Below are positions 1 to 38,638 of a stretch of 38,638 nt of DNA, in pieces. The position numbers were made by a program, and so were the translations under genes. The DNA is from a virus. The stretch lies in IMG/VR virus record IMGVR_UViG_3300011113_000425, positions 1-38,638 of that record; one strand, given 5' to 3'. The notes under the pieces were generated by a model. The model searched no databases and was not told where the DNA came from. It worked only from the letters and a program-made list of their open reading frames with translations. The first letter of the stretch is position 1. Every line of letters begins with the position of its first letter.

Positions 1-262
1 CAGTTGTGGCTTCCACATAGCTGTCCTGCACTTCATCTCTGCTGACAGCCATCAGGCTCACTTGTGATTTATTTATAGTCACGGATTTGTCAGGATTTGC
101 AGTAAACAAGGCAAAAATCATCTGTATCCCTTCTCGGCCTGGAACCACGGTCAGTGGGCGGCTAATGGTATATGTTGCATCATCTTCTGCGGTGATTTTT
201 GCCACCAGTTCGTCGCCGTTGGCAATTTTCATTGTGTAAACCTGATCCAATTCTACTTTCAT
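1..262 (-). CDS. Small phage protein, Sm-like/beta-barrel type (3' end missing)
   Basis: The gene runs off the left edge; 87 codons are visible from an ATG at 262. The reading starts MKVELDQVYTMKIANGDEL and continues as short alternating hydrophobic/polar strands (LVAKI, TYTISRPLTVV, IQMIFALF, SVTINKSQVSLM), the pattern of a small beta-barrel. It recalls the short proteins of T4-like cyanophages that begin with a lysine-rich strand, then NGE/D-hVA, and are sometimes described as Sm/Hfq-like; that link is recollection, not shown here. The start lies one base after the glutaredoxin stop (TAAAATG), with AAGGAT in the glutaredoxin tail as ribosome binding site, so it is co-transcribed with glutaredoxin. 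The function is unknown. Confidence 0.6.
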   Translation of the reverse strand, partial: MKVELDQVYTMKIANGDELVAKITAEDDATYTISRPLTVVPGREGIQMIFALFTANPDKSVTINKSQVSLMAVSRDEVQDSYVEATT

Positions 263-263
263 T

Positions 264-488
264 TTATCCTTGTAAATGTTTGCGTAATTCTGTAAACCCG
301 CCAATCAACTGCTCGTTTAAAAATATCTGCGGCACCGTGCGGGCATCGGGTACCGCTTCCAGCAACTGTTCACGTGTCCAGTCTGTGCTGATGTTGCGTT
401 CTTCAAACTCAATGCCTTTTAACTTGAGTAAATTTTTGGCTTGATCGCAAAATGGACAGGCGTTTTTGCTCCAGACTATGGCTTTCAT
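264..488 (-). CDS. grx: Glutaredoxin
   Basis: A 74-residue complete glutaredoxin. The active site is C11-P-F-C14 near the N-terminus, followed by the cis-proline T51-V-P53 and the glutathione-binding G63-G64 turn, all at the usual spacing. It would reduce the C-terminal disulfide of ribonucleotide reductase NrdA, encoded two genes upstream in transcription order, using glutathione; T4 nrdC has this role. A strong ribosome binding site (AAGGAG) sits 8-9 nt before the ATG. The gene has its own sigma70-like promoter overlapping the nrdB stop codon, so it can be expressed apart from nrdAB. The proline-phenylalanine active site resembles bacterial Grx3/NrdH types. Confidence in family is high. Confidence 0.93.
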   Translation of the reverse strand: MKAIVWSKNACPFCDQAKNLLKLKGIEFEERNISTDWTREQLLEAVPDARTVPQIFLNEQLIGGFTELRKHLQG

Positions 489-507
489 ATAGGTCTCCTT
501 GATTGTT

Positions 508-537
508 ATTATAAGCTAGGTAATGCGTTGTAGTCAA
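508..537 (-). promoter_or_regulatory. Sigma70-type promoter for glutaredoxin
   Basis: On the minus strand TTGACT (532-537), an 18-nt spacer and TATAAT (508-513) lie across the last codons and stop of nrdB. The predicted start is about 500, leaving a short leader that carries AAGGAG before the glutaredoxin ATG at 488. It looks like a host-RNA-polymerase early promoter. Confidence 0.6.
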
Positions 538-1609
538 TGGTATCACTCATGACACCAATCACATAGTTGGTTGATTCATTTTCTTGTAACGCTGTCTGCT
601 TGTTGGATGTGTTCACGTGTTTGTTGAACCAAGGAATTGGAGTGGTCCTAGGAGCCACACCTTGATACTTGACCCCAATTTCTTTGAGTGCGTTGACTGC
701 GGTATAATCCACAAAGTCACGCAGGATGTTGGCATTGAGACCAATCACTGGTCCTTTCTTGAACAGGTAATCAGCCCAGGCTTTTTCCTCACGGATCACA
801 TCCTGATACATGGCATATACTTCAGCTTCACATTCCTGTTTGGCACGTGCGAAACGTGGATCTTCTTTGACCACTTGGTTGATGATCCAGGCAGTCCAGT
901 CTTTGTGTAGAATCTCGTCTTGTAGGATCAGTTGTATGATATTGCCGTTGCCAATGAATATGCGATTCTCAACCATGGCCAGGCTGGTGGCAAAGCTGAC
1001 CATGAATCGGAAGGCTTCCAAGCCATAGCTGGCATTTAAAGCCAACCATATGGCCTTGATGTGTTCGTACTCATCAAACTCTTCCTGCAACTCTTTGCGG
1101 CAGTTGATCATATGCAAGCGATCGTAATAAAGACCAATGGTCGAAGCCATGTCCACAATCTCTGCGGTGTCATGGATCTTGTTGAACTCTTCCTTGGGCA
1201 CGTTGTAGATGTTACGAATAATGTGTGAATAGCTACGGCTGTGGATGTTGGTTTCAAAGAATCCCCAGTTGTACATGAGTGCTTCAAGTTCTGGAATGCT
1301 GACCACAGGCGTGAATACCTGTGTGGGACCACGACCTTGCAGGCTATCCAGTGCGGTCTGGCGTAATAAGTTGCTGGTAAAGATATGACGCACAGTATCG
1401 CTGGCTTCTTTGAAGTCACCGGCATCCTTGGTCAGGCTGATTTCTTCAGGCACCCAAAAGAATCCTCGGGCTTCTTGTTCAAATTTTACGACCTTGTTGT
1501 ATTTGACTTCTTCAAAGCGTTGTATGGTCACCGGCCCTGCAGGATCCAAAAACATCTTGCGGTTAAGGTAATCCGTTTTAGTTGTTAGGTTGTATTGTGC
1601 TTGGCTCAT
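509..1609 (-). CDS. nrdB: Ribonucleoside-diphosphate reductase class Ia, beta subunit
   Basis: A 366-residue radical-generating subunit, close to Escherichia coli NrdB along its whole length. Visible landmarks are D88 in the ALDSLQGR block, E119 and H123 in FFETNIHSRSY, radical tyrosine Y127, and the second ligand set in MVENRIF and QDEILH. The C-terminal peptide (DYNALPSL) should dock to NrdA. The open frame extends eight codons further upstream, but the start at 1609 (MSQAQYNL) is preferred: it makes an ATGA overlap with the stop of the upstream gene and has GGA upstream. It makes dNTPs for phage replication with nrdA. Odd points: an unrelated methyltransferase gene separates it from nrdA, and the first ligand pair is spaced E-x3-H rather than E-x2-H as in the E. 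coli enzyme. Confidence 0.95.
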   Translation of the reverse strand: MSQAQYNLTTKTDYLNRKMFLDPAGPVTIQRFEEVKYNKVVKFEQEARGFFWVPEEISLTKDAGDFKEASDTVRHIFTSNLLRQTALDSLQGRGPTQVFTPVVSIPELEALMYNWGFFETNIHSRSYSHIIRNIYNVPKEEFNKIHDTAEIVDMASTIGLYYDRLHMINCRKELQEEFDEYEHIKAIWLALNASYGLEAFRFMVSFATSLAMVENRIFIGNGNIIQLILQDEILHKDWTAWIINQVVKEDPRFARAKQECEAEVYAMYQDVIREEKAWADYLFKKGPVIGLNANILRDFVDYTAVNALKEIGVKYQGVAPRTTPIPWFNKHVNTSNKQTALQENESTNYVIGVMSDTIDYNALPSL

Positions 1610-1614
1610 AATTT
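1601..1614 (-). repeat. Direct repeat at nrdB start (copy 2)
   Basis: On the minus strand AAATTATGAGCCAA spans the stop of the inserted methyltransferase gene and the start of nrdB. It matches 13 of 14 bases of the sequence spanning the nrdA stop and the methyltransferase start (2617-2630). The two copies flank the inserted gene exactly. Confidence 0.75.
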
Positions 1615-2625
1615 TTTCCGAGTAGAATTCCAAATTGGAACTTTTTTGTATATATCATCTATGTTGTGTAGTTTTACAAGTTCATCTTTTACCCAGTTAG
1701 GCAACTCTTCAATTTCTTGTCTGGTATGTGGTTTTGATGGCCAATTGACGCCTTTTATGTCCTCCCAATCCCTTGACACCAAATATTCTTTTGACTCTCT
1801 GGTTAAAATGGAGGCAAATTTACTTTGGTCCACATAAGGCATTTTTAGATAATCATTTGCTGAAATATTAAGATTGTTTAAATTGTTAAAGTATTCTAAT
1901 TGTGTTTCTGAGTATTCGTCCGGCACAGAGAAATTATGCAAACTTTGCATAAAAAAATACGGTGGGTTTTTGCCAAGGATTGTTGAACTGCATATATTAC
2001 AAGCAGATTTTAACAAGGAGTATTCATAATCGTGTTCAAGCAAATCAAACCAATAATCATAGTATTCAGGTTTTGTAAACCAAACACTTGAATCACCTAC
2101 AAGTATTATTTTTATTTTTTGTTGAAATTCTAGTTCTTTGACTGCATCAGTCACTGTTGGCCATTTATGATTGCCATAGTCATCCTGACAAATCAACCCA
2201 TTGATTGACAAATTATCCAAATAAAATTTAATGTCGTTAAGTGTGGTGTTGTAATTTTTATCTCCATCTACGTGACAATATGAAAACTTAGTTTTAAGAT
2301 TGTATTCATTTAGTTTGTTACTATCAATACAAATTTTTTCTAAATTTGCTTTTGGCCAATTTAAGGTATCAATCCATTTATAGAGGTTATCTTTGACTAT
2401 ATCAATTACATAAAATGTTTTGTTATGTTGTTGTGTAAGTTCAATCAAAGGATAAGTACTTCCACCGACACCTATTTCAGAAAGGTCTCCTTCGGAATTA
2501 TTAAGCGACAGATGTCCTAAATAGTAAAATAAAATAGTGTCAGAAAAAGTTTTTAAGGCAGCGTCAATTTTCCTCTGAGACACCAGTTGTAGAAACTTGG
2601 CCTTGTCTGTGACCAGTTGACTCAT
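1606..2625 (-). CDS. Class I SAM-dependent methyltransferase (Methyltransf_24-like), cargo gene
   Basis: A 339-residue protein. Residues near 50-75 give the SAM-binding loop EIGVGGSTYPL followed by an acidic strand end (FYVIDI); a later HVDGDKNYNTTLND block and ICQDDYGNH strand match the Methyltransf_24 group, which is common next to glycan genes and often methylates sugars. The C-terminal third is of unknown function and carries WP-x11-LPNWVKDE-x4-HN, seen in similar form in the A+T-rich gene at 21018-21998. The gene is visibly richer in A+T than nrdA and nrdB and has different codon use. Its ends form ATGA overlaps with both neighbours and sit inside a direct repeat. It looks like a gene captured between nrdA and nrdB. 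The substrate cannot be told. Confidence 0.7.
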   Translation of the reverse strand: MSQLVTDKAKFLQLVSQRKIDAALKTFSDTILFYYLGHLSLNNSEGDLSEIGVGGSTYPLIELTQQHNKTFYVIDIVKDNLYKWIDTLNWPKANLEKICIDSNKLNEYNLKTKFSYCHVDGDKNYNTTLNDIKFYLDNLSINGLICQDDYGNHKWPTVTDAVKELEFQQKIKIILVGDSSVWFTKPEYYDYWFDLLEHDYEYSLLKSACNICSSTILGKNPPYFFMQSLHNFSVPDEYSETQLEYFNNLNNLNISANDYLKMPYVDQSKFASILTRESKEYLVSRDWEDIKGVNWPSKPHTRQEIEELPNWVKDELVKLHNIDDIYKKVPIWNSTRKKL

Positions 2626-2630
2626 AATTT
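2617..2630 (-). repeat. Direct repeat at nrdA stop (copy 1)
   Basis: On the minus strand AAATTATGAGTCAA covers the nrdA stop codon and the methyltransferase start codon. It repeats at 1601-1614 with one mismatch. In both copies the preceding gene ends in Lys-Leu-stop and the next begins Met-Ser-Gln. Confidence 0.75.
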
Positions 2631-4949
2631 ACATGCCTCACAGTCTTCCTCTAAGAGGTCGCTGTCGGGTTCTTGTGTGTGCAAGACCTGTGGTGCGTCG
2701 TCTTGACCTTTTGATCCTTGCTTGTTGATCAGGCTGTAGTAGAATGTTTTCAAACCCCAACGATGTGCCTGCATGAGGTTGGTGGCGATCAAGGTGGTGG
2801 GCACCTTGCGATCCGCAAAGTGTGCAGGGTTGTAGAATGTGTTGGTTGATATACTTTGATCCACATAGGCAGCAATCACAGCCGCTGTCTTCAAGTAATT
2901 TGCACAGTCTCGTTGTTCCCACATGAGTTGATACCGGTTCTTCAACTTGTTGTACTCTGGAGCCACTTGGATCAAACTTCCTGCTTTGCTTTCTTTGACA
3001 GTGATTAAACTCATGGGCATTTCGATGCCATTGGTTGAGTTGATTACGACCGATGATGACTCCACCGGGGCCACGGCCATGAGTGTGGCATTGCGTACAC
3101 CATGGATCTTCATTTTCTCGCGCAGTGATTCCCAATCAAGCTCTGGTTTAAAGTTGGCCAGCTCGTTGACTGCCTGGGCACGAAGTTCCCAAGGAAATTT
3201 TCCTTGACCGTAGCGTGTGAGTCCGCTGTGGCTGCATGGTCCACGTTCCCGGGCCAATTCAACTGTAGCTTCTGTCAGGTAGTAGGCTTGATGTTCCATC
3301 CACGACTTGACTTCTTGCAAGGCATCTTTCTCACCATACAGCAAGCCACGTTTTGCGTGCCAGTATGCTAGATTAGTAATGCCAATGCCCAGGGGCTGGA
3401 TCTCTTGATTGCTCAGCATGCTCTGGATGCTCAGATAGTCTTGATAGTCCAATATATTACATAGACTGCGCTGCAGTATGCGGCAAGCCCGACGCATGTC
3501 TTCCGGATTCCGGAACGCACCCCAGTTGATTGATCCCAGTGTGCATAAAGCGATACGGCCAGCATCGTCATCCAAGCGGCGAAAGGGCTTAGTAGGTAAT
3601 AGAATTTCACAGCATAAATTTGACTGATAGATGGTATGATACTCAGGATCAAAGGGTCCCTGGTTTATGACATTGTCAATAAACACGAGATAGATACGAC
3701 CTGTGTCAGTTCTCTCCTTTAGTATACCGCCTTTGAAAACTTCCTCGGCACTGATTACCTTCTTGCGAAGGTCTTTTCTTTTTTCATACTTGACATATAG
3801 CTCTTCAAATTTCGCTGTGTCTTTGTAAAATGCTTCATACAAGTCTGGCACTTCGTTAGGATCAAAGAACGTGATCTGTTCCTTGTTCTTAAAACGCCGC
3901 CAAAAGAACGATGATAGTACCACTCCGTAATCCATGTGTCGGACTCGTGTTTCTTCAGTGCCTTGATTGTTTTTAAGAACAATAAGATCGTCAAACTGAT
4001 AGTGCCAGATAGGATAGAACACAGTAGCACTTGCATTACGGATACCTCCTTGACTACAACTACGCAAATCTCCAAACCATTTTTTCAAAAATGGAATCAT
4101 GCCAGTGTGCATGACTTCACCACCACGTATGGCTGCACCCAAAGGACGCAAACGACCAATTTCCAGGCCAATGCCTGCACGTTTGGCCGCATACTTGGCC
4201 ATCATTTCTCCTGAAGCAAAGATAGAGTCCAAATCGTCATCAGAACGGATAAGCACGCAACTACTAAACTGTTTTGTAGGAGTCCCAAGGCCTGCGAGCA
4301 CAGGTGTAGCAAGAGTAAAAAGGCCATCGCTCGCGGCATTATAATATTCCTTAATGTATCGCATTCTTGCTGTGTTAGGTTCTTCCTTATGGAAAACGGT
4401 AGCGGCAGCCACCATGTAACGTACTTGAGGTGTTTCATAGATCTCCTTGGTGGCACGATTGCGTACCAGATATTTTTCAATTAGTTGTTCGATAGCTGCG
4501 TAACTATACTGTTCGTCTTTTTCATGATCGATCATGTCGTTCATGCGGTTCCAGTCTTCTTGGGTATACCACTCAAGCAATTCTGGAGTATAAAGTCCTG
4601 TGGCCACATTACGCTTGACAATTTCGTACAGGTGGGGAGGAGTGTAACTGCCATACACATCTTTTCTCAACATGCTGAGTCTTTGTTTACCTGCCACAAA
4701 CTGGTAGTTGGTGTGGCCTACATCAGGATTGGCTTCTACATCAATCAAGTCCACAGTGGCACGCAAGGTGATACCATCAATCTCTTGAGTGGTGATACCA
4801 TCATAAAAATGCAACTGTGCTTTGATTTCTATCATGCTCTGACTTACGTCAGCGATGCCTTGGCAGACCTTGGCAACCTGTGCCTGCCACTTGTCAATCT
4901 GTAGTGGCTCTTTGTGTCCGCTTCTTTTTACAACTGTGATCTGCGTCAT
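2622..4949 (-). CDS. nrdA: Ribonucleoside-diphosphate reductase class Ia, alpha subunit
   Basis: A 775-residue catalytic subunit reducing NDPs to dNDPs with NrdB. A short ATP-cone-like region occupies about residues 1-90. Key residues are visible: C231 (SSCVLI) and C469 (ALCTLGSINW) as the redox pair, N444, thiyl cysteine C446 and E448 in NLCCEILLPT, a tandem tyrosine in TFYYSLINKQ for radical transfer, and the C-terminal C770-E-A-C773 shuttle that glutaredoxin would reduce. The length is normal for the family. The ATG at 4949 is preceded by GAGAGAAA. No clear promoter was found in the 28-nt gap upstream. The stop overlaps the start of the inserted methyltransferase gene (ATGA). Confidence 0.97.
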   Translation of the reverse strand: MTQITVVKRSGHKEPLQIDKWQAQVAKVCQGIADVSQSMIEIKAQLHFYDGITTQEIDGITLRATVDLIDVEANPDVGHTNYQFVAGKQRLSMLRKDVYGSYTPPHLYEIVKRNVATGLYTPELLEWYTQEDWNRMNDMIDHEKDEQYSYAAIEQLIEKYLVRNRATKEIYETPQVRYMVAAATVFHKEEPNTARMRYIKEYYNAASDGLFTLATPVLAGLGTPTKQFSSCVLIRSDDDLDSIFASGEMMAKYAAKRAGIGLEIGRLRPLGAAIRGGEVMHTGMIPFLKKWFGDLRSCSQGGIRNASATVFYPIWHYQFDDLIVLKNNQGTEETRVRHMDYGVVLSSFFWRRFKNKEQITFFDPNEVPDLYEAFYKDTAKFEELYVKYEKRKDLRKKVISAEEVFKGGILKERTDTGRIYLVFIDNVINQGPFDPEYHTIYQSNLCCEILLPTKPFRRLDDDAGRIALCTLGSINWGAFRNPEDMRRACRILQRSLCNILDYQDYLSIQSMLSNQEIQPLGIGITNLAYWHAKRGLLYGEKDALQEVKSWMEHQAYYLTEATVELARERGPCSHSGLTRYGQGKFPWELRAQAVNELANFKPELDWESLREKMKIHGVRNATLMAVAPVESSSVVINSTNGIEMPMSLITVKESKAGSLIQVAPEYNKLKNRYQLMWEQRDCANYLKTAAVIAAYVDQSISTNTFYNPAHFADRKVPTTLIATNLMQAHRWGLKTFYYSLINKQGSKGQDDAPQVLHTQEPDSDLLEEDCEACKL

Positions 4950-4976
4950 TTTCTCTCGTTCTAAATTGTTTTACTG

Positions 4977-5393
4977 CTATGCTATTTGGTGTTGCTGGTA
5001 TTGCCGTTTGATCGTTGTTGCTTGGATGGTATTTACTACGCTATCAGCAGTCCAATTAAGTATATATTTTTCTTTGGCTACCAGGACTAAATTCACATCA
5101 TCTTGGGTCAAAACCAATTCAGCCGGGGCTAAATCTGCACGGTCCAACAAAGTTATAGTATACAGGATTCCTAGGCCTCTTGCAAGTTCACAGTAGATGT
5201 CATCACTCAAAAGTTGCCAGGGATCTGGCCAGGTTTTTTGATCATCCCAGTGTAGATAGTAGGGTCGCCAGGGTGCCCGAAACCACCAGGCATTGATGTG
5301 TTCAAGTGCGGATTGGGCAGGGAGATTGTGGCATTGATCACGCAACTGATTCCAGCTAGCCAGCCGGGCAGAGAATAAAGCAGGCCAGATCAA
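4977..5393 (-). CDS. Conserved phage protein of unknown function
   Basis: A 138-residue protein rich in tryptophan and leucine. The start is a TTG that overlaps the stop of the tail-spike gene (TTGA), which implies coupled translation. The middle holds WWFRAPWRPYYLHWDDQ, then WPDPWQLLSDDIYCELARGLG, where a D-x2-Y-C-E-L-A helix after a WPDPW loop faintly recalls transglutaminase-like cysteine peptidases of phages; no catalytic triad can be assigned with confidence. It sits directly downstream of the tail-spike gene, so a role in tail assembly or fibre attachment is plausible but unproven. Confidence 0.6.
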   Translation of the reverse strand: MIWPALFSARLASWNQLRDQCHNLPAQSALEHINAWWFRAPWRPYYLHWDDQKTWPDPWQLLSDDIYCELARGLGILYTITLLDRADLAPAELVLTQDDVNLVLVAKEKYILNWTADSVVNTIQATTIKRQYQQHQIA

Positions 5394-6955
5394 GCTAGAT
5401 GTGTGATGCTGTAGGTCATGGTGCCATTGACACCTTGTTCGTTGGCTGTGTAGTCCAAGCTGACTATGTCCCCGGTCTGAGTAACTGCGAGACTAACGCC
5501 GGTGGTGTTGTTTTCTACATAATCATCCATGCTGACCACACCGGTGCTGCTGTCACCCACATCTGACGCCACCATGATGGTTCCGGTCCTGTAGTTGTAT
5601 TGTCTGACTATGGTGTAGTTGACACTAAATGCTCGAATTACTGTGGCATCAATTTCAAACACGTTGGCTGTGGTATCATTGATTAGTGTTTGAGTCTGAC
5701 CGGTTTCACGCACATATGATCCCATGGCCAACTGTGAACCATTGGTAGTAGCTATGCTGACGGTGTTGCCAAGTTGTACTCTAGGAAAACTCTGTGCATC
5801 TATGTCATCACGGTTGAACATGTCACTGATGCTGATATTGTTGTCATCTTGTATATCAATCACAGGTGTGAATGGATTACCTCCACCCAGGAAATGATTG
5901 CCCACATCATAGAATATGTTGTGACCACTGGCATTCAAGGGACTTGGAAATATGATACCTTCTGCATAGATACGATCAAACTGATTGCCAGTGATGCGTA
6001 TACCAGTGGCCTGTAAGTTTACACCTTGGTACAAGGTATCAAATTGACTGTTAGTAAAAGTCACGGATTCTATAGCGTAGTTGCTTTGTGTACCGTAGGT
6101 GGTACCAGTGAACTTGCAACCATTGAACGTAATCTGATTAACCATATTGGTCACAGTGCTGGCAAAGGCCACGGCTCGAATATCATCGGCAGGGCTGGAA
6201 AGATTAGCCTGCGTCAAGGGACCAGTAAAACTGACATTGGTAAAAGTACAGTTGCTGGCATCTTGTACAAGGAAAACATCCACTGTGGGATCCAGACTTT
6301 GAAATCCTAGATTACTGATGGTTATAAATTCGGGTGCAGTAGCACCATTGTCACCAATGCTGGCACCGATTTGTTGTAGGCTATCGGCGGTTCGAGCCAC
6401 ACATTCGTGGAGTGTGCTGTCATCGCCTACCTGTAGTTGTATCACAGAATTTTCAGGACCTTCGCCGTAGAGAGTGGCATAGGGCGGAATGTTTATGCTC
6501 AAGTTGACCTTGTAAACTCCTGCAGGAAAAAACAGGCTGCGTCGTATCTGTGGATTGGTCTCTCTGCAGAACAACTGATAAAGTGCTCGGTTTATGGCAT
6601 CTGTGTCATCGGCCACACCGTCACCCACTGCACCAAAATCCTTGACTGTGGCAAACTGATCCAGCCAGGATTGCAAACTAAGAGTGATCGGAGTACCTGC
6701 GGTAGGACCGGTCTGTACTGTGTAACCAGCTGCCTCTCCTTTGTAGGTATACGTGGTCTGTAATTCTAAGATGTCTGAAAATTCTGTGAGAATTTCCGTG
6801 TTGCCTATAACGGGGGCGCCTTCTTCTAAGGTGCCATTTCCTATGTATAATCTACGCTCATCTATGCTCCAGCCCAGTTCGGCACCGGCTAGTTGCGGTA
6901 GGTTTTCTTGTAAACCTTTGCGGTTGGTTATTCGGGATATCTGTACAATGGCCAC
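5390..6955 (-). CDS. Tail spike/fibre protein with pectate-lyase-like beta-helix
   Basis: A 521-residue protein. Residues 1-55 (IVQISRITNRKGLQENLPQL, then ELGWSIDERRLYIGNG) form the N-terminal segment typical of phage fibres related to the Mtd N-terminal/hyaluronidase-type attachment domain. Residues 104-120 (VKDFGAVGDGVADDTDAI) begin a Pectate_lyase_3 right-handed beta-helix, followed by repeated coils rich in N, T and F such as ISNLGF, CTFTNVSFTG and ITFNGCKFTG to about residue 380. The C-terminal 130 residues look like a receptor-binding or trimerisation part. It probably binds or cleaves host polysaccharide. The start is GTG at 6955 with AAGGAC upstream; an ATG is absent nearby. A late-type TAAATA box precedes it. 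Family assignment is firm, the substrate unknown. Confidence 0.85.
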   Translation of the reverse strand: MAIVQISRITNRKGLQENLPQLAGAELGWSIDERRLYIGNGTLEEGAPVIGNTEILTEFSDILELQTTYTYKGEAAGYTVQTGPTAGTPITLSLQSWLDQFATVKDFGAVGDGVADDTDAINRALYQLFCRETNPQIRRSLFFPAGVYKVNLSINIPPYATLYGEGPENSVIQLQVGDDSTLHECVARTADSLQQIGASIGDNGATAPEFITISNLGFQSLDPTVDVFLVQDASNCTFTNVSFTGPLTQANLSSPADDIRAVAFASTVTNMVNQITFNGCKFTGTTYGTQSNYAIESVTFTNSQFDTLYQGVNLQATGIRITGNQFDRIYAEGIIFPSPLNASGHNIFYDVGNHFLGGGNPFTPVIDIQDDNNISISDMFNRDDIDAQSFPRVQLGNTVSIATTNGSQLAMGSYVRETGQTQTLINDTTANVFEIDATVIRAFSVNYTIVRQYNYRTGTIMVASDVGDSSTGVVSMDDYVENNTTGVSLAVTQTGDIVSLDYTANEQGVNGTMTYSITHLA

Positions 6956-6980
6956 TTTTGTTGTCCTTGAATTCTATCCA

Positions 6981-6989
6981 GTATTTAGC
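6981..6989 (-). promoter_or_regulatory. Late-type promoter box for tail spike
   Basis: GCTAAATAC on the minus strand, about 25 nt before the GTG start at 6955, resembles the T4 late box TATAAATA. It leaves room for a short leader containing AAGGAC. Confidence 0.5.
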
Positions 6990-6992
6990 TGT

Positions 6993-7733
6993 TTAGGTCA
7001 GCAGGTAGTATTGCTCAAGTCTGCGCCACCAAGCATCGGCCCAATGGTCAAAATCTGCTGATTCCAGCACAAATTCTTGATACTCAGGACGAGCTGTAGG
7101 ACGTCCACTGGCGTCAACCGGGGGTTTCACGCACATTAAAACCACACCCTTGCGTATATTTGTTCCATGTATTTCGTTGTGGGCCAGGGCATAGGCTGCC
7201 AGTTGTAGAAAATAGTCTTCTATCCACTCTCTGAGCTTGGGTTTGTTGGTTTGCTTGTAGTCTAGGATACTTTCTTCGTTCATGTGTATGCCTGCTCCAT
7301 CTGACGTTCCGGCATAAAGTTTAGGGAAATACAAGGGTATTTCCACTCCCCAAAATTCTTGAACATTTTTCAGTCCGTCGTCGATCACAGTTTGTGCCAT
7401 GGCATGACTTGCCCAGCCAAATGGATTGCTTCCTTGTTCTTTCAGCTCGCCAGTTTTGACATAGTGTTCAAGATAGGTGTGCATTCTAGTGCCGCGATTG
7501 GCAGCTTCGGTGGTTATGGCCTGTGCCTGTGCATGGCCCACACGATTGCGCCACTCTTGCAGGGCCTGCTTTTTTTCTTCGGGTTTGGTCTTTTCTAGAA
7601 TTGTAGTAACACTGGGTAACTTGCCGCCGGGTGTGTCATACAGCCTGCGGCCGTCTTCGGTGACCCTGTTCAAGGGCTGGTAATCAAATCGAGGATTGTA
7701 CAAATTAAACTCGGAAACTTTCTCCGCAACCAC
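6993..7733 (-). CDS. PD-(D/E)XK exonuclease (RecB-like)
   Basis: A 246-residue nuclease. Motifs in order are R80-G-T-x2-H85-x3-E89, G142-T-S-D145-G, D158-Y-K160 and Q177-x3-Y181, the full RecB/Cas4-type catalytic set binding two metal ions. Only one cysteine is present, so it lacks the Fe-S cluster of Cas4 or AddB nucleases. It is translated after iscA with a 29-nt overlap if the GTG at 7733 is used; a TTG at 7703 right after the iscA stop is an alternative, and the start is unsettled. T4-like phages carry similar nucleases for host DNA breakdown or recombination. Linkage with Fe-S assembly genes is unexplained. Confidence 0.82.
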   Translation of the reverse strand: MVAEKVSEFNLYNPRFDYQPLNRVTEDGRRLYDTPGGKLPSVTTILEKTKPEEKKQALQEWRNRVGHAQAQAITTEAANRGTRMHTYLEHYVKTGELKEQGSNPFGWASHAMAQTVIDDGLKNVQEFWGVEIPLYFPKLYAGTSDGAGIHMNEESILDYKQTNKPKLREWIEDYFLQLAAYALAHNEIHGTNIRKGVVLMCVKPPVDASGRPTARPEYQEFVLESADFDHWADAWWRRLEQYYLLT

Positions 7734-8025
7734 AGCGGTCTTTTTCTACAGGGTTGCGGAACTCAAAGCCTTCGTTGAGACCTTGACGCACATAATCTAT
7801 TTCTACATCCTGGAGATAGGTCATGCTCTTGGGATCTACCGCTATCACAAAGTCTTTCATGTCAAAGGCCATGTCTTCGCTGTTGACTTGATCGATGTAT
7901 TCCAGCACATAAGCCAAGCCGCTACAACCTGTGGTTCTCACACCAAGACGTATGCCCAAGCCGCGACCCCTGCGTTGTAGATTTTCTACTATTTTGCGTG
8001 AAGCTGTATCAGTGGCTTGTATCAT
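7705..8025 (-). CDS. iscA: A-type iron-sulfur cluster carrier IscA
   Basis: A 106-residue protein that follows E. coli IscA almost residue for residue: LGVRTTGCSGLAYVLEYID near 27-45 and QGLNEGFEFRNP near 81-92. The three cluster-binding cysteines are C34, C98 and C100 (the latter in CGCGESF). It would carry iron or Fe-S clusters from the IscU scaffold to target enzymes. The ATG lies inside the end of iscU (17-nt overlap), so expression is coupled, and it overlaps the nuclease downstream. The usual Asp/Glu-Glu-Cys before the second cysteine is Asp-Arg-Cys here, a small deviation. Phage-borne A-type proteins are uncommon. Confidence 0.93.
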   Translation of the reverse strand: MIQATDTASRKIVENLQRRGRGLGIRLGVRTTGCSGLAYVLEYIDQVNSEDMAFDMKDFVIAVDPKSMTYLQDVEIDYVRQGLNEGFEFRNPVEKDRCGCGESFRV

Positions 8026-8401
8026 CTAGATGTTTTCTCTTGTAATCTTCTATGGCAGCCTTAATAGCATCTTCCGCAAGGATTGAACAGTGGATTTTAA
8101 CCGGCGGTAGGGCAAGTTCTTCTGCAATCTGTGTGTTCTTAATCTTGCCTGCTTGCTCCAGAGTTTTACCCTTGACCCACTCCGTGAGCAACGAACTCGA
8201 CGCAATAGCCGAGCCACAACCGTAAGTCTTGAATTTCGCATCTTGTATGATTCCATCTTCTACTCTTATTTGCAGTTTCATAACGTCACCGCAGGCCGGC
8301 GCACCTACCATGCCAGTACCTACATTGACGTCGCCTACATCCATTTTGCCCACGTTTCTGGGATTTTCGTAGTGATCGATTACTTTTTCAGAATAGGCCA
8401 T
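8009..8401 (-). CDS. iscU: Iron-sulfur cluster scaffold IscU
   Basis: A 130-residue protein nearly identical to enterobacterial IscU by eye: it opens MAYSEKVIDHYENPRNVG and keeps MVGAPACGDVMKLQI and KTYGCGSAIASSSL. Cluster ligands C37, D39, C62, H104 and C105 are all present, as is the HscA-recognition motif LPPVK at 98-102. It should accept sulfur from host IscS and build [2Fe-2S] clusters. No iscS, hscBA or fdx is in the window, so host partners would be needed. AAGGAG stands 7 nt before the ATG, a strong site. It heads a three-gene coupled operon (iscU, iscA, nuclease). High similarity to host-type protein suggests fairly recent acquisition from a proteobacterium. Confidence 0.95.
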   Translation of the reverse strand: MAYSEKVIDHYENPRNVGKMDVGDVNVGTGMVGAPACGDVMKLQIRVEDGIIQDAKFKTYGCGSAIASSSLLTEWVKGKTLEQAGKIKNTQIAEELALPPVKIHCSILAEDAIKAAIEDYKRKHLDDTSH

Positions 8402-8418
8402 TTGACACTCCTTGAGTT

Positions 8419-8447
8419 ATTGTAACACACGCTATGAGTATTTACAA
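8419..8447 (-). promoter_or_regulatory. iscU promoter, sigma70-like overlapping a late-type box
   Basis: On the minus strand TTGTAA (8442-8447), 17 nt and TACAAT (8419-8424) make a fair sigma70 promoter. The same TTGTAAATAC stretch (8438-8446) is also a TAAATA late-type box. Either leaves a leader with AAGGAG before the iscU ATG. Confidence 0.45.
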
Positions 8448-8457
8448 CTGATTTTGG

Positions 8458-8793
8458 TTATTGGCGGCGCTTCATTGCGGCCTTGGCATTGCTATCTACC
8501 ACAGCTCGTGCTTGATCCACACTCATTCCGGTCTGGGCTTCAGTATCACCTTTGAAACGTACCACACCAGAATTTGGCTCCAGGGGTTCCAAGATATTTT
8601 TCAAAGGTTCCTGGCTGATCAAATCGCCAAGATTTTCGCTGGTGACATTCACTCCCAGACTTTTGGCAGCTTCTATAAATGCGTCTTGACTGATCTGTTT
8701 GCGTGCGGATTCATCTTCGCTACGGCCAAGCAAAAACTGGCTTAAGGCAGCCAGTTTTCGTGTGTTGGGATCAGTGACTTCCGTGATCCGCAT
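8458..8793 (-). CDS. Putative internal virion protein with N-terminal capsid-type tag
   Basis: A 111-residue soluble protein beginning M-R-I-T-E-V. I3-T4-E5 fits the I/L-x-E cleavage rule of T4-type prohead protease gp21. The body is mostly helical (KLAALSQFLLGR, DAFIEAAKSLGV) and ends in a basic KAAMKRRQ. It seems to belong to a conserved group in T4-like aquatic phages whose members start MRI-x-E and contain KLAAL-x-QFL; this is from memory. The start touches the stop of the next tagged gene (8793), so the two are coupled. No enzymatic motif is seen. It could be a scaffold or packaged protein. Confidence 0.65.
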   Translation of the reverse strand: MRITEVTDPNTRKLAALSQFLLGRSEDESARKQISQDAFIEAAKSLGVNVTSENLGDLISQEPLKNILEPLEPNSGVVRFKGDTEAQTGMSVDQARAVVDSNAKAAMKRRQ

Positions 8794-9731
8794 TATCTAC
8801 GCTCGCGGCCTAGTCCAGCAGCGGCTGGCTCTTCTACATCTATGTCAGTGACATCAATTTCTTCTTCTCCGGGTGCTGGTAATTCAGCTGGCATTTCGCC
8901 GCCAAGTCCAGCATCTGCGGCACCCATGTCAGCGCCGGGTACTGTAGGAGCTTGACCTGTGACCACACCCAAGGCAGCTTCCAACTGTGTCTTGGCGCCT
9001 TGTAGATTTTGCAACAAGCCTGCTAGAGCCGCTGTGGCATCGGTGTTGAACTGCATGGCTTGATCTACACCAACTTCGTTCTTGATTGAATCTACCAGGG
9101 CTGGCAGGTCCTTGAACTGCATGGCACTGACTTGTTCGCTCATTTTCTGCACTTGGTCAACCATGTCTTGGCTGGCCAGCACTACTTGAGCTTGTTGAAC
9201 TTCTGAAGCTTCTTTCAAACGTTGTTTCAATGAACCACGACGTTCCATCATGGCTTTTTCTTTTTGTATGGCAGCTTTTCTTGCTGCAATGTCTTGGCTT
9301 TGTTTTGTCAACTGTTTTTCTTCATCACTTAGTTGACGTTGTTTTTGTTGCCGTTGCAGGGCCATGGCCGCTTGTTGTTTCTGCATGTTGCCTGTGGTGC
9401 CCGTGGTGCTTTGGGCATTGGGCATGTTGTCGATATAGGCACCGGTACCGGCTGCTGTTGAGGCAGTGCTCATGCCCACTGGTTGTTCCATGACACGTGC
9501 GGCCAAGGCCTGTTCCATGACCACAAGTTTAAGATAGGCAGGGTTGCGCTCACTGTGGTGAAATTCAGGAGTTCTGCGGTGTTCGGCTATGGTAGCACGC
9601 ACACGACGCAACATACCTTTGGCCTGTTGGGCAGAGACCTGCTCAAAATTCACACGATCGCCAAAGTAGTTTTCAAATACCTTAGCGGCTTGTTTTGTTG
9701 GGGTGGCCACGGCCAGTTCTTGCAGTTTCAT
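8793..9731 (-). CDS. Putative head scaffold/internal protein, Q-rich coiled coil
   Basis: A 312-residue protein starting M-K-L-Q-E-L, with an L-x-E site at residue 5. Residues about 30-80 (GMLRRVRATIAEHRR, then SERNPAYLKLVVMEQALAAR) match a conserved block of T4-like aquatic phage proteins. Residues about 115-200 are a glutamine/lysine-rich coiled coil (AMALQRQQKQRQL, ERRGSLKQRLKEASE), then helices and an acidic alanine/proline-rich tail. Long helices, charge and tag suit a prohead core or internal head protein. GAGGAT lies before the ATG. Its start and its late-type promoter are embedded in the 3' end of the upstream gene (about 50-nt overlap). Confidence 0.65.
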   Translation of the reverse strand: MKLQELAVATPTKQAAKVFENYFGDRVNFEQVSAQQAKGMLRRVRATIAEHRRTPEFHHSERNPAYLKLVVMEQALAARVMEQPVGMSTASTAAGTGAYIDNMPNAQSTTGTTGNMQKQQAAMALQRQQKQRQLSDEEKQLTKQSQDIAARKAAIQKEKAMMERRGSLKQRLKEASEVQQAQVVLASQDMVDQVQKMSEQVSAMQFKDLPALVDSIKNEVGVDQAMQFNTDATAALAGLLQNLQGAKTQLEAALGVVTGQAPTVPGADMGAADAGLGGEMPAELPAPGEEEIDVTDIDVEEPAAAGLGRERR

Positions 9732-10179
9732 CTTCGAATCCTCGTTGTTGCGAATATTTAGCCCAGTTTACATATTTGGTTAGTTGATTTTCCAGGTGTT
9801 TTTTGTGTATGATCTTGCTTTCCAGCTTGGTTAAAATGGTTTCACGTAGAGCAGGATCACGGCTGCGATCTCCAATGGCAGCACGTGTGGCTATGTCTGC
9901 AGTCAGCGCGGCCAATTTGTTGTCAGTGGTCAAGAGTTCTCGTGCTGTGTTGTAGGCTTGGTTTTTGTCGGCTATGCACCAGCTTAGTGCTGTCCTTGTG
10001 GTGGCAAACACACCCACATCTGTGGCACTACAAAACACCCGGAATCCTCGAGATTCGGGCTGTATCCTGTAGCGTCCAAAAACTTCGTACACACCATCAT
10101 CGTTTTGCCAGATCACATTGGGCATGAGATCTCGGAATTCCTGGCGGAATGCCCGTTCTACTTCGCGTTCGCTTGTCAT
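9682..10179 (-). CDS. Conserved T4-like phage protein of unknown function
   Basis: A 165-residue protein. It has a small mixed domain at 1-70 (DGVYEVFGRYRIQPES, then RVFCSATDVGVFATTRTALSWCIADK) and a helical, charged C-terminal half ending TKYVNWAKYSQQRGFEDETARTG. The core resembles a family in aquatic T4-like phages that keeps the TRTALSWCIADK block and the WAKYxQQRGF tail; function unknown. The tail codons also contain the late-type promoter and ribosome binding site of the next gene, so that conservation may be partly regulatory. It is coupled to the upstream gene by an ATGA overlap. Confidence 0.65.
   Translation of the reverse strand: MTSEREVERAFRQEFRDLMPNVIWQNDDGVYEVFGRYRIQPESRGFRVFCSATDVGVFATTRTALSWCIADKNQAYNTARELLTTDNKLAALTADIATRAAIGDRSRDPALRETILTKLESKIIHKKHLENQLTKYVNWAKYSQQRGFEDETARTGRGHPNKTSR
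9753..9762 (-). promoter_or_regulatory. Late-type promoter box inside a gene
   Basis: GGCTAAATATT on the minus strand lies within the upstream coding sequence, 23 nt before the ATG at 9731, with GAGGAT between. It encodes the conserved W-A-K-Y of the upstream protein. Confidence 0.45.
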
Positions 10180-10439
10180 TTTAATACGTAATGTGTGACT
10201 AGATATATTACCGTGGCTGACAGGGCACCAATCAGGCCCACACCCCAGCCAATGAGTTGATCTGTGCGTTTTTCGCTCATGCGTTGCACCATGTCATGCA
10301 CTTCTCGGATCACATCAGAAAGACTGGAGATCTTGGCATCCACATGATCCAGCCTGGTTTCCAGGGCATTATAGCGTTCAGCACACAGTTCCACGTGTGC
10401 TTCCAGGCTTTTCTTTTCGATGTCAGTGGGCTCAACCAT
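10176..10439 (-). CDS. Small coiled-coil protein with C-terminal membrane helix (holin/XhlA-like)
   Basis: An 87-residue protein. Residues 5-60 form a charged amphipathic coiled coil (EKKSLEAHVELCAERYNALE, then RLDHVDAKISSL), and residues 62-85 form one transmembrane helix (LIGWGVGLIGALSATVIYLV) ending in a short tail. The layout matches XhlA/haemolysin-type phage membrane proteins that often act in lysis, but many T4-like phages keep a close relative in virion gene clusters, so the role is open. GGAG stands before the ATG and a late-type TAAATA box is 17 nt upstream. Confidence 0.65.
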   Translation of the reverse strand: MVEPTDIEKKSLEAHVELCAERYNALETRLDHVDAKISSLSDVIREVHDMVQRMSEKRTDQLIGWGVGLIGALSATVIYLVTHYVLK

Positions 10440-10451
10440 GCTGTGTCTCCA

Positions 10452-10880
10452 TCATGTATTTATGGACACAGGTACAAACCAGATATTCTGGCGCGGGCCC
10501 TTGGTCACTAAGAAAGGGTCCAGGTCAGGCTCATTGTCAAGTTCACGCAACATGGGCACACCATGGGCATCCTCTCGCAAAACTGCCACAGGATCTGCGT
10601 TAGGACCAAACACTCCAGGTCTATCACTTTCAAACTCAAACATCCAGCGTGTGCCGGTGCGATCTGCTATGGGATCTGTGACCTCAAACAACTGTGTGCG
10701 CAGACCCAGGATCTGTTGCAGGGTTTCCCAGTTGCGTTGTTGATTCCGGGCACGATCCCAGGACCGTTGATCCGTGATCAATTGACCGGCACGGTCTTGG
10801 AATGGCAAGCGTTGTGTGCGGCAGTGGCCGGTCACGCCTGTGGCCGTGATGTCAAACAAGGTCTGGCAAGCAAATCTCAT
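10452..10880 (-). CDS. Conserved phage protein of unknown function
   Basis: A 142-residue protein. It opens MRFACQTLFDITATGVTGH and contains a conserved-looking block SWDRARNQQRNWETLQQIL near residues 40-60, then mixed strands (RWMFEFESDRPGVFG) and a C-terminal QNIWFVPVSINT. I recall similar proteins in T4-like cyanophages between neck/tail genes; no function is known to me. The ATG overlaps the stop of the upstream 84-residue gene (ATGA). The late-type box of the next gene lies inside its final codons. Confidence 0.62.
   Translation of the reverse strand: MRFACQTLFDITATGVTGHCRTQRLPFQDRAGQLITDQRSWDRARNQQRNWETLQQILGLRTQLFEVTDPIADRTGTRWMFEFESDRPGVFGPNADPVAVLREDAHGVPMLRELDNEPDLDPFLVTKGPRQNIWFVPVSINT
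10456..10464 (-). promoter_or_regulatory. Late-type promoter box
   Basis: CATAAATAC on the minus strand, close to the T4 late consensus, sits at the end of the upstream gene and 17 nt before the ATG at 10439, with GGAG in the leader. Confidence 0.5.
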
Positions 10881-11131
10881 GTGTTTTTCCGACCCAGTTC
10901 ATACATGATCTCTACCTGTTCACACAGATGATCCAGTTCCACATTGTCACGGCGGGCTGAAAAAATATCTACCCAGCGTTTTTGTGCTTCCAGTTCAGCC
11001 AGCTCACGCTGTAGGTTGGGATCCTGCCAGTGCAGTTCTCTGTGAGTGCTTCCGGGCTTTCTGGCATACACAGTGCGTCCACCGTCGGGACTTTCAAACA
11101 CTGTGAGTTCTGTGATTTTGCTGACCTGCAT
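10877..11131 (-). CDS. Small phage protein, possibly tagged
   Basis: An 84-residue protein starting MQVSKITELTVFESPDGG. I chose the ATG at 11131 over one nine codons upstream because a late-type TAAATA box lies between the two and the shorter protein has a natural N-terminus. Residues 44-80 are a charged helix. I6-T7-E8 fits the prohead-protease I-x-E rule, less neatly placed than in the other tagged proteins. No Shine-Dalgarno sequence is visible: the promoter box ends 5 nt before the ATG, so the mRNA is probably leaderless. The stop overlaps the next start (ATGA). Function unknown. Confidence 0.6.
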   Translation of the reverse strand: MQVSKITELTVFESPDGGRTVYARKPGSTHRELHWQDPNLQRELAELEAQKRWVDIFSARRDNVELDHLCEQVEIMYELGRKNT

Positions 11132-11135
11132 GAGA

Positions 11136-11144
11136 GTATTTAAG
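11136..11144 (-). promoter_or_regulatory. Late-type promoter box abutting start codon
   Basis: CTTAAATAC on the minus strand ends 5 nt before the ATG at 11131. With the T4 spacing, transcription would begin at or near the ATG. Confidence 0.5.
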
Positions 11145-11172
11145 CTAGTGTAACACAAGGGCTGTATAAGTC

Positions 11173-11198
11173 AACAAAAAACCCGCCGAAGCGGGTTG
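11173..11198 (-). terminator. Rho-independent terminator
   Basis: On the minus strand a 6-7 bp stem AACCCGC/GCGGGTT closes an extra-stable UUCG loop and is followed by TTTTTGTT. It ends the transcript of the gene at 11219-11644. Confidence 0.92.
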
Positions 11199-11218
11199 TT
11201 TGCAATCGATATATTCGA

Positions 11219-11644
11219 TTAGGATGCAGCCAATTTGAAACCCAAGCTCTGGCAAGAATCCAACTGTACACCTGTGTAGGTGACGTTGGCAGCTGCCAAG
11301 AAGATTGTGGTGTCTGTGGTTGTGGGTGGATTGGCAGCAGAGTCGCCAAATGCACCTGTTGGGTAAATGCCGAAGCTGAGTACGCCAACACCACCAACTG
11401 TGTCCAGCTGATACATGGCCACTGTGGATGTGCGCTGGATGCCTTGAATACAGTTAGAAACGTATTCGTTGACATCTTGCTGAGCAGCAAGAGATACGTT
11501 GGCAACAACGCGATAAAAGTCTAACTTGGGACCAGCAAGGTTTACTGGTTGACCAACTGCTGTGGAACCTGCTGCAACTGGGTTGCGAACGTCGGTTGCA
11601 AATACTGGTTGTGCGCCACCAGATACGGGGGTGATATAAGCCAT
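11219..11644 (-). CDS. Putative abundant virion (decoration-type) protein
   Basis: A 141-residue protein rich in A, V, T, G and S, with little charge: MAYITPVSGGAQPVFATDV, then alternating strands (FYRVVANVSL, GVGVLSFGIYPTG, TIFLAAANVTYTGVQL). It has no enzymatic motif. The gene stands alone: a good late-type box CATAAATAAA, the strong site AAGGAG before the ATG, and a strong terminator right after the stop. Such a monocistronic, well-equipped unit suits a protein needed in many copies, like a head decoration or tail-tube type protein. This is inference from layout and composition; the fold is not recognised. Confidence 0.7.
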   Translation of the reverse strand: MAYITPVSGGAQPVFATDVRNPVAAGSTAVGQPVNLAGPKLDFYRVVANVSLAAQQDVNEYVSNCIQGIQRTSTVAMYQLDTVGGVGVLSFGIYPTGAFGDSAANPPTTTDTTIFLAAANVTYTGVQLDSCQSLGFKLAAS

Positions 11645-11682
11645 TTTAATTCTCCTTAATATATGGTCACAAAGGACCTACT

Positions 11683-11692
11683 TTTATTTATG
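11683..11692 (-). promoter_or_regulatory. Late-type promoter box, strong
   Basis: CATAAATAAA on the minus strand, about 40 nt before the ATG at 11644, is among the best T4-late-like matches in the window. The leader carries AAGGAG. Confidence 0.6.
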
Positions 11693-11713
11693 AGTTTTGG
11701 CCAAAATGGCAGT

Positions 11714-13594
11714 CTAGGTCACTAGATTTGGGTTGTTTAAGATACGGTTTCCGGCCGAAAATCCAAAGCGATTTACCAGCTTGGCACGTCCGGCGTCGGT
11801 GGCCAAGACCCAGCCTTCTTGTCCGGGTTGCTGGCGATCCAGCTGTGCCAGCATGTCCATTTTGATTTCGTGTAGTAGCAAGAACGCTGTAAATGCGGCT
11901 GTGATGCCCGACATGTTGCTTCTGGGGCTCTGCAGGTATTCCACTATGTTGTTGTATTTTCTTGGTGTGACATTTTTCTGCAACCAAGCACCAAAGTCCG
12001 GCAGGAGATTTTCATAGTCTGTGGTGATCCTGCTGTTGATGTAGCGTTTGCAAAGCGCCGGCAAATCGCTGAGCTGTGCGGCCCGTAGCTCGCCAGGATT
12101 GAACAGACCGTTGATGTCGGCACCGTGCGAGCTGATCACTGCACGCAGTTGATCTACGAGTTTTTTGTTGGGTGTGACATTCCGGATGTCTTTGACCGTG
12201 GGCTCGACGATGAGCAGACCTGGTACTGGATCTAGATTCGTTGTTCTTATGGGTTCGGCTGTGGCGTCAGCAGTTTTGTATCTGGTATGTACAGCTATGC
12301 CCACTTCACTGGCTCCAATGGCTTGGCCTAGTTTGCTGGAGGCTGGAATACGGTATTCCACAAAGTTGGGTTTGAATTCATAGTTGCCCGACACTTCAGG
12401 CGGAGTTTCAGTATACAGCAAGTCGCCTTGAACATATCCCTTGAAGTTGTCGGGTGTGGCCGCTTCCAGCATGGGCCATAGTCGTTCATAGATGCCGATC
12501 AATTCACCACGTTCGCCACCACGTTGACTCATGATACCGGCCAGTTGCGCCATGCTGGTGGCACGGCCTGCATAGCCCTTGGCACCAAATCCGCTCTTGT
12601 CTGTAAGAACAAAACGACCTTGTTCGTCACGGCCCCAGATGATGGCAGGTTTGCCATCCCATTTGACCGTGGTGGTTTTTCTAGTGTCTTCGGCGGCTGC
12701 CCGTATGATGGCCATGGCTTCTTCGATGCCACGTGTACCACGATCAAACACTAGATCTTCAATGTGTGGTATTCTAGCTTCGGCTTCCATCAAGGTACTT
12801 TCAATCAATGGTTGCATGCCTTGGTTTACTATGCGATCTCTCAGCTTGGCTAAAAAATGCACATCACTCACAGGACGATATAGTTCGGCGCTTTCTAAGA
12901 AAGGCAGGCCTTCACGCTTCATGTGTTCACGGAAGTCGGCCAACTTGGCTTCACGTTCGGGGTCTGTGCTGAGGGCTTGCAGGATTGTTTCCACCGAAGC
13001 CAAGTCTTGCCGTGTGGCTGTCTTGTTCAGCAACATCTTGGCCACAGCATCAGGATCATCTGAAATGATTTTGTTGGTCTCACGATCGGCAATACCAGCT
13101 ATCTGGTTTAACTTGTAGCCCAGGCTTTTGGCTATGGAATTCATCAGCACGTTGCGTTCTTTGCCCTTGTATTTGCTATCTGCGGGCATGGCACCCAACA
13201 CAAACTTTGACCAAGGCACATTGTTTAAAAACATGAAGTCGGTCTGCACAAATCCCAGATCTGGGCGACCGTTGATGGGTGTTTTGAAATGCACCGCGGT
13301 ACCAGATTTGCGAACCCATTCTTCAGGTTTGAATCCGTGACTCTGTGCCCAGCGTGCGAGCTGTGCTACCATTTGCTCTTTGCTGACCTCGGCAGTATCC
13401 ACGGCAATGTCTAGATCACCCGAAGTATCTCGGATGCCGGTGCTGCCAAGAGTGTTGTTTTGTAGATCCAGGCCAGGCACCAGTTCTTCCAACCAGGCCA
13501 GAGTAGACTTTACGTCAGTCTGACGGATGCGTTGCGTGAGACTACGCCCATCTTGATCTTTGAATACGTTGCCACCTTCGTTCAAGCGCATCAT
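11714..13594 (-). CDS. Nucleotidyltransferase-ligase-like fusion protein, capsid-type tag
   Basis: A 626-residue protein in two parts. Residues 45-120 look like a nucleotidyltransferase of the Pol-beta type: L49-G50-S51, then D60-L-D62-I and a third acid near D119 (QTDFMF). Residues about 275-470 resemble the ligase/capping nucleotidyltransferase fold: K311-W-D313-G314 as motif I, a YVQGDLLY strand near 387-394 as a possible motif III. Cyanophage proteins with KWDG-x-PAI in virion clusters are similar as I recall. It starts MMRLNEGG, giving L-x-E at the tag position, and has T-L-M-E270-A between the domains, a second ideal gp21-type site. Start choice between two adjacent ATGs is open. It overlaps the upstream tagged gene. 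Enzyme activity is inferred, not shown. Confidence 0.72.
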   Translation of the reverse strand: MMRLNEGGNVFKDQDGRSLTQRIRQTDVKSTLAWLEELVPGLDLQNNTLGSTGIRDTSGDLDIAVDTAEVSKEQMVAQLARWAQSHGFKPEEWVRKSGTAVHFKTPINGRPDLGFVQTDFMFLNNVPWSKFVLGAMPADSKYKGKERNVLMNSIAKSLGYKLNQIAGIADRETNKIISDDPDAVAKMLLNKTATRQDLASVETILQALSTDPEREAKLADFREHMKREGLPFLESAELYRPVSDVHFLAKLRDRIVNQGMQPLIESTLMEAEARIPHIEDLVFDRGTRGIEEAMAIIRAAAEDTRKTTTVKWDGKPAIIWGRDEQGRFVLTDKSGFGAKGYAGRATSMAQLAGIMSQRGGERGELIGIYERLWPMLEAATPDNFKGYVQGDLLYTETPPEVSGNYEFKPNFVEYRIPASSKLGQAIGASEVGIAVHTRYKTADATAEPIRTTNLDPVPGLLIVEPTVKDIRNVTPNKKLVDQLRAVISSHGADINGLFNPGELRAAQLSDLPALCKRYINSRITTDYENLLPDFGAWLQKNVTPRKYNNIVEYLQSPRSNMSGITAAFTAFLLLHEIKMDMLAQLDRQQPGQEGWVLATDAGRAKLVNRFGFSAGNRILNNPNLVT

Positions 13595-14448
13595 CTTATG
13601 CCCAGTTCACTTTTAATCTTTGCGGCGACCTGAGGGTTTTTGGCCAGTTGTTTGAGTTCCTCCAACTGTGTAGGTGGTATGTATCGCGGCAAGATTTCGT
13701 CGCCGGTGGCGGCAGTTGCGCCACGAGGTATGCCCAGGCTGGCCCTTTTTTCTGCTGAGATGCGTTGCATGGCCTGCATGGCTGTGGTCAAATATTCTTC
13801 CACTGCCGCGGCATCGTCGGGCTTTTGGGCTATACGACCCAATATGGCATCTAGTTTGGCTTTTTCAGTTGGATCTTGTCTGACGTCGTCCATGCTGACT
13901 TGGTTACGTGTACCGGTGATCTGGCCGGTTAGTTGCGAATCCGACCACTTCCGGAATTGATCTATCACGTTGTCGGAGCCAGTTTGTTCTTTGAGATCAT
14001 CAGATTGCATGCCCTGGATTCCGCCTCGAGGCGGTCCATATGCCTGTTGCATTTTTTGTCCTTGGGCACTGGCCGCAACATCGGCAGGCATTTGACCGGG
14101 TTCAGCACGGGTTGTGGGTGCGGCCGGATTGATGCCCGAGGCTTTCACGTGATTGACCCAGCCTTGGACCAATTTTTTAGCATGTTGTTGTGTCTGCTGT
14201 GCAAGTTGTTGCTGATATTGTTGCATGTATTTGTCAGCTTGAGCACGTTCGGCCTGGTCTATGGCCGCACCGTAGCCGCGAGCTGTGGTTAAAGCACCGG
14301 GTGTGGTCAATACAGCTTTGGCTTTTTGAAAAGGCTCGGTTTGACCAATGGCTGTGACCGCACGTTGGCCCAAGTTTTTTGCGCCTTGCACGGCACCCCT
14401 GGCCAGGTTACCTACAGCAGGCGGTATAGTAACTTCATGAATTTGCAT
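13591..14448 (-). CDS. Putative internal virion protein, tagged, glutamine-rich helical
   Basis: A 285-residue protein starting M-Q-I-H-E-V, with I-x-E at residue 5. Residues 10-50 are glycine/alanine-rich with basic residues (GNLARGAVQGAKNLGQRAV), residues 65-105 are a Q-rich helix (YMQQYQQQLAQQTQQHAKKL), a flexible P/A/Q region follows, and the last 130 residues are helical (KAKLDAILGRIAQKPDDAAA). Similar MRIREV-starting, lysine/glycine-rich proteins occur in T4-like cyanophage virion clusters, from memory. The start overlaps the upstream gene by 14 nt and the stop overlaps the fusion gene (TGATG). A packaged or scaffold role is likely. Confidence 0.65.
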   Translation of the reverse strand: MQIHEVTIPPAVGNLARGAVQGAKNLGQRAVTAIGQTEPFQKAKAVLTTPGALTTARGYGAAIDQAERAQADKYMQQYQQQLAQQTQQHAKKLVQGWVNHVKASGINPAAPTTRAEPGQMPADVAASAQGQKMQQAYGPPRGGIQGMQSDDLKEQTGSDNVIDQFRKWSDSQLTGQITGTRNQVSMDDVRQDPTEKAKLDAILGRIAQKPDDAAAVEEYLTTAMQAMQRISAEKRASLGIPRGATAATGDEILPRYIPPTQLEELKQLAKNPQVAAKIKSELGIR

Positions 14449-14683
14449 CAGTGCGCCTCACTGTGCGGGTAAATTTGCCAGGGTCACGCTGGTTGATGGC
14501 GTTGAGCAGTTTGCGCTTCAAATTTTCTGCTTGCTCAGCTGGGTAAGATTCGTCAATTTCTTCCAGCAGTCTGATAGCACTGGCGATGACGTTGGATGCG
14601 CGAGTTTCTATCACATGGCGCTGATCGCGCTGGATGTACATGGCATCTAATTCTTCTAATAAACTTCTTGTTTTTTTCTGCAT
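14435..14683 (-). CDS. Small conserved helical phage protein
   Basis: An 82-residue, fully helical charged protein: LLEELDAMYIQRDQRHVIET, then ASAIRLLEEIDESY and NAINQRDPGKFTRTVRR. It seems to belong to a small family common in T4-like aquatic phages with the block RDxxHVIExR-x2-N-V/I-I-x-SAI-x-LLE; the role is unknown. It opens the tagged virion block and has its own late-type box about 20 nt upstream; the leader carries AAAGGT. It overlaps the next gene by 14 nt. Confidence 0.65.
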   Translation of the reverse strand: MQKKTRSLLEELDAMYIQRDQRHVIETRASNVIASAIRLLEEIDESYPAEQAENLKRKLLNAINQRDPGKFTRTVRRTDANS

Positions 14684-14701
14684 TTTGAGCCAAGACCTTT
14701 T

Positions 14702-14712
14702 TGTTATTTATT
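14702..14712 (-). promoter_or_regulatory. Late-type promoter box
   Basis: TAATAAATAAC on the minus strand, 20 nt before the ATG at 14683, lies in the 50-nt gap between the A+T-rich pair and the virion block, and probably starts the block's late transcript. Confidence 0.5.
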
Positions 14713-14733
14713 AGAAAAGTATAATGCTTTGTT

Positions 14734-15408
14734 CTATATTGCATCATAAACATAACATTGTTTTGTATGAATTTCTAGCTCTGCTTCATAAAAACGTTGG
14801 ACTGGCACAGAATTCCAAATATCTTTGTGATATAAAAAATTGTTCAACATCTGCCACCGTTTAAAAGACTTATGTGGTTGATGATTTTTAACTAGATTTT
14901 TAAATTGTGGAGAATTATCAACAATTTCTGCAAATTCCAAATTGATAATGTTTTTTGCAAAAACTGGCAAAAATGGTTGAATGTAATTTTTTGCTGTTTC
15001 ACGTTCCTTATCTATGCGTGCCGGGCCGGATACAGCTAGCCAAGGTTGTGATTTTTCATAATAATGGTAATAAGCACGAAGCCATCGATACAATTTGCTA
15101 CGATGTGTAGTGGTAGTAATGAGTACTATTTGATCAGATGCATCAGCCAACTGGTAGGCATCCAGGATACCAGGCCAACAATGAGTTCCAACGCATGTTT
15201 TGTTGTTGAAATTTGCATACTTTAGTTTGGATAAAAATTCAGGAACATCAAATTGATCTAGAATTGAATCGGCATCACCAATCTTTCCAATACTATGTGC
15301 AGGCGACTGGATACCACCATTCTGGCTAATTGGTGAAAAACTATCTGTTAATATATCACACAATAATCCTCCAGCTGTGTAATGTGGAAAGCAAATAAGA
15401 TTTTTCAA
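14734..15408 (-). CDS. Possible sulfotransferase-fold protein, cargo gene
   Basis: A 224-residue A+T-rich gene starting with TTG that overlaps the stop of the radical SAM gene (TTGA). The N-terminus ICFPHYTAGGLLCDIL could be a phosphosulfate-loop-like segment. Residues around 72-110 (VGTHCWPGILDAYQLADASD, then IVLITTTTHRSKLYRWLRAY) recall the sulfotransferase pattern of TH-x2-P, a strand and an R-S-x-helix. A late strand NIINLEFAEIVDN also fits. This is weak pattern matching; a glycan- or peptide-modifying role is a guess. It is strictly paired with the radical SAM gene and differs in base composition from the surrounding phage genes. Confidence 0.5.
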   Translation of the reverse strand: MKNLICFPHYTAGGLLCDILTDSFSPISQNGGIQSPAHSIGKIGDADSILDQFDVPEFLSKLKYANFNNKTCVGTHCWPGILDAYQLADASDQIVLITTTTHRSKLYRWLRAYYHYYEKSQPWLAVSGPARIDKERETAKNYIQPFLPVFAKNIINLEFAEIVDNSPQFKNLVKNHQPHKSFKRWQMLNNFLYHKDIWNSVPVQRFYEAELEIHTKQCYVYDAI

Positions 15409-16487
15409 AAATATCTTTCAACTTCTGAAAATGTGTGACGCCAATTTTGAGCCCGCCATGTGTCCAATTGATCAAGATAAGTGGTCAGTTTAAACGTGTC
15501 CCCGGACCAAGGATGATCATCAAGCATGAGCGAGATTGAATGCATTCTGCCGTACTTGATTTTAACTAATTCACGAATTCCGGGGGGAGTATGATCAATT
15601 GCCAGCACTCCAATGCAAGGATGTAGATTCAGATCAGTGGCGTCTCCATATCGATTTGTAGAGAAATGTTGGTCAAACCAATCTTGAAATCTATCATAAT
15701 AATAAATGTTCAAAGGATTTAATGTATGTTCAACGCCAAACATAACATTATGCGGCGCTGTGGCCAGAGCTTGTTTGGCAAAGTCCGTACATTTTGTCCA
15801 GGTATGTGGCCATCTCAATAGATCAAATTGAGCGTGGGTACCATCCAGGCTGGCAACCCATTTTACAAGTTTAAATTTTTGCCATTGTTCAAACACCGAT
15901 TGCCGCGGCATGATACTAAAATTAGTGGTATACTGAACTGTGACATTTTGAGGGTTTGAAATTAATTTTAAAATTTCAACATGCATGTTGCTCATCATTG
16001 GTTCGCCACCTCCAAACTTCACGTATTTTAATTGTGACAAATTTTGTTGGGCTAGTATATCAATGAATTTTTTTGTTGTGTCTTTGAGTCTATCCTCACG
16101 ATGTAGATTGTGTATTTGTTCTGAATGATTGACTTGATTTCTTAAATCTTCTTGATACCAAAAACTGCTTTGTCCGGCATCACAACTTGCACAAGCCAAA
16201 TTACATTGTTTGGTTGTTGCCACGGTGAGAATTTCAATTTGTCCTGATAAATTTTCTGACATGTCAAAACTTGCTTGACGATAACTAGGAATACCTTGTC
16301 TTTCTTGATCAATACATGCACGACAAGTCTCTTTGACATCGGACTTGATCCAAAGTTGTCTATAATAATCTACAGAATGTAAATCTGTAAGTGTAGATTT
16401 TTTTGAGTAATAACAACAAGGTGCCACTGTAATTTGTGTAGAATCATTATTGTATACCAGTCCATTGTGTAAGAATTTACAGAACAT
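15405..16487 (-). CDS. Radical SAM protein with twitch/SPASM-type cysteines, cargo gene
   Basis: A 360-residue protein. The radical SAM motif is C95-x3-C99-x2-C102 (KQCNLACASCD), with GGGEP further on (YVKFGGGEPMM). Before it lie APC24-C25 and C55-x2-C58, the arrangement seen in phage twitch-domain radical SAM proteins, suggesting an auxiliary cluster. It would cleave SAM to a 5'-deoxyadenosyl radical; the substrate is unknown, though related enzymes modify peptides. The gene begins one base within the helicase stop (TAATG) and ends overlapping its partner, so it rides on helicase transcription. It is A+T-rich next to gp41 and gp61. It is the clearest Fe-S client of the phage IscU/IscA in this window. 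Confidence 0.85.
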   Translation of the reverse strand: MFCKFLHNGLVYNNDSTQITVAPCCYYSKKSTLTDLHSVDYYRQLWIKSDVKETCRACIDQERQGIPSYRQASFDMSENLSGQIEILTVATTKQCNLACASCDAGQSSFWYQEDLRNQVNHSEQIHNLHREDRLKDTTKKFIDILAQQNLSQLKYVKFGGGEPMMSNMHVEILKLISNPQNVTVQYTTNFSIMPRQSVFEQWQKFKLVKWVASLDGTHAQFDLLRWPHTWTKCTDFAKQALATAPHNVMFGVEHTLNPLNIYYYDRFQDWFDQHFSTNRYGDATDLNLHPCIGVLAIDHTPPGIRELVKIKYGRMHSISLMLDDHPWSGDTFKLTTYLDQLDTWRAQNWRHTFSEVERYF

Positions 16488-17899
16488 TATGTTTTAATTT
16501 TTCCCAACAACTGTTTAAGTTTGGCACTTTGCACATCGGCAGTAATTTTGCCTATGTCTACTTCTTCAACACTGTCAGGATCTTGTGTCAACGTGCTGGA
16601 GCCGACACGACTCTGTGTGCGAATACTGCTTAAAATATCAGATTTCTTGAAAGCGTTGACCGGACCTGCTTCTTCTCCTGAATCTGTGATACGCATGGTT
16701 TCAATGTTGTAGTCTAGATCGATCTTTTGTCCCACACCTGTTGAACTACGCGACTTCATGCACTGGATCTGATACTTGCCGCGCTCACGCATGGCTCTGC
16801 TAGTAAAGATACCAAACACGTTGTCGGCTGTGTTGATCTTACTAATACCACCACTAATATGACTGTGATCAAACTCAATCTCTTCCACGGCCGATCTATT
16901 CAACTGACTTGCTGTCACAAATAACACATTGAGCTCTTTGGCCAAGTTACGCAGTTCTTCACTCACATACTTGTCTTTGACAAACAGGTCATTGGGACTG
17001 ACCTTGGCACTCACAGGCATCAGCAAGTCCAAGTAATCACACATGACAAAGTCCACTTTCAATCCTGTTTGCACTTGCACTTCTTTGATATAGCTTCGTA
17101 TATCGTTGATGTTTGATTGTGCCGGCAAGGCCTTGATCCTGTACTGTCCGGCTTTTTTGCTTACCAGCTTGACTTTGAGCTCGGTTTGGTCTATGTCCTT
17201 GCGGATCTCTTTGGTACTCATGCCTGACAACATGGCATCAGTTCTCAACGCACACAGTTCTTCACTGAGTTCTAGACTGATATACACACCACTAAGTCCT
17301 GCTTGTAACCAGCTCAAGGCTATGTTCATCATGACCAAGCTCTTGCCTGATCCCGACCCACCTGCGAATATGTTTAACTCACCTCTGCTGAATCCGCCAT
17401 ACAGGATCTTGTCCATCTGCGGCCAACCTGTTGAAACTTGTCCACCGCTGTTAAAGTATTTGTTGATACGCTCTCGGGGGTCTAACCAGTAGTCTGTGCC
17501 CATGTCCTTGGTCAGGCTGATCTGTACCGCATCCTTGATCAGTTTTTCCACAGGATCATATTCGCCTTTTTCAAGCAAGTCTGCAGATTTTAGGATAGCA
17601 CGTTCTAGTTCTTGTCTACGAGTAAAGCTTTCAAACTCTTCCATGAACCACTCAAAGTGTCCGTCGTTCAAGTCTGGAATATGATTTAGTTTTACGCCTG
17701 TGCTGGCACTGATCTGTTCTGTGGTCGGTAGAGTTTTGTGATCGTCACTGTGCCGGGCAATAAACTCAGCTGCTGGTCGCAAACTACGATCAAAGTTTTC
17801 GGGGTTGTAGATGTTCTGCACACGCACATACGACTCTGCGTCTTGCAACATCATTTCTAAGAATAGGCGTTGGACTTCAAGTCCGTAATCTTTTAACAA
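16487..17899 (-). CDS. Replicative DNA helicase, gp41/DnaB type
   Basis: A 470-residue hexameric helicase. A small N-terminal helical domain (1-130) is followed by the RecA-like core with Walker A G180-G-S-G-S-G-K-S187, the VYISLELSEEL strand, a Walker B-like VDFVMCDYLDLLMP, and a VLFVTASQLNRSA block, as in DnaB and T4 gp41. It unwinds the fork together with the primase, whose gene lies directly upstream and overlaps by 23 nt. No ribosome binding site is obvious, in line with coupled translation. T4 keeps 41 and 61 close too. Family assignment is firm. Confidence 0.93.
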   Translation of the reverse strand: MLKDYGLEVQRLFLEMMLQDAESYVRVQNIYNPENFDRSLRPAAEFIARHSDDHKTLPTTEQISASTGVKLNHIPDLNDGHFEWFMEEFESFTRRQELERAILKSADLLEKGEYDPVEKLIKDAVQISLTKDMGTDYWLDPRERINKYFNSGGQVSTGWPQMDKILYGGFSRGELNIFAGGSGSGKSLVMMNIALSWLQAGLSGVYISLELSEELCALRTDAMLSGMSTKEIRKDIDQTELKVKLVSKKAGQYRIKALPAQSNINDIRSYIKEVQVQTGLKVDFVMCDYLDLLMPVSAKVSPNDLFVKDKYVSEELRNLAKELNVLFVTASQLNRSAVEEIEFDHSHISGGISKINTADNVFGIFTSRAMRERGKYQIQCMKSRSSTGVGQKIDLDYNIETMRITDSGEEAGPVNAFKKSDILSSIRTQSRVGSSTLTQDPDSVEEVDIGKITADVQSAKLKQLLGKIKT

Positions 17900-18839
17900 G
17901 TTGTTTTTTCCTTAGTTCTATTTTAATTCGACTGGTTTCTCTGGCCTGCAAGATAGTTATCAAAGTTGCCAATCTTCCCCAACGAATCACAGCATCGTTG
18001 ACATCTTTGACATCTGCAGGCCACTCGGGCATGCTTACTGCCCAGCCAAGTTCTACTGCACGATCTACCAAGCGCATGCCGGGCTCGTCCTGGTCAGGTA
18101 CTACTACAACGTCACGTCCTAGACTGCGGATCAGTCTGGCCTGGGCATCATTGATATCGGCATGCAACACAGCCAGGCCATTGATGCTCAGGGCATCAAA
18201 TACTCCTTCCATGACCAATACCGACGACCAATCGACCTGTTGTAGATCTGTGCCAAACACATAACCGGGCTGAGCATCTTGTATGTATTTTGGCGTGCGA
18301 TCATCCAGGAATCTATTGGTGTGTCCCACGACCTGTCCATCATGAGTGAATGGAATCACTATGCCTGGTCTGGGCATGGTTTTATAAAGGAATGGATAGT
18401 CCGTAGGTATGCAACGGTCCTGGAGATATTGTTGTGCAGTTTCGTTCAAAGGTTGTGTATCTGCGGGCAGGTCACGGTCTTCAAACTCAATGCTGTGTAA
18501 CTTGTTGACCAACTCTTGCCGTTCACTGAGTATGCCTTCTATGTTACGTTGTCGGAGACTTTCTAGGTTGACTCTTTCTATTTCTTCTTGGGGCACATTC
18601 ATCCAACTCAATAACTTACGTGCCTTGAATGTCAGTGTGCGACCCAGTACAAAACTGGCAGTGAATCCACAGTTAAAACAGTGGTAGGACCATGATCCAT
18701 CTGTGCTGGGTTTGATGCCGCCACGCTGGCGACGATCGCGGCTTTCGCCATGGTGTTCACAGCAGGGAGCATTGAAACTGATCCAGCCCGAAGTGGTTTG
18801 TTTTCTTTTGGCTGGCAGGAAAGCAGTCACATCAATCAT
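17877..18839 (-). CDS. DNA primase, gp61 type (zinc finger plus Toprim)
   Basis: A 320-residue primase. The N-terminal zinc site uses C26/C27, H29/H30 and C54-F-N-C57; the Toprim core shows E211 (VLVMEGVFDAL) and D249-Q-D251 (VVVVPDQDEPG), typical of DnaG/T4 gp61 type. It lays RNA primers at the fork with the gp41 helicase encoded downstream. The ATG at 18839 has a TTGATC-N17-TATAAT promoter whose -10 ends exactly 6 nt before it, so the early mRNA should be leaderless; no Shine-Dalgarno is present. The C-terminus is basic (IELRKKQLVKRLRT). Confidence 0.9.
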   Translation of the reverse strand: MIDVTAFLPAKRKQTTSGWISFNAPCCEHHGESRDRRQRGGIKPSTDGSWSYHCFNCGFTASFVLGRTLTFKARKLLSWMNVPQEEIERVNLESLRQRNIEGILSERQELVNKLHSIEFEDRDLPADTQPLNETAQQYLQDRCIPTDYPFLYKTMPRPGIVIPFTHDGQVVGHTNRFLDDRTPKYIQDAQPGYVFGTDLQQVDWSSVLVMEGVFDALSINGLAVLHADINDAQARLIRSLGRDVVVVPDQDEPGMRLVDRAVELGWAVSMPEWPADVKDVNDAVIRWGRLATLITILQARETSRIKIELRKKQLVKRLRT

Positions 18840-18845
18840 GCTACG

Positions 18846-18874
18846 ATTATAGCATGTTTTTTGGACAAGATCAA
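18846..18874 (-). promoter_or_regulatory. Sigma70 promoter giving a leaderless primase mRNA
   Basis: Minus-strand TTGATC (18869-18874), 17-nt spacer, TATAAT (18846-18851), then exactly 6 nt to the ATG at 18839. The expected start site is the A of the ATG. Confidence 0.75.
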
Positions 18875-18877
18875 TCG

Positions 18878-20041
18878 TTATCGGTACAGGAGATTTTCTA
18901 TGTAGCCGGTGCTGATGATCACGGCCGCACCTTGATTTTGGGGACTCACAGGATACTGACTACCGCTGCCGCTGACCATGGCATTGGGCACACGCCAATA
19001 TCCACTGCCACCATCGATCACATTTATGGCACTTACCGCGCCGGTGGCCGGATTCCATACTGCTTCGGCTCGGGCTCCTGAACCAGTGCCCACGATGTTC
19101 ACATGTGGCTGGGCCAGATATCCGGTGCCGTTGTTGTTCATCACTATGCTGGTGACCACACCGTCGGTACAGATGGCATAGGCCGAAGCTGGACTGGGTG
19201 TAGGATAGTTGGGCACAGCAAACAGGCTGGAATTGAAACAGGCACGGATTATGGGATACCAACCGATCACGTTCCAGTGTATAGTTCCGGTCTTGTTGAG
19301 ATAGGTCACACTTTCTGTGACATTGTAGAATATGCTTTGATAGTTTTCAGCGGCCTGGAACTTGATGGTGCCGGTGTAGCCCACCAGATCCATCTGCACC
19401 GTGGTCACTGCGTTCCTGGGTTCAATAAAACTGCTGAAATACTGTGGATTGAGATAGCTGTTCCAGCCTCCACCGGGTCCTCCTGCTCCACCAGCCCAGT
19501 AGGGACTGGCAGGATAGTTTTCATAGCCGGATCCTTCCACGCTGAACTGTGCAGAAAGTTTTGTGGTAGGTATGGTCAGAGGTGAACTGGGCACATGCTG
19601 TGGCAATGCCGAATCCACAATGTCCAGGGGCGCACGGGCACCAGCCTGGGCATTGGTAAACACAGCTTCAGTCAAATTGCCACTGGTTCTGGTAATGGAG
19701 TAACTGGCAGGTTGTGCCAACACTTCCAACAACTGTTCTGCGGTCAAGGTGACCTTGGCACGACCCGTGGCCGCATTCAGCGTGACCATGGGTTCTTGTA
19801 TCAATAACTCGTCGCTTTCTGTGTTGATCACACGGAAAATAAATGAGCTACCGGTGATGTTGACCGGCTTTTCTTGCTGATTGATAAACTCAAACAACAA
19901 CACATTGTCAACACCTTTGTTTATGGTCAGTCTTTTTGCGTACACAGGATCATACCTATAGATAAATGTTTCGCCCGCACCGGTATCCATGAGCAGGACT
20001 CTGGCGATCTGCTGATACACGTAGGCTTGTGTGGAATACAT
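18878..20041 (-). CDS. Virion structural protein, tail/baseplate or fibre type
   Basis: A 387-residue protein. Residues 1-130 look like a beta-sandwich (YAKRLTINKGVDNVLLFEFI, SSFIFRVINTESDELL) of the kind found at the N-terminus of baseplate/fibre proteins such as BppU. The C-terminal part has two repeat-like GTGYLAQPHVNIVGTGSGA and GGSGYWRVPNAMVSGSG units, common in phage adhesins, and a glycine-rich linker (AGGAGGPGGGWNSY) in the middle. No enzyme motif is seen. A TAAATA late-type box ends 6 nt before the ATG, so the late mRNA is probably leaderless; the N-terminus MYSTQAYVYQQI is natural and argues against a later start. It diverges from the plus-strand gene at 20102. Confidence 0.7.
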   Translation of the reverse strand: MYSTQAYVYQQIARVLLMDTGAGETFIYRYDPVYAKRLTINKGVDNVLLFEFINQQEKPVNITGSSFIFRVINTESDELLIQEPMVTLNAATGRAKVTLTAEQLLEVLAQPASYSITRTSGNLTEAVFTNAQAGARAPLDIVDSALPQHVPSSPLTIPTTKLSAQFSVEGSGYENYPASPYWAGGAGGPGGGWNSYLNPQYFSSFIEPRNAVTTVQMDLVGYTGTIKFQAAENYQSIFYNVTESVTYLNKTGTIHWNVIGWYPIIRACFNSSLFAVPNYPTPSPASAYAICTDGVVTSIVMNNNGTGYLAQPHVNIVGTGSGARAEAVWNPATGAVSAINVIDGGSGYWRVPNAMVSGSGSQYPVSPQNQGAAVIISTGYIENLLYR

Positions 20042-20046
20042 ACAGA

Positions 20047-20055
20047 GTATTTAGC
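20047..20055 (-). promoter_or_regulatory. Late-type promoter box abutting start codon
   Basis: GCTAAATAC on the minus strand, whose TAAATA ends 6 nt before the ATG at 20041. No Shine-Dalgarno fits between. Confidence 0.5.
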
Positions 20056-20072
20056 ACTTTTAGATTTACCGT

Positions 20073-20093
20073 GCAAAACGGTTTGGTAAATAT
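20073..20093 (+). promoter_or_regulatory. Divergent intergenic element with inverted repeat and TAAATA box
   Basis: ATTTACC and GGTAAAT form inverted 7-bp arms, with an inner ACCGT/ACGGT pair overlapping the left arm. The right arm continues as GGTAAATATC (20085-20094), a weak late-type box 8-9 nt before the plus-strand ATG at 20102. It may drive the plus gene or act as an operator. Confidence 0.35.
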
Positions 20094-20101
20094 CACGGAC
20101 T

Positions 20102-20479
20102 ATGAATCACGACTTGTTTGCCCGACTGGCTGAAAAATACCCATTTATTACCTTGTGCGTGTATGCCAGCACAGAATATGTGGGCATCATACAAAATCAA
20201 GACGATTCAATCACCACGATCTATGATTTTGGTGCTATACAAGACCTAGAGCAAAAACGCAAATTCCTTGAATTGGCCAATGTGTGGTGGTGGGAGTCAA
20301 ATCGCTCTATACCTATTAACATATTCCTAAAAACGGAATGGGATCCATTCCGTGGCTATATCAGGACTTTTGTCAACAAAGATCTTGAAATCTTGCATGG
20401 ACCGGTGTGTAGTCTATCGGAAATGGCCCGTAAAAAATCAAAAAGGAAAAGTATAACTCTAGTTCGTAGAGTTGATTAG
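20102..20479 (+). CDS. Conserved T4-like phage protein of unknown function
   Basis: A 125-residue protein and the only plus-strand gene in the left 28 kb. It begins MNHDLFARLAEKYPFITL and has the blocks EYVGIIQNQDDSITTIYDF, NVWWWESNRSIPINIFL and a basic tail ARKKSKRKSITLVRR. I recall near relatives in many T4-like cyanophages with the same WWWESNRxIPINIFL block; no function is known. It faces the structural gene at 18878-20041 head to head and its last 21 nt overlap the end of the DnaE-like gene tail to tail. The opposite orientation suggests separate control. Confidence 0.7.
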   Translation: MNHDLFARLAEKYPFITLCVYASTEYVGIIQNQDDSITTIYDFGAIQDLEQKRKFLELANVWWWESNRSIPINIFLKTEWDPFRGYIRTFVNKDLEILHGPVCSLSEMARKKSKRKSITLVRRVD

Positions 20480-21043
20480 ATTCATGTGCAAGGCCACCAG
20501 GGCTGCGTAAGAAATCGCATGGCTACGCTTGAACACAAATCCACGACTGGCATCGCCGTCCCACACAGATTGAAACACAGTTTCCCAAGGTTGATTTTGC
20601 AAATGTGCCTTGCCTGGACGTATGATTGAAATAAAGGCAGCCATTCTGGGTATTGAATCAGGCCGCATGCTGTTTAACAGTTCTTTGTAATTGCCTATGT
20701 GTGCTAACTGCTGTGCCCAGTCTGGATCTGTCCATAATCGGGTCCATGGCGGATCTTGTGTCAATGCTTGTTGATATTGTTCTGGGCTGGTAATCAACTG
20801 ATACACACTCATATTCAATAAATCTATTTTAAAATAACCCAAGGCTTCTGCAGTTTCATAGTCTATGGCAGCACACTTATTCACGGGATCATAAGGTATA
20901 CCGGTAACATATACACCAGAGTTGTGCTTGCGAACTTGATCTTGTTGCATTTGTCTTGCCGGAATAGCAGAGATCAATGCCAAGACTTGATCTCTGTTGG
21001 CTAGATCAATGTCAATGTCAGCTTGTAATTTTTTCAAGTTCAT
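20459..21043 (-). CDS. DNA polymerase III alpha (DnaE)-like fragment protein
   Basis: A 194-residue protein resembling a short piece of bacterial DnaE/PolC: it has IDIDLANRDQ near the start, an AIDYETAEALGYFKIDLLNM strand like the DnaE palm-edge E-x-L-G-hhKhDhL segment, MAAFISIIRPG and FKRSHAISYAALVALHMNL, the equivalents of DnaE IALIRPG and F-x2-SHxxxYA. No polymerase active-site aspartates of the complete enzyme can be placed in so short a protein. T4-like phages often carry such stand-alone fragments; the role is unknown. The start at 21043 (MNLKKL) is preferred to one seven codons upstream. It overlaps the A+T-rich gene by 26 nt. Confidence 0.65.
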   Translation of the reverse strand: MNLKKLQADIDIDLANRDQVLALISAIPARQMQQDQVRKHNSGVYVTGIPYDPVNKCAAIDYETAEALGYFKIDLLNMSVYQLITSPEQYQQALTQDPPWTRLWTDPDWAQQLAHIGNYKELLNSMRPDSIPRMAAFISIIRPGKAHLQNQPWETVFQSVWDGDASRGFVFKRSHAISYAALVALHMNLINSTN

Positions 21044-21998
21044 AAATTTCAGCACTGTTAACAAACCAAGTTTTCAATGGTAATTCTTTGTTCAGCGCCA
21101 ATTCTAACTTGGCACTAACATAACTTTCTTGGAACAAATCTAGTTTGGGCAAATCAAATATCTCCTTAGACTCTAGTCTTTTCAACAGCCCGTCGCAGAA
21201 TTTTTTAGAATTTTTATAGGGTTGTTTACTTAGAAATTGTACATGAAGATCCTGCAACTGGTCAATCGATGACAACTTAAATTCAGTCCACTTGCTGAGT
21301 TTTTCTATTTCATGTAAAAAATTTTTTGTATCGTAAAAACAACTGTAGGGAAACACATGTACCTGATTGCTGGAATCATACTGCATACGATTTTGTTCGG
21401 TCATGAATCCAGATTGAGCAGGATATTTAAATCCCAGTTTAAAAAACTCTCTGAGAATATACCGTGGGCAGTTGGGTTGATGTTCAAAAAGTTCTAGCAG
21501 TTCCAAATTGTGTTGATTTGAACATTCATCCTGAATCCACTGGGGCAAGGCCCGGTATTGATCTAAAGTAAATATTTCTGGCCAGCTTGGATCTTTGACC
21601 ACATTGTAACTGTTTTGAATTTGGTTATCAAAGAAGTTTTGAATTAAATTTTCAAGCACCCAGGCGTAATTAGGATTGTTAAATTTGTTATAGGTATTTA
21701 TTTCGAGGGTGTCGTTGTCTATGTCCAGATCGCCTGCACGTAGAAGACTTATGGATGCCAACGGCAATAAATCGTCTGTGGTAATCTGTATACTGATAAC
21801 CTTGCTTTTTTTTATTTCAATATCTTTTTGAAAAAAATGATTACTAACAAAAGTTGTCTGGCCTCGATAGTTTTTTTTATGTGATGCGCCCATACTATTA
21901 AATGGTGTGTCTGGTCCAGGAACATTGGCTAAAAATTTATTGCACACAAATTCTAAAAAATTACCATGTGACCCAGCTATAAAATCAATGTAGATCAT
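21018..21998 (-). CDS. A+T-rich cargo protein, possible nucleotide-binding fold
   Basis: A 326-residue protein. A longer open frame exists upstream, but the ATG at 21998 is preferred because it forms TGATG with the stop of the upstream gene and gives a natural MIYIDFIAGSHGNFLEF start, a strand-loop-helix that could bind a phosphate. Residues near 125-160 hold DPSWP-x10-LPQWIQDE-x4-HN, the same pattern as in the methyltransferase at 1606-2625. The rest is helical with many aromatic residues. Base composition is much richer in A+T than neighbours. I cannot name the family; a sulfotransferase-like fold is one guess. It sits among conserved phage genes as if inserted. Confidence 0.55.
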   Translation of the reverse strand: MIYIDFIAGSHGNFLEFVCNKFLANVPGPDTPFNSMGASHKKNYRGQTTFVSNHFFQKDIEIKKSKVISIQITTDDLLPLASISLLRAGDLDIDNDTLEINTYNKFNNPNYAWVLENLIQNFFDNQIQNSYNVVKDPSWPEIFTLDQYRALPQWIQDECSNQHNLELLELFEHQPNCPRYILREFFKLGFKYPAQSGFMTEQNRMQYDSSNQVHVFPYSCFYDTKNFLHEIEKLSKWTEFKLSSIDQLQDLHVQFLSKQPYKNSKKFCDGLLKRLESKEIFDLPKLDLFQESYVSAKLELALNKELPLKTWFVNSAEIYELEKITS

Positions 21999-22672
21999 CA
22001 CCAACCTGCTTTCTGTAACATTTCTTTGACATATTCTTGATCGGCTATGTAATCGGCAAACTTTTTCATCCATATATCCGAATCAATGTAGGGCCAGACC
22101 ATGGCTATTTGTGTGGCGTCTAATTCTGATAAAAACTTTTGCCCGTTTTTACAATTATAAATGACCCAAGGACTGATGCGTCCGGCGGTCACAGCATAGA
22201 CCATGGCATTAGTGTTGCCATAACGCAGGCAATCCTCGGCTGGATTGCCAGTCTCCTCACTCCAGTCTATTGAAAACTCCATGGCACGAGCCAGGGCATC
22301 GTTGACATTTTCTACACGCAAATAGTCTATTAGGTATTCGGTATAGACAGTATCTCGACACCAGTGATCAATCTTTTTGTTTTGACGTAATACCCATTCT
22401 ACAAAACGTGCTGGATTAACTGCACGAATATCTACACAGTAGCGACCAAATTTTACAAAGGCACGATAGTAGGGGCTTTCACAAAAGTCATCATGTGTTT
22501 TTAATCGTGCGCTGCCTTGCGTGAGTTCATAAAATTTAAGGTAGGCCATGAAACCAAGACGCACTCCGGGTTCATCTCGTTCCTGTCGACGGCGTCGTGG
22601 TTCGCAAGAATGTACTGCAAGACTGGCTTCTCTCACAAAGTTTTTGCGACAATACTGACAAGTATAGGTCAT
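21998..22672 (-). CDS. Conserved phage protein with N-terminal zinc finger
   Basis: A 224-residue protein. The first 22 residues form a C2HC-type finger: C5-x2-C8, H21 and C23 region (CQYCRKNFVREASLAVHSC). A conserved helical body follows (GFMAYLKFYELTQGS, SPYYRAFVKFGRYCVDI, IDHWCRDTVYTEYLIDYL). I recall a family with this finger and FxxYLxFYxxTxG in T4-like aquatic phages next to the gene upstream here; function unknown, nucleic-acid binding is likely from the finger. It overlaps the preceding gene by 4 nt and couples to the cargo gene by TGATG. Confidence 0.65.
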   Translation of the reverse strand: MTYTCQYCRKNFVREASLAVHSCEPRRRRQERDEPGVRLGFMAYLKFYELTQGSARLKTHDDFCESPYYRAFVKFGRYCVDIRAVNPARFVEWVLRQNKKIDHWCRDTVYTEYLIDYLRVENVNDALARAMEFSIDWSEETGNPAEDCLRYGNTNAMVYAVTAGRISPWVIYNCKNGQKFLSELDATQIAMVWPYIDSDIWMKKFADYIADQEYVKEMLQKAGW

Positions 22673-23115
22673 TTTTTCGCGTCTTGTCCGCTGGCTTTCA
22701 AGTAGGCATCAATGTCTTTTTTATCGTTGATCCGACTCATCAATTCTACTTCGTCATCTTTGAGGTGTGGATACAGTTCGGCCAATTGTTTTCTGACGCT
22801 GCTGGCACCAGCTTCTTTCTTTTTAGGAGCAATCCAGGGATGTCGTTGTGCGCCCAATCCCGGACTGACTGTGGTAGCTGTAAGCCATTGCAGTCGGGGA
22901 TGGCGGTTGATGTCAAAAAATCTTTTGTTTAATCGCTCATTGGTAGCAATCACATAAAACTCTTGCAGTTCTCGCGAGCCCTGCACTGCACTGCCCCAAC
23001 GTATCATGAGATAGTTTGAGAACTTTTTCTTTTCTTCATCGGTAAGTTCGTCGTAGAATTCGCGATTCTTGTGATCAAACTGCGCCATTTCATTTTGTAT
23101 GCTGAGTTTTTCCAC
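22669..23115 (-). CDS. Possible clamp-loader small subunit (gp62-like)
   Basis: A 148-residue helical, charged protein: EFYDELTDEEKKKFSNYLMI, WGSAVQGSRELQEFYVIAT, RHPRLQWLTATTVSPGLG, HPWIAPKKK, and a C-terminal LAELYPHLKDDEVELMSRI. The arrangement of helices and the late W-x-A/x-P-K-K loop recall the small clamp-loader subunit of T4-like phages, but identity is low by eye and gp44/gp45 are not next to it, so the assignment is tentative. The start shares one base with the upstream stop. It is part of a tight run of conserved genes transcribed from the promoter at 23622-23649. Confidence 0.4.
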   Translation of the reverse strand: MEKLSIQNEMAQFDHKNREFYDELTDEEKKKFSNYLMIRWGSAVQGSRELQEFYVIATNERLNKRFFDINRHPRLQWLTATTVSPGLGAQRHPWIAPKKKEAGASSVRKQLAELYPHLKDDEVELMSRINDKKDIDAYLKASGQDAKK

Positions 23116-23615
23116 TACCAGGCCTGATTATAATTGACCACTTCGCAGTTTCTGCTGATGTCTTTGACAAAGTACACACAATCAGGTTTATCTCCTTCAG
23201 TGATGGGCACACACAACATCTGGCCGTTTTTGAGTTTGGGAGCATACCAGGTGACCTCTTGATACACATCAATGATTTCCACATCCAAGAAACTGGGCCT
23301 AAAACTCGTGAGCGGATTGAACTGGAAGGCTTTGAATCCGCGATCGTTGATGGCAGTCAAAGGCAACACTTCTAAATCGCCTAAGTCAGGTTCTCCGATC
23401 AGGATCTGCCAGTCTACCGGCATCCTTACGCGATGTTCGCCTATGCGTAGTACCAAGGCCGGCGCTGTGAAGCTTTCCAAAAAGATCAAGGGTATGTAGT
23501 GATAATCTGGATCCTTGGGATCGCTGTTATCAAATATAGCAAAACGCATGTCATCCACTTCTTCAGGTAGATGATCTAGTTCAAATGGCTCGTTGTCCAG
23601 TGTTAATATTCTCAT
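23115..23615 (-). CDS. Conserved T4-like phage protein of unknown function
   Basis: A 166-residue mostly beta protein: DDMRFAIFDNSDPKDPDYHY, then APALVLRIGEHRVRMPVDWQ, LTAINDRGFKAFQFNPLTSF, and VTWYAPKLKNGQMLCVPI, ending in KPDCVYFVKDISR. The block RGFxAFxFNPLTSF followed by WYxPKLKxGxxLxVP is widely kept in T4-like aquatic phages as I recall; the role is unknown. The ATG at 23615 is 6 nt from the end of a TATAAT box, so its early mRNA should be leaderless. It opens the run down to 20459. Confidence 0.68.
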   Translation of the reverse strand: MRILTLDNEPFELDHLPEEVDDMRFAIFDNSDPKDPDYHYIPLIFLESFTAPALVLRIGEHRVRMPVDWQILIGEPDLGDLEVLPLTAINDRGFKAFQFNPLTSFRPSFLDVEIIDVYQEVTWYAPKLKNGQMLCVPITEGDKPDCVYFVKDISRNCEVVNYNQAW

Positions 23616-23621
23616 ACTTTG

Positions 23622-23649
23622 ATTATAACATATTTTGTCACAAGTGCAA
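23622..23649 (-). promoter_or_regulatory. Sigma70 promoter giving a leaderless mRNA
   Basis: Minus-strand TTGCAC (23644-23649), 16-nt spacer, TATAAT (23622-23627), then exactly 6 nt to the ATG at 23615. No Shine-Dalgarno is possible on the predicted mRNA. Confidence 0.65.
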
Positions 23650-23652
23650 CCT

Positions 23653-25113
23653 TTATTTCCATTCCAGTTTTTCTTGGGTAAATGGGTAGTTGGCTTCTCG
23701 ATAGAATGTTTTGCGTTTGGTCAAGTGTCGTTTGGCAAATTTACAGGTGCTAGTCACGTCCCAGATCTGCACATGATCTTTGTCTTCGGCTTTGCGAATG
23801 CCTCGTCCTATGCTTTGGATGACCCGGACAAAACTCTTGCCAGGCTCCACAAGCACCAGATTAAAAATCCTAGGCAAATTGATACCCACAGCAGCAACGC
23901 CGTAGGTGGCAACAATAATCTTGCCAGTGCTGGTTGCCACTTCGTCATATTCATCTTGTCGGTCCTTGGCTTTGGTAGCACCACTGACAAACACTGCCTG
24001 ATCTCCCAGCAAGTCCACCAGAGCATGACCTGCGGCCACACGATCTACCAGGACCAATGTATTGCCCGTGGCATTGACTTGTGCTATCAATTGTGCCATG
24101 GTTTTGAGTCTGTCGGGTTCTTCTAACAGGAACTTCAGTTCGCTTTGATAGTTAGAAAACTCGGCATGGTCAACCAACTGTACCACGTTGACATGGCATT
24201 GTGCCAGCACACCACGATCCTGTAGCTCGCTGGCACTGAGTTGATTGATCACCGGACCAAGACTACACTTCAATGCCTGGAACTCATAGGGTTCTTTGGG
24301 TATGGTTCCTGTAAGGCCCCAACGCAGAGGTATCCGGGCCATTACACCTGTGAGCAGACTCTTTAATGCGTCGGCCTTGGCCATATGCACTTCGTCAACA
24401 ATAACGCATACCACATCTTCCAAGAACTCACCAATGGTAACATCGCCTACGCTGTTCTTTGTGTTTTTCAACAACACATTCAGGCTTTGCCATGTACAGA
24501 TTGTGTGTTGGTGGCCCCACTCTTTTCTATCGCCAAAGTAAACACCCACATCCTGTTGCATGTTGATGTAGTCTTTTTCTGTTTGCGTTACCAAGCTCTT
24601 GTTGGGTACAATCACAATGGTCCTACCATATGGGGCCACGGCATTTGATAATGCGGCTGTGATCACTGTCTTGCCTGCGCCTGTGGCAATCTCCTGGATG
24701 CACTGTGGATTCTCGAGAAAGTTGTTGATGATGTCAACTTGATAGTCACGCAGTTGCATTGGTTGGCCTTCCAGGGGATGCCCTGGGCCCCAGGCAATAT
24801 GACTGAATGTTTGTTCAGTTACCTTTTCAAACTCAAACGTGGTAGAATAGTCTCGCTGATCATCGAGATCGATATCGTAATTGAACTTTTCTAATATAGG
24901 TATGATTTCAGGCAACAAGTTCACATAAGTGCTGCCACCAAGTTGGAAGTAGCTGACCTTGCCATCCCAACGTCCGAGTCTTACTGCCGGCAAATATCTG
25001 GCACCCGGAACATCATATTTGAATGCATTTACCAAACTACGGCGAGCGTCCAACTCAAGACCTTCGATCTTGATATTGACTTCGTCTTTTATGATGATTG
25101 TGGCTGTTCGCAT
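23653..25113 (-). CDS. uvsW: Recombination DNA-RNA helicase UvsW
   Basis: A 486-residue superfamily 2 helicase. An N-terminal DNA-binding domain (1-90) with LPAVRLGRWDGKVSYF matches UvsW; then QLRDYQ, Walker A A143-T-G-A-G-K-T149, D240-E-V-H243, LTGT, and motif VI QSIGRGIRK. T4 UvsW branch-migrates recombination intermediates and unwinds R-loops, shifting replication from origin to recombination mode. The ATG at 25113 is exactly 6 nt from a TATACT box, a third predicted leaderless early gene. Its -35 overlaps the terminator of the AAA+ gene. Confidence 0.93.
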   Translation of the reverse strand: MRTATIIIKDEVNIKIEGLELDARRSLVNAFKYDVPGARYLPAVRLGRWDGKVSYFQLGGSTYVNLLPEIIPILEKFNYDIDLDDQRDYSTTFEFEKVTEQTFSHIAWGPGHPLEGQPMQLRDYQVDIINNFLENPQCIQEIATGAGKTVITAALSNAVAPYGRTIVIVPNKSLVTQTEKDYINMQQDVGVYFGDRKEWGHQHTICTWQSLNVLLKNTKNSVGDVTIGEFLEDVVCVIVDEVHMAKADALKSLLTGVMARIPLRWGLTGTIPKEPYEFQALKCSLGPVINQLSASELQDRGVLAQCHVNVVQLVDHAEFSNYQSELKFLLEEPDRLKTMAQLIAQVNATGNTLVLVDRVAAGHALVDLLGDQAVFVSGATKAKDRQDEYDEVATSTGKIIVATYGVAAVGINLPRIFNLVLVEPGKSFVRVIQSIGRGIRKAEDKDHVQIWDVTSTCKFAKRHLTKRKTFYREANYPFTQEKLEWK

Positions 25114-25119
25114 TGTGTT

Positions 25120-25149
25120 AGTATAGCATACTTAGTTGCCAAAGATCAA
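25120..25149 (-). promoter_or_regulatory. Sigma70 promoter giving a leaderless uvsW mRNA
   Basis: Minus-strand TTGATC (25144-25149), 18-nt spacer, TATACT (25120-25125), then exactly 6 nt to the uvsW ATG. The -35 lies in the T-run of the preceding terminator. Confidence 0.6.
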
Positions 25150-25172
25150 AAAAACAGGCACCAAAGTGCCTG
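25148..25172 (-). terminator. Rho-independent terminator after the AAA+ gene
   Basis: Minus-strand CAGGCAC-TTTG-GTGCCTG hairpin followed by seven T. A second hairpin GGGCAGTG-TCG/A loop-CACTGCCC lies just before it (25182-25201), right after the stop of the AAA+ gene. Confidence 0.9.
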
Positions 25173-25213
25173 TTGTAAAATGGGCAGTGTCGCCACTGCC
25201 CAGGAGCTACCGA

Positions 25214-26239
25214 TTATGAGTTTTTCATGCAAGTGCTTGCAGCCAAGGCCTTCCAATTGTCTGCACTGACCTTGGTCAAGTCCGCGATCTTGAGTGCCAT
25301 ACGCAGGCTCATTTCGCGGAGTCGGTCCTTGTTGGCATCCATGAAGTTCAGGATTTCGTCACCTTGTTCTGGGCTGAAATCATAGTCATTGAACAGTTGT
25401 CCTTGGCGGAAGATCTGCTTGATACGCAAGAAACGATCACGCATGGTATTAAGGGTCAAGTCCAAGAAGTGACAACGGCTCTGCAAGGCTTCCAAATGGT
25501 CTTGCAATTTCTTGCTCTTGAGATTGCTGAACTGCAAGTTGGTGATAAAGATACAGGCACCTTTGAAGTCAAAGCAATCAGGCACACCTTCTCTGCGCAA
25601 CATGGCCGAGTCCGAGTTCCAGTAGATTCGGCGCTTCTTGCCTGAGTCCAGGGCGGCCTTGAGAATGTTCAAGCTCAAGTCATCTTGGAACACGCTGTCA
25701 CAGTCATCAAATACCAGGACATTGTTGGGATCTGAATGTTTGTACAAGGTGCAGTAGAGACCGATGGGAGTCATGGCACCTTTGATCACTTCATACTTGA
25801 TCTTGCGACCACTGAGCTTGTCAAACAGGCCCGACTTCTCCAGTTGTTTTTCTACACCGTAGCTTTTGCCCACTCCAGGAGGGCCAACCACGATCATGGC
25901 TCGCACATCACCGGCTATGGTGGCCTTGGTCATTTGATCCAGAATGTCAAATCGTTGTTCAATACGATCCATGACTTGATCATCAGTCTCTGCCGGTTCC
26001 GCGGTTTGGACAGTGACCTTGGGTACATCCACAGGCTGACCGCCGGTGAATTCTAGGTCTTCGATTGTGTCCACTTTGATACGAACCACATCTGGAACAT
26101 CTGGGCCAAAATAGCCATCTGCTTGAACCGTCACATAGCCTCCTCGGGCACCAGTTTGAAAACCCTTGACAAGATTAAAGATCATACCGTTTACGGGTTG
26201 ATTGCGATACGACCCATTTTTAACGAGAATAGTTGTCAT
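25214..26239 (-). CDS. AAA+ ATPase of unknown role
   Basis: A 341-residue ATPase. Residues 1-60 form a small beta domain (GYVTVQADGYFGP); a linker leads to the AAA+ core with Walker A G119-P-P-G-V-G-K-S126, Walker B L175-V-F-D-D-C-D181, a sensor-like ACIFITNLQF and R-containing helices (ALQSRCHFLDLTL). It lacks the clamp-loader signature of gp44. Similar single ATPases are found in T4-like aquatic phages; a role in DNA or protein remodelling is all that can be said. It has a perfect consensus sigma70 promoter, a strong AAGGAG site and a double-hairpin terminator, so it is a separate, probably strong early unit. Confidence 0.82.
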   Translation of the reverse strand: MTTILVKNGSYRNQPVNGMIFNLVKGFQTGARGGYVTVQADGYFGPDVPDVVRIKVDTIEDLEFTGGQPVDVPKVTVQTAEPAETDDQVMDRIEQRFDILDQMTKATIAGDVRAMIVVGPPGVGKSYGVEKQLEKSGLFDKLSGRKIKYEVIKGAMTPIGLYCTLYKHSDPNNVLVFDDCDSVFQDDLSLNILKAALDSGKKRRIYWNSDSAMLRREGVPDCFDFKGACIFITNLQFSNLKSKKLQDHLEALQSRCHFLDLTLNTMRDRFLRIKQIFRQGQLFNDYDFSPEQGDEILNFMDANKDRLREMSLRMALKIADLTKVSADNWKALAASTCMKNS

Positions 26240-26274
26240 ACATCTAGCTCCTTCTTGATTGTTTTAATAATACT

Positions 26275-26303
26275 ATTATAGCAAATCGGTTATTTCTTGT
26301 CAA
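26275..26303 (-). promoter_or_regulatory. Perfect consensus sigma70 promoter
   Basis: Minus-strand TTGACA (26298-26303), 17-nt spacer, TATAAT (26275-26280): identical to consensus at both hexamers. The 35-nt leader holds AAGGAG before the AAA+ ATG. It overlaps the end of the membrane-protein gene. Confidence 0.85.
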
Positions 26304-26514
26304 CCAGGCTTTTCAGCGAGTCTTCATAGCGAATCTGTGCTAGAAAAACGGTGTAGATAAGAAAAATGCAAGACGTAATACCTAGCCCGATCACAATCAC
26401 AGGAACCATGTTGGCGGTAACAACGGTGCTTAAAAAGTAAAAAAATGCTGTGGTTGCCAATACTATGGCTATCATGCCTGCGGTCATTGCTACTGCTCTT
26501 AAATGTTGATTCAT
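26290..26514 (-). CDS. Small two-helix membrane protein
   Basis: A 74-residue protein. Two transmembrane helices span about residues 8-31 (MTAGMIAIVLATTAFFYFLS) and 36-58 (MVPVIVIGLGITSCIFLIYT), followed by a charged tail RYEDSLKSLVDKK. The loop between them is very short, so it is a hairpin in the membrane. It has its own early sigma70 promoter and a weak AAGGC before the ATG. Small early membrane proteins of phages often act on host envelope or exclusion, but nothing in the sequence identifies this one. Confidence 0.6.
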   Translation of the reverse strand: MNQHLRAVAMTAGMIAIVLATTAFFYFLSTVVTANMVPVIVIGLGITSCIFLIYTVFLAQIRYEDSLKSLVDKK

Positions 26515-26562
26515 AAGTTGCCTTTCTCAAAAAGTGTTGCGTAAAAACTACATTATGTTACT

Positions 26563-26591
26563 ATTATAGCACCAAGAAGATTTCAGGTCAA
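26563..26591 (-). promoter_or_regulatory. Near-consensus sigma70 promoter for membrane protein
   Basis: Minus-strand TTGACC (26586-26591), 17-nt spacer, TATAAT (26563-26568), one mismatch to consensus. It starts right after the bidirectional terminator. Confidence 0.78.
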
Positions 26592-26596
26592 GCCAT

Positions 26597-26626
26597 AAAA
26601 AAACCCTACGTGTAGTAGGGTTTTTT
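26597..26626. terminator. Bidirectional rho-independent terminator
   Basis: AAACCCTAC-GTGTA-GTAGGGTTT, flanked by A-run and T-run, works on both strands. It ends the transcript of the gene at 26641-27141. Confidence 0.9.
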
Positions 26627-26640
26627 GGATTAGTAAACTT

Positions 26641-27141
26641 TTATTCTAGTCCTGCCTGCACAGAGACTTGGCAAGACAAAGTTGAACTAGCGGGTACAAT
26701 AAACCACCATGTGCCGGCTGGGTCTGTTTTGGGATCCGGAATTGATTGTGTGATACCATTTATTGACACTTCACTACGTTCATCATTGGCCTGATACGAG
26801 CTGATGCTAACAAAGCCATTGGACCCACTACTGATGTAAGTAATTACATTACCTGCCGTATTTGCTAAATTTCCATAATTTGCCATGATGTCACCTAGCA
26901 ACACAGTATTATTTTCCACACTGGTAGTCATGCTGAAATTGCCCGTTGCATCCATGGGTATTTCAAAGGTAAAGAGCACCCCTGGAGTAACATCTGACAG
27001 CGGGGTTGTTGGGGTTGGCGCTGGAGTATTTTGTGTGGGCACTGTGCCGGAAAAAATCTGATTTCCACTCCAGGTAGCAGTCATGCTGGTCGGACTGGAC
27101 CCGTATGCTACTCCTAAAATTTGTACTGTTCGATTGGTCAT
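26641..27141 (-). CDS. Putative virion protein, beta-rich
   Basis: A 166-residue Thr/Ser/Asn-rich protein with little charge: MTNRTVQILGVAYGSSPTS, a proline/threonine-rich stretch (APTPTTPLSDVTPG), then strands (VLFTFEIPMDATGNFSM, FVSISSYQANDERSEVSING, WWFIVPASSTLSCQVSVQA). It has no catalytic motif. Like the gene at 11219 it is a single unit with a late-type box GATAAATAAC, a good TAGGAG site and a terminator, suggesting a high-copy structural or adhesin protein. It borders the glycan module. Confidence 0.65.
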   Translation of the reverse strand: MTNRTVQILGVAYGSSPTSMTATWSGNQIFSGTVPTQNTPAPTPTTPLSDVTPGVLFTFEIPMDATGNFSMTTSVENNTVLLGDIMANYGNLANTAGNVITYISSGSNGFVSISSYQANDERSEVSINGITQSIPDPKTDPAGTWWFIVPASSTLSCQVSVQAGLE

Positions 27142-27158
27142 AGCTAATCTCCTATGTA

Positions 27159-27170
27159 GTTATTTATCAC
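27159..27170 (-). promoter_or_regulatory. Late-type promoter box
   Basis: GTGATAAATAAC on the minus strand overlaps the stop codon of the upstream glycosyltransferase and lies 19 nt before the ATG at 27141, with TAGGAG in the leader. Confidence 0.5.
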
Positions 27171-27901
27171 GTCCAGTGTGTTATGATGACTGGATCCTGT
27201 ATATCAGCAGGTTTTGGTTGCCCGTGAAAAACTAGCACGCTGTTTCGGTGATTTAATTGTGTTCCTGTGCCAGGTGTTTTATAGCATTTTCTGCTAAAAT
27301 TGTAGCCACCATCTTTGCACTGCCAGCGCCAGCTGACCACCTGCTCTACATCAAACAAGCGCCGATCTGACTCTGCAACGGCATTGGATATGTAGTCTTG
27401 GTCGCCATGATTTCTGCTCATGACTCTGCGCAGATCTTCACGCTGAAAAGCTGACCATACAGATTCAAACTGCCGGGTGTTCCACCACATGATGCTACTG
27501 TTAACTCTGTAGTCGTGCGGCCGCCATAGATATTTGAAATCACGTACGGCCCAGAAATATCTCAAGGGTTGTTGCCAAATCCAGTCTATGTTGCCGACTA
27601 TGACGGTGTCCAGATCAAAATACAACAAAGGTCCAGCATGGTGTTCGGGATTGAACAACTGCATTTTATACCACCAGGACCGACGTGGCCCTCTGATACT
27701 CCAGTCCGTGAGAGCATGCTTGATCATGGGTGCAGGCACTGGTCTATCGGCTTCGGTATACACATGCAGTCTTATGCCCGGAGTGATATGGCGGCTCAGC
27801 ATGTTGTACAGGCGTTCCACATAAGTCCACCCGTAGGCATCGCCGTGGATCACACAGGCGCAGTCTATAGGGCCAGGTGGGGAAGTAGGCGTTGTAACCA
27901 T
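27167..27901 (-). CDS. Glycosyltransferase, GT-A fold (GT8-like)
   Basis: A 244-residue protein. A nucleotide-sugar-binding N-terminus (CACVIHGDAYGWTYVERLYN) leads to PLLYFD96-L-D98TVIVGNID, the metal-binding DxD of GT-A enzymes, then an acceptor region with SSIMWWNTRQF and the late NHGDQDYIS block typical for GT8-like enzymes. A C-terminal VLVFHGQPKP strand supplies the usual histidine. Rich in tryptophan. It overlaps the gene upstream by 37 nt and has AAAGGA before its ATG. It would transfer a sugar inside the phage glycan module. Confidence 0.8.
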   Translation of the reverse strand: MVTTPTSPPGPIDCACVIHGDAYGWTYVERLYNMLSRHITPGIRLHVYTEADRPVPAPMIKHALTDWSIRGPRRSWWYKMQLFNPEHHAGPLLYFDLDTVIVGNIDWIWQQPLRYFWAVRDFKYLWRPHDYRVNSSIMWWNTRQFESVWSAFQREDLRRVMSRNHGDQDYISNAVAESDRRLFDVEQVVSWRWQCKDGGYNFSRKCYKTPGTGTQLNHRNSVLVFHGQPKPADIQDPVIITHWT

Positions 27902-28719
27902 AGTCCTTTCTGGATTTCTTCTACTGTGTATTCGGTATGACAGATTTCAACCAACCATTGATCTCTATCTGCTATGTAAGGTTGGTCAATGTCGTGTAAA
28001 TCTATGCCGACAGGATAAGCCAGGCTAGATTTATCTACTATGGGTCTAGTTCCTGCAAGTGCGGCCTGTATGCCTGTACCAGAATTATGGTTGATGATGG
28101 CATGGCAATCAAAGGCCAGGTTGTAGCTGTCATAGGTATTGGCAATTTTTTGTGGTTGTTCTATGACCACATCCGGAGGTAAATGAACCAGGCCGGCCCA
28201 GTCCAACGGACTTCTAGGATGTGGACGTACCACGATGGGACGGTCTGTGACCGTGCGTAGTTGTTCTACCTGTTGGATGACCCAACCTTCCATGCTAACC
28301 AAGCCTACCACCTGCAGACTGCGGGCATGTTGGGCGGCGATCACGATCCTGGGATTCCGGCTTAGATTGATGGCCAGGCTTATGCCCAGGCGTCTAGGGC
28401 GATCCCAATCAAGATTTTCTGTGTGTCCATAATAACCCGTGGACGTGATTGAGTTCAAGGCTACCTTCCAAGTTTCTCCACGATACAAGGCACCCACATC
28501 TATGACAATGACCGGACGCCCTAGACTTCTATAATGGCTCCAGACTGCCTGATTGGCGGCCATGCGTCCTGACCACAACACCGACCATATGATCACAGCA
28601 TCGGCATCCCAGTTGTTTTCCACTGTTTGGTGTCCGTGTTTGTTCAAGCTGGACAACACAGCAGACATCACGGGCTTGCTGTTTTGAGCACACTGATTTG
28701 GAAAGTAGGCCACACGCAT
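27865..28719 (-). CDS. Capsule-type glycosyltransferase-like protein
   Basis: A 284-residue protein. The second half has LRTVTDRPIVVRPHPRSP, a phosphate-gripping HP segment, then HAIINHNSGTGIQAALAGTRP and DRDQWLVEICHTEYTVEEIQKG. The same order of blocks (T/HTDRPI/V, an N-S-x-A/G-x2-A helix before G-x-P, then QW/MKW-hA-x2-Q/E-h-hxEI) recurs in the proteins at 34214 and 35139, so the three are paralogues resembling GT-B or CDP-glycerol/capsule synthases. The first residues (RVAYFPNQ) are a Rossmann-type strand. It diverges from the plus-strand operon over a palindromic promoter 3 nt away and has no Shine-Dalgarno. Confidence 0.65.
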   Translation of the reverse strand: MRVAYFPNQCAQNSKPVMSAVLSSLNKHGHQTVENNWDADAVIIWSVLWSGRMAANQAVWSHYRSLGRPVIVIDVGALYRGETWKVALNSITSTGYYGHTENLDWDRPRRLGISLAINLSRNPRIVIAAQHARSLQVVGLVSMEGWVIQQVEQLRTVTDRPIVVRPHPRSPLDWAGLVHLPPDVVIEQPQKIANTYDSYNLAFDCHAIINHNSGTGIQAALAGTRPIVDKSSLAYPVGIDLHDIDQPYIADRDQWLVEICHTEYTVEEIQKGLWLQRLLPHLAL

Positions 28720-28721
28720 AA

Positions 28722-28737
28722 GGTTAAATATTTAACC
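28722..28737. promoter_or_regulatory. Perfect 16-bp palindromic divergent promoter
   Basis: GGTTAAATATTTAACC is its own reverse complement and reads TTAAATA on both strands. It lies between two divergent ATGs (28719 minus, 28738 plus), 9 and 7 nt from the respective boxes. It can drive both operons and leaves almost no leader on either side. Confidence 0.65.
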
Positions 28738-29529
28738 ATGCAACTACCTCCCATTCAAGGAAAGCTCACCCAATCTGGATTCTTTGTGTACGCAGCCGCT
28801 GATCGTGTGTATTTTGACACCCATGCAAAGCCGTTGATCAACAGCGTGTTGCAGAATTCTCCTGGCATGGGCGTGCATGTTCATGTTTATGATCCTTGTG
28901 AAGATCAACTGGAGTTTTGTCGACAACGACCTGGTGTAAGTGTAACCTGGGAAACTACCAATCCAGTGGAATTTGAGCAGGCGGCCAAGGAGTGGCAAAC
29001 CCGCACTGATTTTGCCAATGATCGTCAACGGCAAATGTATAAAAAAGGTCGGACAGGAGGACGCAATGAACTGCATCGCTTGATCCGACAAACCTACTAT
29101 GCCTGCATGAGATTTGCAAGATTGGCTGAAATTTTAAAACCAGGTCAACGTTGTTTGGAAATTGATGTTGATGGGTTGGTTCGGGCACCATTTAACACTG
29201 ATCTAGGCACAGCTGACTTTTATTTGTATGAAAAACCCAAAGATGGCACACACCTGGCCGGTGCTATATTGTTCAATGGACAGCCAGGCAGTGACGTATT
29301 CTTGCAGGCCTACGGTCAAGCCATGCGAGAAAACATTGAACGCAATGATATCTACTGGTTCCTAGACCAGGTAGTACTAGATCAACTGGTACCCAAGTAC
29401 CGCAAAGGACTCCTGCCCATGAGTTATATTGACTGGGCCATGCGGCCCGAAAGTGCCATATGGTCGGCCAAGGGTAAACGCAAAGAATTAGAAATATTCA
29501 AACAGGAACAAGATAGGTATAGACAATGA
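28738..29529 (+). CDS. Glycosyltransferase, GT-A type
   Basis: A 263-residue protein from the ATG at 28738 (MQLPPIQGKL); an open frame extends 37 codons upstream but crosses the promoter and the opposite gene, so that start is rejected. GFFVYAAADRVYFDTHAKPL resembles the first strand of GT8-like enzymes; CLEID143-V-D145GLVRAPF is the DxD site; ILFNGQPGSDVFLQAY and WFLDQVVLD form the later acceptor blocks. It is the first gene of a seven-gene operon and ends in ATGA overlap with the next. No Shine-Dalgarno is present. Confidence 0.78.
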   Translation: MQLPPIQGKLTQSGFFVYAAADRVYFDTHAKPLINSVLQNSPGMGVHVHVYDPCEDQLEFCRQRPGVSVTWETTNPVEFEQAAKEWQTRTDFANDRQRQMYKKGRTGGRNELHRLIRQTYYACMRFARLAEILKPGQRCLEIDVDGLVRAPFNTDLGTADFYLYEKPKDGTHLAGAILFNGQPGSDVFLQAYGQAMRENIERNDIYWFLDQVVLDQLVPKYRKGLLPMSYIDWAMRPESAIWSAKGKRKELEIFKQEQDRYRQ

Positions 29530-30128
29530 CTATACTGTATGAAAAAGATTGGATTCGTGAAGAATGGTTCACAACAGAATATCAAGCACACAAACGTGAA
29601 AATTTTGAACTGGTAGATGCATATTTGCCGTGGGCACCAAACACCATACTAGACATAGGATGTGGCCTAGCCTGGGAAAGCAGATATTTCAATCAGAAAC
29701 ATGGTAGCATGTTGCACTTGTTGGATGGCGACTACGACGACAATGCCCAAGATGGTCGTGTACAAAAACAAGCACGCTACAGCGAAACAGCGGAAGATTT
29801 TGCGTTCTACTACAAATTAGATTTTCTACGCCAACAACTAGACCAACTGGACACACAGAACTACACGCTCATAGACTGCAATAGAATCAATCTACCAGAC
29901 GATGTCAAGTTTGACTTGATCACAAGTTGGGTCAGTTGTGGATTCCACTATCCTGCATCAACCTATCGAGATCTCATACTCAAGCACAGCCATCCTGGTA
30001 CCACAGTGGTCATGGACCTTAGGATACCGGCCAAGCAACAGAATCCTATCGTGGAACCTGGTGTGGAGATTGTAAAGGTCATTAATCGTCGCCGTAAGTA
30101 TGCCACCTGCCATGTAAGGTTTGTATGA
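29526..30128 (+). CDS. SAM-dependent methyltransferase
   Basis: A 200-residue class I methyltransferase: motif I I41-L-D-I-G-C-G-L-A-W50, an acidic strand end near LLDGDYDD, and motif IV-like FDLITSWVSCGFHYP. A C-terminal beta strand pair (GVEIVKVINRRRKYATCHV) closes the fold. Position between glycosyltransferases suggests it methylates a sugar or an amide of the glycan; the acceptor is unknown. ATGA overlaps on both sides show coupled translation. Confidence 0.75.
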   Translation: MTILYEKDWIREEWFTTEYQAHKRENFELVDAYLPWAPNTILDIGCGLAWESRYFNQKHGSMLHLLDGDYDDNAQDGRVQKQARYSETAEDFAFYYKLDFLRQQLDQLDTQNYTLIDCNRINLPDDVKFDLITSWVSCGFHYPASTYRDLILKHSHPGTTVVMDLRIPAKQQNPIVEPGVEIVKVINRRRKYATCHVRFV

Positions 30129-30883
30129 TCAGCATTGTAATGAGCTACTACAATCGACTGTCACAGTTGCGTTACACTCTGCAGACCGTGAGCCGCAGCC
30201 AGATCAAAGACATAGAAATTGTCATAGTGGATGATTTTAGTGCTCCAGAAGAACGTCCAGATTGTTTGGCACAAGAATTTCCAGGTCTAAATATACAAAT
30301 AATACACATGCAAGACCAGGTTGCCAAAAAAAACTATTGCAATCCTTGTGTGCCTTACAACGTGGGCTTGCGTGCCAGTCGAGGTGACAAGATTGTTATA
30401 CAGAATCCCGAATGTTGTCACATAGGTGATGTGTTAAGCCACGTTGATCAAAATTTGTCAGTGGGCACTTATTTAACATTTCACTGTTGGAGCTGTGTCA
30501 AACACGAAACACTTATACTGCAAGAAACCGATCACTTGGATTTGGTACCAACCAAAAAGAGTCGCTGGTACAATCATGAGACAGAAAGACCCGTGGCCTT
30601 TCATTTCTGCAACGCTATCACACGAGAAGATTTAATCCGCATCAATGGGTTTGATGAACGTTATGCTCTGGGCCATAATTGGGACGATGCCGAGATACTG
30701 TATCGCATACAACAGATATGCCAAACTCGTTTCGTGGCAGACCCATATGTGATACATCAGTATCATCACAAGAGCTATGGACACCCGGACAATATACCAC
30801 CATCGCAGAACAATCGAGACTTGTATTTTGAACTAACTGTGCCTGGATCTGTACGAGCACCCAATCAGGAAAGCATACAATGA
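30125..30883 (+). CDS. Glycosyltransferase family 2
   Basis: A 252-residue GT-A enzyme. N-terminal ISIVMSYYNRLSQLRYTL and EIVIVD36-D37FSA are the standard GT2 start; CVPYNVGLRASRGDKIVIQN is the donor-binding helix and strand; GFDERYALGHNWDDAEILYRI carries the catalytic-region acid (the ED-type motif) at about 200. A membrane segment is absent, so it is soluble. It has the usual ATGA coupling to both neighbours. Likely transfers one sugar in the glycan built by the operon. Confidence 0.85.
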   Translation: MISIVMSYYNRLSQLRYTLQTVSRSQIKDIEIVIVDDFSAPEERPDCLAQEFPGLNIQIIHMQDQVAKKNYCNPCVPYNVGLRASRGDKIVIQNPECCHIGDVLSHVDQNLSVGTYLTFHCWSCVKHETLILQETDHLDLVPTKKSRWYNHETERPVAFHFCNAITREDLIRINGFDERYALGHNWDDAEILYRIQQICQTRFVADPYVIHQYHHKSYGHPDNIPPSQNNRDLYFELTVPGSVRAPNQESIQ

Positions 30884-31407
30884 AACACACAGTCAAAGGC
30901 CGGCGGGCCAGCACCAATGATGCCTTGGTAGACTACCTAAGACGCACCCTACAAGCTGGCACCAGCTTGCTGGATCTGGGGTGCGGGCCCAAACTTTATA
31001 GCAATGCCTTGCGAGATCTGTGTGATCCTGTGTTGACTGTTGATGCATGGTCGTGGGTTGAACCCGATGTGTTGGCTGATCTAGAAAATACCAGTTTGCA
31101 TGAAATCACTGACCAATCTTGGGATTACATACTCATGCTGGATTTCATTGAGCATTTGGACAAGGCCGCTGGCCTTAGATTGATCCAAGAGGCCAAAAGC
31201 ATTGCACAACGTGGTATTGTGTTGCTTACTCCTATGGAAAGCATATGGACCGACAATCACGAACATGTGGATGATCCTCGACTGTGGAGCCATGGCAACA
31301 GCTATGATCTGCACAAGAGCCTATGGCATCCAGGCGACTTTGAAGGCTGGCAACGGATTGTGTTGCCCAAGCTGGACAACTATTTTGTAGGATATTATGC
31401 GCCGTAA
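30880..31407 (+). CDS. Small SAM-dependent methyltransferase
   Basis: A 175-residue class I fold: S29-L-L-D-L-G-C-G-P37 motif I, VLTVDAWSW for motif II, ILMLDFIEHLDK as motif IV and RGIVLLTPMESIW as motif V. The C-terminus (LWHPGDFEGW) may contact the acceptor. Probably sugar or nucleotide-sugar methylation, given the operon. Overlaps the epimerase gene by 11 nt. Confidence 0.75.
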   Translation: MKHTVKGRRASTNDALVDYLRRTLQAGTSLLDLGCGPKLYSNALRDLCDPVLTVDAWSWVEPDVLADLENTSLHEITDQSWDYILMLDFIEHLDKAAGLRLIQEAKSIAQRGIVLLTPMESIWTDNHEHVDDPRLWSHGNSYDLHKSLWHPGDFEGWQRIVLPKLDNYFVGYYAP

Positions 31408-32461
31408 GATATTGACCATATTGGGCACACGTCCTGAAATCATAAGACTCAGCAGGATCGTTCCACAGTTGGATCAACTTTGTGATCATCGTGTGTTGCA
31501 CACCGGACAAAACTATGATTCAACTCTGAATGAAATATTTTTTAGAGATCTTGGCCTAAGACCTCCGGACCACGTGTTACAAAGTCGTGGATCTTTGGCC
31601 GAACAGTTGTCAGCAACCTTTGTGGGAGTAGAACGTTACCTACAAGAATTCAATCCAGACGCAATACTAGTGTTGGGAGATACCAATTCAGGTCTGTCAG
31701 CTGTAATTTGTGAACGCCTAGGATATCCAGTGTTTCACATGGAAGCCGGTAATCGTTGCTACGATCTTTCAGTGCCCGAAGAAAAAAATCGCAGAATAAT
31801 TGATCATGTCAGCACCTTTAATCTTCCTTACACAGAATTCAGTAGACAAAACTTATTAAGAGAAGGAATCGCAAATAATCGTATAATATGCACAGGCAAT
31901 CCTATTCGTGAAGTGTTGGACTTTTACAGTGGTCAGATACAACATTCCAACATATTGGATCGACTGAATTTGACGCCCGGGCAATATGTGGTTGCCACTG
32001 CACATCGTGCGGAGAATGTGGACAATCCAGAACGATTAGAAAACATTGTCTCGGCCTTGGAACACATTGCCAATGACATGACCGTGGTGTTTAGTTGTCA
32101 TCCACGAACTCGACAACAACTGACGCGATCACTGAGTGATAGAATAAAGGTGTTGGAACCGCAGGGTTTTTTTGACTGGGCCAAATTAGAACGTAACAGC
32201 CGCATGGCCATAACTGATTCGGGCACGGTGCAAGAAGAAATGTGCTTGTTTCACAAACCAACCATAACTACAAGGCAAACCACAGAAAGACCTGAAACTG
32301 TGCATTGTGGCAGTAATATTGTTGCTGGCGTTGACAAAAAACGTATCATAGATTGTTATCAACAAGCCTTGAACATGCGTGATTGGCAAGTTCCTGCAGA
32401 ATACACTCACAGCTCGGTCAGCACGGTTGTGGTCAATATTTTAATGGGAAACTATGTTTGA
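31397..32461 (+). CDS. UDP-N-acetylglucosamine 2-epimerase-type enzyme (WecB/MnaA family)
   Basis: A 354-residue enzyme with the WecB/NeuC signature: LGTRPEIIRLSRIV at the start, HTGQNYD, VLGDTNSGLS, VFHMEAGNRCYD, PEEKNRRIIDHVS, TAHRAENVDNPERL and ITDSGTVQEEM. It inverts C2 of a UDP-2-acetamido sugar by anti elimination and re-addition of UDP. Next to a CapE-type dehydratase and an RmlD-type reductase it most likely acts like WbvD/WbjD/CapG on a UDP-L-hexosamine rather than on UDP-GlcNAc itself. It overlaps the next gene by 8 nt. Confidence 0.9.
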   Translation: MRRKILTILGTRPEIIRLSRIVPQLDQLCDHRVLHTGQNYDSTLNEIFFRDLGLRPPDHVLQSRGSLAEQLSATFVGVERYLQEFNPDAILVLGDTNSGLSAVICERLGYPVFHMEAGNRCYDLSVPEEKNRRIIDHVSTFNLPYTEFSRQNLLREGIANNRIICTGNPIREVLDFYSGQIQHSNILDRLNLTPGQYVVATAHRAENVDNPERLENIVSALEHIANDMTVVFSCHPRTRQQLTRSLSDRIKVLEPQGFFDWAKLERNSRMAITDSGTVQEEMCLFHKPTITTRQTTERPETVHCGSNIVAGVDKKRIIDCYQQALNMRDWQVPAEYTHSSVSTVVVNILMGNYV

Positions 32462-33434
32462 CAATCAACGCATATTAATCACTGGCGGTACCGGAAGTTG
32501 GGGACAAACTCTAACTCGTATGTTGCTGTCTCAGTATAGTGTAAAAGAAATTGTCATATTCAGTCGCGGTGAATTACAACAGGTTCTCATGCAACGACGC
32601 TTCAAGGATGCCAGACTGAAATTTGTGATTGGTGATGTACGTGACTACGAATCTGTGCGTTTTGTCATGCGTGACATTGATATTGTGTTTCATTTAGCTG
32701 CACTAAAACACGTGCCCATCTGTGAAGATCATCCGCAAGAAGCCATCAAGACAAATATCACAGGCACTACCAACATTGTCAATGCCGCAATAGAAAATCA
32801 TGTTGCCAAAGTAATTGATGTCAGCACAGACAAAGCAGTTGAGCCGTTGAACTTGTATGGCATGACCAAGAGTGTGGGTGAAAAATTAATCATCCAGGGC
32901 AATGATCTAAGTTCACACACAAAGTTTGTTTGCATTCGTGGAGGCAATGTCATGGGCTCCAACGGCAGTGTAATTCCATATTTCATTGAGCAGATCAAAG
33001 CCGGCGGTCCTATTACCATCACTGATTTAGAAATGACTCGTTTCTTCTTGACCCTGGAAGAAGCCATATTGTTGTTGTTCAAGGCCGCGGAAGCCAGCAT
33101 TGGTGGTGAAACATTTGTCATGAACATGCCAGCTTGTCGCATCCGTGATGTGGCCGGTGTGCTCATGGATCAATACGGCTGTGTGGACATTAAAGAAATT
33201 GGCAGCAAACCCGGAGAAAAACTAGACGAGATGTTGATCAGCAAACACGAAGCCTTGCTGAGTCGTTGCTTTGATGAAAATTACTATGTGATACTTCCTA
33301 CCAAATGTTCTCAGGAACTCGAAGACAACTACAAACAGTTGCCAGCGTTCCCTCATCCAGAGTTTAGTTCACGCACGGTGTTAATGGATCGTGAACAAAT
33401 CAAAGCCATGTTGACCAAAGGTGGATTTTTATGA
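32454..33434 (+). CDS. UDP-GlcNAc 4,6-dehydratase/5-epimerase (CapE/WbjB type)
   Basis: A 326-residue SDR enzyme. The NAD(P)-binding loop is G11-G-T-G-S-W-G17, the catalytic set includes STDKAV near 124-129 and Y135-G-M-T-K139, with HLAALKHVPICE typical of the FlaA1/PseB/CapE group. It makes UDP-4-keto-6-deoxy sugar from UDP-GlcNAc, as the first step to L-FucNAc or L-QuiNAc. The absence of membrane helices separates it from PglF-like forms. ATGA coupling to the reductase. Confidence 0.9.
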   Translation: MFDNQRILITGGTGSWGQTLTRMLLSQYSVKEIVIFSRGELQQVLMQRRFKDARLKFVIGDVRDYESVRFVMRDIDIVFHLAALKHVPICEDHPQEAIKTNITGTTNIVNAAIENHVAKVIDVSTDKAVEPLNLYGMTKSVGEKLIIQGNDLSSHTKFVCIRGGNVMGSNGSVIPYFIEQIKAGGPITITDLEMTRFFLTLEEAILLLFKAAEASIGGETFVMNMPACRIRDVAGVLMDQYGCVDIKEIGSKPGEKLDEMLISKHEALLSRCFDENYYVILPTKCSQELEDNYKQLPAFPHPEFSSRTVLMDREQIKAMLTKGGFL

Positions 33435-34261
33435 GAATAACAGTGCTAGGTGCCAACGGCATGGCCGGTCATGTTGTGACCAGCTATCTCTCTCAGCAAG
33501 GACACAAAGTTGATGCTGTGGATAGAACCAGATTGGATGTTGAAAATCCTGTTTCAGTCATGGCATTTTTTGATCAACTCGACACAGACTTTGTCGTAAA
33601 CTGCATTGGCTTGTTGGTTCAACCTTGCATACAACGCCCAGACCGTGCCAGTGTGATCAATTCCTGGTTCCCACACTACATCGAATATTGTCTAAAAGAC
33701 TCTGCCACTCGGTTGATTCATCTAAGCACCGACTGTGTGTTTGACGGCACCAAAGGTCATTATGTGGAAACCGATGCTCACACAGAATCCAATGCTTATG
33801 GCCGTAGTAAAAGTCTAGGCGAGGTCAACAATGCCAAAGATATCACTTTCCGTATGAGCATCATTGGGCCTGAACTTAAGAATGGCACTGGCTTGCTAGA
33901 CTGGGTTAGAAAAAATCCTGAACAAGCAATACCAGGTTGGGACAATGCTTGGTGGAATGGTATTACCACATTGCAGTTGGCCAAATGCATTGATCGTTAT
34001 GTACGCAACCCCTGTGTCACTGGCATATATCATGTGGTCAACAACAGTGTAAACATCAACAAATACCAGTTGTTGTATTTGATCAATGAAGTTTATGATC
34101 TTGGCAAGACTGTGGTCAGAACCAGTGGTCCCAAAGATGTAAACAAGATATTGGTTGACACCAGAAAAGAATTTGATTTTGCTATTCCAGACTACCGCAC
34201 TCAGTTGACTGAGTTAAGAGACTTTGACCCAGTTACGCATGTGAGCCCAGCAACGACCTGA
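33431..34261 (+). CDS. RmlD-type nucleotide-sugar 4-reductase
   Basis: A 276-residue SDR protein: G7-A-N-G-M-A-G13 binds NAD(P)H, LSTDCVFDGTKGHY and N121-A-Y123-G-R-S-K127 are the RmlD catalytic blocks. It lacks the extra C-terminal cupin of CapF/WbjC (about 370 residues), so it looks more like WbvR, giving UDP-L-RhaNAc that the 2-epimerase turns into UDP-L-QuiNAc. That product is inference. Its last 48 nt overlap, tail to tail, the final codons of the opposite gene. Confidence 0.85.
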   Translation: MRITVLGANGMAGHVVTSYLSQQGHKVDAVDRTRLDVENPVSVMAFFDQLDTDFVVNCIGLLVQPCIQRPDRASVINSWFPHYIEYCLKDSATRLIHLSTDCVFDGTKGHYVETDAHTESNAYGRSKSLGEVNNAKDITFRMSIIGPELKNGTGLLDWVRKNPEQAIPGWDNAWWNGITTLQLAKCIDRYVRNPCVTGIYHVVNNSVNINKYQLLYLINEVYDLGKTVVRTSGPKDVNKILVDTRKEFDFAIPDYRTQLTELRDFDPVTHVSPATT

Positions 34262-35167
34262 TCTAAGATCTTCAAAGCTCCAGTGGCACTGAGCTATTTT
34301 TCTAATCCATTGCTCGCGATCTGGCATTGAAGGATTTTCTAACAAACTAAAATCTGTGTTGGCAATGTTGCCGCCTTGACTATAACCAGGGTCATCGGTG
34401 ATAAAAGCCGGTATGCCTTCTATGGGTGCCACTGCACTTGGAGTTGAATTATGACATACTAGGGCCCAACAGTTGACTAAATCTTGTGTGATATGTCGTT
34501 CCTGTGGACTCAGTGTTACATTGTATCGTCGGAAGTTTTCATCCTTGGGAAAGTTTTTCCAATCACCAGGATGCCAACGAAGGATAACAGGACGATCTGT
34601 GTGTTGGCGTATCTTGGTCAACGTAGTCTCGCACCACTGCATCAAGTTCTGTCCTCGCATGCTCCAACCCATGGGTCTTTGCATGCAAACAAGAATGTGT
34701 GATCCTTGTGTGCGCCATGGTTTGAGATCCATGTTGTAATCTCTGCGTATGTTGGCCCAGTTTTCTTCGCCGGGCGTTTCGTTGCAGTAGATACCAGTGG
34801 CAGGAAAAACTCCATTGAAACTGTACCGTAGATATTTTTTTGGATTGGTGCGATCGCGATAGATAAAAACATTTGAATCAACACTGAGCCAATACCGACC
34901 CAGTTGTTGTTGTGTGTCCATGACCATTTTGCGAACCTTGTAGTGCGGCAGATTGATCTTGCCAGGATTGGCATCAAAGGCATTGCCTATTATGGCACCA
35001 ACATCACAGTCTTCGTAGGTCTGGCTTTTTGTTACTTCAGCATGATCACCACAACGTGCGGCGCCTTCGGCAAAATAAGTCAGGGCATTGATCTTTTCTT
35101 CGCCGTTGATCCTGGCAGGCAAACTGCTGAGATAGCTTTTAATACGCAAAGGTTGGCCGTTGTTCAT
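34214..35167 (-). CDS. Capsule-type glycosyltransferase-like protein (paralogue)
   Basis: A 317-residue protein from the ATG at 35167 (MNNGQPLRI); 23 further codons upstream are open but lie inside the upstream gene. Its second half has IRQHTDRPVILRWHPGDWKN, NCWALVCHNSTPSAVAPIEGIPAF and DREQWIRKIAQCHWSFEDLRSGR, the same block order as its neighbours at 35139 and 27865. It therefore belongs to the same paralogous family, probably GT-B-like capsule or teichoic-type transferases. The gene ends inside the opposite reductase gene, sharing 48 nt in opposite frames. Confidence 0.65.
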   Translation of the reverse strand: MNNGQPLRIKSYLSSLPARINGEEKINALTYFAEGAARCGDHAEVTKSQTYEDCDVGAIIGNAFDANPGKINLPHYKVRKMVMDTQQQLGRYWLSVDSNVFIYRDRTNPKKYLRYSFNGVFPATGIYCNETPGEENWANIRRDYNMDLKPWRTQGSHILVCMQRPMGWSMRGQNLMQWCETTLTKIRQHTDRPVILRWHPGDWKNFPKDENFRRYNVTLSPQERHITQDLVNCWALVCHNSTPSAVAPIEGIPAFITDDPGYSQGGNIANTDFSLLENPSMPDREQWIRKIAQCHWSFEDLRSGRCWAHMRNWVKVS

Positions 35168-36197
35168 TTTCTTGCACCATGTTCCAGGCTTGACCTCGAA
35201 TGATTTCGTCAATGCTAAACTGTCCATAGGCCACACTGGCCAGCCACTTCATTACAATATCTTCGTGTGGCTTGTGAGGATTTTCTATCTGGGACAGGTC
35301 AGCACTGGCCACTGGTGCGGCAGCTGTGGGTGCCAAGGCAAATGCTGGAACACCCGACTGTATGGCTTCAATGGCTGCGATGCTGTTGAAAGTTACCAAG
35401 GCCCAAACATCGTCGTTTAAAGCGTCATAGATATTGTCGGTGGTAGTTCTTTCGGCACGACCTGACTTTTCACGGATAACAATAGGACGATCGGTGTGTG
35501 CCCTGATAGTAGCAATGGTATTTTTAACCCATTGTTCCTTGCTACAACCATAAAATTCAAAAGGCTTTTCAGTGTTCATTATCAACAAGATATTTTTGCC
35601 TGGTCGGCGCCATCCGCGGTAGGTTAATGCAGGGTTGAACTTGCACAGAGACTCCCAACGATCATAGGGCACGTCCAAAAATCTGCGTTGTTGCATGGCA
35701 TTCTTTTCAATCCTGTGATAAATTTTCCTGCCGGTTTCATTGTTGGCACTGCGATAATTGCCTAGATATCCAGTTTCCATGAAATAATAATCCCGCCCGT
35801 TTTCTTCGGCATGTTTAATCGATTGTCCGGCACTGATTCCTCGAACTAAAATAGGATCTGTGATAGAATCCTTGGCACGTTTGTAGTCATAGCCAGTCAT
35901 GAAACGACTTTCTGGATAGGAGGCCATGACCATGGCCGGATAGTCGCTGAATTTGGTCAGCCTGAAATAACGTTCCTCTTTTTCTCTTAGTATAGCATCA
36001 AAGTTTTTGTCTACTCTTTTTTGTTCTTTGGAATCTACTTCGGGTTGCATGCGGTGTAACTTGCGTAGTTGCTCTAGTTCCTGCAGACATTTAAAAGCAT
36101 CAGCTACACTGTGCTTGAGAGCACTGATTTGATCGGTGTGCTGTAGTCGATATTCTTCCATGGGCCAGCGTTCGACCACGGCTAATGGTAAAGTCAT
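35139..36197 (-). CDS. Capsule-type glycosyltransferase-like protein (paralogue)
   Basis: A 352-residue protein. The ATG at 36197 is chosen because it makes an ATGA overlap with the upstream stop and has AAAGGA before it. A helical, charged N-terminal third (about 25-80, LQHTDQISALKHSVADAFKC) may be a coiled coil. The later part has IRAHTDRPIVIREKSGRAER, DDVWALVTFNSIAAIEAIQS and VMKWLASVAYGQFSIDEIIRG, matching its two paralogues. Paralogues back to back suggest separate linkages in one glycan. It overlaps the next gene by 29 nt. Confidence 0.65.
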   Translation of the reverse strand: MTLPLAVVERWPMEEYRLQHTDQISALKHSVADAFKCLQELEQLRKLHRMQPEVDSKEQKRVDKNFDAILREKEERYFRLTKFSDYPAMVMASYPESRFMTGYDYKRAKDSITDPILVRGISAGQSIKHAEENGRDYYFMETGYLGNYRSANNETGRKIYHRIEKNAMQQRRFLDVPYDRWESLCKFNPALTYRGWRRPGKNILLIMNTEKPFEFYGCSKEQWVKNTIATIRAHTDRPIVIREKSGRAERTTTDNIYDALNDDVWALVTFNSIAAIEAIQSGVPAFALAPTAAAPVASADLSQIENPHKPHEDIVMKWLASVAYGQFSIDEIIRGQAWNMVQENEQRPTFAY

Positions 36198-36877
36198 TGT
36201 GTCCTTTGTTGGCAGTATTCTGTGAGTATGCGTTCGCCGTGCCACTCTTCACTTTGCGGAGTGTCGGCAAATTCTGTGAAACACGGAGTTCCTAGTGTGT
36301 AATGTAAAAGTTTTGCACTGTCATTGGCACCAAACTCATCTGGTAACCAGTTCCATTCTATGGGCAATTCTCCAATTCGTTCATCATCCAGCCAACTAAA
36401 TCTGTGTAGGTAGCTGCCCGGTTGGCTCTGCACAAACGCCGGAGTGAGTTTTCTGTTGGGCCAACTTGAGCAGTTCCACAGGATCACACTTGACCAATTT
36501 TTTCTGGGATAATTTTCGTTTTTGGCACCCATGTATTTTTCTGTCATGCGTGTTTGATAATCATGTTTGACCACCATGACATCAACGTGGCTTTCCTGCA
36601 TATTCCATAATTTTACAATGTCGTCACGCAAGACCATGTCGCCGTCGATGAATATAGCCCATCCTTGGTAACCCATGAGATGTGGCACAAGAAATCTAGT
36701 GTACACAAAATGATTAGAATTGTCACCGTGGGTTTCTTCGTAGTCCTGGAACAGATTTAATGCTACTGGCACAATGGCCACAGGTTGGCTGGCATGCCGG
36801 ATAATGCTGTTCACACAAACGTGATATGCTATAGATTCTCTAGGATCGTAGCCGATAAAAATTGGAATTGGTGTCAT
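36194..36877 (-). CDS. Glycosyltransferase, GT8-like
   Basis: A 227-residue GT-A protein. MTPIPIFIGYDPRESIAYHV is the first strand and a donor-binding loop typical of GT8-like proteins; AIFID78-G-D80MVLRDDI is the DxD; SSVILWNCSSWPNRKLTP, LHRFSWLDDERIGELPIEWN and HYTLGTPCF are later conserved blocks. The start at 36877 overlaps the upstream stop (ATGA); a longer frame is rejected. Belongs to the minus-strand glycan operon. Confidence 0.82.
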   Translation of the reverse strand: MTPIPIFIGYDPRESIAYHVCVNSIIRHASQPVAIVPVALNLFQDYEETHGDNSNHFVYTRFLVPHLMGYQGWAIFIDGDMVLRDDIVKLWNMQESHVDVMVVKHDYQTRMTEKYMGAKNENYPRKNWSSVILWNCSSWPNRKLTPAFVQSQPGSYLHRFSWLDDERIGELPIEWNWLPDEFGANDSAKLLHYTLGTPCFTEFADTPQSEEWHGERILTEYCQQRTQ

Positions 36878-37629
36878 TGGCGTTGTATGTCCTCTTCCAC
36901 GCATTGTTCACCATACTGTATTTCTACCACACGCAGAGGTTGATCAGTTTGGTTGCACAGTTGATGCCATTCGTGTTGATCTATATGTATGTGTTGGTGA
37001 GTTCCAAATTCTCCCATGAGTTCAGCGTCACTTTTGCGATTGATAGTGTAAACTGTGGCAACACCTTCTGCCACATGCCAGTGCTCGGCACGATCATGGT
37101 GACGTTGCATGCTGAGACTTTGACCCGGCATGACTGTGAGTTCTTTGACCTTGGTGCCAGGTACTTCATGTAACACACGATAGTAGCCCCAGGCACGCTC
37201 GGTTTTAGGAGATTTCCACTCTTCCAAGATCCATGAGCTGGAATTGGCTTTGTCCTCTCCGCCTACACCAAACACAAATTCCACATTCTGCACTGTCATT
37301 TCTGGTATGTTATTCTGGGTTCGATCACCACCATTGGCGAATATGATACGTGCCTCAGGATAATGTGCGCGAACCTGTTGTAACAGATGACAGGCAGTTC
37401 CATCCTCATCGTCAAAGGTATAAACCTCGTCCACGCTGGCCAAGTTGTTTAACACACACAGGCGTTCTTGCCAGGGCATGAATGCACGACCTTTTTTACG
37501 GGCCAGCCATTCGTCGCTGTTGATGCCCACAATCAGGTAATCACCTAGAGTTCGTGCTTTGTTGATTAGTTTTATGTGTCCTGAGTGTATGGGATCAAAC
37601 CCACCTGATACAACCACAATAGTATTCAT
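36874..37629 (-). CDS. Fusion: cytidylyltransferase domain plus mannose-isomerase-type cupin
   Basis: A 251-residue two-domain protein. Residues 1-125 are a nucleotidyltransferase of the RfaE/TagD type: VVVSGGFDPIH15-S-G-H18 catalytic site, IVGINSDEW and FANGGDRT near 97-104. Residues 142-251 form a cupin like the C-terminus of ManC/AlgA (type II phosphomannose isomerase): RAWGYYRVL, KELTVMPGQSLSMQRHHDRA, EHWHVAEG, then VVEIQYGE-x4-EDI. In usual bacterial proteins these domains are not joined. Together they could activate a sugar phosphate and isomerise or bind one. A late-type box ends 5 nt before the ATG, so the mRNA is probably leaderless. Confidence 0.82.
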   Translation of the reverse strand: MNTIVVVSGGFDPIHSGHIKLINKARTLGDYLIVGINSDEWLARKKGRAFMPWQERLCVLNNLASVDEVYTFDDEDGTACHLLQQVRAHYPEARIIFANGGDRTQNNIPEMTVQNVEFVFGVGGEDKANSSSWILEEWKSPKTERAWGYYRVLHEVPGTKVKELTVMPGQSLSMQRHHDRAEHWHVAEGVATVYTINRKSDAELMGEFGTHQHIHIDQHEWHQLCNQTDQPLRVVEIQYGEQCVEEDIQRQ

Positions 37630-37633
37630 GCGG

Positions 37634-37642
37634 GTATTTATC
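37634..37642 (-). promoter_or_regulatory. Late-type promoter box abutting start codon
   Basis: GATAAATAC on the minus strand; the box ends 5 nt before the ATG at 37629, with no Shine-Dalgarno between. Confidence 0.55.
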
Positions 37643-37659
37643 TACACATATAATGAGCA

Positions 37660-38415
37660 CTAAAGTTGTGCCATGGACATGAGGCTCTTGTCTATCCATG
37701 GCAGAATCAAATCGTGTTGCCGCAAGTGGCCATGCGCATAGATGCTTTGATCTGCCGATTCAGGCAGCAGTTCCAGTGCAGACAAATCATGCCAGGTAGT
37801 TGTTTTGGGATCCTGTGGCGCATGCGAGCTTTTGTACACTATGGCATGGATCCAGGGATCAGCATGCATCTGCCGGAAAAAACCTGCTCGGCAATCCCAT
37901 CCGGCCATGGCCAGCATGTGCATGAGACTGACCATGGTGTGATGATACAAGCATCCAGTGTTCAAATAATAAGCCAACTGCCCGCGATGAGTCAGCACAG
38001 TCTGTGGCACACTGATGGCCAGCATGCCACCCTCACTGGCAATGTGCCACCAACTGCTGAGAGTTTGCAAGGGATTCACACAGTATTGAAAGGCGTCGTG
38101 GCACCACAGGATATCAAACCCTTTCTTGGGTGCATGTATCTTGCCTTCAAAATCTGTGCGCTGATAGGTGATGTTGGCATATCGTTTGGCCACAGGCAAG
38201 TTTTCCGCTATGTCTATGCCCTGGCACTGTATGTTCAACGGTTCTGGATTATCATCTCTGGTGGTACGACTAGCCCACCACTCTAAATCTTCGCCGGTAC
38301 CGCACCCCAAGTCTGCCACCGTGACAATACTTTCCATGAAATCGTCGTATTCATACAAGGCATTCAACACCTGCAGACTGTGGCGATGGCTGTCACCTGG
38401 ATGGACGAATTTCAT
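37660..38415 (-). CDS. SAM-dependent methyltransferase
   Basis: A 251-residue class I methyltransferase. The ATG at 38415 (MKFVHPGDSH) overlaps the upstream stop as ATGA; 31 codons more are open upstream but lie within the preceding gene. Motif I is A34-D-L-G-C-G-T-G41, motif II an acidic IDIAE strand, motif IV FDILWCHDAFQYCVNP and motif V GGMLAISVP. The C-terminal part has RAGFFRQMHADPWIHAIVYK. The acceptor is unknown; the neighbours suggest glycan chemistry. Confidence 0.78.
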   Translation of the reverse strand: MKFVHPGDSHRHSLQVLNALYEYDDFMESIVTVADLGCGTGEDLEWWASRTTRDDNPEPLNIQCQGIDIAENLPVAKRYANITYQRTDFEGKIHAPKKGFDILWCHDAFQYCVNPLQTLSSWWHIASEGGMLAISVPQTVLTHRGQLAYYLNTGCLYHHTMVSLMHMLAMAGWDCRAGFFRQMHADPWIHAIVYKSSHAPQDPKTTTWHDLSALELLPESADQSIYAHGHLRQHDLILPWIDKSLMSMAQL

Positions 38416-38638
38416 ACCTGTATGTCTTCCATGCCGGCTGTGCGCAATCTCACAATGTGTCCGCTCATCCAGCTTTTTGAATCCAGTCCCTTCATGATGC
38501 CCAGCCAACGATTGCGTAGCAGAGCCACTTCGTTGATTATGGTTTCAAAGTCAATGACTTCATCTTCACCATCCACGTATTTTTCTGCATCTCTGCTGGT
38601 CAATGCTCGCTGATAGCCTTCCAAATACTTTTGAAAAT
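38412..38638 (-). CDS. Hypothetical helical protein, 5' part missing
   Basis: The frame is open to the right window edge; about 75 codons are seen and no stop or credible ATG lies upstream (a TTG at 38624 is a poor start). The visible part is charged and helical: YQRALTSRDAEKYVDGEDEV, then IDFETIINEVALLRNRWLGI and SGHIVRLRTAGMEDIQV. It is coupled to the methyltransferase by ATGA. The family is not recognised. Confidence 0.5.
   Translation of the reverse strand, partial: FQKYLEGYQRALTSRDAEKYVDGEDEVIDFETIINEVALLRNRWLGIMKGLDSKSWMSGHIVRLRTAGMEDIQV

Follow-up and report, generated by a model that had tools for sequence, protein, structure and literature searches.

A variable glycan locus under late promoters in a T4-type jumbo phage, with a probable role in virion glycosylation

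Fibrils on Megavirus virions carry L-RhaNAc, 4-O-methyl-L-RhaNAc and L-QuiNAc (PMC9614988, PMC10117803), and in bacterial O-antigen loci UDP-L-QuiNAc has been assigned to the enzymes FnlA, QnlA and QnlB (PMC6467956). Among phages, mycobacteriophage virions have glycosylated capsid and tail-tube subunits (Freeman et al. 2023, cited by PMC12619734). That virion glycosylation is experimentally demonstrated, whereas the locus described here is known from its genes. The ‘LPS-like’ clusters of many phages may act on host surface, DNA or virion, and in the present case promoter class offers independent evidence for the virion. Here we analyze a window of 38,638 nucleotides from an uncultivated virus (IMG/VR record IMGVR_UViG_3300011113_000425). 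Its glycan locus resembles the FnlA-QnlA-QnlB cassette in encoding these three kinds of enzyme side by side, but the O-antigen locus carries wzx and wzy (PMC6467956) while the phage locus has no export gene.

Gene content and variability of the locus

The window is a genome fragment, and gene absences are therefore shown in relatives. Colinearity with a 337-kb relative, which has a terminal 127-bp direct repeat and was taken as complete, assigns the window to a T4-type jumbo phage. A DNA-similarity comparison of the window with cultivated phages gave zero matches. Uncultivated phages hold homologues of all module genes, for the most part with gene order conserved, and comparison with the closest relatives gives pN/pS values of 0.075-0.32, as under purifying selection, so these genes are not chance ORFs. 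Replication genes surround the locus, with UvsX on one side and UvsW on the other. Paride is a cultivated relative by its AAA gene (39%) and has no annotated glycan locus beside that gene. Moraphages (PMC12619734) were considered as the lineage of this phage, and kinship was not established. The features are as follows.

27167..27901, minus: GT-A type glycosyltransferase (phrog_1962), left operon gene 2; PHROG E 4e-24
27865..28719, minus: GT-B-like transferase paralogue 1, left operon head; hhalign with paralogue 2, E 9e-40
28722..28737, no strand: T4-type late promoter of divergent type, lying between two divergent operons, with the palindrome GGTTAAATATTTAACC; motif and relatives
28738..29529, plus: GT-A type transferase (GTA), rightward operon head; D143/D145 invariant in 16 sequences
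29526..30128, plus: methyltransferase MT1; weak Methyltransf_23 match, E 0.002; pN/pS about 0.2
30125..30883, plus: GT2 glycosyltransferase; PF00535 above cut-off
30880..31407, plus: methyltransferase MT2; PF13489 above cut-off
31397..32461, plus: non-hydrolysing 2-epimerase, CapG/FnlC/QnlB type; PF02350, E 4e-87
32454..33434, plus: FnlA/PseB-type dehydratase; PF02719, E 4e-93
33431..34261, plus: RmlD-type 4-reductase of QnlA/WbvR/Mg535-like size, without the CapF cupin; RmlD match
34214..35167, minus: GT-B-like transferase paralogue 2, KpsC/WbbB-like fold; AlphaFold model, pLDDT 91
35139..36197, minus: GT-B-like transferase paralogue 3; hhalign with paralogue 2, E 8e-34
36194..36877, minus: GT8-like glycosyltransferase; PF01501 above cut-off, DGD invariant
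36874..37629, minus: fusion of an RfaE-II-like nucleotidyltransferase with a type II phosphomannose-isomerase-like cupin, right operon head; PF01467, PF01050
37627..37642, minus: T4-type late promoter GATAAATACCCGCATG, ending at the nucleotidyltransferase-cupin start codon; motif and relatives
37660..38415, minus: methyltransferase MT3; PF13847 and others

A sequence-only reading had placed about 14 genes at 27167-38415, and all 14 were confirmed in position and strand. The seven transferase-like genes (four of GT-A type and three GT-B paralogues), three methyltransferases, 2-epimerase, dehydratase, RmlD-type reductase and nucleotidyltransferase-cupin fusion were likewise recovered, and the three genes it called ‘capsule-type’ do form a paralogous set (hhalign E 8e-34 and 9e-40). 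Its label ‘cytidylyltransferase-cupin fusion’ held for the fusion and needs correcting for the enzyme: the nearest family to this domain is heptose-1-phosphate adenylyltransferase (RfaE domain II), at a score below the family cut-off. A DxD motif is invariant among relatives of all three non-GT2 GT-A genes (as DLD in 11 sequences for the gene at 27167-27901), including the GTA transferase at 28738-29529, which had no Pfam or PHROG match; for the GT8-like gene pN/pS is 0.075-0.13. The best Foldseek matches to the paralogue 2 model are KpsC/WbbB (KpsC E 4e-6, TM about 0.5, identity about 12%), and the modeled structure has the GT-B fold of KpsC/KpsS/WbbB-type Kdo transferases.

Across dozens of phages, the flanks of the locus stay fixed and its interior can be swapped. 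Frame genes persist in relatives missing the FnlA block, and in some relatives the nucleotidyltransferase-cupin gene persists with no transferase nearby. MT3 is found in loci where every transferase is missing. It probably belongs to the upstream replication operon, outside the late module, since a late motif precedes it in 0 of 38 relatives and in the 337-kb relative it overlaps the end of the upstream gene (3149-3601, downstream of uvsX). Directly beyond the other end, the protein of 26641-27141 is variable and single copy, with a confident beta-sandwich model that matched nothing significantly among PDB or viral folds. We rejected this only adjacent virion-like candidate as a general acceptor, because it is present where transferases are missing and missing in locus-bearing G001 and G006 (a 210-kb relative).

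A predicted UDP-L-QuiNAc pathway

The three sugar-nucleotide genes suggest a particular product. The dehydratase has STDK and YxxxK motifs and matches PDB entries 2gn4, 4j2o, CapE and Megavirus Mg534 (4tqg). The reductase, with invariant STD and YxxxK, is 276 aa long and consists of an RmlD domain with no C-terminal cupin; Mg535 is 270 aa (PMC10117803). Among 80 bacterial and archaeal loci of the reductase, nearly all place it next to FnlA and/or the 2-epimerase. The closest solved structure to the phage 2-epimerase is CapG (315 bits vs 146 bits for WecB), and we propose that it acts at C-2 of UDP-L-RhaNAc. With the dehydratase, the cupin-free RmlD-type reductase of about 270 aa and the CapG/WbjD-type C-2 epimerase match the FnlA-QnlA-QnlB (Mg534-535-536) set of the UDP-L-QuiNAc pathway. 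L-FucNAc (FnlABC/CapEFG) was rejected as the product for lack of CapF: the reductase had no match to NF047837 (FnlB/CapF/WbcJ, with cupin domain). From family membership and gene context, the inverting dehydratase, RmlD-type reductase and CapG-type epimerase are thus predicted to turn UDP-GlcNAc into UDP-L-RhaNAc, from which UDP-L-QuiNAc would follow. Soluble GT-A and KpsC-like GT-B transferases may then assemble a short glycan in the cytoplasm, probably O-methylated by MT1 and MT2. A definite predicted sugar of this kind (L-QuiNAc/L-RhaNAc, possibly O-methylated) makes the question of target testable.

Timing, export and the likely acceptor

The ‘phage-type promoters’ proposed from the sequence can now be named as T4-type late-promoter cores, at 28722-28737 and near 37640. 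The GGTTAAATATTTAACC palindrome recurs identically in 10 related loci, and late genes of S-PM2 use NATAAATA (PMC2984593). Within the window alone, the consensus TATAAATA is not above chance; the informative signal is the shorter core TAAATA, when its distance from start codons is considered and relatives are compared. Of 111 distinct regions preceding module operon heads in relatives, 89 contain it; for nearby replication genes (UvsW, AAA, DnaB, primase and that of phrog_11279) the count is 3 of 255 (Fisher p about 1e-59, though the sequences are related). By head, the motif precedes paralogue 1 in 25/44 relatives, GTA in 16/17 and the nucleotidyltransferase-cupin gene in 48/50. In the 337-kb relative, virion genes preceded by the same motif include those for tail sheath, portal and baseplate wedge, and the motif is absent before the DNA polymerases and an SbcC-like gene. 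The module is therefore probably transcribed together with virion genes, and the motif at operon heads suggests expression in the virion-assembly phase.

Export genes were sought in nine records: the window, the terminally repeated 337-kb relative, a further two of >317 kb and five more. None matched Wzx (PF01943), PglC/WbaP (PF02397) or ABC-2 (PF01061), and the module intervals of 76 loci contain no multi-span membrane protein. A 7-span protein of G001 was rejected as a transporter, being a Bax1-I family protein. Thus neither a Wzx/Wzy or ABC system nor an initiating transferase was found, the polymerase being judged by hydropathy only. The flippase and polymerase check suggested earlier, extended beyond the window into relatives, found no flippase, with that same limit on the polymerase. 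These negatives support the earlier idea of cytoplasmic attachment with no phage-encoded exporter. As acceptor that reading had named ‘virion protein or DNA’; virion is favored over DNA because the module operons have late promoters and a search of nine relatives found no thymidylate-synthase/hydroxymethylase-family gene.

Alongside the observed gene content, synteny, selection, promoter motif class and absence of export genes in relatives, our preferred reading is that this T4-type jumbo phage probably has a locus for glycosylating its virion, polymorphic between phages, expressed late and acting in the cytoplasm. Virion protein would be the most likely acceptor, with attachment before or during assembly, and related phages may display different glycans through fixed flanking genes and a swappable interior. 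The assignment to a promoter class rests on sequence. Late timing would also fit a late change of the host surface, and this leads to the main rival, which we consider rather unlikely: that the module modifies host LPS core or lipid-linked O-antigen at the cytoplasmic membrane face, that host MsbA/Wzx flips the product, and that superinfection is blocked or receptors are reclaimed from progeny virions. LPS-core transferases are likewise soluble or peripheral. Soluble transferases could use LPS or lipid-linked intermediates of the host, which would itself flip them, so a cell-surface target is compatible with the missing transporter. Bacterial loci for surface polysaccharides are the usual setting of UDP-L-QuiNAc and of KpsC-like transferases (PMC6467956), and a host-surface change has been proposed for the P-SSM2 clusters (PMC2984593). 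Yet none of the loci examined has an initiating or membrane enzyme, and the promoters are of the virion phase rather than of early genes, which is late for exclusion, though conceivable.

Modification of phage DNA against restriction, as in T4-like hypermodification, would fit the position between UvsX and UvsW, and T4 has its beta-glucosyltransferase gene near uvsX. We regard it as highly improbable: the thymidylate-synthase/hydroxymethylase family (PF00303), taken as the mark of T4-type DNA glucosylation, was found in 0 of 9 relatives with positive controls, the module operons have late promoters, and GT8, KpsC-like transferases and a rare-sugar pathway fall outside known DNA-glucosyltransferase families. 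A Tet/JBP search gave no match and is uninformative, since its controls gave none either. It is also improbable that the nucleotidyltransferase-cupin, GT8 and GT1962 genes serve an old conserved function while the FnlA block is passing cargo with another acceptor. The frame genes do outlast that block, and the nucleotidyltransferase-cupin gene can stand without a nearby transferase, but the block lies inside the late operon headed by GTA and FnlA appears long resident, since in the sampled tree the phage sequences of this enzyme fall into a single group with support 100.

Comparison with described systems

The ‘unusual complexity’ once ascribed to the locus holds only in relative terms, as P-SSM2 has 24 such genes (PMC2984593). 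P-SSM2 is also a T4-type phage whose LPS-type clusters combine sugar epimerases with several glycosyltransferases, and no export gene is annotated in the stretch compared. Its sugars differ (GDP-mannose dehydratase), a close FnlA relative is absent (26%), and its clusters are interpreted as host-surface modification (PMC2984593). Moraphages are likewise aquatic jumbo phages with several conserved core glycosyltransferases whose target is unassigned; the passage of PMC12619734 on these transferases gives no sugar pathway or promoter analysis.

The Megavirus chilensis cluster (Mg534-Mg539, Mimiviridae) similarly sets a virus-encoded dehydratase, RmlD-type reductase and 2-epimerase for UDP-L-RhaNAc/UDP-L-QuiNAc beside glycosyltransferases; such clusters are clade-specific there, and their product is located on virion fibrils (PMC9614988, PMC10117803). 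Megavirus, however, is a eukaryotic giant virus with different transferases. The phage dehydratase scores about 236-260 bits with PseB/FnlA/CapE and 148 bits with Mg534, so this enzyme was probably acquired independently. Part of this phage's particle probably carries a rare bacterial sugar, as in some giant viruses of amoebae. If strain-specific virion glycans do exist here, they would bear on particle stability, surface adsorption and recognition by hosts and grazers. It is possible, though we hold this tentatively, that the locus is a phage counterpart of the bacterial capsule (K) locus, in which constant flanks and an exchangeable interior would give a strain-specific virion ‘serotype’, here a methylated L-QuiNAc-containing glycan that would be the first of this sort in a bacteriophage; if true, jumbo phages would have converged strikingly with the giant viruses of amoebae.

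Organization of the glycan module and identity of the phage

All of the glycan-module genes named in the sequence-only reading are present, each in the place and on the strand it gave, by ORF listing and by Pfam, PHROGs and NCBIfam scans. The right operon's last gene shares 34214-34261 with the end of the rightward one.

27865-28719 then 27167-27901, minus strand: left operon, GT-B-like paralogue 1 (GT-B1) and the phrog_1962 protein GT1962
28738-34261, plus strand: rightward operon, divergent from the left one; GT-A type transferase (GTA), methyltransferase MT1, transferase GT2, methyltransferase MT2, 2-epimerase, dehydratase, reductase
34214-37629, minus strand: right operon, reading leftward; nucleotidyltransferase-cupin, transferase GT8, GT-B3, GT-B2

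The three ‘capsule’ proteins (GT-B1 to GT-B3) are mutual paralogues, and a confident model of one (pLDDT 91) adopts the GT-B fold seen in KpsC and WbbB (~12% identity; best E 4e-6, TM about 0.5). The nucleotidyltransferase-cupin scores 75.6 bits against RfaE domain II, below the cut-off of 181.5, and also resembles the isomerase domain found in bifunctional mannose enzymes; no record from a cultivated phage matches this fusion over 80% of its length. In cyanophages, type II phosphomannose isomerases are known as stand-alone proteins (PMC9602691).

The window, an entire IMG/VR contig that is itself a genome fragment, encodes RNR, a DnaB-type helicase, primase and UvsW. It aligns colinearly with the opening 38 kb of a 337,119-base relative (G001), with protein identity up to ~98%; we take G001 as a complete genome because it has a 127-bp terminal direct repeat. 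Among annotated cultivated phages, those nearest by the AAA gene share only 39-40% and are jumbo phages of Pseudomonas, from the PA5oct/Paride group. We therefore place this phage among the T4-type jumbo phages, in an uncultivated lineage.

Elsewhere in the window, a low-GC gene at 1606-2625, whose Methyltransf_24-like match is weak, lies between nrdA and nrdB, and is an insertion relative to G001, where these two are adjacent. An AT-rich stretch carries a radical-SAM protein (15405-16487) and its neighbor (14734-15408) with no G001 equivalent at the same place; the radical-SAM protein has just a 26% relative in G001, elsewhere in that genome. A low-GC ORF of 351 aa (21018-22073) has no family match and no G001 equivalent.

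A fixed frame with a swappable interior

Fifty viral loci encode the reductase (59-89% identity), and in most of them the dehydratase is present and the genes follow a shared order. Among those of 80 loci retrieved by the AAA gene that were long enough, the frame reads MT3 (a methyltransferase), nucleotidyltransferase-cupin, GT8, variable interior, GT-B1, GT1962, variable protein, AAA, UvsW. In G001, whose AAA is 94% identical, a single 238-aa ORF replaces the six genes from MT1 to reductase; interiors in other relatives hold GT25, GT2 or Caps_synth-like transferases, FkbM-type methyltransferases, and GDP-mannose dehydratase or UDP-glucose dehydrogenase. Some reduced loci retain only MT3 and the nucleotidyltransferase-cupin, and others MT3 alone. 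Purifying selection acts on every module gene (pN/pS 0.075-0.32 against nearest relatives), and the phage dehydratases form one group (support 100) in a quick tree of phage and bacterial dehydratases adjoining the reductase, with bacterial sampling limited to that search. This architecture, spanning many phages, is new.

Four minimal loci (L078, L081, L102, L110) have MT3 and the nucleotidyltransferase-cupin with no transferase nearby, and retain the late motif.

Late-promoter wiring

TAAATA is the core known from late promoters of T4 and S-PM2 (NATAAATA, PMC2984593). In G001, 68 of 407 ORFs have this hexamer in the 45 bases upstream, with 26 and 20 in two bins between -30 and -11 (~1 expected per 10-nt bin). 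It precedes sheath, portal, baseplate and other virion genes, and among the largest ORFs is absent upstream of the DNA polymerases and an SbcC-like gene. Exceptions are one DNA ligase with the motif and two virion-like genes without it, which may lie inside operons.

TAAATA in distinct upstream regions of relatives
Nucleotidyltransferase-cupin: 48/50
GTA: 16/17
GT-B1: 25/44
Variable protein: 30/31
Virion Ig-like gene: 31/31
UvsW: 1/75
AAA: 0/65
DnaB: 0/26
Primase: 1/27
phrog_11279 gene: 1/62
Operon-internal module genes: 0 or 1

Since the motif stands at operon heads and is rare at replication genes, the module appears to be wired as a late, virion-phase unit; this wiring is new. The divergent operons share one palindrome, GGTTAAATATTTAACC (28722-28737), identical in 10 other loci. 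MT3 lacks the motif in relatives (0/38) and is probably a member of the replication operon upstream.

For many late genes, as at 37627-37642 and 28722-28737, TAAATA is placed between -10 and -15 relative to the start codon, with a peak at -10/-11 (20 G001 ORFs). This spacing implies late mRNAs with little or no leader. In another group the motif lies at -23 to -30, leaving space for a leader.

The variable protein (26641-27141), beside the glycan locus with its own conserved late promoter, is a single-copy beta-sandwich matching no known fold. It diverges fast (24-49% identity, pN/pS about 0.5) and is possibly a virion surface protein.

Probable destination and predicted identity of the sugar

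The sequence-only reading proposed cytoplasmic attachment to virion protein or DNA, and suggested looking for export genes beyond the window. Nine records, including the 337-, 320- and 317-kb relatives, contain no flippase, initiating transferase or ABC-2 family member; 76 module intervals contain no multi-span protein, and G001 has no protein with at least 8 hydrophobic spans. Cytoplasmic attachment is thus borne out as far as sequence can tell. DNA is an unlikely acceptor, with no hydroxymethylase-family gene in nine relatives. Host LPS is a possible target because its early steps require only soluble enzymes and the host would supply the flippase. Late timing and giant-virus precedent, with no export or hydroxymethylase genes found, nonetheless lead us to favor virion protein, with some reserve, as the most likely acceptor.

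G001 does encode a seven-span Bax1-I (BI-1) family membrane protein (47341-48009; L147:7341-8009), and a 210-kb relative (G006) has a 228-aa protein, also seven-span, whose hydropathy is similar.

The dehydratase matches PseB, FnlA, CapE and the Megavirus enzyme Mg534, and the 2-epimerase resembles CapG, not WecB. In the RmlD-type reductase a family scan found no CapF/WbcJ signature; of 80 bacterial and archaeal loci with this reductase, nearly all have FnlA, the epimerase or both beside it. Three relatives (G006, G007, G008) have no 2-epimerase family match, though the dehydratase is present; since their loci also carry the reductase, their pathway would end at L-RhaNAc. The definite sugar, predicted here from enzyme families, is new. 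By gene family, dehydratase, reductase and 2-epimerase correspond to the FnlA-QnlA-QnlB set of O-antigen loci, which is assigned to UDP-L-QuiNAc (PMC6467956). For Megavirus, synthesis of UDP-L-RhaNAc by Mg534 and Mg535 has been demonstrated, UDP-L-QuiNAc is the predicted product of Mg536, and the fibrils contain L-RhaNAc, L-QuiNAc and 4-O-methyl-L-RhaNAc (PMC9614988, PMC10117803).
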